DNA of 48,664 nucleotides from positions 1-48,664 of the IMG/VR virus record IMGVR_UViG_3300030109_003178; one strand, 5' to 3'. The translations under genes were made by a program, and so were the position numbers. This DNA is from a virus. Positions 1-48,664 of the stretch are shown here, in pieces. How positions within the stretch are numbered: position 1 is the stretch's first letter; every line of letters starts with the position of its first letter. The notes beneath the pieces are model-generated. The model was not told the origin of the DNA and made no database searches. It saw only the letters and a program-made list of their open reading frames with translations.

Positions 1-1143
1 GTTACTAGCGAACTGTAGGTTAAGCCCTAGGCCCCCTGCCCCTATAGTCATAAAAAGGATACGGTTGCCTTGCCTAAACCTTTCAATCTCATGCTCCCGT
101 TGAGTAGTGTCACCAGTGATTAAACTGGTACTGGCATTCTTATACTCTCTAGCATGGAGAGATTTCACTACCTCAACATGCCTACCAAACACTACAATCT
201 TTTCATCAGGGGCAGAGTACTCCAGCCAATTCGTTAACCATTCGTAGGCTTTCTCCGCTTTCTGTAACCCTAAGTCCTGTACCTCTTCTTGCCAGTCGAT
301 GTATTGTTTTGGCTTAATTTGCACAGGTACTTGGGTGCGGATTTTCTCAGGCAAATCTAAACAATCTTGCTTGCGTACCCGATGCATTAAAGGATTAACA
401 AGACTGCTTAGTTCCCCTGCGTTAGTAAGTCCATCCGATAGGTAACCAAAAGGTCCTTGTCTACCGTTACAGTAGCGTCTGGTGAACTTCCACCAGTCTT
501 TGAAGGTGTGAGGGGCCGCAATTCTGAATTGAGTAAAGAGATCGACAGGGCGATTAATGATAGGAGTCCCAGTAAGCATAAGAACCATAGGGATAGTTTC
601 AAGCATCGCCTCAATATCTTTCGTCCTCTTGGCTTTGTGGTTTTTGATGTAAGTGCTTTCGTCAAGAACAGCAAACTCAAATCTAAATGACAAGGTTTTG
701 GTATATTCCTTAAACCTTTTTGTTCTGTGGTAGGAAACGAGAACAATCGAGTGATGGGGGTATTCGACATCAATACTATCCTTAAAAATAACTATCTCTT
801 TATCCCCACCAAAGATGCGATGCAACTCGCTCTTATGTTGGAGCATGAGACTAGCAGGGGAAAAGATTACAGTAGGGCCAGCATTAACCGCCTTCATTAT
901 GAGGGCGGCTCCAGCAGTCTTACCACTACCCATCTCCCACGCTAACATCATGCGTCCATCAGACTTTAAGAAATGATTAACGCCATCTATCTGATGTTGG
1001 AAAGGAGACAGCCAGAAGGTCTCGTCAACATTCATCAACCAGTCCAACCACCGTGGCGCAGAGCCATCGTTAATAGGACGGGTGTCAACTTCAGCCAACC
1101 GCGCACGGTTATAATTCTTAATGAGGGTGGTGCTGTCTGTCAT
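1..1143 (-). CDS. SNF2-family DNA helicase/translocase, 3' end cut by window edge
   Basis: The reading frame is open from an ATG at 1143 to the window edge (381 codons, no stop), so the C-terminus is missing. Helicase superfamily 2 motifs are visible in order: Walker A GSGKT at residues 72-76, a DEST box at 161-164 in the DExx position, TGTP (motif III) at 191-194, and a TIGAGGLGLNLQ stretch near 366-377 matching motif V. The LTGTPIINRP wording and the order are typical of SNF2-type translocases found in phage replication modules. Its role is probably ATP-driven remodelling of phage DNA during replication or recombination. It is divergent from the primase operon. A sigma70-like promoter lies at 1180-1208 and the SD is weak. 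Family confident, exact function inferred. Confidence 0.9.
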   Translation of the reverse strand, partial: MTDSTTLIKNYNRARLAEVDTRPINDGSAPRWLDWLMNVDETFWLSPFQHQIDGVNHFLKSDGRMMLAWEMGSGKTAGAALIMKAVNAGPTVIFSPASLMLQHKSELHRIFGGDKEIVIFKDSIDVEYPHHSIVLVSYHRTKRFKEYTKTLSFRFEFAVLDESTYIKNHKAKRTKDIEAMLETIPMVLMLTGTPIINRPVDLFTQFRIAAPHTFKDWWKFTRRYCNGRQGPFGYLSDGLTNAGELSSLVNPLMHRVRKQDCLDLPEKIRTQVPVQIKPKQYIDWQEEVQDLGLQKAEKAYEWLTNWLEYSAPDEKIVVFGRHVEVVKSLHAREYKNASTSLITGDTTQREHEIERFRQGNRILFMTIGAGGLGLNLQFASN

Positions 1144-1179
1144 CTGCTTGCCTGTTTGTCTGGTCTAAAATCTAATATG

Positions 1180-1208
1180 AATATAGGAAGCCTTCCCAGA
1201 AAGTGCAA
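1180..1208 (-). promoter_or_regulatory. Candidate sigma70-like promoter of the SNF2 helicase gene
   Basis: On the minus strand TTGCAC (plus 1203-1208) is separated by 17 bp from TATATT (plus 1180-1185). The -10 matches the consensus at five of six positions and the -35 only at its first three bases. It lies downstream of the terminator at 1220-1258 and about 35 bp before the helicase start codon, so the helicase can be transcribed independently of whatever that terminator stops. Confidence 0.5.
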
Positions 1209-1219
1209 CATTAAAACAT

Positions 1220-1258
1220 AAAAAAAGTGAGGCCCCTTAAATTAATAAGAGGCCCCAC
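1220..1258 (-). terminator. Intrinsic terminator, minus strand
   Basis: Plus positions 1227-1239 and 1246-1258 form a 13-bp stem around a 6-nt loop. On the plus strand two pairs are A-C mismatches, but in minus-strand RNA they become G-U wobbles, so the stem is complete only in the minus transcript. Seven U residues (plus 1220-1226) follow directly. This is a textbook rho-independent terminator, placed 77 nt upstream of the helicase start and downstream of the promoter at 1314-1342. Confidence 0.8.
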
Positions 1259-1307
1259 CTGATGACAGACTACAGGAATGTCGAAGGTAGGGAGAATAAC
1301 CCCCGAC
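1220..1307 (-). ncRNA. Candidate small RNA, about 88 nt
   Basis: A strong -10 (TATAAT at plus 1314-1319) and an intrinsic terminator (1220-1258) bracket about 88 nt on the minus strand with no ATG-initiated ORF. The next gene on that strand has its own promoter, so this looks like a separate short transcription unit. The RNA would contain TAGTCTGTCATC (complement of plus 1261-1272). That is a perfect 12-nt antisense match to the resolvase start at 4395-4406, and its 10-nt core GTCTGTCATC is antisense to the start of the SNF2 helicase. It could instead be an attenuated leader. No expression evidence. Confidence 0.4.
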
Positions 1308-1313
1308 AACACC

Positions 1314-1342
1314 ATTATACCACTATATATAGTGGCTAGTAA
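1314..1342 (-). promoter_or_regulatory. Candidate promoter of the small RNA / helicase leader
   Basis: The minus-strand -10 is a perfect TATAAT (plus 1314-1319). Seventeen bp upstream is TTACTA (plus 1337-1342), a weak -35 with three matches. The spacer is almost entirely filled by a perfect 16-bp palindrome, the usual place for a repressor or activator site. Confidence 0.5.
1320..1335. promoter_or_regulatory. Perfect 16-bp palindrome, candidate operator
   Basis: CCACTATATATAGTGG reads the same on both strands. It sits between the -10 and -35 of the minus-strand promoter and 61 bp upstream of the primase start, so a dimeric regulator bound here could control both divergent units. The HTH protein encoded at 6025-6435 is one possible ligand, by inference only. 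Confidence 0.45.
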
Positions 1343-1395
1343 ATTCCTAACAACGGTACTATATTGGTAGTATTCAATTAAAATGGAGTGGACAG

Positions 1396-2268
1396 ATGGA
1401 CAGACGGACTGCGACTACTTTTCTGACTGATATCTATAAGCACCAGACCAACGGTAAGTTGGTCTTTCATGCTTTTAGAGCAGACAAAGCGGAGACTTTC
1501 ACGGCAGACCTAGGAGGAGATTTCTTTGACTGGGTTGAGCAACGTGAGAAAGCAGGGTGGGGCATCCACCTACGACAAGGCCGTATGGCTACACAAAGTC
1601 GGTCATGTACTAAGAAAGATGTGGAACAACTGTGCCACCTCTGGGTAGATATCGACCGACCTCAAGACAAAGTCTCTTTTGTAGAGAATGAAAATGATCC
1701 CATGCCTACACCCACATTCCTTATTAACAGTGGGGGTGGTACTCATCTATACTGGCGGCTTGATAAGCCAGCTATGGGGATAGACTTGTTTCAAGTAGAA
1801 GAACTAAACACCAAGCTGGCAGACTATGTAGGTGGCGATCCAGCCCCCACGCACATTGCAAGCACTCTACGTTTAGTTGGGACTTTGAACCACAAGTATG
1901 ACCCACCTGTGGAAGCCTCAATTTTGCGCCATAACAAAGATGCAGAGGTAAGCATTGACAGTATGGCAGATTGGTTGAAGCGTAACGAGAACCCTGTCGA
2001 AGCCTTTGCAAATAGACTGATAGGGAATGTTCGACAGACTGTGGATTGGAAGCTAGTGCTTGATAATCTATCAGTCGAAGGACCAGCTAATGAGTTTGGT
2101 GGGCGTAACAACTGTGTCACCAAGTTGGCTGGCTGGTGGGCAAGACAGGGTATTGACCCTGATACCCAACTAAGAACCTTACAACACCATGGATGCACCC
2201 TACCTGTGCATGAAATGGAGAGCATCGTTAACCGTATTTACCAGAAGGAGTGTGAGAGTAATGTCTAA
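1396..2268 (+). CDS. Archaeo-eukaryotic-type (AEP/RepB-like) primase
   Basis: 290 aa. Three motifs of the AEP primase fold are visible: LWVDID with the metal-binding pair D85/D87, SGGGTHLYW at 112-120 with the motif II histidine H117, and STLRLVGTLNHK at 156-167 with the conserved R159 and K167. The enzyme should lay down RNA or DNA primers for replication. Its stop codon lies inside the start of the SF3 helicase gene (8-bp overlap), so the two are translationally coupled and probably form the phage primase-helicase pair. The ATG at 1396 follows a GGAGTGG element. Family assignment is from motifs; the primer type is unknown. Confidence 0.8.
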   Translation: MDRRTATTFLTDIYKHQTNGKLVFHAFRADKAETFTADLGGDFFDWVEQREKAGWGIHLRQGRMATQSRSCTKKDVEQLCHLWVDIDRPQDKVSFVENENDPMPTPTFLINSGGGTHLYWRLDKPAMGIDLFQVEELNTKLADYVGGDPAPTHIASTLRLVGTLNHKYDPPVEASILRHNKDAEVSIDSMADWLKRNENPVEAFANRLIGNVRQTVDWKLVLDNLSVEGPANEFGGRNNCVTKLAGWWARQGIDPDTQLRTLQHHGCTLPVHEMESIVNRIYQKECESNV

Positions 2269-3790
2269 TTTACCACTGGCTCCGCTCCCTCCTACTACTG
2301 CAACGGAGAGAGTGAAGGCCTATGTGCAAGCGCAGTTAGCACAAGGGCGCAAACCATCAATCATCCCTCATCTTATGGATGTAGTCGAAAGCATTGTTGA
2401 AGATCACATCAGGGCTAACGGCGAGGATATCCTATACACGGAAGATACATGGTTTATGTATCAGCCACGGGGGATATGGGTGGAGCGCGATCCTGTATGG
2501 ATTAAGACTATCATAGACAAGTGGCATCAGACAGTGATCGGCAAGACCCCAACGAAGAGTGTGCGGGGGGAGATACTAGAAGCCGTAATGCTACAGGTTA
2601 ACAAGGTAGACATAGAGTGGGGTAAGATCGGTAACATTATAGTTACTGCTAACAACCAAGCCTATGATCTAGACAACAATACTCCTGTCTCAGTACAAAA
2701 GACTTGGTACTTGAGGGAGGATAACCTGTTGGCTGTTGAGTGGGATGCAACCCAAACAGCCACCCCAATCTGGGACCAGACTGTAGATAAGATAATGAAG
2801 CACATCCCTGATAACGAGAGATCGGATGTTATTCAGCTTGTTGAGGAATGGATGGGTGCAACTTTAATGCGCCATAACAAACCTCGCGCCTTATCTAAAT
2901 GTTTGTTCCTATACGGGGAACGTAGAACAGGTAAGTCCACAATCCTAGATATCCCTAGACAAATCTTTGGAGAGACACGGGCTACCGCAGTCAGCCTCGG
3001 AGAGACAGAAGGCTTTGGGTCTATGGCCCTATTGAATAAAGCTGTCTGGCTGTCTGATGAAATATCGGTAGGCGAAGTATTGAATGACTCAGTAATGAAG
3101 AGGGTCATTACAAACGAACCGATAAGCATCAAGGTTAAGATGAAAGCCCCGATAGAAACCAGAGTGAATATGTCTGTGGGTATGGCTGGTAACTCGTTGC
3201 CTGTGATTAAAGATACTTCGGATGCTGTGTATGATCGGATGTTATTTGTACCATGCGATAGCGTTATCAGTAACGCAGAGGATGATCCGACACTCAGAGA
3301 CAAACTCATTGGCGAGCTACCCGCTATCCTAAATAAAGTTATAGACAGACTGTCTAATGTAAGGGCCAGAGGTTACTTCAAAATTCCAACATGTCTAACA
3401 GCTAAGACAGAGGAGATTAAGATTGACCAAGACCCGTTCAGCCAGTTCCTCACGGAAGCGTTTGTCAAAACCAATAGTAGTTGTGCGGTTGAGAACCCCG
3501 ATATCCAGACAGCATACAAAGGTTATCTGGTTAAGATGTTTGGGGAGGAACATGCTCGTACTACTAAACTATCCCCGACAGTACTGTCTAAACGCATAAG
3601 CGAAGCGTACCCGTACTCATCGACTGGTAGGACAAAACGTGGTACAGTTCGCGCCAAGTATGGCATCCATTTTACCGACCAAGGTAAAAGCTGGTTAGAT
3701 GCTGGCCTCAAGTTAGAGGACAACTTCTATAAGACAGATCAGCAAAGACTAAAGGATGCCAACATAACGTCCCTGACAGTACAGACATAG
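2261..3790 (+). CDS. Superfamily 3 (D5/primase C-terminal type) replicative helicase
   Basis: 509 aa from the ATG at 2261, preceded by AAGGAG at 2245-2250; the earlier in-frame ATG at 2189 lies deep in the primase gene and lacks a comparable SD. Walker A is GERRTGKST at residues 219-227. A hydrophobic stretch ending in SDEI about 45 residues later fits Walker B, and the following AGNSLPVIKDTSDAVYDR region, ending in an arginine, fits the SF3 motif C / arginine-finger region. Such proteins form hexameric rings that unwind DNA next to a primase. It overlaps the primase gene by 8 bp, supporting a shared function. C-terminal residues after about 420 are probably a DNA-binding winged-helix region (inference). 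Confidence 0.85.
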   Translation: MSNLPLAPLPPTTATERVKAYVQAQLAQGRKPSIIPHLMDVVESIVEDHIRANGEDILYTEDTWFMYQPRGIWVERDPVWIKTIIDKWHQTVIGKTPTKSVRGEILEAVMLQVNKVDIEWGKIGNIIVTANNQAYDLDNNTPVSVQKTWYLREDNLLAVEWDATQTATPIWDQTVDKIMKHIPDNERSDVIQLVEEWMGATLMRHNKPRALSKCLFLYGERRTGKSTILDIPRQIFGETRATAVSLGETEGFGSMALLNKAVWLSDEISVGEVLNDSVMKRVITNEPISIKVKMKAPIETRVNMSVGMAGNSLPVIKDTSDAVYDRMLFVPCDSVISNAEDDPTLRDKLIGELPAILNKVIDRLSNVRARGYFKIPTCLTAKTEEIKIDQDPFSQFLTEAFVKTNSSCAVENPDIQTAYKGYLVKMFGEEHARTTKLSPTVLSKRISEAYPYSSTGRTKRGTVRAKYGIHFTDQGKSWLDAGLKLEDNFYKTDQQRLKDANITSLTVQT

Positions 3791-3816
3791 GGAGACCCAC
3801 AACGAGGCGGTAGATA

Positions 3817-3972
3817 ATGCTAACACGTTGGAAGTTTAACTGTTGGCTCAGACTGATGAGGTTCTTCGGAGGTCTGGGCCAGTACTGCTGGCATAAACAT
3901 GAACGTGCATTGCGGTTAATGAGGATAGAGGAACGAAGAGGTGAAGCGTTCAAGAAAGAGGCTTATAAATAA
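3817..3972 (+). CDS. Small hypothetical protein, 51 aa
   Basis: A short frame starting with an ATG after a GAGGCGG element and ending in TAA. The product is tryptophan- and arginine-rich, starts MLTRWKFNCWLRLMRFFGGL, and has an amphipathic N-terminal half followed by a charged ERRGEAFKKEAYK tail. It lies 26 bp after the SF3 helicase and overlaps the next small ORF by 32 bp, consistent with an operon. No family recognised. Confidence 0.5.
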   Translation: MLTRWKFNCWLRLMRFFGGLGQYCWHKHERALRLMRIEERRGEAFKKEAYK

Positions 3973-4135
3973 AAGACGGTCTGCTTCAGCCCAAGCCTTG
4001 GCCCACCCGTTGTATCACCAGAGGGTCATCCCCGACAAACGCCGTGTTGAAACCAATCGGCGGCTCCGACAAAGTGACATACTGACGGCAGAGGCCAAGG
4101 GCGAACACGAAATTGACACAAAGTCTGTCGATTAA
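3941..4135 (+). CDS. Small basic protein, 64 aa
   Basis: Begins with GTG and overlaps the preceding small ORF. Strongly basic N-terminal half, with the segment LAHPLYHQRVIPDKRRVE near residues 21-38. The pattern P-x-(Y/F)-x-x-R-V-(I/V)-P-x-K recalls short basic proteins often seen in marine phage replication regions, but I cannot name a family. It is the last gene before the first iteron dyad. It could bind nucleic acid given its charge (inference). Confidence 0.5.
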   Translation: MKRSRKRLINKRRSASAQALAHPLYHQRVIPDKRRVETNRRLRQSDILTAEAKGEHEIDTKSVD

Positions 4136-4146
4136 AACTATAAACC

Positions 4147-4310
4147 GTCATCGCGTCATCATAAGTGTCATCATCTAAGCTATTGAAAACCTTTGGATGA
4201 TGACAGTGATGACGAGGATGACGGTGTTTTATTATAAGCAAATATAATAGAGTAAATTTATATAAAAAAGAAAATGAGGAAAAGGTGTCATCAGCGTCAT
4301 CACTGTCATC
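4147..4310. repeat. Iteron dyad 1: GATGAC/GTCATC hexamers flanking AT-rich DNA
   Basis: Three GTCATC hexamers with irregular spacing (4147, 4155, 4167) are followed by a symmetric element: GATGAC at 4199, 4208 and 4217 (exact 9-bp period), 64 bp of AT-rich DNA containing TATAAT, then GTCATC at 4287, 4296 and 4305 (again 9-bp period). The arms are complementary over about 22 of 24 positions. A second copy with the same plan lies at 12125-12240. Candidate replication origin or multi-site operator; it ends 85 bp before the resolvase start. Confidence 0.75.
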
Positions 4311-4395
4311 GTATCTCTGGTTACCAGTTGTACACACACTCTTCCGATCAGACTGTGTGCTAGTAATCCCTTGATAAATTTCCTATAAGTATAAG

Positions 4396-4872
4396 ATGAC
4401 AGACTATTCTAACACCCTTGTCGGCGTAGACCTTGGCACGAAATCCGGCATTGCATGGATACAAAACGGAAGTGTCTTCTCCAAGCCTCTTGATTTCTCC
4501 AAGGTTAGACAGATGGGTGCTGGTATGCGGCCCCTTATGTTACGAAGAGAGTTACTGTCTACGTTTGGGGAGTTGGAGCCAGAGGAGGTGGTGTTTGAAA
4601 ATGTACAGAAACATTCCGCCACCTATGCGGCCCAAGTGTATGGAGAATTGCGAGGGTGTCTAACCACTGTCTGCGAAGAGATGTCTATACCTTACCGCGG
4701 CATCGGAGTAACAACAGTGAAGAAGCACGTTACGGGGAGGGGGCTTTGTAAAAAGGAAGTGACCAGAAGATTTATGAAAGAACTCTGGCCCGACCTTTTT
4801 AAACGTAAGCTAACGGAAGATGAGGTAGATGCTTTGTCTATCTTAAAGTGTGCTATAGATAACGTGTACTAA
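4396..4872 (+). CDS. RuvC-like Holliday-junction resolvase
   Basis: 158 aa. The RuvC/RNase H-fold acidic residues are all present at family spacing: D12 in LVGVDLGTKSGIAW, E68 in EEVVFENV, and D142/D145 in TEDEVDAL. It should cut four-way junctions made during replication and recombination so that concatemers can be packaged. It is preceded by iteron dyad 1 and followed after 22 bp by the Cys-pair protein. The SD is poor. The start region GATGACAGACTA (4395-4406) also occurs at 1261-1272, so the putative small RNA there would be antisense to this translation start. Confidence 0.85.
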   Translation: MTDYSNTLVGVDLGTKSGIAWIQNGSVFSKPLDFSKVRQMGAGMRPLMLRRELLSTFGELEPEEVVFENVQKHSATYAAQVYGELRGCLTTVCEEMSIPYRGIGVTTVKKHVTGRGLCKKEVTRRFMKELWPDLFKRKLTEDEVDALSILKCAIDNVY

Positions 4873-4894
4873 AACTGGGCATTGAGAGATTCAA

Positions 4895-5146
4895 ATGAGT
4901 GACGATAATATTATAGAGTTTCCAGACTTAAAAAATAAGCGGTACGTTCTTGGGTGTCCTCAGTGTGACGGTACTTCATGGACTATAGTTTTGTCTGATG
5001 ATCAAGTGCGCTTTGAGATGGAGAGTGTAGACGGGGAATTACTAGATGTGACGTTCACGCCTGATGAGGTCCCTGTGGTATGCGCGGAGTGCCAGTCATG
5101 TGGTCATGTCTTAGACCTAAATGCCACTGCCCCCAGTGTTCATTGA
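4895..5146 (+). CDS. Small zinc-ribbon-like protein, 83 aa
   Basis: Contains CPQC at residues 21-24 and a second cysteine cluster CAECQSCGH near 66-74, a pattern expected of a zinc ribbon. Between them lies an acidic beta-rich stretch. It begins MSDDNIIEFPD, an N-terminus often seen in small phage proteins. Last gene of the plus-strand replication block and convergent with the HNH gene. Function unknown; a DNA- or transcription-related role is possible from the zinc ribbon only. Confidence 0.65.
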   Translation: MSDDNIIEFPDLKNKRYVLGCPQCDGTSWTIVLSDDQVRFEMESVDGELLDVTFTPDEVPVVCAECQSCGHVLDLNATAPSVH

Positions 5147-5220
5147 TAAATTTTATTATATTTTTGTAAGATTTTTTATCCTGCCGCGTCCCCGAGTCGG
5201 AGCCACATCACAAATATTCC

Positions 5221-5248
5221 TAGACAGTAGACACACTAGACATAGACA
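5221..5248 (+). repeat. Cluster of four TAGACA hexamers
   Basis: TAGACA occurs at 5221, 5228, 5237 and 5243, four copies in 28 bp, between convergent genes and just before the hairpin at 5250-5277. The same hexamer recurs in other intergenic stretches (11839, 11857, 11957, 19583, 19594, 47351, 47369). Confidence 0.5.
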
Positions 5249-5249
5249 A

Positions 5250-5277
5250 CCCCTCACTATCTTTAGGATAGGAGGGG
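5250..5277. terminator. GC-rich hairpin between convergent genes
   Basis: CCCCTC pairs with GAGGGG and CTATC with GATAG, giving an 11-bp stem with one bulged A and loop TTTAG. No T-run follows on either strand, so it is not a classic intrinsic terminator. Its place between genes ending at 5146 (plus) and 5314 (minus) suggests a bidirectional stop or an mRNA 3' end stabiliser. Confidence 0.5.
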
Positions 5278-5313
5278 CTGACAGAATCGGTCACACAAGC
5301 AGGAGGCTGAATC

Positions 5314-5847
5314 TTAATTGCTAGTTTCTGCCACCGCCCGACACCAGTCTATGAAAACATCCTGATCTAAGGGGCCTTTCATAAGGTTCACTCTCTTGCA
5401 TACCAACTGCATATTATTTATCTCGTAATGTCCGTCATTATCTATTCGATCAATAGAGATTATGCTGTGGTTCCCATCCACCCCTTGGCTAGCGTTTATT
5501 CTCTTATGGGTCATAGGCATCCCAGTGATGGCACACTTACCCTCTTGTGCATCGTATAGGTCTAGTAGCTGTTCGACCTTTAAGTCCCACTTATAACTTC
5601 TATGGCCTACAGTATCTCTAGCCCTTGCCGATTTAAGTTGTGAGAAAGCACGGCGAATGAACTTATGAGGGGTGCTTTCATGCATGTCAGATTTGTCTTT
5701 GTATTTGCATGTATTACATTTGATACCAGCGTAAGGCCTTCGGGGATGCTCCACCCTAAAGCTATCTATGGGGAGTGTACGGCTACACCCCCCACAGAAT
5801 TTCTCCACAGGTAAGGAAAGTATCCTCTCAGCTTTTGTTATCATCAT
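5314..5847 (-). CDS. HNH-type endonuclease with N-terminal zinc finger
   Basis: 177 aa. C18, C21, C44 and C47 form a CxxC...CxxC zinc site. The C-terminal half carries the HNH-like core: CAITGMPMTH (105-114), IDRIDNDGHYEINNMQLVC (132-150) and N154 of KRVNLMKG. The usual first histidine of the core is arginine (DRID), a variant seen in part of the family. It could be a free-standing homing endonuclease or a packaging-associated nickase; its distance from the terminase favours the first. The start ATGATG is preceded by AAGGGA and overlaps the upstream membrane-protein gene by 20 bp. Last gene of the minus operon. Confidence 0.8.
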   Translation of the reverse strand: MMITKAERILSLPVEKFCGGCSRTLPIDSFRVEHPRRPYAGIKCNTCKYKDKSDMHESTPHKFIRRAFSQLKSARARDTVGHRSYKWDLKVEQLLDLYDAQEGKCAITGMPMTHKRINASQGVDGNHSIISIDRIDNDGHYEINNMQLVCKRVNLMKGPLDQDVFIDWCRAVAETSN

Positions 5848-6025
5848 GCGTCCCTTCTAGATGCACCGATGCGGCGGCTAAAAAGAACCCGATAATAGGC
5901 AGGGATACCGTTGTTTGCATATACATCCCAGACACCTCGCCATCTAGTACTATCAATCCTAGTACCATCAATGCGAACAGCATCCAGCACATATACGCGA
6001 GGGCCATGCTAATAAGTTTCATCAT
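5828..6025 (-). CDS. Small membrane protein, 65 aa
   Basis: Two hydrophobic segments are visible: residues about 4-27 (ISMALAYMCWMLFALMVLGL) and 38-53 (QTTVSLPIIGFFLAAA), separated by a short acidic turn. Its ATG overlaps the stop codon of the HTH gene and its end overlaps the HNH gene, so it is tightly packed into the operon. No family recognised. Possible roles such as superinfection exclusion or membrane anchoring are speculation. Confidence 0.65.
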   Translation of the reverse strand: MMKLISMALAYMCWMLFALMVLGLIVLDGEVSGMYMQTTVSLPIIGFFLAAASVHLEGTHDDNKS

Positions 6026-6435
6026 CAGCTACCCCCTAACACTGTCTGCAAGTCTATCAGTATACTCTCTATTGCAGATAACGACCTGTGCGTAGATGGT
6101 TTTGTTGTATCCTCATCTAATTGCACAGGCGTTCCCGTAGCGATAGACATAGCCCTAATCCTCTGGGCCACTTTAAGCCTCAGATAATCTGCTATCCCTT
6201 TAGGGACTGCGGTGCGTCCACTAGACCAGTTATGGTACACGCTTTTAGTAAGCCCGAACAAAGCCCTTAATTCCTTCGGCTCCATATCAATGGCTAACAT
6301 GCTGATCCTTAACTGGTCAGGCGACATGGTTCTATTGGTTTGTCTAGGGTCCTCAGTTGGAATACTTTCCAAAAACCCTGCGTTCCTACGGCTTCGGTTA
6401 AACCGTGCATCTAATAACTGGTCAGGAACTCTCAT
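6025..6435 (-). CDS. XRE-like helix-turn-helix protein
   Basis: I take the ATG at 6435 (136 aa); a TTG four codons earlier is possible but less likely because the 18-aa gene's stop overlaps this ATG. An HTH pattern is visible around residues 37-70: SPDQLRISMLAI, then KELRALFGLTKSVYHNWSSG, where LTKSVYHNWSSG fits the recognition helix. Probably a DNA-binding regulator. Candidate targets in this window are the 16-bp palindrome at 1320-1335, the inverted repeats at 11686-11738 and the GATGAC dyads; none is proven. Followed by the membrane-protein gene with overlapping stop/start. Confidence 0.65.
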   Translation of the reverse strand: MRVPDQLLDARFNRSRRNAGFLESIPTEDPRQTNRTMSPDQLRISMLAIDMEPKELRALFGLTKSVYHNWSSGRTAVPKGIADYLRLKVAQRIRAMSIATGTPVQLDEDTTKPSTHRSLSAIESILIDLQTVLGGS

Positions 6436-6488
6436 ATCACCCACCAATATTTAAACATGTTCACGATTAAATCTACGATCTTATCCAT
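6432..6488 (-). CDS. 18-residue peptide fitted between two genes
   Basis: Encodes MDKIVDLIVNMFKYWWVI. Its ATG overlaps the stop codon of the 176-aa gene (TAATG) and its TGA overlaps the ATG of the HTH gene (ATGA). It has its own SD, AAAGGG, seven bases before the start. The peptide is amphipathic and aromatic-rich, with charges near the N-terminus. It may be a coupling leader that carries ribosomes to the HTH start, or a small membrane-active peptide. Too short to support by homology; the exact tiling and SD are the evidence. Confidence 0.55.
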   Translation of the reverse strand: MDKIVDLIVNMFKYWWVI

Positions 6489-7018
6489 TATCTTACCCTT
6501 TCATACGAGCGACCAACTTTCCTTATGCGATGCTGTTTGCATAGAACCCGAACCCCACGCTCATAATCAGTTTCGAGTAATGTTTCACCGTCCACCTTGG
6601 ACATGAAAGCCGCTTTCAATTTTCTACCCGACATCACATCACCCTTTTTTATGCTGTCGAGTAGAACCTTCACCGCCTCTAATTTGCGGCGGCGTTTCAT
6701 CAACTTCATTTGGTATGCCGAAATAGCTTTGGACTTCGGCTGCACCGTCTGCACTACGGCGGCTTCGACCTTACGCCTTTCCGATTCGGCCTTCCTAAAT
6801 TTCTCTTGGAGTTTTAGGAACTCAGCCCGCCGAGGATTTGATTCCCGATGATCAAGGAACCATGGGATGGTGAGAAGTAGGTCCATGTCTGTGTCTGTGT
6901 CTGTGTCTACAGTTTTATTTGCAGATAAAGACTCCTTTGGTGTTAGCTCAGACGACTGAGCTTTTTTATGGCGGGCTGTTATCTTTGCCCCAAGGTTTTC
7001 AATATGTTTACTGTGCAT
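6488..7018 (-). CDS. Hypothetical basic coiled-coil protein, 176 aa
   Basis: Start chosen at 7018, where GGAGAAG precedes ATGCACAGT; an ATG at 7045 is in frame but lies farther inside the upstream gene. The resulting overlap is 11 bp. The protein has an Asp-Thr run encoded by a GACACA simple repeat (6881-6910), then a long charged helical stretch (FLKLQEKFRKAESERRKVEAAVV; MKLMKRRRKLEAVKVLLDSIKKG) and a basic C-terminus (CKQHRIRKVGRSYERVR). No family recognised. It follows the unknown 218-aa gene in the ATPase/VWA operon. Confidence 0.7.
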   Translation of the reverse strand: MHSKHIENLGAKITARHKKAQSSELTPKESLSANKTVDTDTDTDMDLLLTIPWFLDHRESNPRRAEFLKLQEKFRKAESERRKVEAAVVQTVQPKSKAISAYQMKLMKRRRKLEAVKVLLDSIKKGDVMSGRKLKAAFMSKVDGETLLETDYERGVRVLCKQHRIRKVGRSYERVR

Positions 7019-7664
7019 TGAGCTTCTCCAAAATTTTATCTTCATGCGCTACGAATTTGTCTGCCATGTCTTTTCCATACTTGTCTACAAGTAGCCAATC
7101 TTCTGTCTTGTAGGCCGTCATGCTGATAGGTCCCTGCGTCTGCATCGTTCCTATCACCTCAGTTTTAGACTTAGGAAACCATTCGCTTTTGTTATTGATG
7201 GCGATAAGGAAAGCCTTCTCTGTTTCCTTCGACTGCATCCCGTAGAACACTATTTGTGTAGCAGGGGCATGGTCTTTAGGAACCCATGGCCGCTTGGACA
7301 CGCTAGTGTCTAGCTTGTCAGCAAGTCGTTCTATCGTTTTCTTATAATCATCTTTTGAGATGGCGTTCACTGTCTGCTCATCAAGGTACTTCGTACCGCA
7401 CCAGTCCACCGTGAAACGGGCTTTCCACTCCGCATCTGTAAAGGTATCCGCATCCAGCGCGGCTTCTATATTCTCCAGCTTAGACAGGCTTTCCGATATG
7501 CCCAATGTTGTAGGCTTTATGAACTTGATGCTGGCCCCATACTGTGCATGGACATGATGGAACAGTATCCATAGAGGTTCTGTGTTATTGACCTTTGAGG
7601 TCCGACCACACTTGTCGTTCGTATACCCTATCGCAGGGAATGTTAAGTTATCAAAAACTGACAT
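7008..7664 (-). CDS. Hypothetical protein in the ATPase-VWA operon, 218 aa
   Basis: I start at the ATG at 7664 (MSVFDNLTFPAIGY) because GAAAGGAAAAAAATC precedes it, the same SD style used by the 63-aa, ATPase and VWA genes. The longer frame to 7718 would begin inside the hairpin at 7710-7741. The protein mixes alpha and beta segments, with a central charged helix (DDYKKTIERLADKLD) and a Trp/Lys-rich C-terminal half. No motif I can name. It is immediately downstream of the VWA protein, so it may be a substrate or partner of that module. Confidence 0.75.
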   Translation of the reverse strand: MSVFDNLTFPAIGYTNDKCGRTSKVNNTEPLWILFHHVHAQYGASIKFIKPTTLGISESLSKLENIEAALDADTFTDAEWKARFTVDWCGTKYLDEQTVNAISKDDYKKTIERLADKLDTSVSKRPWVPKDHAPATQIVFYGMQSKETEKAFLIAINNKSEWFPKSKTEVIGTMQTQGPISMTAYKTEDWLLVDKYGKDMADKFVAHEDKILEKLNAQ

Positions 7665-7709
7665 GATTTTTTTCCTTTCATAATCTGCCATCGAAGCTGA
7701 CTGCTTCAT

Positions 7710-7741
7710 GTAGGCCACCCGATTTCTATCGAATGACCTAC
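7710..7741 (-). promoter_or_regulatory. Intercistronic RNA hairpin with AGAA loop (VWA / 218-aa gene)
   Basis: In minus-strand RNA, plus positions 7741-7728 pair with 7723-7710 to give a 14-bp stem with three G-U pairs and an AGAA tetraloop. The G-U pairs are mismatches on the plus strand, so the structure belongs to the minus transcript. It begins 14 nt after the VWA gene's stop, as does the matching hairpin after the ATPase gene. No U-run follows, so it is more likely a processing or stabilising element than a terminator. Confidence 0.6.
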
Positions 7742-7755
7742 CTGCTGTAGTCAGA

Positions 7756-9828
7756 TTAAGCGGCTATTCTCTGCCCATGTTTTTGGCTTTCCGCGATCAA
7801 GGTATCCAGCACCCTAGTGGACAACTCTGAACCATGAGCGCGATCAACTGCTACCTTAAACACATGCGACACATCTAACCCTATGCCTACACCAATGGTC
7901 TCAACTCCCCACTTCTCAAGGAGTTCTGTAATGGAAGCGCAAATGTGTGACACACCGCCATCAGTTAGCACGATGACCACTTTACGTTCCTCTTCACGCT
8001 TCCTGATCTGCAACCCAGCCCATGCAAGGGCCTCTTCTAAAGGGGTCCCCCCATTAGGGGCCAGCTTGGATATGAAACCGCAACGGGCTTTCCAGTTCTG
8101 ATTGAAGTCCTTTAGCAGGGAGCCGCCTACACCCTCTACTCCACGTTCATAACCAAAGTCGTTATTGGTATCGGTTTTACCCTCTACAAGGGTTGCACCA
8201 TGACGGGCTTGGTTGCTGTAATAGCTATCGTCCTCAGGCTTTCCATTCCCGTCCAAGTATACGGCCCTTTCACCATTTGCGAATTCATACCGCCGTGCCT
8301 CTATCGTGGGGAATGATATGAGGTTGAACGGTACGCTAGCCTCTTCTAGCGCATCCCCTATCACCGTTGCGAATTGCTTAACGGCATGAATTTGAGTGGG
8401 GTGCATAGATGAGGAGATATCGCACAGGATGGAGACACAGGTTTTATACCCATCTTTTTTCCAACGCTTATTGAATACCGTCGTTGACCCACGGCGTAGC
8501 GCGGTCAGTTTACGTTGATCTAAACGTCCAGCCTCTTGGTTTTTCTTAACCCCATGGCGGTCAGGGTTGGTCAGTAATCGGCCCAACTTATTTTTCGCAA
8601 CGGCAGTTTGTGACAACATTTCCTGTCGGATTTTATTGACCTGTTTTACCCATCTTTTGTATGTGGGACGGGTAGGCAATGGCTCCCTGACTACAAAAAC
8701 TTTAGCAGGGTTGATGATGCCCACGCTGTAATCTTTACCATGCCAATCTTTTACGTCTGACTGGGTGCGGTCCTTGATTTGATCAACAAGGTCAGTGATG
8801 TCACGGCCCGTATCGTCAGGGATTTGATCATCCTCTAATGGGTTGGGCTTGGGGGCATTAGGGTTGCACCCTTCGCCTTCCTTTGTCTTGTCATCACTGG
8901 GCTTGTCAGGGTTGTCATCGACAGGCTTGTCAGGATTGCCCATACGCCCATCATCGTCAGCACCCTCAGGGTTGTCATCGACAGGTTTATCAGGGTTGCC
9001 CATACGCTCATCATCATCACCCTCAGGGTTGTCATCGACAGGCTTGTCAGGGTTGCCCATACGCTCATCATCCTCAGGAACAGGCGTATCATCAGGGTTG
9101 TCATCGACAGGCTTGTCAGGGTTGCCTTGTGGCGGTTCTGGCAGTTCCTGTTCGCCTACAATATCCCGAAACCAAATGGCAATATCTAGGATATCTGCCA
9201 CGCCTGTAGCGGCCTCAATTTTCTGTACCGTCAGATCAAAAAATGCTTCAGCGGTCATGGTCTCCCCGTCCACTTCAACATTCACTTGCTTGGCCCCTGC
9301 ATTGATAGATGCCTCAATTTTTGGAAGGCATCCATACAATGAATGGTAGGCTTTCAAGTTCACTAGGTATCCCCAGTTCCGCAAGTCGGTGATGGCAGGG
9401 ACCCCTTTGTTAGCGCAGTACACCGTCAACGCCGTCAGGGACTTTTTAGCGTTCCCGAATTTGTGCTTGGCGATTATCTCACGTTCCTGTCTAGGGTCCT
9501 CAAAACAGTTGACCAGTCTGGATACCTTTTGTGCCACGGCATCCTTCCAGACAGCTATATCGGTGTAGAGGTTATGCCCCATTTCATGGATGGCGTACCC
9601 ATGGAAAATATCTGCTTCAAAACGCTTTAGCAGTGCAGTTGCTGGTAGGAATGGGAAGGTGATGTTGGTGTGCAGTTTCCCTTTTTGATCATAATTCCAG
9701 ATCGTGCCAGCGGTGTTCCCTTTGGCAAACACATCAAGGGTTCCAACATCCACCCCAGCATTAATCAAACTGGTATGGATGGATTTTTGTAAACCGTTGA
9801 ACAAGTCCTGTGCTATTACATCTCTCAT
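7756..9828 (-). CDS. CobT-like protein: HExxH metallopeptidase-like domain plus VWA domain
   Basis: 690 aa. Near the N-terminus HEMGH (H81, E82, H85) is a zinc-binding HExxH motif, with acidic candidates for a third ligand at E110 and E115 (FEDPRQER). Residues about 239-345 are an acidic, proline-rich linker with four GNPDKPVDDNP repeats. The C-terminal region has a VWA metal-ion site: D470-x-S472-x-S474 (CDISSSM) and a later VVIVLTDGG strand. This architecture matches proteins annotated CobT or metallopeptidase/VWA that work with MoxR/CobS ATPases, and the ATPase gene is next door. Acting on cobalamin is unlikely in a phage with no other cobalt-chelatase gene visible; a chaperone-like remodelling role is more plausible. 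AAGGAAAACGAAAA precedes the ATG. Confidence 0.85.
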   Translation of the reverse strand: MRDVIAQDLFNGLQKSIHTSLINAGVDVGTLDVFAKGNTAGTIWNYDQKGKLHTNITFPFLPATALLKRFEADIFHGYAIHEMGHNLYTDIAVWKDAVAQKVSRLVNCFEDPRQEREIIAKHKFGNAKKSLTALTVYCANKGVPAITDLRNWGYLVNLKAYHSLYGCLPKIEASINAGAKQVNVEVDGETMTAEAFFDLTVQKIEAATGVADILDIAIWFRDIVGEQELPEPPQGNPDKPVDDNPDDTPVPEDDERMGNPDKPVDDNPEGDDDERMGNPDKPVDDNPEGADDDGRMGNPDKPVDDNPDKPSDDKTKEGEGCNPNAPKPNPLEDDQIPDDTGRDITDLVDQIKDRTQSDVKDWHGKDYSVGIINPAKVFVVREPLPTRPTYKRWVKQVNKIRQEMLSQTAVAKNKLGRLLTNPDRHGVKKNQEAGRLDQRKLTALRRGSTTVFNKRWKKDGYKTCVSILCDISSSMHPTQIHAVKQFATVIGDALEEASVPFNLISFPTIEARRYEFANGERAVYLDGNGKPEDDSYYSNQARHGATLVEGKTDTNNDFGYERGVEGVGGSLLKDFNQNWKARCGFISKLAPNGGTPLEEALAWAGLQIRKREEERKVVIVLTDGGVSHICASITELLEKWGVETIGVGIGLDVSHVFKVAVDRAHGSELSTRVLDTLIAESQKHGQRIAA
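8911..9126 (-). repeat. Four-copy tandem repeat in the VWA-protein linker
   Basis: Near-identical DNA units begin at 8911, 8971, 9028 and 9097 (spacing 60, 57 and 69 bp). They encode GNPDKPVDDNP followed by an acidic variable stretch ending DERM or DGRM. Copies match better in the GNPDKPVDDNP core than in the acidic part, and spacing changes by whole codons. Copy number may vary between related phages by recombination or slippage. Confidence 0.85.
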
Positions 9829-9876
9829 TTTTCGTTTTCCTTTTTTACTTCACTTGATGCTAAAGGTGCATCGTAT

Positions 9877-9900
9877 GCGGCCCCACTTCTGTGAGACCGC
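9877..9900 (-). promoter_or_regulatory. Intercistronic RNA hairpin with AGAA loop (ATPase / VWA gene)
   Basis: Minus-strand RNA folds GCGGUCUCAC against GUGGGGCCGC around an AGAA tetraloop: 10 bp, two G-U pairs that are mismatches on the other strand. It starts 14 nt after the ATPase gene's stop, the same distance as the hairpin after the VWA gene. A smaller GATGC/GCATC hairpin follows at 9856-9872. No U-run. Confidence 0.6.
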
Positions 9901-9914
9901 ACGGCGATAAACCC

Positions 9915-11423
9915 TCAGGAATTCCAGTCGATAATCCCATCACCGTCAGCGTTAGAATTCGCGTTTACCTCATCTGCGATTTCCTCGCCTGATGGCTCAA
10001 CGAATTCTTCACGCCTGATCAAGGCTTCGACTTTTGCCTGATTTACTTGTTCAGAGAACAGGCCCCGTCCGACTTCATAATCGTCAGGGGTGACGTTCCC
10101 TACCATCGTGACCTCGAAAGCCTCTTCAGCGGTAAACCCGTTTAGCACCGCCACTACAAAGGCCGTCAGGCCCCGAACTGATGGCATCAGGTTAGATGCC
10201 TGACCTTCCAGCGTTGCAGTCCTAAGGACCCTTCCCATGGAGACCACTTGCTTTGCGGCTGCAATCGTCACCTTGGTATTTGAAGCAATTATTTTCGCTT
10301 CAATATCCGCTGTAGGGGCCTCCACTTTTACAGTGAAGGAATGCCTATCGGTCAGAGAGGTATCCATCACCTTCGTACCGATAAACCGCCCGTCAGGGTC
10401 ACCCGTGCCATTGGTGTTATCGGCAGTGATGAAAATCACACCATCTGCCACAGGGACCTTTTCACCTGTTTCGGGGATGGTGATAGAACGGCCTTTACTC
10501 TCTAGAACCTGATTGAAGTAAACGAGGTCATCAGGCGAGGCCCTTGTAATTTCATCCAACAGGATGACCGCATGGGGTTGGCGGATGGCATTGGTCAGCA
10601 TTCCATCCTTCCAGTATGTGGACCCGTCAGGCGCGGCCTGATACCCCCCGTTGATTTCCAGCCTAGACATCGTCCCGTCAAAGGTCAGCGCATAGAAGGG
10701 CCGTCCCGTGATGGATGCGAATTGTCTAGCGGCAGAGGTTTTACCGCTCCCAGCAGGGCCATAGAACCAACCCACGAATTTGCCATGGGTTTGGTATCCC
10801 CCCAGCATTGCCAGAACTTTCGCCACTAATGGGTCCCACTGATAATGCGGATCAAATTCGTCAGCATCCCCAGCATCGAATATCTTCACTGGGATGGCTG
10901 GCATATCTTTTAACCCGAACAATTCTGGTGCGGATTTGTCTGCCTGTGCGTTCACGGCTTTGACCCGATTGGCAGGGGCCGATGCCGATACCGCTGGAGC
11001 GGTCCCGTCTCCAGCAACTGGAACTTCGACAATTTTCTCCACTACTTTCGGAGTGCGTGATGCCGTAATCAGTTCCGCTATGCGGCCTTCCAATTCCTTG
11101 AACGGCAGGGCCATCACTGCTTCCAATTCTGCGTCCACTTCCACAGGCTTTTCGGTGATGGTTTCGGGAACGGCCTTAGGGCCTTGGGGGATATCGTCCA
11201 CTGCAATGGCTGGCATTGCGGAGTGGATGGCAGGGGCCTTCGTACCTTTTGGCTTGCCATAGTCGGCAGGGTTGATGCCTACCTCAACTGCTAATTCTGT
11301 CAGTTGGTGCGCTGACAAAAGGTGAATTTTCACGCCGTCAAATTGCGGCAGGGTTTTGATGGTGTTCGACAGCACCGACTTTAGAGCCGTGCGCTGTTCG
11401 TTGGTGTAAGAATATTGGTTCAC
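9915..11423 (-). CDS. MoxR/CobS-like AAA+ ATPase
   Basis: 502 aa, GTG start preceded by GAAAGGAAAATACA. Residues 1-165 form an Ala/Pro/Glu-rich N-terminal region. The AAA+ core begins near 185: Walker A YGPAGSGKTS at 221-230, Walker B VILLDE at 286-291 followed by ITRASPDDL, and a sensor stretch GVIFITADNTNGTGD further on. It resembles the CobS/MoxR branch, ring ATPases that pair with VWA proteins. The VWA/metallopeptidase gene lies directly downstream in the same operon. N4-like phages also carry an ATPase/VWA pair. The likely role is ATP-driven remodelling of a virion or host protein through the VWA partner (inference). Confidence 0.9.
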   Translation of the reverse strand: MNQYSYTNEQRTALKSVLSNTIKTLPQFDGVKIHLLSAHQLTELAVEVGINPADYGKPKGTKAPAIHSAMPAIAVDDIPQGPKAVPETITEKPVEVDAELEAVMALPFKELEGRIAELITASRTPKVVEKIVEVPVAGDGTAPAVSASAPANRVKAVNAQADKSAPELFGLKDMPAIPVKIFDAGDADEFDPHYQWDPLVAKVLAMLGGYQTHGKFVGWFYGPAGSGKTSAARQFASITGRPFYALTFDGTMSRLEINGGYQAAPDGSTYWKDGMLTNAIRQPHAVILLDEITRASPDDLVYFNQVLESKGRSITIPETGEKVPVADGVIFITADNTNGTGDPDGRFIGTKVMDTSLTDRHSFTVKVEAPTADIEAKIIASNTKVTIAAAKQVVSMGRVLRTATLEGQASNLMPSVRGLTAFVVAVLNGFTAEEAFEVTMVGNVTPDDYEVGRGLFSEQVNQAKVEALIRREEFVEPSGEEIADEVNANSNADGDGIIDWNS

Positions 11424-11447
11424 TGTATTTTCCTTTCAGAACCGTTT

Positions 11448-11639
11448 TTAGATCATGCCCATATCGGTCAGGACGGCGAATTCAACGTGGGTCATTTCTG
11501 GCATTGCGTCTGCCAACCCTTCGCATCCCTCGTGTTTTGCCCACGCATACTTTTCGGCGCGAACTCCGCAAAGGCCTTTGGCTAGGCCCTCCTCATAGAA
11601 CCCTTCCAACTGGGCTTCGACTTGTGGGTGCATACTCAT
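11448..11639 (-). CDS. Small hypothetical protein, 63 aa
   Basis: First gene of the minus operon. AAAGGAAAAAAC precedes the ATG, matching the SD style of the ATPase gene 24 bp downstream. The sequence (MSMHPQVEAQLEGFYEEGLAKGLCGVRAEKYAWAKHEG...) is acidic, probably helical, with two cysteines and no recognisable motif. Its place suggests an accessory to the ATPase/VWA pair or a leader ORF. Confidence 0.65.
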   Translation of the reverse strand: MSMHPQVEAQLEGFYEEGLAKGLCGVRAEKYAWAKHEGCEGLADAMPEMTHVEFAVLTDMGMI

Positions 11640-11676
11640 GTTTTTTCCTTTCGTTTGGTTTAAAAAGTCTACCTCT

Positions 11677-11704
11677 AATATAGTCGCAAAAACTGTAAGT
11701 TCAA
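11677..11704 (-). promoter_or_regulatory. Candidate sigma70-like promoter of the ATPase-VWA operon
   Basis: On the minus strand TTGAAC (plus 11699-11704) and TATATT (plus 11677-11682) are 16 bp apart, 38 bp before the start of the 63-aa gene. The -35 matches at four positions (TTGA) and the -10 at five. It is the only clear promoter on this strand before 11639 and could serve the whole block down to 5314. Confidence 0.55.
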
Positions 11705-11738
11705 GGCATAGGACGTAGTTTTTGCAGTTTTCTTACAG
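11686..11738. promoter_or_regulatory. Nested inverted repeats over the operon promoter, candidate operator
   Basis: GCAAAAACT (11686-11694) is repeated inverted as AGTTTTTGC (11717-11725), and CTGTAAG (11693-11699) as CTTACAG (11732-11738). The arms bracket the -35 hexamer at 11699-11704. Such placement is typical of repressor or activator sites; the binding protein is unknown. Confidence 0.5.
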
Positions 11739-11739
11739 C

Positions 11740-12120
11740 CTAGCCAATTCCACTGAACCCAGTCGGAAACCCTTGGGGGATAGGGGTTAGCAAAGTCTGC
11801 CAACAGCTAGGCTAGCAGCCTCAGACAACCCGAAATGCTAGACAGTGCAGACAGTGTAGACAGACAGCCCCATGTCTAGCGGCCCTGACCGTGCAATGCA
11901 TCCCGGGACCCGGATACCCCGGCGCGAATTTTCCGGGCCGATCAGTCCAGACACCCTAGACAGTTTGACGGCTTGGCAGACTGAGCATCCCAAGACACTG
12001 TCGAACCCCGGATTCGGGTTTCGCCGCGGCGAGAATTGACTGTGAACCTAGTGCCTGTATTTTTGAGGGCTTAGAAAAGATGTTTAAATTTTTTTTATTT
12101 TTTATTTTTAGGGGGCCAGA
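11740..12120. other. Non-coding stretch with GC-rich pocket upstream of terminase genes
   Basis: No convincing gene in either strand. It holds TAGACA/CAGACA half-sites (11839-11878 and 11948-11962), a GC-rich pocket at 11902-11940 (29 of 39 bases G or C, several CCCGG units), a small CCCG/CGGG hairpin near 12009, a plus-strand promoter candidate at 12036-12063 and a T-rich run at 12080-12110. Lying beside the packaging genes, it could contain a packaging start site, but nothing proves it. Confidence 0.4.
12036..12063 (+). promoter_or_regulatory. Candidate promoter of the packaging/structural operon
   Basis: TTGACT (five of six -35 matches) at 12036-12041, a 16-bp spacer, then TATTTT at 12058-12063 (four of six -10 matches). 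It points toward the terminase genes and precedes iteron dyad 2. Confidence 0.45.
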
Positions 12121-12124
12121 AGGT

Positions 12125-12240
12125 GATGACAGTGATGACACCGATGACGCTGGATTTCTATTTAGCTTTCCCTTATATTATTAATAAATTAAATTATTAT
12201 AATTAATAGGATTAGCGTCATCCTCGTCATCACTGTCATC
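12125..12240. repeat. Iteron dyad 2: GATGAC/GTCATC hexamers flanking AT-rich DNA
   Basis: GATGAC at 12125, 12134 and 12143 (exact 9-bp period), 68 bp of AT-rich DNA with TATAAT at 12198-12203, then GTCATC at 12217, 12226 and 12235. The right arm, read in reverse complement, is identical over 28 nt to the left arm of dyad 1 (starting 4196). It ends 16 bp before the first structural ORF. Candidate origin or operator. Confidence 0.8.
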
Positions 12241-12256
12241 ATCAGCGAAGGACCTC

Positions 12257-12748
12257 ATGGCTAGACGAATTAAAAAACGTCCCGATCAGTTACAGAAATT
12301 AGATAGAGAACTCAGCAAGATTGAGGAAGAGGAGAACCTATTCCAACACCCCTCGTTCCTCGGTAACCAACGTCAGTTCATAGATAAGCTATATACCAAG
12401 CTCCCTTCTCTGGCTGACCGTCTTGTTACCTATCTAGAAGCAGTTCCTGAGAGGGTTATTAGCTCTAATGGAACCGTACAAATGCTGGTCCCCGAGGGAG
12501 CGGCTCTTACTGATGGGCAGTTACAGCTATATAAAATGATCCTTCAGAAGGGGCTACCTAACCAACAGCCTGTGAATATGAATGGAGACCAGACCCAACG
12601 GGCCGATGGTAAAGTGCATATCACTATCAATCAGAGTGGTCCTGAGATTGATTTTGAGCAGACGGGCGAGGTTATCCAAGGAGTGCATACAGGCCAAGCT
12701 AAACAGGTCGGTACTCTCTCCTTCAAGAAGCCAGAGGTGTTGAACTAA
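12257..12748 (+). CDS. Possible terminase small subunit, 163 aa
   Basis: Position is the main argument: first gene of the packaging block, one small gene before the terminase large subunit. The N-terminal 60 residues are highly charged and helical (KKRPDQLQKLDRELSKIEEEEN), followed by a helical LADRLVTYLEAVPERVI region and a polar C-terminus with TINQSGPEIDF. AAGGA precedes the ATG. No small-terminase HTH is obvious, so another head-assembly or packaging role is possible. Confidence 0.8.
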   Translation: MARRIKKRPDQLQKLDRELSKIEEEENLFQHPSFLGNQRQFIDKLYTKLPSLADRLVTYLEAVPERVISSNGTVQMLVPEGAALTDGQLQLYKMILQKGLPNQQPVNMNGDQTQRADGKVHITINQSGPEIDFEQTGEVIQGVHTGQAKQVGTLSFKKPEVLN

Positions 12749-13014
12749 TGATGGCATTTGTAATCACGGCTTTTGTGTGGACTAGTCATCCCACACTGCC
12801 CCTTGGGTTTATTGCTTCTAATCATATGTACAAGAGCCAAGCCCTGTGCGAAGCGGGTAAGGATGAGAACGAAGCTGAACTCATAGCTAGTGTGGGAAAC
12901 CATATCCTGACATCTACGAACCCCCCACTTAAAGTTAATAAAATATATGAGTTGATTTGTATGACCCCTATAGAGGTGACCCGTCTTAATACTTTATTAG
13001 GTCATAATAAGTGA
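12748..13014 (+). CDS. Small exported or membrane protein, 88 aa
   Basis: Start overlaps the preceding stop (TAATGATGG). A hydrophobic N-terminus (MMAFVITAFVWTSHPTLPLGFIAS) resembles a signal peptide or single membrane segment. The remainder has two cysteines (ALCEAG, ELICMT). Its final TGA overlaps the terminase GTG (GTGA), so translation is coupled. A small protein with the same plan lies in the lysis region at 47387. Function unknown. Confidence 0.65.
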   Translation: MMAFVITAFVWTSHPTLPLGFIASNHMYKSQALCEAGKDENEAELIASVGNHILTSTNPPLKVNKIYELICMTPIEVTRLNTLLGHNK

Positions 13015-14330
13015 CCCAAGAGATCACGTTTGAAGCTCACCACGGGCAACAGCTAGTTTTATCTGACGAACATCGGTTTATGACTCTGGTCTGTGGTAGA
13101 CGCTGGGGCAAGGATCACTTAGCTGTTATTAAAATCTTATCCCATAGCCTATCTCACGTTTCCCCACGGGGCGGTAAGATATACGCATGGTTAAATCCTG
13201 TTTATAACCCTCAAGGCAAAGAAAGTTTTCGCGTCTTTAAAATGTTTGCGGAGAGTGGAGGTCTCATACAAAAGAGTATCGAAACTCCCCCTATGGAAAT
13301 CCGATTAATTAATGGAGATAAGGTTGTATTTTTTTCTGCTGATCAGCCTGACAACCTTCGTGGTGGTCAGTATGATGGCGTTATCATAAACGAGGCGGGG
13401 CTTATCTCAGACTTGGAGGACCTCTGGGCAGGGCCTATCGCGGCTATGTTATTAGACAGAGCAGGGTGGGCATGGCTCCAAGGGACTCCTAAAGGTAAAG
13501 GCCCCTTACATAAGTTCTTTCTTAGGGGGCTACCCGATAAGACTGATCAAGGGAAACCTAATCCTTGGAAGTCTTTTAGGTTCCCCACCAAGACTAATCC
13601 TTTCATTCCCCCCGAAGAGTTAGACAGACTCAAAGACGAGCTACCAGAAGACATCTTTCAACAGGAATTCTTGGCTGAGTTCTTAGACAGTGGAGGGGCT
13701 GTCTTTAGAGGGCTTGATAAGATGAGGAGAAATAGTGAGAACACTAAATTATTACCTCAAGCAGACATGTGTCGAGTTGGTATCGACCTTGCTAAACATA
13801 CTGATTTTACTGTTTGTATTGCTCTGGACCCTGCCAGTAATGTTATTGGCTTTGATAGGTTTAATAATCTCGACTGGAATATCGTCACAACAAGGATTGA
13901 GAGATTCTGTTCGCGTTTTCGGGGAACGGTGGTCCTTGATGCCAGTGGAGTGGGTGATCCAATCTACGATAACCTTGCGGCAAAAGGCCTTGCTATTCGA
14001 CCAGTTAAGTTCACTAACGAAAAGAAAACTCAGATGGTGCAAAACCTTATGCTCCTCATTGAGGAAGAAATCCTGAGAGTACCTTGGCCTGACCATAGTC
14101 ATGGGCAAGACAACATCACTGAGCATATATGGCAAGAGCTAGAAGCCTATAGTTATAACATCACGGCAACGGGCCGCATTAGATACGAGGCTCCAAAAGG
14201 GTTCCATGATGACTGTGTGACCGCCCTCTTCTTAGCGGCTTCTGAGCTTGCTCCGCAGATGGCTTCCCATCACATGTACCAAGCCCTAGATGTAAATAGG
14301 GAAATAGGTCAGGCTTCTCACGATTACTAG
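13011..14330 (+). CDS. terL: Terminase large subunit
   Basis: 439 aa, GTG start overlapping the previous stop by 4 bp. The ATPase half shows GRRWGKDH at residues 29-36 in the Walker A position and YDGVIINEAGL in the Walker B position. The nuclease half shows GIDLAKHTDF with D259, VVLDASGVGDP, and HDDCVTALFLA near the C-terminus: the RNase H-like acidic residues. It packs DNA into proheads and cuts concatemers. Odd points: Walker A ends GKD rather than GK(S/T), and Walker B has N instead of D before the glutamate. Gene order (before the portal) supports the call. Confidence 0.93.
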   Translation: MTQEITFEAHHGQQLVLSDEHRFMTLVCGRRWGKDHLAVIKILSHSLSHVSPRGGKIYAWLNPVYNPQGKESFRVFKMFAESGGLIQKSIETPPMEIRLINGDKVVFFSADQPDNLRGGQYDGVIINEAGLISDLEDLWAGPIAAMLLDRAGWAWLQGTPKGKGPLHKFFLRGLPDKTDQGKPNPWKSFRFPTKTNPFIPPEELDRLKDELPEDIFQQEFLAEFLDSGGAVFRGLDKMRRNSENTKLLPQADMCRVGIDLAKHTDFTVCIALDPASNVIGFDRFNNLDWNIVTTRIERFCSRFRGTVVLDASGVGDPIYDNLAAKGLAIRPVKFTNEKKTQMVQNLMLLIEEEILRVPWPDHSHGQDNITEHIWQELEAYSYNITATGRIRYEAPKGFHDDCVTALFLAASELAPQMASHHMYQALDVNREIGQASHDY

Positions 14331-14389
14331 ACAAATAACAGTAAACATCTTATTATCTTCGCTAAGTTTCTCTTTATTTGGGTGGTGTG

Positions 14390-14587
14390 ATGCACGGCAA
14401 TCCTCGTTTGAAGACAGGCCATCAACGGTTGCGTTCTCCTACTAAGCGTACTACCAAGGCTTCTCCCGCTCGTAAACTCAAAAGGTCTGTCGGAGGGAGC
14501 AAACAATGGGGGTTAAAAACAATGGCGAAGAGTGATGCTACCCATAACGCCCCTCGCCTTCATAAAACAATTTTACCCCCACACTAG
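14390..14587 (+). CDS. Small basic hypothetical protein, 65 aa
   Basis: Fits between the terminase and portal genes. The ATG at 14390 follows GGTGG; upstream GTG and TTG codons are in frame but less likely. The product is Lys/Arg-rich (RLKTGHQRLRSPTKRTTKASPARKLKRS) and ends 8 bp before the portal start. No family recognised; its charge suggests nucleic-acid binding or a disordered virion protein. Confidence 0.5.
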   Translation: MHGNPRLKTGHQRLRSPTKRTTKASPARKLKRSVGGSKQWGLKTMAKSDATHNAPRLHKTILPPH

Positions 14588-14595
14588 AGGTTAGA

Positions 14596-16839
14596 ATGGC
14601 TAGAAAACCGACCAATGTAGGAGAGCAATCTGGTATTGATAGTGTTGTTAACCCTACTGATCAGATACATGACAACATAGCAGAGGGAAGAATTGCAGAA
14701 GCAGACCCCAGACAGATGGGTCCTTATGTTGACCCTGAGGTAGCTTTAGAGAACGCACGGATTGATTTAATTAAAGATGCAGTAAATGAGCAGACTGCAT
14801 ATGACGAGCTAGATAGAACGGGGCCTATTTATGATCAAGCATTGGTTGACGAACTTAACGCAAAAGACGAAGACCCTGTTACTCAAGTTAGGGTTGAAGT
14901 CGAAGCTCCTACTGTGCTTCCTGACCAGCAAGGTCCTGAGGCGGTTGGTAACGCTCTCAACCGCGATGACAACGCGGCTGAATGGCTGGATCAAGAAACT
15001 GAACGGAAACTCGTAGATTACGCAAGAGCGCATTTTGACTTATCTTACGATAGGATATCAGACCGCTACCAGTACTGGCGGGATGCAGAAGTCACCCATG
15101 ATATCTATGTTCCCGCCAGTATTGTGGAGAGGTCCAATTCATCACAGAGATCATTTAATACAGGTAGTTTGTCTCAGGCCGAAGCCTCTGGTCGATACTC
15201 CAAGGGCAAGACTAAGGTTATTGATTCCATCAAAACTCCTTACTCTCGCGCAATCAGCGACACGATTTGCACATACAACTTGGCAATATTTGGTGGCGCA
15301 CCTCCCTTCAAATTAGAGTCTAGTGGCCCTGACGATCAGCGAAGAGCCGCCAAGATTCTAGAGCATCAACTACATAGGAACATGCGAAAGGTAGGTTATG
15401 AACAAAGACTCTATCAAATCTTTCTTGATAACAACCGCTATGGCATGTCGCCAGTCGCCTGTTTCTACGGCGTTGATGGTAATGTTCCTGTTAATATTGA
15501 CCCTTGGGCCTATTTCCCTGATCCTAGAGTAACTAGCCAGAACCGCCATGAAGCAGAGTTTGTTGGGTACAGGTCTTGGGCTTCTCGTACTACGCTTCAT
15601 AGACGTAACCATTACCAGAACCTACATCGGCTGGAACAGAACAGGCCTTCTACTTCTTGGAGGTCTAACTCTTATTTGAAAGAGGTTATCCGAGGACAGT
15701 CTATTGACCCTGCCCTTGCTAGTGCTTCTGAAGAATTAAGTGGAGCAGGATCGAAGATTGGCTACGCTCACATCTTAAACACTCTATATGTGTATTGTGA
15801 TCCAAGACGGTTTAACATCCCTGCACCTTTCGGACTTTATAGGATCGTCATTGCAGACGAGACTGTGATTATTCAGTTCGATAAGTCTCCTTATCCCCAC
15901 GGCCAGATACCCGTCATCCACGGCGAGGCAAACTACGATGCCCACCGTACTTTTGCTACATCCCTTTACGATCTCTTAATGCCTCTTCAGCGTTATCAAG
16001 ATTGGCTACTCCGTACCCGTGTTGAAAATGTGCAGAGCATTGTACAGAACCGTTTGGTTGTTGATCCGAACCGTGTGAATATTAGGGATATCCTTGATCC
16101 CAACGCGGCAAGACTTATTCGTACTCTTCCGGGGTCTAACCCTTCTGATGCTCTACTCCCTCTAACTATTCCCGATGCCACTAGGAATTACTGGCAAGAC
16201 ATGGATACCGCAGGGCAACTCATGCAGAGGGTAGCGGCGGCTAGCGACACAGCGCAAGGAATTCAAGCAGAGACTCAGCGTACTGCTACTGAGATTGCTC
16301 GACTTACTTCTCTAGGACAACAACGGTTAGGGATGCAAGCACGGCTACTTTCTGCAAGTACAGTGAGACCCTTGGTTCGTCAGATGGTCAGCAACCTTCA
16401 GTACTTCCAGATTGATGGCGGAACTGTAGCTCTCCAAGAGGAGGTAACTCCTGAGAATCCTCAGGGTATGATCTCTTATAACAGGTCAGAAATACTTGGC
16501 GATTTCGATTATGTTGTGGTAGACGGTACGTTACCTACTAGCCCGGAAGAGAACTCCGAGAATATTACTAGGGCTATTAGGGTGTTGACAGAGACAGGTG
16601 CGTCCCAAGGATGGGATATGAGTAAATTTGTAGAACGTCTGATTGAGAGCTTCGGCTTTTCAGATGTAGAGAATTGGAAGGCGGCTCCTCAACAGATGAT
16701 GCCAGATGAGCAGATACAACAGGAATTAGCGGCAGGAAATATCCTTCCAATGCAACAAGCTCAACAGGAGATGGGAATAGGACAACCTCCTATTGGCCCA
16801 GAACCTGATCTTGCCGTTCCAGCAGAGGTGATGCCTTAA
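14596..16839 (+). CDS. Portal / head-to-tail connector protein
   Basis: 747 aa. The N-terminal 130 residues are acidic. The central region has AEFVGYRSW and ILNTLYVYCDP. The segment ETQRTATEIARLTSLGQQRL is the conserved TATE-type element of podovirus head-tail connectors. A Q-rich C-terminus follows (QQAQQEMGIGQPP). It forms the dodecameric ring through which DNA enters and leaves the head. Its place between terminase and scaffold agrees. SD GAGG precedes the start. The length exceeds T7 gp8 (536 aa), the extra mostly at the acidic N-terminus. Confidence 0.88.
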   Translation: MARKPTNVGEQSGIDSVVNPTDQIHDNIAEGRIAEADPRQMGPYVDPEVALENARIDLIKDAVNEQTAYDELDRTGPIYDQALVDELNAKDEDPVTQVRVEVEAPTVLPDQQGPEAVGNALNRDDNAAEWLDQETERKLVDYARAHFDLSYDRISDRYQYWRDAEVTHDIYVPASIVERSNSSQRSFNTGSLSQAEASGRYSKGKTKVIDSIKTPYSRAISDTICTYNLAIFGGAPPFKLESSGPDDQRRAAKILEHQLHRNMRKVGYEQRLYQIFLDNNRYGMSPVACFYGVDGNVPVNIDPWAYFPDPRVTSQNRHEAEFVGYRSWASRTTLHRRNHYQNLHRLEQNRPSTSWRSNSYLKEVIRGQSIDPALASASEELSGAGSKIGYAHILNTLYVYCDPRRFNIPAPFGLYRIVIADETVIIQFDKSPYPHGQIPVIHGEANYDAHRTFATSLYDLLMPLQRYQDWLLRTRVENVQSIVQNRLVVDPNRVNIRDILDPNAARLIRTLPGSNPSDALLPLTIPDATRNYWQDMDTAGQLMQRVAAASDTAQGIQAETQRTATEIARLTSLGQQRLGMQARLLSASTVRPLVRQMVSNLQYFQIDGGTVALQEEVTPENPQGMISYNRSEILGDFDYVVVDGTLPTSPEENSENITRAIRVLTETGASQGWDMSKFVERLIESFGFSDVENWKAAPQQMMPDEQIQQELAAGNILPMQQAQQEMGIGQPPIGPEPDLAVPAEVMP

Positions 16840-17108
16840 TGCCTAAACGGACTAGTGGAGAACTAAAAACAGGGTTTGAGAAATTACGGAAGGAACCTTT
16901 CTTCCAGATTTACACTGAATCCCTGACAGGAGAATTTAACCGAGTACTTCAAGCTCTTATGCAAAATGCAAACTCGGATGAAAAAGAGCTTAGAGTATAT
17001 GCAAGTGTAATGAGCGCATTTCAAACTGCGTTGAATTTGCCTGATCTTTTGATCAAGCAAGCTGAAACGGAAGAGGAACTAGAGAATGGCCCCCACGAAC
17101 AAGAGTGA
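16839..17108 (+). CDS. Hypothetical head-assembly protein, 89 aa
   Basis: The start shares one base with the portal stop (TAATG) and the end overlaps the scaffold gene by 23 bp. It is helical and charged, with a Glu-rich C-terminus (IKQAETEEELENGPHEQE). Tight coupling to portal and scaffold suggests a head-assembly accessory; no family recognised. Confidence 0.75.
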   Translation: MPKRTSGELKTGFEKLRKEPFFQIYTESLTGEFNRVLQALMQNANSDEKELRVYASVMSAFQTALNLPDLLIKQAETEEELENGPHEQE

Positions 17109-18222
17109 GGCAGAAGTCACTGCCATGAAGAATAAAGGTTCTGGTGCAATCACCGATCCTAATCAAGCGGCGAACCCTCCTGAGAACGCCCCTCAACCTC
17201 CGTCAGACGCAGAGGCCAACCCAGATAAGGATGGTCTTCGTGCGGCAGACAGGTTGTATGCGAACGATAGGTTAGAAGCCGACTACGATTTTGAGGTGAT
17301 GCAGGATGTTGATCCTAGAGAGGATCGTCAACCTGAGGATGCAAACCAGCAAGAGCTTGGTGAGGATGCCGAGAGTGCCATTGATCGTATGCTCAAGATT
17401 AAATATCGGGGCAAAGAAGAAGAGATTCCCGAAGCAGATGCGATTACCATGGTTCAACAATTCAAGATGATGGACAACAAGTATGGTCCTATCCTTGAGT
17501 TGGCTCGTAAGCTCTCTGATCAAACAGGGGAGAAAGACCCCGAACAAATCGCATTAATGATGGCGCAGAACTTCGGTGCGTTATCCCAAGGCGTGGACAA
17601 TTCTGCTTCTCCTCAAGAAGCTCCTGTCCAAGCACCTCAGGTTAACCCAGAAGTTATGCAGATGCAGAATCAAGCTAGTCAAGAGGATGCACGGCAGAAG
17701 GCTCAAGCCTTCTTTGATGATAATGGGTTGACTCCTACAGAGGATGCCATGGCTTCTATGCAGAATATGATTCTGTATGGAGATCAAATGTCAACGATAG
17801 CTAGTATGTTGCCATCCATGATGTCAGATATTGAGGCTTTCAAACAACAACAAGCCCAGAATGTGATGCAAAGCCAACGCAGTCTAGTGGACACCACGGC
17901 TTCTGCTACTGCTCAAGAACTAGGGATAGACACTGAACAAGAGTTCAACGACTATATTAGTTGGGTGGAAGAGCAGGAGCAGTTCATTCCGGGATACAAA
18001 GAAATCATTAGTGCAAATCCTAAAGCGATGGATAAATCTATTCGGGATTACCATGCTATTGCTACTGGAAATAGAAGTACTCAGGAGCAAGCGGCTATGA
18101 AGCGTAATGTCGAAAAGACTATTCAACGTGCTGGAGGAGAAACGGTTGCCAGTCGGGGTAGTGATGCTCCGGGAGGTCCTCCTCCTAAGGACTTTAATGA
18201 TGAGATAATGAATCTAATTTAA
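17086..18222 (+). CDS. Scaffolding protein
   Basis: 378 aa, acidic and Gln/Met-rich, with a disordered N-terminus (ANPPENAPQPPSDAEANPDKDG), long helical stretches (QMQNQASQEDARQKAQAFF; MSDIEAFKQQQAQNVMQSQ) and almost no cysteine. These are scaffold features, and it sits between portal and major capsid genes. It would template prohead assembly and leave before DNA filling. Called mainly by composition and position. Confidence 0.75.
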   Translation: MAPTNKSEAEVTAMKNKGSGAITDPNQAANPPENAPQPPSDAEANPDKDGLRAADRLYANDRLEADYDFEVMQDVDPREDRQPEDANQQELGEDAESAIDRMLKIKYRGKEEEIPEADAITMVQQFKMMDNKYGPILELARKLSDQTGEKDPEQIALMMAQNFGALSQGVDNSASPQEAPVQAPQVNPEVMQMQNQASQEDARQKAQAFFDDNGLTPTEDAMASMQNMILYGDQMSTIASMLPSMMSDIEAFKQQQAQNVMQSQRSLVDTTASATAQELGIDTEQEFNDYISWVEEQEQFIPGYKEIISANPKAMDKSIRDYHAIATGNRSTQEQAAMKRNVEKTIQRAGGETVASRGSDAPGGPPPKDFNDEIMNLI

Positions 18223-18239
18223 CTCTTAACAATTAGATT
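18211..18239 (+). terminator. AT-rich inverted repeat at the end of the scaffold gene
   Basis: AATCTAATT (18211-18219) and AATTAGATT (18231-18239) form a 9-bp stem over the scaffold stop codon, followed by TGTTTTTG. It could be a weak terminator, but the right arm overlaps the -35 of the capsid promoter, so it may equally be an operator. Confidence 0.4.
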
Positions 18240-18254
18240 TGTTTTTGCTACAAT
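18226..18254 (+). promoter_or_regulatory. Candidate strong promoter of the major capsid gene
   Basis: TTAACA (18226-18231), 17-bp spacer, TACAAT (18249-18254): five of six matches in both hexamers at ideal spacing. It gives the capsid mRNA a leader of about 135 nt (to 18395) and, with the terminator at 19601-19639, makes the capsid gene a self-contained transcription unit. Confidence 0.65.
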
Positions 18255-18395
18255 TCGATAACTACACAGGCCTACCTAGGTTTGCCGTATAGCAGTCAAG
18301 ACCCGATCAAGGAAACTCACTGTTATTCCGCTGTATGACTTCGGAGCCACCGTAGCGAATTTAATCTTTAACCCTCAAACGCCATGGAGGTTTTT

Positions 18396-19574
18396 ATGGC
18401 TACATTAGGTATGAGGGGTACTGGTTCGTTTGCGGCGGATCATCGCCCCGAAAACTGGAGACAGAAGTACTTGATGCTGGAGCCTAACGGTTCTGCACCT
18501 CTTACTGCTATCCTCTCCATGCTCCCATCTGAGAAAACAGATGACCCGGAGTATCACAACTTTCGTAAAGACATGCCCAACTGGACTGGCACGGTGAAAG
18601 TCGGATCAGGTGCTATTGGTAGTACCAGTGACACTGGTTTGGAATTCGGCGCATCTGCTGATGCTGAGTTCTGTCGGGCTGGACAACTCTGGAAGAACGC
18701 TACAACAGACGAAGTCTTCCGAATCACTTCTATCAGTGGAGCCGTTGCCGTTATTGAACGCGGTGTCGGTAACAGTGGTACGGGTGTAAACATGTCAGCC
18801 GCCGATGTGATCTATATGATCGGTAATTCAAACGCTGAAGGTGCGGATATTCCGTCCTCCATCAGTTATGATGCCGCATCTACGGAAAACTACACGCAGA
18901 TTTTCCGTACTCCATATAGCATCTCTCGTACTGCTATGCACACCAACTTCCGTACTGGGGATCAGTATCTCGAAAAGAGCCGTGACGCTCTTAAAGAGCA
19001 TATGGTTTCCATGGAACGTGCGTTCATGTTCGGTAAGAAAAGCTCTGATGCAGCGGCTCTTACGGAACGTACTACCGAAGGTATTTTCACCTCTGTTACA
19101 ACGAACATGAGTGATGCGGCTTCGGCTTTTGCTACCAACAATAAGGTGACGGAAGCTGAACTGGATACGTTCTTGGCAGAGAAAGCCTTCGCTTTCGGCT
19201 CCAGCGAGAAGCTGGCCCTTTGCGGTTGGAAAGTTGCTAACTTCCTTCAGCAAATCGGCAAAGCTCGCTGGCAACCAGTAGACTATAGCGACTCTTCTTA
19301 TGGCATCTCTCTTCAGACCTATAAGACTTTCGCTGGAACTCTACAGGTTAAGACACACCCCATGTTCCGTCAGATCACTGGTTTTGAGAACAACATGATT
19401 ATTCTCGACACCAAGGACCTTCGCTATCGGTTCATTGACGATACCCAACTTTTGAAGGATCGTCAGACCGCTGGTAAAGACGGAGTAACGGACGAGTACC
19501 TTACCGAGTGTGGTTTGGAACTTCTCCAAGAGAAAACCCATGCGGGTATTCTCAACTGGAGTGTTGCGCCGTAA
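18396..19574 (+). CDS. Major capsid protein
   Basis: 392 aa from the ATG at 18396, chosen because GGAGG ends five bases before it; an ATG at 18384 contains that SD and is rejected. The protein begins MATLGMRGTGSFAADHRPENWR and shows mixed beta/alpha composition with a central FRTPYSISRTAMHTNFRTGDQYLEKSRD region, consistent with an HK97-fold capsid protein. It follows the scaffold, has its own promoter and leader, and ends before a strong terminator, as expected for the most abundant virion protein. The exact family was not verified. Confidence 0.88.
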   Translation: MATLGMRGTGSFAADHRPENWRQKYLMLEPNGSAPLTAILSMLPSEKTDDPEYHNFRKDMPNWTGTVKVGSGAIGSTSDTGLEFGASADAEFCRAGQLWKNATTDEVFRITSISGAVAVIERGVGNSGTGVNMSAADVIYMIGNSNAEGADIPSSISYDAASTENYTQIFRTPYSISRTAMHTNFRTGDQYLEKSRDALKEHMVSMERAFMFGKKSSDAAALTERTTEGIFTSVTTNMSDAASAFATNNKVTEAELDTFLAEKAFAFGSSEKLALCGWKVANFLQQIGKARWQPVDYSDSSYGISLQTYKTFAGTLQVKTHPMFRQITGFENNMIILDTKDLRYRFIDDTQLLKDRQTAGKDGVTDEYLTECGLELLQEKTHAGILNWSVAP

Positions 19575-19600
19575 CCTAAGGCTAGACAATTCCTAGACAA

Positions 19601-19639
19601 AACGGCCTCTAAAGAGTATTCTTTGGAGGTCGTTTTTGT
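19601..19639 (+). terminator. Strong intrinsic terminator after the capsid gene
   Basis: AACGGCCTCTAAAG (19601-19614) pairs with CTTTGGAGGTCGTT (19621-19634): 14 bp with two G-U pairs, loop AGTATT, followed by a T-rich tail. Two TAGACA hexamers (19583, 19594) lie just before it. Confidence 0.9.
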
Positions 19640-19659
19640 TTGTGGACATGGAGTCTTAG

Positions 19660-20112
19660 ATGCCAGCAAGGAAAAAGAAAGATATTCAGCCCAACACTCC
19701 CAAGGATCAAGTCTTCTACACTAAGAAGATGAACGCTATCACTATCCGAAATAAGGATTATGTCTTCTACAAAGGTAAACTGGAGGTTCCCCATGAGATC
19801 GGGGAGCTTATTAGGCAGACTAGTCATTATGCCAACGGGTCTCTCCTAGCGTCCGAAGAGTCGATTCTGGTAAATGATCAATTAGAAGCGAAGGCTAATT
19901 ACGAAGAGTTGGTGTCTTTAATGAAAGATGCCAAAGGGGATCATGTCTTTCGTGTTAATATACGTCCTCACCTGACTATCCCTGTTAGAGGGGAGAATGT
20001 TATCTTTAATAACCATTACGCTGTGGTTTCTGAAGAACAAGCCGAGGTGTTACGGACTCACCCATTCCTCAATCAGGGTAAGATAACTGAGGTGACTGTA
20101 GAGTTGCGATGA
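19660..20112 (+). CDS. Hypothetical head or head-tail protein, 150 aa
   Basis: Begins with basic MPARKKKD and continues with beta-rich segments (ITIRNKDYVFYKGKLEVPHEIGE; RVNIRPHLTIPVRGENVIFNN). The ATG follows a GGAG about ten bases upstream. It lies between capsid and adaptor genes and overlaps the next gene by 4 bp. Possibly a head-completion or decoration protein; no family recognised. Confidence 0.75.
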   Translation: MPARKKKDIQPNTPKDQVFYTKKMNAITIRNKDYVFYKGKLEVPHEIGELIRQTSHYANGSLLASEESILVNDQLEAKANYEELVSLMKDAKGDHVFRVNIRPHLTIPVRGENVIFNNHYAVVSEEQAEVLRTHPFLNQGKITEVTVELR

Positions 20113-20828
20113 GTACATCACTTAATCTTGGTCAATCCAGCGATAGAGGAGATTTCTCTGGCGGTCTTTATCTTGCACAAAATGCTATGCAAGAACTAGG
20201 GGACGCAGAGGCTTCTTACTATATTACTGCTAACCAACAAAGATTCCTTAATTACGCTAATCGTGTAGTCACAGATGTAAATCGTCATCCAATGTTTCTG
20301 GATTTACTAGACGCGGCTTACGATGATCAGCAAGGTTCTATCACTGCTGATAGCCAGACCCTAGTTCTTACAGGAACTCCTACGGTAACCTTCAACACAT
20401 ATACACCAGTCAAAGTAGCTGGGGCTGGGTTTAGTTCTGAGAGTGGGGGAGAGGCCGCTACAACGGCTGGAGATTTGTACACTTTCGTCATCAGACAGAC
20501 TACTGACAGTTCTGGTAATACAGTCTCAAACTCTTGGAGATTAGCAGACACGGCTGGTGTTACAGTTACAGATGCAGTGGTTTCCCATCCTTATAAAACG
20601 AGAATAAAACGATACACTGAATTAAGCAGTGATACTTATAGACCTATTGACGATGAAGTAATGGTCTTAGGTATCAAGAGTTATTTTATGAAAGATGACT
20701 CTGACACTAACAACGCAGGGCTAATTACGTTAGCGCAAAACGAATATACGCTTTCAATGAATTCGTGGTTAGGCTCTATTGTTAATATTCAAGGGAACCT
20801 GACGGTAGAAATTAGCGAGTACACCTAA
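20109..20828 (+). CDS. Tail tubular protein A-like adaptor (T7 gp11 position)
   Basis: 239 aa. The N-terminal helical part (LYLAQNAMQELGD, NQQRFLNYANRVVTDVNRHPMF) is followed by a beta-rich insert and a C-terminal half with SNSWRLAD and SDTYRPIDDEVMVLGIKSYF. Placement between capsid and a large beta-rich tail protein matches the podovirus adaptor that docks under the portal. Assigned mostly by order and size. Confidence 0.7.
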   Translation: MSTSLNLGQSSDRGDFSGGLYLAQNAMQELGDAEASYYITANQQRFLNYANRVVTDVNRHPMFLDLLDAAYDDQQGSITADSQTLVLTGTPTVTFNTYTPVKVAGAGFSSESGGEAATTAGDLYTFVIRQTTDSSGNTVSNSWRLADTAGVTVTDAVVSHPYKTRIKRYTELSSDTYRPIDDEVMVLGIKSYFMKDDSDTNNAGLITLAQNEYTLSMNSWLGSIVNIQGNLTVEISEYT

Positions 20829-23527
20829 TGCCTCGTAAGCTATTTCCTTATGGCAAGTTCCTCGGACTAGAAACTGCTACAGGCCCTTTCAATAAAGGGG
20901 AGCGATATCTGGCTTGGTCTGAGGGAGCTTGGACCGATTTTCGAGGACAGCTACACAAAGGTCCCGGCCAGACTATTCCTCCAGCTTCCACTCTTCTTTG
21001 TAACCTAGATCACATCATCACGGGCAACCCCGGCCCTCGCGTCCATGCAGGGAGCGCACAGGAATCTTTATTCAAGGGGGACGGACATTACCAGCATATG
21101 TGGAACGTGGTTCATGTGGGGGCTGATAATGTCTTAAAGATTTATTTCGCAGGAGCCGATAGGGACGGGCAGTCTAGTAGTGTAAGTGTAGATAATAGTA
21201 CTCAGCAGCCTGACAACGCGTTTGAGTGTCTAGTTGTAGAAGACATGAAGGACGATATGTTTGGTCAGTTTGTTGCTTGGGGGGACGCTACAACTTCTGG
21301 GCATAGGTATCCGCTGGCCGAACACGGTGACTACGCCAATATTAATAGCCACAGCGACCCTGATGCTCTAGGAGGAACTGCCGCTGGAGCAACCACTAAA
21401 CGGTCTGACGAGTTCTTTAGCGAGTCCAGTTCCGCTACCTATCTCTCTTCGCCTTTCGTCCCCGTGAACCCTGTCTCGTTTAGGCAGAAGGTCTTTTTAT
21501 TCCACGAAAATGCAAAGACGGTCACCTACGATGTCCCGTTTACAAGCACGGTGCTGGACCGTCATAGGTTTCATTATGCGGCGGAATGTCCCACGGCAGA
21601 CCCTGTCACTATTTCAGCCAATACTGTTACCAAGACTGCCCATGGTCTAGACAATGGGGACCCTATATCTCTGAGTTTTGACCCTGCGGTAAAATATGAT
21701 CCTCCTACTTCTGGAGGAGGGGGAAGTCCTGCTAATACCAGTACACTTTTTACTGGGACCTCTGGAGAAGTGAGCCAACCAAGCCATGGTCTAATCGCTG
21801 GACAACAGGTCAGTTTCCATTCTGATTTTTATGGAAGCACGAACACAAGTTCTCTTCCGACAGGGTTTGCTGAGAATACAAAATACTATGTCGTAAGCTC
21901 GGGCCTCACTACCGATACCTTCAAGGTGAGTGCTACAGAGGGAGGAGCAGTATTAACTACGTCAGGCTATGCTACCGCCTACACCACTCCATTCATGTTG
22001 ACCTATTCCCGGCTCCCTTCTGGGGTTCACCGCCGCAAAACGTATTATGTAGTCAACTCACAGACAGACACTTTTCAGATAAGCGAGACCGTAGGCGGTT
22101 CTGCTTTGTCTGTGACAGGGACTGGTTACGGAGGGATCAGTATTCATTACTGGTCTGCCCACAATAAATTTCCAAATGGCGGGTTTGGTGCCGCTATCCA
22201 GAACCGCTTGGTAGTAGCGGGTCTTGACGATAAAGAGACAGAACTTCACATCTCTGCGTTGAGTAAAGAATACGATTGGCGAACAAACACCAGTGATGGA
22301 GATACGGCTTTAGCTACGGACGGTGCCATCATTGATGTTAAAGACCAGTTTTCTGGACCTGATAAGATCAAAGGGCTGGGCGTTCTTGAAGGGGACAAAC
22401 TAGTTGTCTTCGGAGAAAACGAGACCCTCATTTATATTACGGATACCGACATCAACCAATGGCAGATAGCAACCGACTTCCGGGTTGGCATCGGCCTCTT
22501 GGGTAGAAACACCATAGCTAACATAGGACAAGACCTATTCTTTTGTAGTCGTAGTGGTATCCATTCCATCAAACGTGCAGTCAGTGGTCTCACCCTTGAG
22601 ACTAAAACCGAGACCCGAGAGATTACAGACCTCTGGCTAAAACTAGTTGATGAAGCACCGAAGTCGGGCTTGGTCGATGCAGATAGTTATCACGACTTGT
22701 ATAATGTTTTTCCAGAACCTCATGCATGGTGGGACAATGATATAGGTCACTACACGGTAGCTTTCCCTACCAGTAACGCTACCAAATGGGCGCAGATCAT
22801 ATACGTCTATGAGAAAGGATCAGGAAGGGGAGAGTTCCGATCATTCTCCTATACTCCTGCTGATAGTCCGAAAAATAAAATGGCAACTTGTGGAAGCTAC
22901 TTCCAAGTTGGTGCTGGGTTTAGTGACGAGTTCTATTCCTCGGGAGTGGCACGAAACGTCATCGGCACCACACAACAATACTGTGCCAGCGGAATAGCAG
23001 GGGACTTCTCAGGTCACTTCTTTGATGTACGGACCCCAGTCCTCTGGCAAGGCCAACCTGATACTTATAAGTACTATAAACGGTTATTGCTCCGATGCGT
23101 AGTTCTATACGATCCAGACCGTCTGTACGCTGGGGGTGGAGGACTGTACCCGGAGTATGATGACTTCGATATGCAGTTACGAATTCGTGTGTTTGACGAT
23201 CTTGGTCAGCTAAAACATACAGCTACCGTCCGTCCTGATATGATAAGGCCCGCCTCTACCCACCTTGCAGGAACTGTGACTCAGTTTACCCCTAATGAAA
23301 CTAGGGCTAGAGGGGGCAATATAGGTGCTGAAGATGAAAGCAGCATAGGCACCTACAAAGATCAGAAGAACCCTATAGAGGTTCCCATGGCTGTGAGGGC
23401 AAGAGGTGTGTCTATACGTTTCGACAATGACACCACTCAGGCAGACAGCAATTTAAACAACCCCTCTTACCAATTAGCGTGTGGATTCCTGATACAGGAT
23501 TTTGGCTTAATAGTTGATACAAAGTAA
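20828..23527 (+). CDS. Tail tubular protein B-like nozzle
   Basis: 899 aa, beta-rich. The N-terminus (KLFPYGKFLGLETATGPFN...) and the conserved core EGDKLVVFGENETLIYITD, DFRVGIGLLGRNTIANIGQDLFFCSRSGIHSIKR are typical of nozzle/stabilisation proteins of podoviruses. It closes the tail and guides DNA exit. A pair of related beta repeats near residues 250-430 (TVTKTAHGLDNGDPISL / EVSQPSHGLIAGQQVSF, each followed by KYYVVSS/TYYVVNS and TDTFKVS/TDTFQIS) looks like an internally duplicated insert. The start overlaps the adaptor stop. Confidence 0.85.
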   Translation: MPRKLFPYGKFLGLETATGPFNKGERYLAWSEGAWTDFRGQLHKGPGQTIPPASTLLCNLDHIITGNPGPRVHAGSAQESLFKGDGHYQHMWNVVHVGADNVLKIYFAGADRDGQSSSVSVDNSTQQPDNAFECLVVEDMKDDMFGQFVAWGDATTSGHRYPLAEHGDYANINSHSDPDALGGTAAGATTKRSDEFFSESSSATYLSSPFVPVNPVSFRQKVFLFHENAKTVTYDVPFTSTVLDRHRFHYAAECPTADPVTISANTVTKTAHGLDNGDPISLSFDPAVKYDPPTSGGGGSPANTSTLFTGTSGEVSQPSHGLIAGQQVSFHSDFYGSTNTSSLPTGFAENTKYYVVSSGLTTDTFKVSATEGGAVLTTSGYATAYTTPFMLTYSRLPSGVHRRKTYYVVNSQTDTFQISETVGGSALSVTGTGYGGISIHYWSAHNKFPNGGFGAAIQNRLVVAGLDDKETELHISALSKEYDWRTNTSDGDTALATDGAIIDVKDQFSGPDKIKGLGVLEGDKLVVFGENETLIYITDTDINQWQIATDFRVGIGLLGRNTIANIGQDLFFCSRSGIHSIKRAVSGLTLETKTETREITDLWLKLVDEAPKSGLVDADSYHDLYNVFPEPHAWWDNDIGHYTVAFPTSNATKWAQIIYVYEKGSGRGEFRSFSYTPADSPKNKMATCGSYFQVGAGFSDEFYSSGVARNVIGTTQQYCASGIAGDFSGHFFDVRTPVLWQGQPDTYKYYKRLLLRCVVLYDPDRLYAGGGGLYPEYDDFDMQLRIRVFDDLGQLKHTATVRPDMIRPASTHLAGTVTQFTPNETRARGGNIGAEDESSIGTYKDQKNPIEVPMAVRARGVSIRFDNDTTQADSNLNNPSYQLACGFLIQDFGLIVDTK

Positions 23528-23611
23528 GAAAAACCTTATACTACTTCATACTTAATGTATTCTACGAGGCAACTGTCAGACGAGAATATCTAAACTTGAT
23601 TGGATATTTGA

Positions 23612-24127
23612 ATGTTGCCATTAGAGAAATACGACTCTCCAAATAAGTTTATTCCCTTAACCCCCACCGAAGTTACTTGTGGGTGCGGTAAGAACCCAAG
23701 GTCTGACAGCTTGGCTTACAAACGTGACCTCTCTGATATAGTTTCTCTTATGTCTGCCTGTCCTCACTACGGAGGGTGGCCTCTTCGCTCTATTAAAAGA
23801 GTGATTGTTCCTGCTGTTCTTCTCAACCAATACAAAATCTTTCGGTATGCTAAGAAGCCTGTCGGGTTTGTGACTTGGGCATTTTTCGATGAGGAAGCGC
23901 ACAACTCCTTTGTCCATAACTTCCGACTACTCCGACCATCCGATTTCCACTCAGGTGACAGACTGTGGGTCATGGATGTCTGCACCAGTGCTGATGCGCC
24001 TAAAGGTTTGCCTCGGAAGATGATCCGCTACCTTCGTGAGCGGTTTGCTGATAGGGCTTATCAGGGCGGGGCCTTCTGGAAGAAAGACAACAAATCCCAC
24101 AAAGGTGTGAGGTCTGCTTATGTTTGA
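23612..24127 (+). CDS. HlyC-like (toxin-activating lysine acyltransferase) GNAT-fold protein, T7 gp13 position
   Basis: 171 aa. The middle resembles HlyC: CPHYGGWPLRSIKRVIVPAV then NQYKIFRYAKKPVGFVTWAFFDEE and SGDRLWVMD. HlyC has the same order (SPLHRNWP..., QY...PVAYCSWA, SGDRKWFIDW). The HlyC catalytic Asp corresponds to D122 in LWVMD. The catalytic His would align with Y53, with H52 one position earlier. T7 carries its gp13 core protein in this position (after the nozzle, before other core proteins), and that family has been linked to acyltransferase folds. It may be a structural descendant or an active acyltransferase acting on a virion or host protein. It overlaps the next gene by 8 bp and has no clear SD. 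Confidence 0.75.
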   Translation: MLPLEKYDSPNKFIPLTPTEVTCGCGKNPRSDSLAYKRDLSDIVSLMSACPHYGGWPLRSIKRVIVPAVLLNQYKIFRYAKKPVGFVTWAFFDEEAHNSFVHNFRLLRPSDFHSGDRLWVMDVCTSADAPKGLPRKMIRYLRERFADRAYQGGAFWKKDNKSHKGVRSAYV

Positions 24128-25274
24128 TTGGCGTAAACCGATGTGGACGGACAATCCACTTCAGAAGACTTGGGAAGAGCTAGGCTTTAATGAATACGAG
24201 GCCAGACACTGTTGCTTTGGGTCTGACGGAGGTGAAGATGGCGGGGCCGATGACCAAGACGGGGGCCTCACTGCTGAAGATACTTCTGGTTCAGTTACAG
24301 GTACAGATGCAAGTACCGAAGCTGATGGTCAGGAGATGGATGACTTTGATGCTTATGGAGAAGCCTACACTGACGAACACTCAGCCTCTATGGGTAACGA
24401 GAGTGCGACTGAAGGCACTCAAGGCGAGGAAGCTGGTCTAACTAGTGTCTGGGACCCCAAGACAGGCAGAGAGTACGGACAAGTACGCAGTGAAGGTTTC
24501 TGGGGAGGTATGGAAGTTACAGACCCCACAAAGAGTAGCTGGGGCGGTAAGGTTCTTGACGCTTTTCTGAGTATCTTTAAGACTATCCTTGTAGCCAAAG
24601 TTCCAGCCCTAGCTATCCCTCTAGGGTTATATAACATATCTAAAGCTAAGACTGTGGGAGAGGCTATACCTAGTATCATTGGTATGGGAACGATGCTTCC
24701 CGGAAATGTGGGTAAGGCGTTCTCCAACGTAAGCGCGGTCTTAGGTGCGGCATCCGCGGCTAAGAAGGGAGCCGACTTTGTTACAGGCGATTTATTAGAT
24801 AGGCCTGACCTTATGGACCCTGTAAATCAAATGATGGCTGGTGCTAATCGAACCTTAGGGCTGGATACCCCGAACCCTGCTCATATGAATGTTTGGGGAG
24901 AACTCGGTATTAGAGGTCCTAACGATGGTAGTGGTCAGGCCCCTTCTCCTTCCTCTAGTAGTGGTACTTCTACAACAGGGGCCAGTGATCCCTTTGGAGG
25001 AAACTACGGGTCAGATGACTCTCCCACCCCCACACAACCGATAGAAAGAAGGGTGGCAGAAAACGTACCAACACGGACATCAACTCCGTTGATGACGAGT
25101 TCGGTCTCGGATACCATGCCCTTGAGTATGACCTCCTTCGGTGATCCTGAGGGCGCGAGACTTCCGTTTGGTATGACTAGCCCCTTCTCAGGGGTGACTG
25201 ATAGTTTGGACGGAGCCTCTATTGGCTCCTTATATGGGTCCCCTAGAGCGGGACGAATGAGAGCGGCGGCATAG
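24120..25274 (+). CDS. Internal virion / ejection protein candidate, 384 aa
   Basis: Acidic Gly/Asp-rich N-terminal region (HCCFGSDGGEDGGADDQDGG and following), then a hydrophobic central segment near residues 140-205 (KVLDAFLSIFKTILVAKVPALAIPLG; SIIGMGTMLPG; FSNVSAVLGAASAAK) that could cross or insert in membranes, then a Ser/Thr/Pro-rich tail. It sits where T7 has its internal core genes. No family recognised; the call is by position and membrane-active composition. Confidence 0.65.
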   Translation: MFDWRKPMWTDNPLQKTWEELGFNEYEARHCCFGSDGGEDGGADDQDGGLTAEDTSGSVTGTDASTEADGQEMDDFDAYGEAYTDEHSASMGNESATEGTQGEEAGLTSVWDPKTGREYGQVRSEGFWGGMEVTDPTKSSWGGKVLDAFLSIFKTILVAKVPALAIPLGLYNISKAKTVGEAIPSIIGMGTMLPGNVGKAFSNVSAVLGAASAAKKGADFVTGDLLDRPDLMDPVNQMMAGANRTLGLDTPNPAHMNVWGELGIRGPNDGSGQAPSPSSSSGTSTTGASDPFGGNYGSDDSPTPTQPIERRVAENVPTRTSTPLMTSSVSDTMPLSMTSFGDPEGARLPFGMTSPFSGVTDSLDGASIGSLYGSPRAGRMRAAA

Positions 25275-25281
25275 GTGCATC

Positions 25282-26730
25282 ATGGGTATTTTTGATAAAG
25301 TAACTGATTTCTTTAGTAAGCCAGCAGTCCGTGTAGGCTTGGGCGTAGCTTCTGCGGCTGGCGGGGCTGGCCTCTTCGATAGCTTTGACAATAGCGATGA
25401 AGGGGGAACGGATTGGTCTAATGTTCTTACCACAGGAGCAGGGATAGGCAATCTAGTTAGTGCGGCCTCTGCCAGAGATGCTTGGTCTATTCCTCAAGCG
25501 GCTTTAGGTGGTTACGGAGTTCTTCAGAAGAATAAGATCGGTGGTGTAGGAAACTTCGGAACTTTTGGACAGAGCTACGATAGAGTTATGCAAGCACCTT
25601 CGGGGTTTGGCTCTGGCGTAAGCGCATTTTTTGGGGGTCAACAGCCCGGTCAAACTGCCCTCCCAGCACCAGCATATAATTACAACCTTGTAAGGCAACC
25701 TTCTCAACTTCCAAACGCACCATCAAATGAACGCTACGGTGGAGGTAGCCCTGCATCATCATGGCGCGATGAGAGCGTAGAAGGTCAAGCACTTCTGCCC
25801 GTGGGGTCTGATTCTTCTATGACGGGCGGCACTCGCGGCGGTAAGTTTGATATAAATGCGGCAAGAGAAAGACTCAATAAAGGACCCGTAGCGGCGGGAA
25901 CCTACGCCGATGGGACATCTCAAGGCGGGGGTGGTTTGCAGAATACGCTGAGAGACCAGAGGGGCATCATCTCTGGAACTGATGAGGGAACCGACCGCCT
26001 TACTGGGGGTAGCCAAGGTCCTGATCAGATGAATACGGGTTCGTTTATATCAGGTCTACAGCCCGGAGACCTGAATCCGGGGATTAACACCAACCTTGAT
26101 AGTAGTATCTCACAAAGAGTCAGTGCAGTTCCTTCTGCACATATATCGCAATCAGCGGCTCAACGTATCTCGCAACAGGTCGAGGGAAACACACAGAAGG
26201 CGGCATCTAAAGACTTTAAAGGCTTTATGAATAATGTGTTACAGAAAGCCATGGATAAACCTATGGCTACTTTAGCTATAGCTAACGCTATTATGACTTC
26301 TTTTACGGATACCCGTGATGAAGATGCCGCGTCTGCATACGCAACGGAGATGGCTTATTATCGTCAACGACTAGACCCATCTTCTGGATTCGCCCAAGAG
26401 TGGCAGGGTGCTTATATCCAAGATAAAGAGGATGAACTTGATAAACATTTCTCTAAAGCGGAAGCCGATTTTACGGCACTCATGGCTGGTAGAGGTATGA
26501 GCAATACTACTGTCGCCGCTTCTGGTAGAGCTTCCCTTACCAAAGCGAAAGCTAAACTTAAAGCGAATATTAAGTCTGATGCTTATCAAGCCTATGCCAA
26601 CTACCAAAGAAGCCTGATGCAAGCAGAGGCTTATGCTGGTAAAAACGCTCTCGCGGCGGCTAACGTAGCTGGAGGTTCTGGACCTAACTTCCAAAATGCG
26701 GCGGCGGCGGCTGTTAAATCTATAGTTTAA
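25282..26730 (+). CDS. Internal virion protein candidate, 482 aa
   Basis: The N-terminus MGIFDKVTDFFSK with a following Ala/Gly segment (VRVGLGVASAAGGAGLF) is membrane-active in character. The middle is Gly/Gln/Ser-rich. The C-terminal third is Ala/Lys-rich and helical (RASLTKAKAKLKANIKSDAYQAYANYQRSLMQAEAY), as in core proteins that assemble on the portal. It begins 7 bp after the previous gene. T7 gp14-like by position only. Confidence 0.65.
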   Translation: MGIFDKVTDFFSKPAVRVGLGVASAAGGAGLFDSFDNSDEGGTDWSNVLTTGAGIGNLVSAASARDAWSIPQAALGGYGVLQKNKIGGVGNFGTFGQSYDRVMQAPSGFGSGVSAFFGGQQPGQTALPAPAYNYNLVRQPSQLPNAPSNERYGGGSPASSWRDESVEGQALLPVGSDSSMTGGTRGGKFDINAARERLNKGPVAAGTYADGTSQGGGGLQNTLRDQRGIISGTDEGTDRLTGGSQGPDQMNTGSFISGLQPGDLNPGINTNLDSSISQRVSAVPSAHISQSAAQRISQQVEGNTQKAASKDFKGFMNNVLQKAMDKPMATLAIANAIMTSFTDTRDEDAASAYATEMAYYRQRLDPSSGFAQEWQGAYIQDKEDELDKHFSKAEADFTALMAGRGMSNTTVAASGRASLTKAKAKLKANIKSDAYQAYANYQRSLMQAEAYAGKNALAAANVAGGSGPNFQNAAAAAVKSIV

Positions 26731-26740
26731 GGAGGGCGGT

Positions 26741-27445
26741 ATGCCTGAGTGGACAACGGTAGTAGATAGGTTAGGCACTCTTGCAGGGGGTATGCAACAC
26801 GCCCTTAATGCCCAAGAGAAAGCTGAAGCCGCGACTCGTTATGAGAAGTGGCATGACTTAGAGAAGTTAAATGCTAAGTATGCTCTAGCTAATGCTGTAC
26901 AGGGAGGTAGGAATTACAGAGCGGAATTACAGGCTTTGTCGAAAGGCCAACCTAAACCTATTACTTGGTCAGAAGATTCAAAGATTACTGATGCAGTCAG
27001 TGATGCAGTAACTACGGCTTTTACCAATCCTTTAGGGGATGGAAATGCTTCCGACCTCTTCTCTGGTGATGAACTTACTTCAGACGCTCAACCTTTGTAT
27101 GCCGAGCTTTCTGGAATGGCAGAAGAAGCCTTACGTTCTCGTCCTGATATTCTTAAAGACCCTAGTAAAGTAAAGGCGTTCCTTAATCAGTGGATGCAAG
27201 ATTACGCTCCTATTGTGACTGATGATGATCGTCCATGGTATCGGGGATGGTTTGGTGACCAGCCTAGTTATTCCTTTGGCGGTTCTGTGGGTACAGAGAT
27301 CAATAGGATTAGACAGAGCCTTCAGCGTATTACGTCCCCCTCGCAAAGACGTAAGGCTCTGCAAAAGGTTCAACAAGATTTATCTAAGAAGTATCCTCCC
27401 CAAACAGCAAGAATCCTATTCCAGCGAATATCAGGCGGCATGTAA
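26741..27445 (+). CDS. Internal virion protein candidate, 234 aa
   Basis: One of the best SDs in the window (AAGGAGGGCGGT) precedes the ATG. The protein is helical, with charged amphipathic segments (LNAQEKAEAATRYEKWHDLEKL) and a Trp-rich WYRGWFGDQ stretch, ending in a basic helix (SQRRKALQKVQQDLSKKYP). Its stop shares one base with the start of the giant gene, so both are coupled. T7 gp15 position; no motif recognised. Confidence 0.65.
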   Translation: MPEWTTVVDRLGTLAGGMQHALNAQEKAEAATRYEKWHDLEKLNAKYALANAVQGGRNYRAELQALSKGQPKPITWSEDSKITDAVSDAVTTAFTNPLGDGNASDLFSGDELTSDAQPLYAELSGMAEEALRSRPDILKDPSKVKAFLNQWMQDYAPIVTDDDRPWYRGWFGDQPSYSFGGSVGTEINRIRQSLQRITSPSQRRKALQKVQQDLSKKYPPQTARILFQRISGGM

Positions 27446-30400
27446 TGGCTGACAATACGGACGACCTCTTTATCAACCCGACAACACGGGCGGCTTCAGA
27501 TCGGCTTGAAGCCTCTAAGAAGCAACTAGAGGGGATGTACCCCGCTGGCAAGGCACAGTCTTTCTTAGATGCCACCCGTCCTAAGACAGGACCTTTTGGA
27601 CAAATTAAAGGGTCTGGTATGGCGGATGGTCTTGCTGAGATTGCCAGCGGGTTCCCAGATTATGCACCTCTTGCCGGGGAGAAGGGAACCACAGGAACCG
27701 TCCAAGGCCCTGATGATATTCAAGATGGTGATTTTACTGATTCTTTTGCTCGCGCCCACAGCAATGCTTGGAAAGACGTTGGTGTAGGCTTAACGGCTGT
27801 CCAAGGAAACGAAGACGATCTTATGGTATCTCTAGAGCAGAAGTACCAGCGGAAGGCGAGTGGTCTGGATGTAGACCCAGAACTCTGGACAGCAGAAGCT
27901 AAGACATGGTCAGAAGGGGCTAAACAATTCTTCACAGGGAAACACCGTTTCTTTGATCGGGATTACTGGGGGAATTTTTCTGGTGGACAACTACCTATGC
28001 TGGAAAGTATGGCAGTCGGTGCAGGGGTAGGGGCTAAAACAGGGGCTATGTACACTGCTTGGTCAGGGCCTAAAGCAGTGATTGGCGCAGGGGGAGGAGC
28101 CTTAGTTGGTGCGGCTGGAGGAAGTGGCGCACATGTATATTTACAGACCCTTGGTGGGACACTCACTGATGCATACTTTATGTATCGTCAGAAAGGATTC
28201 GGAGGACGAGAGGCATATGAGAAAGCTAGAGAAGTTGCGGATGTGGATGCCGCTAAGTCTGGCGCGATAGCCTCTTTAGCTGTCTTTGTTGCTCCTCTAC
28301 GTCTAGCTAGTGGTGCGACAGCAACAGCAGGACGAGCCACTGTTAGTGGGATTAGTCGCGCTGTCCCTAGAGTTATATGGTCTGCCCCCGCTGGGGAAGC
28401 TGTAAAGACAACTATTAAGAAGCAGTTACTTCAACAGACTCTAATCGTGCAACCATCCTTAGAGTTAGTGGATACGGTCACCTCTAATGTTATAGCAAAA
28501 AATTCTTATGACCCTGCCAGAGTTCTTCATCAAGGCTCTGTTGATGCCGTTGTAGGCTCCATCCTCTTTGACATCCCCACTACAGGGGGCGGGATGATGT
28601 TCCAGAGGTACAAACGGAAACAGGCTCTAGGTCCTAATGAGGACGGAACTCCCGGAACTGACGGCGAAAATACTTTTGTTTATGCCCCTGCGTTTGATCC
28701 AGAACCTGATCAATCCACTGCTCTTGTTCCTGTTGCGCCCCGTCAGTTGGAGGGGCCAAGATTTCAAGTTATGCCGCAACCTGACGGTACATTTGTAGTC
28801 AGAGATAGGAACGAGTCTCAGGTCTATGAGACAGGAACTTTCTTGGCCCCTGAGACCAAAGATCAACTTCAGTCTGGGCTAGATCAACTCGTTCAACAAC
28901 GGCAACAACTAGAACAACGAGCTAATGTAGCCGAAGGCCAAGGCCGTCCTGATGCGACTATAGCAAAAATCTACGAAAAGATACGAGAAGTTGAAGCTCA
29001 GATAGAAGCTCAACAAGCCTTAGTAGACGGTAAACCTACTCCGTCCAATGAGGAAACGGCTGTTGACCTATCCATGGTCTTTGATAATGAGGCGGATGCT
29101 CAAGCTGAAGCGGAATCTCGTAACCAACATGCGTCTAGTGAGTGGGCTAGTCCATGGTTCCCTGAGAATAAAACCAGTAGGGCTAGTTTTGTTCAAGAAC
29201 AGATTGAACGTCTAGCCGCTAAAGATGCAGAACTTCGTCAGACAGAGCCTGAGTACACAGGCGATGTGAAGTTTGATAACGCTATTAACTTCCTTCAGTG
29301 GTTGGGAGAAGCAGACGCTATTATAGAGCGGATCAATGCTCTCCCCATACAAGAACGGAACTCCCAGAAGAACCAAGCATTGTATGCGGATGCTAAAGAA
29401 CGCCTGTGGTTACTGAAAAGTCTGATGGACCCAGTGCGGATTGCTACTCGGCCTAACAAGATTTTCACCTCTAAAGGAGTAACGTATCGGGTCTGGCTAG
29501 ATCGTAATGGAGAAGCCTTCCAGCCTAAACCGGGGAACCCCAACTGGATTAGGGTGTACGATCAGACTAACAAAGCGAAGGGGTATCGTGATGTATCAGT
29601 AGCTTCTGGGGAGTTGGAGGATATCTCTGTCCCGTTACCTACTAATATGTTGTTGAATGACCCCGATCATCTAAAACGTATTTATGAAGTTAAGCGTAGG
29701 TTTGATGAGACCTTACAGCTTCCTCCCCCAGCGTTAAGACTGACTGATCAATCGGACCCCCGTGCGCCTGATGCTAGTGTTATTCAGACAGATGTAGATC
29801 AGCAAAAAGCAGACTTTGATGCCGCTAATGAACTAGCGGAACAACAGAAAGCTGAGAGGGAAGCTAAGAGGGAAGCTGATAACGAATCTGAAGCACGTTT
29901 TCTTGAGCGGAGTAAAGAGGTTTTAGAACGTAAAGGGGCAGAGGCCGAGGAAGTAAGCCCTGATGCAGAAGAAGCGGCGGCTCTTTCTCAAGCCTCAAGA
30001 CCTTTTGCCGTACCAGCGGCAGGACCCGACACTATTCTGGTAGGCACTGGGGATGTTAGAACTATTCCCATATCACAGGGTGCAGTCCGTAATGACTGGG
30101 AAGTGGACGAAGCTGAAGCTGAAGACGCTCCCGCCCCGGAAGCTGTCGTAGACATAGACACAGACGTAGACACAGACACACAGACAGCCGCTGTAAAAGC
30201 AGACGTTCCTTTAGAACTCTTGGAGTCTATGGATGCGGAAGAACTCGCCCAAGTAGATGCGGAAATCGCGGCCCGAAAAGAAGTGGAGCGCATAGAAGCA
30301 TTTGCCAAAGAGAATGAGTTGGAAAGCGTCTATGATATGGCTAGAGATAACGCCGCTCAGACCTCAACAGAGGGTACTTGGGACGAGAGTATGGCTGGAG

Positions 30401-33400
30401 TTATTGAACGTAATAAGAAACTTGCTCCTTACAATGAAGGGAAGAACATCCTTAACGAAGATACTAATATGGATTCTCTCCCCTACCTCAATACTATTAT
30501 AGGGTCCTTCCAGACGCTCATGGAGGACGGGACATTTGATTCTCCTATAACAGGAAAAGATGAACTAATTCCTAAGGAGACCTACGACTTATACCTCTCT
30601 CAGAAATTCGGGGTAGGTATAAGGAACATTGAAGAGGCAGTGCCTAAAACCCTTGAGGCTAAGACTGATATCCTCATTAAAAAGTATGAGAAAGCTCAAG
30701 GAAATACCCCCGCTAGGACTGGGCCACTGGTGGATGCTCTCGTTGGTGCAGTACAAGGTAAGAAGAAGCCAGCCACTAAGAAGATTTATGTCTACGTCAA
30801 ATATAAAGGAGAGACCAAGTTTGTACCTCATCAAGTTTTTGAGGAAACAGCGGATGCAACCGACTCTACAATTATGTCAGAGGTTGAGGCTGAGATTGAT
30901 GACCTAAAGCAACAGGGTCACAAAGCTAAAAAGAGTAAGAAACCGTTCCCTCCTAATGTTCAGTATAGTGTTCGTCCAGAACCTCTCATTGAAAGGGTCT
31001 TGGCGTTTGTTCCGCAAGCACAGAAGAAACGAGTAGCTAAAGTTCTTCAGATGTATTCGGATGCTCTCGGCCCAGAGATGGACAGTGTTAGACTCATGTC
31101 TCTGGCTCAATGGGTTTCTGATGTTGATCCTTCTACCCCTGCCGAAACAGCGGCTTTGTTAGCGCAGTTCGTAAACAAGTTAGATGGACATGTCGAAAGA
31201 ATCATAGCCATCAATACAGACCTTGATACCTCCACTATCCTAAATGAATTAAGCCATGAGTTAGTTCACTTAGCAGTAAAGTTAAAGAACCTTCCCGAAG
31301 CTGGGATGATCGAATGGTATCGGGCCTTACCTGAGAACACTTTCTATAAACAGAAAGTTAATACTACGGATGCCTACAAGAACTTACCTGAGGCTAAGAA
31401 AGCTGAAGAGGTTCTCGCTATGGTGTTGGCTGAGATGTCTACTCAACGCTATGGCGGAAGACTCCATAGAGAGAGCGGATTCAAATATCTATTACGCCAG
31501 ATACTTCGGATGTTCAATGAACTCTACGACACAGTAACTGGGACCAACATGGTCAACAGGTTCTTAGAGAACATCAGGAGTTATGGCGTAGATGTGAACC
31601 CTGTAAACCCCATGGAAGAGTTCGTCAAAGCAAGTCGAGATGCTTATGCGAAAGAAGCGTGGGGAGATGGTAGAGCGGCGGCAAGAGAGGAAGGAGAATC
31701 CGCTATTAACCCCCACCCCGCAGGAACCACAGAGTATCGGTTCTGGAATATGGGACGGGATAGTATTCTTCTCCAGAACAAGGGCCATACAGAGCAAGAG
31801 AATGAGGTGCAGTTTTCTATCATCAATGATCCTAACCCTGTAGGAAAAGGTAAGATTGGCCTCGTCTATAATGCTATGGAGGAATCGGAAGCTCCGAAGC
31901 CTACTCGCAAAGTCTACAAGCTAATGAGGTTGTTCAAGTCTAAGAAGGGTTTGATCTACCCCTTATTTGCTAGAGCTTCTACAGGAACTCGTAGTACCGA
32001 AGCACAGGCCTTCACCATGGGTGAGTGGTACAGAGCAGAAATCCAGAAGCCAAACGACTTAGCAGAACGTCCGGGAATCCACTCACTAGGCTTGCCTATC
32101 TTTGAACAGGGCAATGTCATAATGAAAGCCGACAATGATATTCGTGTGTGGGCAGAAGTAGAAATTCCCACCATGAAGAAAGCTACGCAGAAAGAATCGG
32201 ACTCTACTTCGATCCTCAATAACGGACAACGTGAAGGGATTAGAGAGCGGTTAATAGGGCCTAACGAAAGCTACAACTTTAAGACTAACCCAAATGCTAA
32301 AGTCGGAGCGGCAGGACTGTGGCCCATCTCTGGTTCTATGAAGATCATTCGGTTCTTGGGGAATGAGAGTATCGCTAAGATTCTTACGGACGCAGGGCAG
32401 AAAGAATATATCCCTAGTCAGAAGTCCCTGTGGTCAGATGCAGATGCGGCAAAGATGACAGAGGAAGCTCTCAAAGTCAGCGAAGCCGTTAAGAACGCTA
32501 CGAATGTAGAAGAGTTTATTCCATGGAGTGAGCTAGACCCCACAGGACCTCCTGTCAATTTGACTGAGATGGAACAAGTGTCTGTGCAGTACAGTGTAAT
32601 TCCGCAACACAGACGAGCGCAGAGAGCTAAACCAGCAGGACAACCCCAACAGACTGTGGGCGGTACAGATTATAGATCACTGGACCTAGACAAGACTTCT
32701 GCATCTGTGAACGCATTGAACTTCAATGTAGCTGATGTGTGGGAAGAAGTAGTTGCAGACTATGGACCAGAAGGAAAAGCTCTGTTAGATCGTCTAGCGG
32801 CAGAGAATAACGGGCAAGAGGTTAGACCTCGCGGTAATGCGTTCTGGTTGCAGTCCCTACAACTGCCAGACAGAGCAAGGTTCTGGTACGAGATTAGTAG
32901 TGAGCGGTTCATAGACGTATTCAAGAAGTTTAACAACTCTCAGTTCATTGCCAAATTCATAGACACGGTAGCCGCTACATCAGTCTTGGCTGGGCCATTA
33001 GATAATATTCTTCGGGCGATCTCAGTGACTGCCGAGATGTTCCAGAATAAAGGAATAATGACCGACCTAACGGATAAGGGCCAAGGGGCTGGCGTTAATA
33101 AAGCATTATCAGATGACCGACTCCCCGGAGATAAGACCGGGAACTTCGCTGGTACTATGAACTATTTAATGGGGCTTACGGACACTATACCTCTAAGCAC
33201 TAATGATAGACAGGTAGCGGCATACTTTAATACGAATGGCGATGTTCTGGCTAATGCTCCTAAGACGGCAGTAGATGCTCAAGGTAATAGGGTTAAGGTT
33301 CCTTCCTTATATGACATGTTGTCTGAGTTCCATATCCGACTAAGGGATCGTTTGAACCAAGAGCTTTTAGAGCGGAACCCCAACGCAGAGCCTTTCGAGA

Positions 33401-36400
33401 CATGGCAGTTACAAGCCTTAGGCTGGATTGCTATCCGGGCTGAGTTGAACGCTAAGAAAGGAGATGTGTCTCAATACGATGACTATGATCAAGTCATTGA
33501 GGTGGCTTTTGATCGTATGGATAAGGCTGGTATTAATGTCTCTGCGAGAGAACTATCGCCAGCCGTTCTTTCAGACCCCAGAGTTCCTTACGCTCTTAGG
33601 GATACCCTACAAGATTTTGAGCAGAGACCTACCGCTACTGTAGAAACCCTGACAAAGAACACCCCTATCGGTAAGGCTTTCGATACCGTAGCTGACATAC
33701 TACCCACGCTAGAGAAAACTACGCAGTTCCAGAAAACTTTAGATGGTATTCAACGTAGGACCCTTTCCGCCCTAAAGAACAAGGGAAGAGGGGAAGCTAT
33801 CGTTACTGATCTCTGGCAAGGCATCACAGGCTCCTCTGAAAAACTATCTCGTATGGATATTGGTATCGGAACTTTTGAGGGTGAGCCTAATTGGAATGTC
33901 CGTCTACCTCTGAAAGGTATGAATGATGAGCATCGTGGGGTGTTCCTATCTATATTAGGTTTAGTATTCCAGCAGTCTGCTATGGCGGCTCACCAACTTC
34001 TACCCGCCAGACCTAATAGGAAAGCGCGGGAGGGATACACCAGAACTTATAGGGTATTTGTTAGTACTCTGGATCGGGATAAAATAAGCCAAAACGAAAT
34101 TGCTCAGTTAGATTCGGCTTTGGGGATACCTCTTAGCGCACATCGTCAAGCTAACGGGTGGACTATTGATTTCATGGTTGGAGGGTTTGAAGGTGTAACC
34201 CTTAATCGTAGAATAATTACCGATGCTATCAACCGTACTGATCTTAAAGACCTAGGTGATATCTTCATAAGTCCCATGGATTATCGTGCCGTTCCGGGAT
34301 TAGACTATGTAGAAGCCGAAGCAAACGAACACTGGTTGGACCCCCAGACGGGTGCTATGGTGCAGATCGGATACGAAAAGCAAATCCAAAATTTTGTGGA
34401 AGGAATTCATAATGTCGCAATCGCGGAAATCTCAGGCCTCGACACAAGGGTCAACGTCAGGGAAGCAAAAGCCTTCTTTGAAGGCGACCACGCAAACCTC
34501 TACTTCTTCAGAAAGTTCAAGTCAGGTAAGATCGAAAGGAAAGATGTACCCAAGTCTGTCCTTAAAAGAGCAGAAAAAATTAGGTCTGAACATAGACGGA
34601 GAGTTGATAATCTCCGTAAGGTAGAGGCCAAGCTCTTAGCCCTCTTTGGGGAACAAGAACTGCAACAGCAGAACTTCTTAAAAACGGTACTTCCTAAAAT
34701 ATGGGACCAGCTTTCTAAAGATCAACAAGAAGTCCTTGGCAGACCCTACACTCCTGTCCCAGAGATAGCGGCAGAGAATCAAACTGAAAGCGCGAGTGAG
34801 TTATTCCAGAACTATGAAGAGGTTAGCAGGGAATACTCTATCCTAGACAGTAAGTCTCAGGCCGAACAGCGTCAGATGATGAACCGCCTAACTCGCGGTA
34901 CATGGAACTTCACAAATATCTTTACTGGTTCTGCTAAAAGAATTCGCCAATTAGCGGGTAACGTGAAATCTGCATGGACGCTCTCTAACATATTAGAGCG
35001 TGACCAATACGGTAACGTAGACGTAGGCGAGATGGGGTATGCACCTGAGGATGTAAACTCCCAGATCGAACAAATGTCTGCCCTCTATAATAAAGAATAC
35101 AGTGAAATTCTGAGAGGTATGACTGAAGAACAGAAACGTGCGCTTCCTCATATCATGCGCGGTAGGGATGCGTATCAAGACAAAGCGACAGGGAAATGGA
35201 AGATACCTCTTCCTAAAGGATTCCCTAAAGCTAAAGCTACTCAAATGCGGAAACTTTTAGACCATATGTGGGCGGAGTTGTCTGCTGTCTATGCTAGCCA
35301 AGGCTTAACACCCCCTCCTAAAATAAAGAACTACTTCCCTCAACGCTACCAGTTGAACGGCACAATGGACGGTTTTGCTAAAGACCATGTCATGGAACTG
35401 TTCTTTGAGTCTGTCTTTACAGGGGCGTTTACCAATGGGCGGCAGAGGGCTAGAGCAGAAGAGGCGGCAAAGACTGTTGTAGAAAAGATTAAGAATGAAC
35501 ACTATCAACCCGTATGGGGAAATAACTTAGACCTACGGGACGATCAAGACATCGCACAACAGCGTAAAGGTGCGTACAGCCTTACTTCCCCAGAGCTTCG
35601 CCGTCTTATTAATCTTGATCCTTATGCGGAACAAGACGTAATTATGCCTGATGGTTCTGTCAGAACTCTACGACTAGTAGATTTCTTAGACAATGATACT
35701 GGCATGATTATGAATGGCTACATCACGAACATGGTGCGGAGGATCAACTTCGCTAACAGGTTTGGGATTGATGGCAGAATTGTGGCGAATTTTGTTAACC
35801 AGTACCAGAGAGATGTGTTTAATAATCCTCTACATGAAGGGGTTCGGGTAAATCCCAGAGGAGAGATTGTCTACTATCGTAATAACGATGGGAGTATGCG
35901 ACTCCATTTAGGCAACCCTGTCCCTATGACGGACCCTAACACACCCCGTGTTCGCGGTAAGATTGACACAGACCTTCTTGCCGCAGGAATGCCGCCTCTA
36001 ACAGGGCAACAACGCCAGACTATAATGACTCTCATTAGGGGTAATATGGGGATCATTAGTACAGGCGAGTTTTATCGTACTATAAAAGAGCCTATGAACG
36101 GACTGAAGTTCTTCGGGAACCTAAGTCTCCTAGGAATGTCTGCTTGGTCTTCTATTATGGAGCCTATGATTATAGGAAGCAGACTAGGGACGATGCCTAT
36201 GCTGTACGGCCTCGGCGCACAGATACGAGAAATCCTTCGGGTCCCTGCAAAGACAGTTAGGTCTATAGGTAAAACGTATGCAGACGGGCCGCAACCTAGT
36301 ACCAGAGATCGGTGGAGTAGGTTCCGCGAACACTATGGATATGACCAAACTGATACCAAAGAGTTTGCTAAAGACTTGGGTATTATCTTTGAAGATATGC

Positions 36401-37389
36401 AGTACGTCTTACAAAACGCGGTAGAGGACTTAACCTCTGTACGATGGGACAAGATGAACAATGTCTTCTTCCGCGCTAACCTTCTACAGCCTTTAACAGA
36501 GATGCAACAAGTAGCCGCTCTTAAAGCTAGTATACAAGCCTTAGACACTTGGGCGAAGCAAGCTCGTAAAGGGAATAAGACTGCTATCAGAAATCTTAAA
36601 GAGGTTCACGCTTGGGATTATAAAACTAATACAGACCTGTTAGGTAAATACACGAAGCATGACCCCACTAACACCTCTAATGGTGTAGCTAGAGCGGCTC
36701 TTCGTCAGATGAACCGTCAGATTATTATGGCTCCGAGTCCGGGGAAAAGACCTCACTGGATGAACGATCCACGGTTTATGCTCGTTGCCCACATTAAGAC
36801 ATGGGTGTTCACTTTTAATAACACTGTACTCCAACGCTCTTGGAGAGAGTTAATTAAACATGGGAACCCTTCTCCCTTAATATGGTTGGCAGGGTTTGGT
36901 TTCTTGAGTGCTTGGGCCTACGAGCAACGTGAATGGGTGCGATGGGGAGAGGATGGAAACCCCTACCTAAATCGTATAGGTCTAGGTAAGGATAATCAGG
37001 CAGAGCGCACAATGTACCTTGCGATAGAACGGGGTAACATGGCGGGTCCCTTACAGTTTGCGATAGACATGTATACAGGTTCTAGATTAGGAACCTTAGA
37101 CTTAGGTCCCACCCTTATCCCAACTCTTAATGTTCTATATAGAACTGTAGGAGGTACAGGACGGACCCTTAACGCTCCATTTACAGACGATCCTAGGAAA
37201 GAGTTTAGGGCTGGTCTGAATGATTTAACCCGTGGTCTCCCCATGATTAACGCTATGGGACAGTACAGAATTGACGCTATCAATACCATTTCTGGTTATA
37301 CCCCTAGGGGTAGCGGGTCATCTAGTACAAGAGGAAGGGCTTTAGGAGGTCGGCGCAAGATAAAACGGCGTAAGTTAGGGTCGAGGTAA
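27445..37389 (+). CDS. Giant internal virion (polyvalent, ejected) protein, 3314 aa
   Basis: About a fifth of the window and uninterrupted. A Gly/Ala-rich hydrophobic segment near residues 187-245 plus another near 272-290 could form a membrane channel. A zincin motif HELVH lies at 1271-1275 with a possible downstream ligand in EEVLAMVLAEM. A KVYKLMRLF...PLF...EWYRAE...RPG.HS domain (about 1485-1650) resembles one embedded in other phage polyvalent proteins. An AATSVLAG...LPGDKTGNFAG region (about 1835-1905) also recalls such proteins. The C-terminal 800 residues, with WMNDPRFMLVAHIKTWVFTF near 3103-3122, match the conserved tail of large podovirus core proteins. Four (V/E)(Q/E)(Y/F)S(V/I) linkers separate regions at 1173, 1456, 1715 and 2463. 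It probably enters the host with DNA like T7 gp16. No lytic transglycosylase motif was found. Confidence 0.85.
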   Translation: MADNTDDLFINPTTRAASDRLEASKKQLEGMYPAGKAQSFLDATRPKTGPFGQIKGSGMADGLAEIASGFPDYAPLAGEKGTTGTVQGPDDIQDGDFTDSFARAHSNAWKDVGVGLTAVQGNEDDLMVSLEQKYQRKASGLDVDPELWTAEAKTWSEGAKQFFTGKHRFFDRDYWGNFSGGQLPMLESMAVGAGVGAKTGAMYTAWSGPKAVIGAGGGALVGAAGGSGAHVYLQTLGGTLTDAYFMYRQKGFGGREAYEKAREVADVDAAKSGAIASLAVFVAPLRLASGATATAGRATVSGISRAVPRVIWSAPAGEAVKTTIKKQLLQQTLIVQPSLELVDTVTSNVIAKNSYDPARVLHQGSVDAVVGSILFDIPTTGGGMMFQRYKRKQALGPNEDGTPGTDGENTFVYAPAFDPEPDQSTALVPVAPRQLEGPRFQVMPQPDGTFVVRDRNESQVYETGTFLAPETKDQLQSGLDQLVQQRQQLEQRANVAEGQGRPDATIAKIYEKIREVEAQIEAQQALVDGKPTPSNEETAVDLSMVFDNEADAQAEAESRNQHASSEWASPWFPENKTSRASFVQEQIERLAAKDAELRQTEPEYTGDVKFDNAINFLQWLGEADAIIERINALPIQERNSQKNQALYADAKERLWLLKSLMDPVRIATRPNKIFTSKGVTYRVWLDRNGEAFQPKPGNPNWIRVYDQTNKAKGYRDVSVASGELEDISVPLPTNMLLNDPDHLKRIYEVKRRFDETLQLPPPALRLTDQSDPRAPDASVIQTDVDQQKADFDAANELAEQQKAEREAKREADNESEARFLERSKEVLERKGAEAEEVSPDAEEAAALSQASRPFAVPAAGPDTILVGTGDVRTIPISQGAVRNDWEVDEAEAEDAPAPEAVVDIDTDVDTDTQTAAVKADVPLELLESMDAEELAQVDAEIAARKEVERIEAFAKENELESVYDMARDNAAQTSTEGTWDESMAGVIERNKKLAPYNEGKNILNEDTNMDSLPYLNTIIGSFQTLMEDGTFDSPITGKDELIPKETYDLYLSQKFGVGIRNIEEAVPKTLEAKTDILIKKYEKAQGNTPARTGPLVDALVGAVQGKKKPATKKIYVYVKYKGETKFVPHQVFEETADATDSTIMSEVEAEIDDLKQQGHKAKKSKKPFPPNVQYSVRPEPLIERVLAFVPQAQKKRVAKVLQMYSDALGPEMDSVRLMSLAQWVSDVDPSTPAETAALLAQFVNKLDGHVERIIAINTDLDTSTILNELSHELVHLAVKLKNLPEAGMIEWYRALPENTFYKQKVNTTDAYKNLPEAKKAEEVLAMVLAEMSTQRYGGRLHRESGFKYLLRQILRMFNELYDTVTGTNMVNRFLENIRSYGVDVNPVNPMEEFVKASRDAYAKEAWGDGRAAAREEGESAINPHPAGTTEYRFWNMGRDSILLQNKGHTEQENEVQFSIINDPNPVGKGKIGLVYNAMEESEAPKPTRKVYKLMRLFKSKKGLIYPLFARASTGTRSTEAQAFTMGEWYRAEIQKPNDLAERPGIHSLGLPIFEQGNVIMKADNDIRVWAEVEIPTMKKATQKESDSTSILNNGQREGIRERLIGPNESYNFKTNPNAKVGAAGLWPISGSMKIIRFLGNESIAKILTDAGQKEYIPSQKSLWSDADAAKMTEEALKVSEAVKNATNVEEFIPWSELDPTGPPVNLTEMEQVSVQYSVIPQHRRAQRAKPAGQPQQTVGGTDYRSLDLDKTSASVNALNFNVADVWEEVVADYGPEGKALLDRLAAENNGQEVRPRGNAFWLQSLQLPDRARFWYEISSERFIDVFKKFNNSQFIAKFIDTVAATSVLAGPLDNILRAISVTAEMFQNKGIMTDLTDKGQGAGVNKALSDDRLPGDKTGNFAGTMNYLMGLTDTIPLSTNDRQVAAYFNTNGDVLANAPKTAVDAQGNRVKVPSLYDMLSEFHIRLRDRLNQELLERNPNAEPFETWQLQALGWIAIRAELNAKKGDVSQYDDYDQVIEVAFDRMDKAGINVSARELSPAVLSDPRVPYALRDTLQDFEQRPTATVETLTKNTPIGKAFDTVADILPTLEKTTQFQKTLDGIQRRTLSALKNKGRGEAIVTDLWQGITGSSEKLSRMDIGIGTFEGEPNWNVRLPLKGMNDEHRGVFLSILGLVFQQSAMAAHQLLPARPNRKAREGYTRTYRVFVSTLDRDKISQNEIAQLDSALGIPLSAHRQANGWTIDFMVGGFEGVTLNRRIITDAINRTDLKDLGDIFISPMDYRAVPGLDYVEAEANEHWLDPQTGAMVQIGYEKQIQNFVEGIHNVAIAEISGLDTRVNVREAKAFFEGDHANLYFFRKFKSGKIERKDVPKSVLKRAEKIRSEHRRRVDNLRKVEAKLLALFGEQELQQQNFLKTVLPKIWDQLSKDQQEVLGRPYTPVPEIAAENQTESASELFQNYEEVSREYSILDSKSQAEQRQMMNRLTRGTWNFTNIFTGSAKRIRQLAGNVKSAWTLSNILERDQYGNVDVGEMGYAPEDVNSQIEQMSALYNKEYSEILRGMTEEQKRALPHIMRGRDAYQDKATGKWKIPLPKGFPKAKATQMRKLLDHMWAELSAVYASQGLTPPPKIKNYFPQRYQLNGTMDGFAKDHVMELFFESVFTGAFTNGRQRARAEEAAKTVVEKIKNEHYQPVWGNNLDLRDDQDIAQQRKGAYSLTSPELRRLINLDPYAEQDVIMPDGSVRTLRLVDFLDNDTGMIMNGYITNMVRRINFANRFGIDGRIVANFVNQYQRDVFNNPLHEGVRVNPRGEIVYYRNNDGSMRLHLGNPVPMTDPNTPRVRGKIDTDLLAAGMPPLTGQQRQTIMTLIRGNMGIISTGEFYRTIKEPMNGLKFFGNLSLLGMSAWSSIMEPMIIGSRLGTMPMLYGLGAQIREILRVPAKTVRSIGKTYADGPQPSTRDRWSRFREHYGYDQTDTKEFAKDLGIIFEDMQYVLQNAVEDLTSVRWDKMNNVFFRANLLQPLTEMQQVAALKASIQALDTWAKQARKGNKTAIRNLKEVHAWDYKTNTDLLGKYTKHDPTNTSNGVARAALRQMNRQIIMAPSPGKRPHWMNDPRFMLVAHIKTWVFTFNNTVLQRSWRELIKHGNPSPLIWLAGFGFLSAWAYEQREWVRWGEDGNPYLNRIGLGKDNQAERTMYLAIERGNMAGPLQFAIDMYTGSRLGTLDLGPTLIPTLNVLYRTVGGTGRTLNAPFTDDPRKEFRAGLNDLTRGLPMINAMGQYRIDAINTISGYTPRGSGSSSTRGRALGGRRKIKRRKLGSR

Positions 37390-37396
37390 ATAACAG

Positions 37397-40300
37397 ATGG
37401 CAATCAAGACTACTCGCTATGGCGTGGGAGATGAAATAAACCAGCCTATTGTACCTCCCTTAGAACAGGGAAAGACTTTTTCTTTTCCCTATAAAGCTAC
37501 AGATAACCAGAACTCTATGTCTACTGAGGCGGGGGTCCACCTTCTAATCATAGAGGGCGGAAGACTTCTCTTTACCAATGATAGCGGCACATGGGAGCCA
37601 ACCTTTGGGGCCACTGAGATTACTATCACATGGTATCACAGAGAGAAGCGACTGGATTATAAAGACGAAGCGGTCTTTATCTTTAATGCTTTCACCAAAC
37701 AGAGTGAAGGTATGTCGCATTATAGATATGTCGCAACAGGAGGACAGACTACATTCTCTGGCGCAGATGCTGACGGTAATACCTTAGAATATTCTGTAGC
37801 TGACGCGGTTCAAGTATTCCAAAACGGTAGCTATGTCCCGCAAACAGATTACACTGCGACAAGCCTTACAAGTATTGTCTTAGACACAGGGGCTTCCGCC
37901 TCAGACACTATTACTGTCTGGGCATTACAGACATTAGTGGATCAGACAGAGCTTGTGTCTGCTATTAATAGCACTAGTGCCTCTGCGACTTCTGCTACCA
38001 CTTCAGCAACAAATGCTAGTAATGATGCAGATGATGCGGAGAAATGGGCTAACCATACTTTTAATACGTTATTCACTCTGAGTGACGGAGTTACTACAGG
38101 CTATTCGGCAAAATCTAGGTCTGTAGATGCTGAGAGGTTTGCTGAGTTTACAATAGGGCAGACCTTCGCGGCTACTGGAGATAATACTTCTACACATTAT
38201 TCTGCCAAACACTACGCAAATGATGCCGCTAATTCTGCGTCTTCCGCCAGTAATTCCGCTACTTCTACCACTAACAATGCCGCCGCTGCCGCCGCTTCTG
38301 CTACTGCCGCGCAAAACGCACTGGATTCTTTTGAAGCAGTATATCTTGGAGCGTCTGCTACTGACCCAACTACGGATGCTAACGGTGACGCTTTAACGGC
38401 GGGTGATCAGTACTTCAATACGACAAGCAATAACCTTTACGTTTATACAGGCAGTGCATGGCAGATAGCTGGTAACCCGACCAACCTTGCTGGGCTAAAT
38501 GACGTAGACAACTCTATGTCTCCTTCATCAGGACAGGTCCTTCAATATGATGGTTCTGACTGGGATGCGGCTACCTTAAACCTTACGACAACTTTAGCAT
38601 CTCTCACAGACACCAACTTAACCAGTATCCAAGATGATCAAGTCCTCCAGTACGACAACGCGAGTAGTCAGTGGAAGAACGAGACATTAAATTTAACCAC
38701 TACATTGGCCTCTCTAACAGACACTAATATTAGTGGTATTCAAGACGATCATATTCTCCGTTACGACAGTGCAAGTGGTGAATGGAAGAATGAGATACCC
38801 GGCTATCTTACAAGCTCTAACCCTCTTGCTTCTCTTAGTGATGTTGCGATGTACACAGCAAGCTCTGGGGATGTCCTCGCATGGGACGGGAGTCAATGGG
38901 ATGCCACCAGCGGTTATCTAACATCTATAAGTGGTCAGTCTATTGAAGACCTCAATGATGTAGCGTCCATGACCCCCGGTGTTAACGATCTTCTTTACTG
39001 GACAGGGACTCAATGGAGTAACAGCGCAAACCCCGGAAGTTTCTTGACATCTATTAGCGGGTCTTCGATCAAAGATTTGAGTGATGTTAACTCTTCTATG
39101 TCCCCCAGCACGAACAACCTCCTCAAGTGGAGTGGGTCAGAGTGGACGGCAGATTCAAGCACCTATCTCACAAGCTCTAGTTCTATCGAAGACCTGACTG
39201 ATGTTGGATCATTCTCGCCATCTACGGGCGACCTTTTAAAGTGGAATGGCTCAGAGTGGAATATTGGGAACACCTCTCTTGCCGAGTTAACTGATACGAA
39301 TATCTCATCCCCACAAGCTAATCAGTTTATTCGTTATGACAATGCCAACAGTAAGTGGAAAAACGAAGATGTAACTATCCCATCATCTATGACGGACCTT
39401 TCTGATGTTAGTAACAGTATGTCTGCAAACTCTGGGGACGTATTAACCTACTCAGGATCAGAGTGGAATTCGAGTGGTGACTTTCTTACTGGTAATGACA
39501 GTATTGAGAACCTCAATGACGTAGCCGCAATGACTCCTAATACGGGGGACTTCCTCTATTACAACGGGTCACAGTGGACCAACAGCAGCACCGTACTTAC
39601 CACCTCTGACAATCTTGATGACCTCAATAATGTTCAAAGTTCCATGGGTCCTTCGACAGGGGACTTTCTGTATTACGATGGGGCGCAATGGACTAAAAAT
39701 AGTAACGTACTTACCACAAGTAATAACCTTGATGATCTCAGTAATGTTCAAAGTTCCATGTCTCCCTCTACGGGGGATCACCTTTACTGGGATGGATCAA
39801 CGTGGACGAAAAGTACCACAACTCTTACGACAACGAGTAGCCTCGACCAGTTGTCTAATGTGACTGCTTCGTCGCCAAACAATGGCGAGGTGCTTCAGTA
39901 TGATGGGAGTAACTGGATCAGTGCAAACACTACTGCCACCCTCGCTACTCTAACCGATACAACAATTTCAAGCGTCCAAGACGACCAAATCCTCCGCTAT
40001 AACAACGCCAATAGTAAATGGGAGAACGAGAACCTCTCGTTGCGACTTGATGAACTTACACAAGGAACCTCGGACACTATACTACAAACCAGTTCCGGGT
40101 ATCTCAGAGTTAAGGGCTATACCTACACAGAACTAGAAGCTACCGAAGACATAATCTTCGATCATGGCGGTTCGTATTACACCAAGTTTCAAGAAGGGGG
40201 CGCAGAATACCTGACTGTGCGGCTGGATACGGATGTCCAGTTAAAAGCTGTTCAACAGAACAGCGATATCAAATTTATGGGTATGGACGATAGTAACGAA

Positions 40301-43054
40301 ATCACTGCCCTAACCTTGGATATGTCCGAAGAAGGTAAAGCTCTTTTCAACCATCATGTCGTTGCAGACGGGAACGGATCAAGCGGCGGGGTTACCCTAC
40401 GAGATGGGGCAGTCGAGGTACGGACAGGTACAGGCAATGTCGCGGCTTTAGACTTTTACTGCGAGGTCAGTAACGCACACAAGGTAACTGTCAAAGCTCC
40501 TCCTCACGCAAACTTTACAGGTGATGTTAACTTCCAACTCCCCAGTTCTGAAGGAACCACTGGACAGGTTCTTCAGACAGACGGGTCAGGAAACACCTCT
40601 TGGACAACGGCTGGTGGTGGTGCGTCTGCTATAGACGGCCTGAGTGACGCAAAGTCTGGCGGTACTGGGTTCGGGAGCAGTTTGAAGCTAGGCGACTCTG
40701 GCACAGGAACTTTAAACAACGCATACTATAATGTTTTTGTTGGGATAGATTCTGGCACTGGCATTACAGAGGGAGATCACAACACTGCTGTAGGCTATAG
40801 CTCTCTAAATTATGTGACAACTGGATATGAGAACACTTCTCTGGGTAGTTACTCAGGGGGTAACATACTTGGCGGGTATTGTAATGTTACTGTGGGATAT
40901 TATGCAGGGTATAACCTCATCGGTGGTTATGAAAACATCCTTATAGGGAAGAACGCTGGAAAGGATATACAGACTGGCTACGACAATACAATCATCGGTA
41001 ATTACTCTGGGTCATCAAGTCTGACTGGAGAGGTGTGGATAGGAGCCGCTGGATCAGAGCGGATTAAAGTCAATAGTTCTGGCGAGATGACCGTCAACGC
41101 TTCCTTTACACTTCCGTCTGGCGATGGGTCAGCTAATCAGGTTCTCCAAACCAACGGGTCTGGGACTGTGTCATGGGCTAATGCTGGTGGTGGTGGTGGG
41201 GCAATCACTGCACTTAATAATGCAACTGAGAACGAATTAGTTACTGTTGGGGCTACAACAACAGAGCTAGATGCAGAGTCAGCTTTAACGTGGGATGGCA
41301 CTACCCTTAATATCGGTACTGGTGGTTTTGGTAATATATACTGCACTAACCACATTGAAGCCGTTGGTGATCTTAAAGGTAATGACTTACAAATGACAGG
41401 TACGGCTACAGGAAATACTGTAGGCCCACACCTCAACATATTACGCGACTCATCATCTCCTGCTGACTGGGATAAATTGGGTATTATCAGGTTCAAAGGT
41501 AATAACTCAGCCAGTAGTAGTGGGGCATCCACTACCTACAATTTTATACATAGTACGGCAGTTGATATTACAAACGGTTCCGAAGAAAGCAGTTTAGATA
41601 TAGGAGGTCATGCTCAAGGTTACGCTGACCAGACACTGTATAGACTGATGAGTACAAAGCTCCAGATGGACGGGCGGTACGTCAATGATATTGAATGGTC
41701 CTTCTCTCAGGGTACGGGTTATACCACTAAAATTACAACAGCAACTCCTACTGCCGCTAGGACATGGACTCTACCAGATGCTACAGGAACCGTCCTAACC
41801 ACAGGAAACTCTGATACTCCAACTACAACGACAGCATCAGGAGATGCAGACTATGTGCTAGTCGATGATGGCGGCACAATGAAAAAAATCACACCCGCTA
41901 ATTTGGGAATAGGCGGCGGCGGTGGTGGTGGTGCTTCAGATTTAGATGATTTAAGTGACGTAAAGAAAGGCGGCACAGACTTTACAGACAGTATGATGAT
42001 AGGAGCTACCTCAACAGGTACTCTATCATCAGCCTCAGATAATTTATTTATTGCCACCTCTGGCGCGGGGGATGCACTCACCTCTGGTACTTCTAATATA
42101 GGGATCGGCAACTTCAGCCTTAGTAGTGTACAGGACGGGGCCAGCAACATTGGAGTTGGTTACAGCGCAGGGCATAGTAATAATGCAAGTTTTGGAATCT
42201 TTATTGGTCATCAAGCGGCTCAGTATTTAACTGGAGCTTCTCCTACCATTATAGGATACCACGCGGCGAGAGGGGTTAGTGGGCAGACTACAGCCGCATA
42301 CACCACAGCGATTGGGTTTGAAGCTGGGTACAGTGTCACAACCGCTCAGTTCGGTGTTCATATTGGGCATAGAGCCGGGAAGATGGTTACGGGAGGTGGC
42401 TACAGTGTCAACATAGGTGCTTTCGCTGGGAACGATACCAGCACAGGCGACAGCAATACCAATATCGGATACGAGGCTGGACGGCACGGCAACAACATAG
42501 GAAACGTCTACATAGGAAGACTCTCTGGACACGGTGTCAGTTCAGTTACGGGGGCTAACTATAATGTAGGTGTTGGGTACAACACTCTAACTGCTATCAC
42601 CTCTGGTGACGGGAATACCTGTATCGGCAAAGACGCTGGCGACAGTATTACGTCTGCTGACAACAACACCATTATCGGTGTGGGCATGGACCCAGATTCA
42701 GCTACGGCTGGCGGTGAGATAGTCATTGGTACGGACACCCGCCGTATCCATGTTGATAACACGGGCGCAGTACAATTCAACTCAGCGTTTAGATTCCCAG
42801 CCGCAGACGGATCAGCAAACCAAGTCCTAGAGACAGACGGATCAGGAACACTATCGTGGGCTACAGTCTCAGGCGGCGGCGGCTCTTCTACTCTTAGCGG
42901 TCTCACAGACGTTACGATCTCCACTCCCTCTAATGGACAGGTCTTGAAGTATGATGGCTCTGGATGGGTCAATGGAACGGATGCCGACAGTGGCGGTGGT
43001 GGCGGCGGTATTACAACTGGCAAAGCCATAGCGATGGCTATGGTCTTTGGATAA
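37397..43054 (+). CDS. Long tail fibre / receptor-binding protein, 1885 aa
   Basis: Regions in order: N-terminal virion-attachment domain; a HYRYVATGGQTTFSG...VFQNGSYVPQTDYT module (about 108-178) common in marine phage fibres; Ala/Ser coiled coil (about 190-310); a YLGASATDP...GDQYFNTTSNNLYVY module (about 314-345); fourteen tandem repeats of about 30-40 residues (364 to about 886); then two arrays of G-x-x-N-x-x-(I/V)-G-x-x-A-G collar-type repeats (nucleotides about 40700-41050 and 42000-42740), each preceded or followed by an LP..DG..NQVL.TDGSG..SW block; and the C-terminus GGGGITTGKAIAMAMVFG. Trimeric beta-structured fibre is likely. It reaches the cell surface first. Confidence 0.88.
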   Translation: MAIKTTRYGVGDEINQPIVPPLEQGKTFSFPYKATDNQNSMSTEAGVHLLIIEGGRLLFTNDSGTWEPTFGATEITITWYHREKRLDYKDEAVFIFNAFTKQSEGMSHYRYVATGGQTTFSGADADGNTLEYSVADAVQVFQNGSYVPQTDYTATSLTSIVLDTGASASDTITVWALQTLVDQTELVSAINSTSASATSATTSATNASNDADDAEKWANHTFNTLFTLSDGVTTGYSAKSRSVDAERFAEFTIGQTFAATGDNTSTHYSAKHYANDAANSASSASNSATSTTNNAAAAAASATAAQNALDSFEAVYLGASATDPTTDANGDALTAGDQYFNTTSNNLYVYTGSAWQIAGNPTNLAGLNDVDNSMSPSSGQVLQYDGSDWDAATLNLTTTLASLTDTNLTSIQDDQVLQYDNASSQWKNETLNLTTTLASLTDTNISGIQDDHILRYDSASGEWKNEIPGYLTSSNPLASLSDVAMYTASSGDVLAWDGSQWDATSGYLTSISGQSIEDLNDVASMTPGVNDLLYWTGTQWSNSANPGSFLTSISGSSIKDLSDVNSSMSPSTNNLLKWSGSEWTADSSTYLTSSSSIEDLTDVGSFSPSTGDLLKWNGSEWNIGNTSLAELTDTNISSPQANQFIRYDNANSKWKNEDVTIPSSMTDLSDVSNSMSANSGDVLTYSGSEWNSSGDFLTGNDSIENLNDVAAMTPNTGDFLYYNGSQWTNSSTVLTTSDNLDDLNNVQSSMGPSTGDFLYYDGAQWTKNSNVLTTSNNLDDLSNVQSSMSPSTGDHLYWDGSTWTKSTTTLTTTSSLDQLSNVTASSPNNGEVLQYDGSNWISANTTATLATLTDTTISSVQDDQILRYNNANSKWENENLSLRLDELTQGTSDTILQTSSGYLRVKGYTYTELEATEDIIFDHGGSYYTKFQEGGAEYLTVRLDTDVQLKAVQQNSDIKFMGMDDSNEITALTLDMSEEGKALFNHHVVADGNGSSGGVTLRDGAVEVRTGTGNVAALDFYCEVSNAHKVTVKAPPHANFTGDVNFQLPSSEGTTGQVLQTDGSGNTSWTTAGGGASAIDGLSDAKSGGTGFGSSLKLGDSGTGTLNNAYYNVFVGIDSGTGITEGDHNTAVGYSSLNYVTTGYENTSLGSYSGGNILGGYCNVTVGYYAGYNLIGGYENILIGKNAGKDIQTGYDNTIIGNYSGSSSLTGEVWIGAAGSERIKVNSSGEMTVNASFTLPSGDGSANQVLQTNGSGTVSWANAGGGGGAITALNNATENELVTVGATTTELDAESALTWDGTTLNIGTGGFGNIYCTNHIEAVGDLKGNDLQMTGTATGNTVGPHLNILRDSSSPADWDKLGIIRFKGNNSASSSGASTTYNFIHSTAVDITNGSEESSLDIGGHAQGYADQTLYRLMSTKLQMDGRYVNDIEWSFSQGTGYTTKITTATPTAARTWTLPDATGTVLTTGNSDTPTTTTASGDADYVLVDDGGTMKKITPANLGIGGGGGGGASDLDDLSDVKKGGTDFTDSMMIGATSTGTLSSASDNLFIATSGAGDALTSGTSNIGIGNFSLSSVQDGASNIGVGYSAGHSNNASFGIFIGHQAAQYLTGASPTIIGYHAARGVSGQTTAAYTTAIGFEAGYSVTTAQFGVHIGHRAGKMVTGGGYSVNIGAFAGNDTSTGDSNTNIGYEAGRHGNNIGNVYIGRLSGHGVSSVTGANYNVGVGYNTLTAITSGDGNTCIGKDAGDSITSADNNTIIGVGMDPDSATAGGEIVIGTDTRRIHVDNTGAVQFNSAFRFPAADGSANQVLETDGSGTLSWATVSGGGGSSTLSGLTDVTISTPSNGQVLKYDGSGWVNGTDADSGGGGGGITTGKAIAMAMVFG
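38486..40054 (+). repeat. Fourteen tandem repeats in the tail fibre gene, two classes
   Basis: Class 1 units read roughly (S/N)(I/L)xDLxDVxSSMxPSxGDxLxYDGSxW; class 2 units read LxxLTDTNISxxQDDQILRYD followed by NAxSKWKNE. Class 2 occurs at units 2, 3, 8 and 14; the others are class 1. A fifteenth class 1 unit lies apart near 42895. Units 10, 11 and 12 are the most alike at DNA level, suggesting recent duplication. Confidence 0.85.
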
Positions 43055-43065
43055 GGAATTAAGTT

Positions 43066-43449
43066 ATGGCAAACCCTAACATAGTTGGTGTCACAAGTAT
43101 TTATGGAAAGACGGCGGCAAGTACGAGTCTAACGACCACAGGGGTCGAGATGGTTGCTTGTGCGGCAAATAAAATCTGTAAGATTAATTCGGTTATAGTT
43201 ACCAACACAGACTCAAACGATTCTGGGCCTACTGATGTATCACTATTCGCATCAGGTGACGGGACGAACCTAGCCGCCGCTAACCACTACATAGCTAGAA
43301 ACGTAGTGGTGCCTGACAGTACGTCCTTAGTTCTTATATCCAAAGACACTTCCATCTACCTTTTGGAAGGAGACAAACTTTGGCTCATGGCTAGTGTGAA
43401 CAGTGATCTGGCTGGCTTTGTTTCCTACGAAGAAATTGACGATGCTTAA
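43066..43449 (+). CDS. Conserved marine-phage-type structural protein, 127 aa
   Basis: MANPNIVGVTSIYGKTAASTSLTT followed by KICKINSVIVTNTD and YLLEGDKLWLMASVNSDL. This pattern (short beta-rich protein beginning MANPNIV.V..I.GKTA) recurs in marine phage virion regions next to fibres; exact function is unknown. Lies between two fibre-type genes, 11 bp after the long fibre gene. Confidence 0.75.
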   Translation: MANPNIVGVTSIYGKTAASTSLTTTGVEMVACAANKICKINSVIVTNTDSNDSGPTDVSLFASGDGTNLAAANHYIARNVVVPDSTSLVLISKDTSIYLLEGDKLWLMASVNSDLAGFVSYEEIDDA

Positions 43450-43451
43450 CA

Positions 43452-44585
43452 ATGGCGTTCAATTATCCTGATAACCATGCAATCTTAGGTGACAGGACCC
43501 AAGATCGCGGCAAAGGCCTTAGTGATCTTGAGAGCAATCGTATTGATGCAACGCCCCAAGTGAGTATTCACATAGAGGCTCCTGCTACTCCTAGCCGAAC
43601 TGCGGGAACAATGACTGTAACTAATACAGCCGCTTTTCCCCCTACCGCTCTGTCAGGAACCTATGCTGGCTACTACAGTTTTGATATTCCGGCTGGCGGA
43701 GTTTATGTACTGTACGCCTGTGGGTCCATGGGAGGAGACATCACCTCGGGTAGTTATGCTAGCCATAATGCACACGGTTTCGGATATCAAAAATGTTACG
43801 AGTACACCTTCAGCGGGGGCGAAACTATCTACATGATGGCGGGGCAAAGTGGGGGGATGGCCTCTGATAACACAGGGGCTGGAGGTGGAGGTATGTCTGC
43901 CATCGCTTTGAGTACTGGGGCAGACCCTTCTTCCTGTACCACCTTACTCGTTGGGGGAGGTGGGGGAGGAGATGTTCGATCAGGGCTTCACGGCAACTCC
44001 TTCGACATTGATTGGCAGAGTGGGAACGATGGGGAGAAAGGGCATAACGGGTGCGCTGGAGCATCAGGTCTGAACATTGGAGCTTCTAACGCCGAGAACA
44101 CCTACCAGTCTGTAGGAAACGGATGCACTATGAATAACAACACCTATTACGTTAACCAAGGCGCAAACAGATATCACCGTTTTGCCGGGTGGCATGGAGG
44201 TGGTTTCAACACTAGTGGGGGTGGTTCGTCAGCCCGTTCTGGCGGCTCCGCTGGCGATGGATTCAAGCAAGGTTGTGTAGGGGGACAGGCGACAGGCACT
44301 GCTGGCTTCGGAGGTTTTGGAGGAGGTGGGTCATCCTCCACGAACTGTGGTTATGGCGGCGGGGCGGGGGGCTACACAGGCGGTATGAGTGGGGGCTACT
44401 CCAATGGATGTGGAGGTGCGGGCGGCGGTGGTGGTTCTTACCACGAAGCTACCATGACTGTCATCAATGCTTATACTGGAAGACCCACTTCAAAATTACC
44501 GGGGTGTGTAGGGATTATAGCAAAGCCCTTGTATCTGGCGGGGAGCGGCACCTACCCGAATAGTGATCTCCCAAGGGGGCTATAA
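43452..44585 (+). CDS. Glycine-rich fibre tip / adhesin, 377 aa
   Basis: A YYSFDIPAGGVYVLYACG start of a beta domain is followed by glycine-rich loops (GAGGGGMSAIAL, LLVGGGGGGD, GFGGFGGGGSS, GGAGGGGGSYHE) with regularly placed cysteines. Similar Gly-rich domains form polyglycine II bundles in phage adhesins. Probably binds the host receptor; not assigned to a named family. It ends at the next start (TATAATG overlap). Confidence 0.7.
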   Translation: MAFNYPDNHAILGDRTQDRGKGLSDLESNRIDATPQVSIHIEAPATPSRTAGTMTVTNTAAFPPTALSGTYAGYYSFDIPAGGVYVLYACGSMGGDITSGSYASHNAHGFGYQKCYEYTFSGGETIYMMAGQSGGMASDNTGAGGGGMSAIALSTGADPSSCTTLLVGGGGGGDVRSGLHGNSFDIDWQSGNDGEKGHNGCAGASGLNIGASNAENTYQSVGNGCTMNNNTYYVNQGANRYHRFAGWHGGGFNTSGGGSSARSGGSAGDGFKQGCVGGQATGTAGFGGFGGGGSSSTNCGYGGGAGGYTGGMSGGYSNGCGGAGGGGGSYHEATMTVINAYTGRPTSKLPGCVGIIAKPLYLAGSGTYPNSDLPRGL

Positions 44586-45751
44586 TGAAAAGGAACGCTG
44601 GGTACATAAGAGAGGGTAGGTCAACCACTTCCCAGTGGGATGGTGAATTTAGTGGTATTTTCGACACGCATGACCAGTACAACGCCAAAGAGTTTGGTCT
44701 CTGGCCCGCGCTTCCCTCATACGCCATAGCGACAGTCGGTAATGTGACGAGTGTCACAGAGGGTAACACGATCCAATGGACCTTAACCTGTACGGGAGTG
44801 AAGAATGACACTTATGTCTACTGGACTATAGGCACAGTGTCAGGACCCACGATGGACCTAGCCGACTTCGATGGAGAGAACCTGATGGCGGCTCTTAATG
44901 GGTGGGAAGATAATCCAACCCAGACCGTGACAAGAACCGTTACAGCGGAAGCAAATCCGGGAGATGCAGAGAGTAACAGCTTCCGCGTTTATATGAGGGT
45001 AGGGGGTTATGGCGGCACGGTAGTTGATCAGACACCTACAATAACCGTAGTCGATGCTATCTCATATGGAACGGACATAAGCTCCAGCTTCTACGAAATT
45101 TCTAATAGGTTTCTGAATTCCCAAACATACATGGGAAACAGTGCAGACTATAACGGCCCTTACGATGTTGGTGAAATACAACAATCAGCGTCAGGGACCA
45201 AACGAATTTACCTTGGTGTGAAGGTGACTGCCTCTACAACGTATTACAATGATCTACCTATCGCTGGGGTCCAACATCTTAACTCAGCCAATGTAGTTCA
45301 GAACACATGGATTTTTAATAGCAACTCCACCACTTGGACGACCACAACAAGTCAAGTGACGGGGACTTCTACTATAGGGATTGGAGGAGGTTCTTATACA
45401 CCTTCTCAAGCCGCCAGCCTCACTTATAGTTCAATTTCCACAAGCGTTGGGACCACACGATTTGGCCTCAGAAACAGCACAGGCTCTTGGTACACAGGGG
45501 CCGACAACGGCATCACAAACATTACGACTGCTTGGACAGTAGGCAATGCAACGCTGAACCAGACCGCAACAAATTATTATTTGTACCGAGAAACAAGCGG
45601 CTCAACCAGATGGTCTACAGTGTTCTGTCGCAGTCCCACATTCACAATAACTTCTGGCGATAGGATTAGGGTGGCCCACGCATTAACAGGTCCAACGAGT
45701 ATGGCTTCAACTTATGATGATGATGATAGTCTTTGGATAGGGGTCTACTAG
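44585..45751 (+). CDS. Fibre protein with Ig/Calx-beta-like domain, 388 aa
   Basis: AAGGGGG precedes the ATG. Residues about 40-155 (ATVGNVTSVTEGNTIQWTLTCTGV...YVYWTIGTVSG...MDLADFDGENL...NSFRVYMRVGG...PTITVVDA) follow the strand pattern of Calx-beta/Ig-like adhesion domains. The rest is Ser/Thr/Asn-rich beta structure (YYNDLPIAGVQHLNSAN; TTRFGLRNSTGSWYTGAD). Likely an accessory receptor-binding protein, translationally coupled to the Gly-rich adhesin. Confidence 0.7.
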   Translation: MKRNAGYIREGRSTTSQWDGEFSGIFDTHDQYNAKEFGLWPALPSYAIATVGNVTSVTEGNTIQWTLTCTGVKNDTYVYWTIGTVSGPTMDLADFDGENLMAALNGWEDNPTQTVTRTVTAEANPGDAESNSFRVYMRVGGYGGTVVDQTPTITVVDAISYGTDISSSFYEISNRFLNSQTYMGNSADYNGPYDVGEIQQSASGTKRIYLGVKVTASTTYYNDLPIAGVQHLNSANVVQNTWIFNSNSTTWTTTTSQVTGTSTIGIGGGSYTPSQAASLTYSSISTSVGTTRFGLRNSTGSWYTGADNGITNITTAWTVGNATLNQTATNYYLYRETSGSTRWSTVFCRSPTFTITSGDRIRVAHALTGPTSMASTYDDDDSLWIGVY

Positions 45752-45752
45752 C

Positions 45753-46049
45753 ATGAGATGGTCCTTCCGCAATCAAGAACCTATAGATGAGTTACCTGAC
45801 AGGATCATCTTGTCTAATGGGGACACTCGACCAAGCTCTTCAGCTACAGCAGAGCAAATAGAAGATGCAGGGTGGAAAGAAGTTTTTGCTACCCACAATG
45901 ATGAAACGCATAGAGCAGAGTGGCGGGTAGGCCCTGATGGAGAATATGAGTGGTGTTACATAGAACTTACAGATACGGAGAAATTTACGATCCGTCCTGA
46001 CCTAGCACCTGACGCAGGGGAGGGAACAAATGTCGATAGTCTCGACTAA
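45753..46049 (+). CDS. Hypothetical acidic protein after fibres, 98 aa
   Basis: Acidic, Trp-containing (MRWSFRNQEPIDELPDRIIL; DAGWKEVFATHNDETHRAEWRV; YEWCYIELTD). It starts one base after the preceding fibre stop. Position suggests a fibre chaperone or small tail-associated protein (inference). Confidence 0.7.
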   Translation: MRWSFRNQEPIDELPDRIILSNGDTRPSSSATAEQIEDAGWKEVFATHNDETHRAEWRVGPDGEYEWCYIELTDTEKFTIRPDLAPDAGEGTNVDSLD

Positions 46050-46075
46050 TTTTGATCTAGGTGTGATGGTCATCG

Positions 46076-46237
46076 TTGCGAAAAGTAGGTAAAGTCTGGT
46101 ATCCAAACACAAGGGAAGGTGAGCGGAACGCACAAGAAGCGTTAAAGAATTTAAGACGAGCGCAGTCGAGCGAAAGGTTGAAGCACAGATTACTACGGCG
46201 CGGTGCGCCAAAGAAAAGAGATGAGCCATGGTGGTAG
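46076..46237 (+). CDS. Small basic protein with TTG start, 53 aa
   Basis: Only a TTG is available as start: a TGA lies four codons upstream in frame. Reading gives LRKVGKVWYPNTREGERN, then an Arg/Lys-rich helix (AQEALKNLRRAQSSERLKHRLL) and ending RRGAPKKRDEPWW. The composition looks coded rather than random, and the end overlaps the next gene by 10 bp. Start codon and SD are weak, so it may be missed or untranslated. Confidence 0.45.
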   Translation: MRKVGKVWYPNTREGERNAQEALKNLRRAQSSERLKHRLLRRGAPKKRDEPWW

Positions 46238-46788
46238 AAGTGATTGCTGGTATAGCCTTAATGAAACAAGGTGTAACCGCTATCAAAGACCTGATACATA
46301 CAGCAGAGGATGTGAATGATATTACACATCATCTGACTGATATCATCCGTGGGCATGAAGATGTTCAAAAGAAGTTTCACCATGCCAAAAGTAAACCTCT
46401 AACTAAATGGCAACTCTATTTTAAACAGACTATTGGTCGAAACACAGAGGATGAGGCCCACGATTCTTTAGCCGCCATAGCCGCGGAGGTGATGGAAAAA
46501 CGACAGGCAGAGAAGGTATTACAGCAAGTAGAAAGGGCTGTGAATCGGCGTTTCCCCGGAGCTTGGGATGAGGTACAAGAGTTATATAAACAGAGGAAGG
46601 AAGAAGCTAAACAAGCAGAAATAAAAGCCAAGCAAATGGCTAAGTTAAAAGCAGAACAAGAGAAAGAATTTTGGGACCATGTACTACACTGGATTCTTGA
46701 AAGTTTAAAATTAATATTAGTAATAGGTGGTGCAATACTAATGTTCTATTTAATATGGATTAACCGTTGCACCTCTGGGACTTGTTAA
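46228..46788 (+). CDS. Coiled-coil protein with C-terminal membrane anchor, 186 aa
   Basis: Residues 1-30 are weakly hydrophobic and helical; about 85-150 form a highly charged coiled coil (EVMEKRQAEKVLQQVERAVNRR; KQRKEEAKQAEIKAKQMAKLKAEQEKEF); residues about 158-178 are a membrane segment (LKLILVIGGAILMFYLIWI), followed by a short Cys-containing tail. It lies at the start of the lysis region; a holin-like or spanin-like role is possible but unproven. Confidence 0.7.
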   Translation: MVVEVIAGIALMKQGVTAIKDLIHTAEDVNDITHHLTDIIRGHEDVQKKFHHAKSKPLTKWQLYFKQTIGRNTEDEAHDSLAAIAAEVMEKRQAEKVLQQVERAVNRRFPGAWDEVQELYKQRKEEAKQAEIKAKQMAKLKAEQEKEFWDHVLHWILESLKLILVIGGAILMFYLIWINRCTSGTC

Positions 46789-47166
46789 ATGTTGGAAGAC
46801 CCTAGAACACTTTTTCAATTAGGCACAATCCTAGTTACTTTAGCAGGGGGCTGGGCTATGATTAGAGCTTCTCTAGGAACCGCGCAACGAGATTTGCGTA
46901 ACCTTGAGACCACCTTTAAAGAAAACATTAATGATCTGCACACCCGTGTAGACACTATTGAACAAGACAAAGGTGTGTTAATAAGACAGGCTGAGATTTT
47001 TGGGACCATCCTAAGTCCTAAAGAATTACAGATTGCTAACCGTGAAATGGGAGCATTGTTGAATAGGGTACAGCAGCTAGAAGCTGACTTAAAAGCCCAC
47101 AAAGATTTATACGACAAGTCACATAACAACTCACATAAGTACATAGCACCGCCAAAAGGAACCTGA
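46789..47166 (+). CDS. Membrane-anchored coiled-coil protein, 125 aa
   Basis: An N-terminal membrane segment (LFQLGTILVTLAGGWAMI) is followed by a coiled coil (RDLRNLETTFKENINDLHTRVDTIEQDK; MGALLNRVQQLEADLKAHKDL). It begins directly after the preceding stop. This topology resembles i-spanins or holin accessories, and the amidase is nearby. Family not identified. Confidence 0.7.
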   Translation: MLEDPRTLFQLGTILVTLAGGWAMIRASLGTAQRDLRNLETTFKENINDLHTRVDTIEQDKGVLIRQAEIFGTILSPKELQIANREMGALLNRVQQLEADLKAHKDLYDKSHNNSHKYIAPPKGT

Positions 47167-47169
47167 TTA

Positions 47170-47343
47170 ATGAATAAGACCACTATGGATATTGGGATAG
47201 GAGCAGGAGCAATAGCTACTCCAGCATGGTTGACCACGGCTACGGGCGTGGGAGAGCTTATCATCGTTGGCCTTGGTATAGCGTTGGTAGCGGTTAGATT
47301 AATGATTTCCCTCCGAGAGTGGAAATCTACCTCAAAGGATTGA
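47170..47343 (+). CDS. Holin candidate, 57 aa
   Basis: A short protein with a hydrophobic helix (VGELIIVGLGIALVAVRLMI) after a weaker one (IGIGAGAIATPAWLTTATG) and a charged C-terminus (SLREWKSTSKD): the size, topology and location of a small holin. It starts 3 bp after the previous gene and 200 bp before the amidase. It would permeabilise the inner membrane to release the amidase. Confidence 0.6.
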   Translation: MNKTTMDIGIGAGAIATPAWLTTATGVGELIIVGLGIALVAVRLMISLREWKSTSKD

Positions 47344-47368
47344 AATTTTGTAGACATGAATCTATACT

Positions 47369-47381
47369 TAGACACTGTCTA
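47369..47381. promoter_or_regulatory. 13-bp TAGACA/TGTCTA palindrome
   Basis: TAGACA-C-TGTCTA is a perfect inverted repeat with one central base, between the holin candidate and the 71-aa gene; another TAGACA lies at 47351. It is the only place where the recurring hexamer forms a tight palindrome, suggesting a dimeric binding site or a short RNA hairpin. Confidence 0.4.
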
Positions 47382-47386
47382 GAATT

Positions 47387-47602
47387 ATGTGGACAACAAT
47401 AGTTTTTGTACTCTTGTTCCCCGGAACTGCGTGGCCTATTGAAGATCGGAGGGGTCCGTATCAAACGAAAGAAGAATGTTTCATACGGGGTGCAGAACTT
47501 ATAAGGGATATATCGTTGGAACTTCCTATAATCAAAGCTGAAGTTTCTTGTGAGAAAGATAGAGATAAAGAATGGCTAGGCGCAGATCAACCGATTATAT
47601 AG
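47387..47602 (+). CDS. Small exported two-cysteine protein, 71 aa
   Basis: The N-terminus MWTTIVFVLLFPGTAWPIE looks like a signal peptide. The mature part has two cysteines (EECF, VSCEKD) that could form a periplasmic disulfide. It overlaps the amidase start by 31 bp, tying it to lysis. No family recognised; not enough length for a typical spanin. Confidence 0.65.
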   Translation: MWTTIVFVLLFPGTAWPIEDRRGPYQTKEECFIRGAELIRDISLELPIIKAEVSCEKDRDKEWLGADQPII

Positions 47603-48012
47603 TAATCCATTGTTCCGATACTTACGAGACAATGGACATTGATGCGGCTACCATTAGAAGATGGCACGTTGAGGAGCGGGGCTGGTCAGATATTGGTTAC
47701 CATAAAGTTATTCTCCGGGATGGTACGATAGAACAAGGTCGCCCAGACATAGACAGTGGCGCACATGCAAAGAATTATAATTCTAAAAGTATAGCTGTCT
47801 GTATGGTAGGGGGGCGAGGTGATGACGACCAAGCTGAAGACAACTTTACCGATGCTCAATGGCAATCCCTTCAAGAGATAGTCATTGACTTACGAACACG
47901 CTGGCCTAATGCTACTGTCTTAGGGCATCGTGATCTAGACGGGGTCACGAAAGAATGTCCCTCTTTCGATGTGGCTTCTAAACTTAACCAATGGGAAACC
48001 TCTCGTTGGTGA
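47572..48012 (+). CDS. N-acetylmuramoyl-L-alanine amidase, T7-lysozyme type
   Basis: 146 aa, close in plan to T7 gp3.5. The zinc ligands H13 (VIHCSD), H119 (GHRD) and C129 (KECPSFD) are present; catalytic Y43 (GYHK) and K127 correspond to T7 Y46 and K128. It cleaves the amide bond between muramic acid and L-alanine in peptidoglycan for lysis. T7 lysozyme also inhibits T7 RNA polymerase; no such polymerase is seen here, so that function may be absent or concern a gene outside the window. The start lies inside the 71-aa gene. Confidence 0.95.
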   Translation: MARRRSTDYIVIHCSDTYETMDIDAATIRRWHVEERGWSDIGYHKVILRDGTIEQGRPDIDSGAHAKNYNSKSIAVCMVGGRGDDDQAEDNFTDAQWQSLQEIVIDLRTRWPNATVLGHRDLDGVTKECPSFDVASKLNQWETSRW

Positions 48013-48050
48013 TAGGCATGTTACTTGTTAGAGCAATGGAGTTTAGTCCT

Positions 48051-48164
48051 ATGGCATACGGAAAAAAGAAATCTTCAAAGTCACATGGTATGAAGCCGAA
48101 GTCTTACGGAAAGAAAGACGGCATGACACCTAAAGCTAAGAAGAAAAAGAAGAAGGCTTATTAG
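48051..48164 (+). CDS. Lysine-rich small protein, 37 aa
   Basis: GGAG at 48038-48041 precedes ATGGCATACGG; an ATG at 48018 is in frame but lacks an SD. The product is MAYGKKKSSKSHGMKPKSYG and a tail KAKKKKKKAY, extremely basic. Similar Lys-rich mini-proteins are common in marine phages; presumably they bind DNA or RNA (inference). Confidence 0.55.
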   Translation: MAYGKKKSSKSHGMKPKSYGKKDGMTPKAKKKKKKAY

Positions 48165-48166
48165 AG

Positions 48167-48664
48167 ATGGTGAACCTTGATGCCGCTAAGTGGTTAGGTT
48201 CGGCATTTTGGAACGCCGCAACTCCCGATGCGATGAACATAAAACAGTTCACGCAAGACGATCTGTCTCAAGGTTCAAGAGACCTACTAAGAGATTATCT
48301 AGAACATTCCTATGATACAAAGAGTGGAGGGAAACAAGGCTTTACCTATGGCGATATGAGTAAATGGTCGGGGAAACAGAGTAAGTTTGCCGATCCTTCA
48401 CAGAGCCACTTCGATGATCTAAGTGGGATAAAGAATACTCTAGGACAGTTCCAAGCAGTCCGTAACCCAGACGGTAGCTTCTCTATAACAGATAGCTATG
48501 ACTTCAATAAGCAAGATGAGTATGGTCGAAAGATGGATAGATGGATGGGATGGAGCGATGTTGCTTCCCGCCTTAATCCGTTTGAGACCGACAAAAGAGT
48601 TACCCATACTCCTCAAGGGAAAGAGCGTCCTATAGTAAGTTGGGACGATGCGGCTAACAGCAGA
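48167..48664 (+). CDS. Hypothetical protein, 3' end cut by window edge
   Basis: Starts two bases after the previous stop and stays open for 166 codons to the window end. Visible features: WLGSAFWNAATPDAMN near the N-terminus, LRDYLEHSYDTKSGG, and a LGQFQAVRNPDGSFSITDSYDFN segment (about 96-118) followed by DRWMGWSDVASRLNPF. Not recognised. Soluble, aromatic-rich; could be a further virion or ejection protein. Confidence 0.7.
   Translation, partial: MVNLDAAKWLGSAFWNAATPDAMNIKQFTQDDLSQGSRDLLRDYLEHSYDTKSGGKQGFTYGDMSKWSGKQSKFADPSQSHFDDLSGIKNTLGQFQAVRNPDGSFSITDSYDFNKQDEYGRKMDRWMGWSDVASRLNPFETDKRVTHTPQGKERPIVSWDDAANSR

Follow-up and report, generated by a model that had tools for sequence, protein, structure and literature searches.

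A putative SaPI/Sfi21-type replication origin 3' of an SF3 helicase gene in an environmental phage, with a second iteron dyad ahead of the late operon

SaPI origins sit directly downstream of rep, and their iterons are recognised by the C-terminal domain of Rep (PMC7581432). At the putative origin of a cousin, SCCmec, the C-terminal domain of the helicase Cch2 binds three direct iterons downstream of its own gene, requiring a direct repeat of 23 bp that contains three copies of the 5-nt iteron AAGTG (PMC7581432); these 5-mers, if equally spaced, would have a 9-bp period. The Sfi21 element is described as an independent replication origin, extra copies of which confer phage resistance (PMC6356513). 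In the records of the Streptococcus thermophilus phages Sfi21 and Sfi11 and of Lactobacillus phage phiadh an origin is annotated 3' of the helicase/primase gene: in Sfi21/Sfi11 a noncoding stretch of 302 bp that follows the gene directly, with inverted iterons of 8-bp period around an AT-rich core, and in phiadh a rep_origin right after the primase gene, in which repeats surround an AT-rich stretch. Satellite phage P4 has two cis sites, ori and crr, that lie several kb from each other and are both required; their iterons are recognised by a single SF3 primase-helicase.

The DNA analysed here (the window, 48,664 bp) is part of a phage and carries two inverted iteron dyads, locus 1 and locus 2. 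The gene order at its start is a partial SNF2-like helicase gene on the minus strand, an AEP-type primase gene, an SF3/DUF5906 helicase gene, a 64-aa ORF and locus 1, followed by a RuvC-like resolvase gene, a minus-strand block encoding endonuclease VII, HTH, CobT-like VWA and CbbQ/MoxR-like AAA proteins, locus 2, the TerS-position gene, TerL and the virion genes. The features relevant to the two loci, some of them defined by the relatives G001 and G002 described below, are as follows.

1396-2268, plus strand: probable AEP-type primase with a PriCT_1 C-terminus, 290 aa (PHROG 3123, E 6e-13), so named by position and the PriCT_1 domain only
2261-3790, plus strand: SF3 (DUF5906) primase-associated helicase, proposed initiator (Rep) (Pfam DUF5906, E 4.5e-14)
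4147-4172, plus strand: array A, GTCATC at 4147, 4155 and 4167, aligning with three GTCACC in G002
4196-4223, minus strand: array B of locus 1, three GATGAC at an exact 9-bp period, within a 28-nt arm
4223-4286, strand not applicable: AT-rich core of locus 1, 64 bp, 80% AT, where melting is proposed
4287-4310, plus strand: array C of locus 1, three GTCATC at an exact 9-bp period
4396-4872, plus strand: RuvC-like resolvase (PHROG 159, E 4e-18), 3' of locus 1, order kept in G001 and G002
12123-12252, strand not applicable: insertion carrying locus 2, about 130 bp, from alignment with G002, L011 and L012
12125-12148, minus strand: left array of locus 2, three GATGAC at an exact 9-bp period
12149-12216, strand not applicable: AT-rich core of locus 2, 68 bp, 79% AT, with -10-like TATATT (12174) and TATAAT (12198)
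12216-12243, plus strand: right arm of locus 2, three GTCATC, perfect reverse complement of 4196-4223
12257-12748, plus strand: TerS-position gene, 163 aa, first of the late operon, named from position and conservation only
13011-14330: TerL (PHROG 2, E 3e-35)

The primase scored 21.2 bits against Pfam PriCT_1, for which the cutoff is 21.1. Among proteins of solved structure the helicase has one sequence relative, the SaPI5 primase-helicase (7ola/7om0), which it matched at E 5e-11 against PDB 7ola and at E 7e-11 in a profile match over residues 210-403, and the staphylococcal element PI-Sepi-HH2 was among its top phage-database matches by E-value (1e-18). The C-terminal ~100 aa gave a winged-helix-like predicted model (pLDDT 73), with which a fold search returned no significant match (best E 0.24), so the assignment of this part to DNA binding is by analogy with Cch2 and the SaPIs. 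An AlphaFold model of the full-length helicase, from 4 sequences, was of poor quality. The arrays of locus 1 start 357 bp past the helicase stop with the 64-aa ORF between, an order also found in G001.

A sequence-only reading of the window had described, at each locus, three GATGAC hexamers facing three GTCATC hexamers at exactly 9 bp across AT-rich DNA, and this description is correct to the base, as are the sizes given for the spacers (64 bp at locus 1 and 68 bp at locus 2), the perfect 28-nt arm shared in inverted orientation between loci 8 kb apart, and the position of both dyads upstream of plus-strand units, the RuvC-like gene at 4396 and the TerS-position gene at 12257. Within the 48,664-bp record, GATGAC triples of exact 9-bp period are confined to 4199/4208/4217 and 12125/12134/12143 and the corresponding GTCATC triples to 4287/4296/4305 and 12217/12226/12235, these four 24-nt triples being the sole matches to the pattern GATGACNNNGATGACNNNGATGAC. 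The cores of loci 1 and 2 are 79.7% and 79.4% AT, against 53% for the window, and equally AT-rich stretches make up 0.07% and 0.04% of same-size windows, respectively. Comparison of the two cores revealed no clear sequence homology, which fits a need for meltability and not for sequence. Just left of locus 1 lies the third GTCATC array (A), with 8- and 12-bp steps, which has no counterpart at locus 2. The dyads were also recovered by a de novo scan blind to GATGAC (7-mer iterons repeated every 8-11 bp, up to one mismatch allowed, and an inverted partner at a distance of 20-110 bp), with 13 supporting pairs at locus 1 and nine at locus 2; in 200 order-2 Markov copies simulated from the window, the same scan found one pair at most. 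Two further weak dyads, one a single pair at window position 1036 and the other a terminator-like hairpin at G002 position 36173, were dismissed as noise. GC skew of the window tracks gene direction and carries little information on the origin.

A search with the full-dyad pattern of viral_contigs (2.9 million contigs) returned one contig, G001, matched twice, at both equivalent places. This near relative (59,850 bp) has a helicase 98% identical to that of the window, and the part of it absent from the window appears, by sequence reading, to encode A-family DNA polymerase-like and ribonucleotide reductase-like proteins, among others. Both dyads are carried by two genomes only, the window and G001. 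Recurrence of the GATGAC arrays in related phages, suggested earlier as a check, was confirmed at both loci of G001, but the exact GATGAC/GTCATC dyad letters are absent from the more diverged G002 (helicase 72% and TerL 89% identical to those of the window). The G002 region upstream of RuvC aligns with locus 1 array by array, with A, B and C in place as ACCGTCACCAGCGTCACCGTGCGTCACC, TGACGGCGGTGACGGTAAGGACG and GCGTCACTTGCGTCCTTGGTGTCC, respectively, mostly at a 9-bp step and with an AT-rich core, the iteron letters having moved from GTCATC towards GTCACC. Such a shift would look like a binding site drifting with its protein. Between the 64-aa ORF and the arrays, G002 has an extra minus-strand ORF with an HTH-like stretch (20590-21525, L048 590-1525), absent from the window and G001; the end of L051 appears to begin the same insertion.

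A panel of 19 helicase loci was assembled from tblastn matches, picked by eye for diversity and counted irrespective of kinship. Eight of these loci have an inverted iteron dyad of 8-11-bp period no more than 250 bp 3' of the helicase, and two dyads lie elsewhere, a division with P of about 6e-10 if placement is assumed to be uniform. The strict scan found no dyad 3' of the helicase at the other 11 (five Vibrio phages, Seuss, SAJS1, DS11, Ef4995, phiadh and PLM26), although it missed 10-11-bp repeats that are there by eye in phiadh and PLM26. The five Vibrio loci yielded one dyad in total, 2.1 kb from the helicase, and three Vibrio genomes scanned whole yielded none, so the placement of a dyad 3' of the helicase is not universal. 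In whole-genome scans of Javan626, Javan389, Pan4, A9Y, Mae-JY28 and Javan729 the sole dyad is found 3' of the helicase at a distance of 34-130 bp, and Sfi11 has one there together with a second copy. PI-Sepi-HH2 shows an A / B (9-bp) / AT-rich / C layout directly 3' of its helicase gene. A 9-bp step is also seen in Pan4, where three iterons stand opposite three, and in Javan729; steps are mainly 8 bp in Javan626, Javan389, Sfi11 and Mae-JY28.

Locus 1 shares with the SaPI/PICI origins (SaPI5-type, PI-Sepi-HH2) a homologous SF3 primase-helicase, an origin position 3' of the rep gene, and short inverted iteron arrays flanking an AT-rich region, with the 9-bp period in PI-Sepi-HH2. It differs from them in its iteron (GATGAC, theirs being AAGACA-type), in having primase and helicase as two genes, in being borne by a ~60-kb environmental phage, in the 64-aa ORF between rep and ori, and in the second dyad at the late operon. 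The iterons of Sfi21/Sfi11 are of the TTAGTTAC type, and those of phiadh are GTGTAGGGTT / AACTATACAC repeats of 10-11-bp period. Cch2 binds one direct-repeat array, and its partner is an A-family polymerase-primase, not an AEP. Near-copies of the origin are also found in Sfi11 (35343 and 37073) and as two matches in Sfi21, but the second copy in Sfi11 has the same orientation, 1.7 kb off, whereas that of the window is inverted and ahead of TerS. The annotated Sfi11 origin and its near-copy downstream correspond to L067 3467-3575 and 5197-5305, and the origin used as a query had 184 matches across 136 records of Streptococcus phages, among them Sfi21 and other S. thermophilus phages with two places each.

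The reading that we favour for locus 1 is a SaPI/Sfi21-type origin serving an SF3 primase-helicase replicon. An origin with iterons flanking a meltable core, near an AEP primase and an SF3 helicase, was one of the options raised by the sequence-only reading, and for locus 1 it is well supported because the arrays are conserved one by one in a diverged relative and because the same architecture lies 3' of homologous helicases, three of them with annotated origins. We consider it highly probable that locus 1 (4147-4310) is the origin of the AEP primase and SF3 helicase and, jointly, that locus 2 is a second set of sites, likely an auxiliary origin. From the sequence, position and conservation of the arrays and the recurrence of their architecture behind homologous helicases, we infer protein binding, melting and origin activity as follows. 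The SF3 helicase would recognise the 9-bp-spaced iterons, probably via its C-terminal winged-helix domain, and assemble on the inverted arrays that flank the AT-rich core; melting of this core would then allow the helicase to load, the primase to prime and the phage DNA polymerase to extend. This reading places a SaPI/Sfi21-type origin in an uncultivated group of ~60-kb environmental phages, and suggests a rule for finding origins in metagenomic phages, namely inverted iterons of 8-11-bp period with an AT-rich core 3' of DUF5906-type SF3 genes.

The two loci could instead act as long RNA hairpins in the RuvC and TerS leaders, controlling translation or transcript stability. The predicted folds are very stable (z -6.7 at locus 1 and -7.0 at locus 2), and at locus 2 the right arm reaches up to the ribosome-binding site. 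This option, also raised earlier, is weakened by unlike pairing at the two loci, predicted as A with B at locus 1 and left with right arm at locus 2, and by a much lower stability in G002 (z only -2.7). Inverted arrays pair by construction, moreover, and a hairpin has no need of an exact 9-bp direct periodicity, so we regard this explanation as very unlikely.

Locus 2 stands 8 kb from locus 1, inverted, ahead of the TerS-position gene and not 3' of a helicase. G002, L011 and L012 align cleanly across the site and are shorter by about 130 bp, and no dyad was found at this position in any of 32 other TerS relatives scanned; the simplest reading of these alignments is that locus 2 was gained in the line leading to the window and G001. 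Its absence from every relative except G001 makes it dispensable for the wider group, unlike the sites of P4, both of which are needed. Based on the shared iterons, locus 2 is read as a set of putative binding sites, and we infer that it is most likely bound by the same initiator and serves as an auxiliary origin. Second origin-like copies have precedents in Sfi11 and Sfi21, and staphylococcal islands and dairy phages are known to have origins of this kind; the unusual part is the location of the misplaced copy, directly ahead of the late operon.

The insertion stands between a conserved late leader and the TerS-position gene. In each of the 32 relatives that lack the insert, TATAAT, TATATT or TATAAA occurs within 80 nt of this gene, whereas the window has no -10-like hexamer before the insert and two within the locus 2 core. 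As its core has the sole -10-like hexamers before the late genes, locus 2 may in addition make late transcription respond to binding of the initiator. It is conceivable, if somewhat doubtful, that the core of an inserted origin module took over the late promoter and that occupancy of the iterons by the helicase times late transcription; -10-like words being common in AT-rich DNA, we offer promoter capture as a hypothesis. If true, a direct switch from replication to the late genes (packaging and virion) would have been made from a second origin, and the dyad ahead of the terminase genes is a concrete case of an origin module possibly doubling as a late-gene control element. Scans for promoter and terminator consensus sequences gave nothing in locus 1 and weak matches near locus 2. 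A noncoding block upstream of the TerS-position gene (11990-12085, GAACCTAGTGCCT..TTTTTGAGGGCTT) is conserved in relatives with as little as 58% identity in the TerS-position protein and is a candidate late promoter or packaging site.

The same hexamers bear on a purely regulatory role, in which a phage regulator such as the 140-aa HTH protein would bind the arrays as operators and switch the RuvC unit and the late operon, with replication starting elsewhere. Both loci lie directly upstream of plus-strand genes and have TATAAT in their cores (4243 and 12198), and the HTH gene (6025-6447) sits between them and is 69% identical in G002. Operators alone leave unexplained both the same layout 3' of homologous SF3 genes among unrelated neighbours and the annotated origins, and TATAAT-like words are frequent by chance at 79% AT. 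We judge this explanation unlikely overall, with the option still live at locus 2 given that every -10-like hexamer preceding the late operon is inside its core.

Another possibility is that locus 2 is a packaging site (pac, bound by TerS) and not a replication site, given its place directly upstream of the TerS-position gene. GATGAC dyads are found upstream of TerS also in the unrelated phages G007, G008 and L040, which is a point against the SF3-origin reading. In G007 this dyad is the only one, an AEP-TOTE primase is present and no SF3 gene was found; these three were therefore left out of the support for the SF3 model. A pac function, however, fits poorly with the absence of the dyad from 32 relatives whose TerS-position protein is conserved and with the presence of the same iterons at locus 1, 8 kb away and behind the helicase, and is in our view quite improbable.

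Locus 2, or both loci, could also be a short palindromic mobile element of the MITE type, as the ~130-bp insertion of locus 2 is clean, has inverted ends and is confined to two genomes. An element of this kind is at odds with the two copies per genome and none in viral_contigs outside G001 by the full-dyad pattern, and with the lack of a consistent target-site duplication (a GAAGG pair in the window is not kept in G001). Locus 1 is, besides, orthologous in G002, with its third array beyond any terminal-repeat boundary, and the cores are not clearly homologous. We therefore hold a mobile element to be extremely unlikely.

The searches also returned GATGAC and GTCATC repeats elsewhere. In unrelated phages, inverted GTCATC/GATGAC arrays with 9- and 10-bp periods, in the iteron letters of the window, lie upstream of TerS at L018 1824-1909, L040 1146-1221 and L017 51-136. 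One-arm pattern matches in L015 and L016 proved to be coding Asp-rich repeats, and matches in a Prevotellaceae MAG (L019-L021), an unrelated genome, were rejected as tandem GATGAC/GTCATC runs. These tandem palindromes, at L019 1474-1565, L020 3646-3755 and L021 4918-5009, start near TTAGCACACA and look like a small repeated palindromic element.

Further observations concern the coding regions of these phages. The adjoining genes for the CobT-like VWA and CbbQ/MoxR-like AAA ATPase proteins (7756-11423) are kept as a pair in G001 and G002, the former corresponding to two ORFs in G002. Repeats of ~57 nt within the CobT-like VWA gene (8891-9133) encode Asp-rich repeats in a pattern unlike that of G001. 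One virion-region protein of 3,314 aa (27445-37389) has weak family matches over short stretches. Recurring GTCT/AGAC runs (TTTGTCTGTCTGTCTGTCTG) are found in G002 (L008 5418-5446, 8851-8875, 15938-15963, 18138-18163 and 19934-19990), several of them directly 5' of genes and beside ribosome-binding sites, and are possibly a regulatory motif of the genus.
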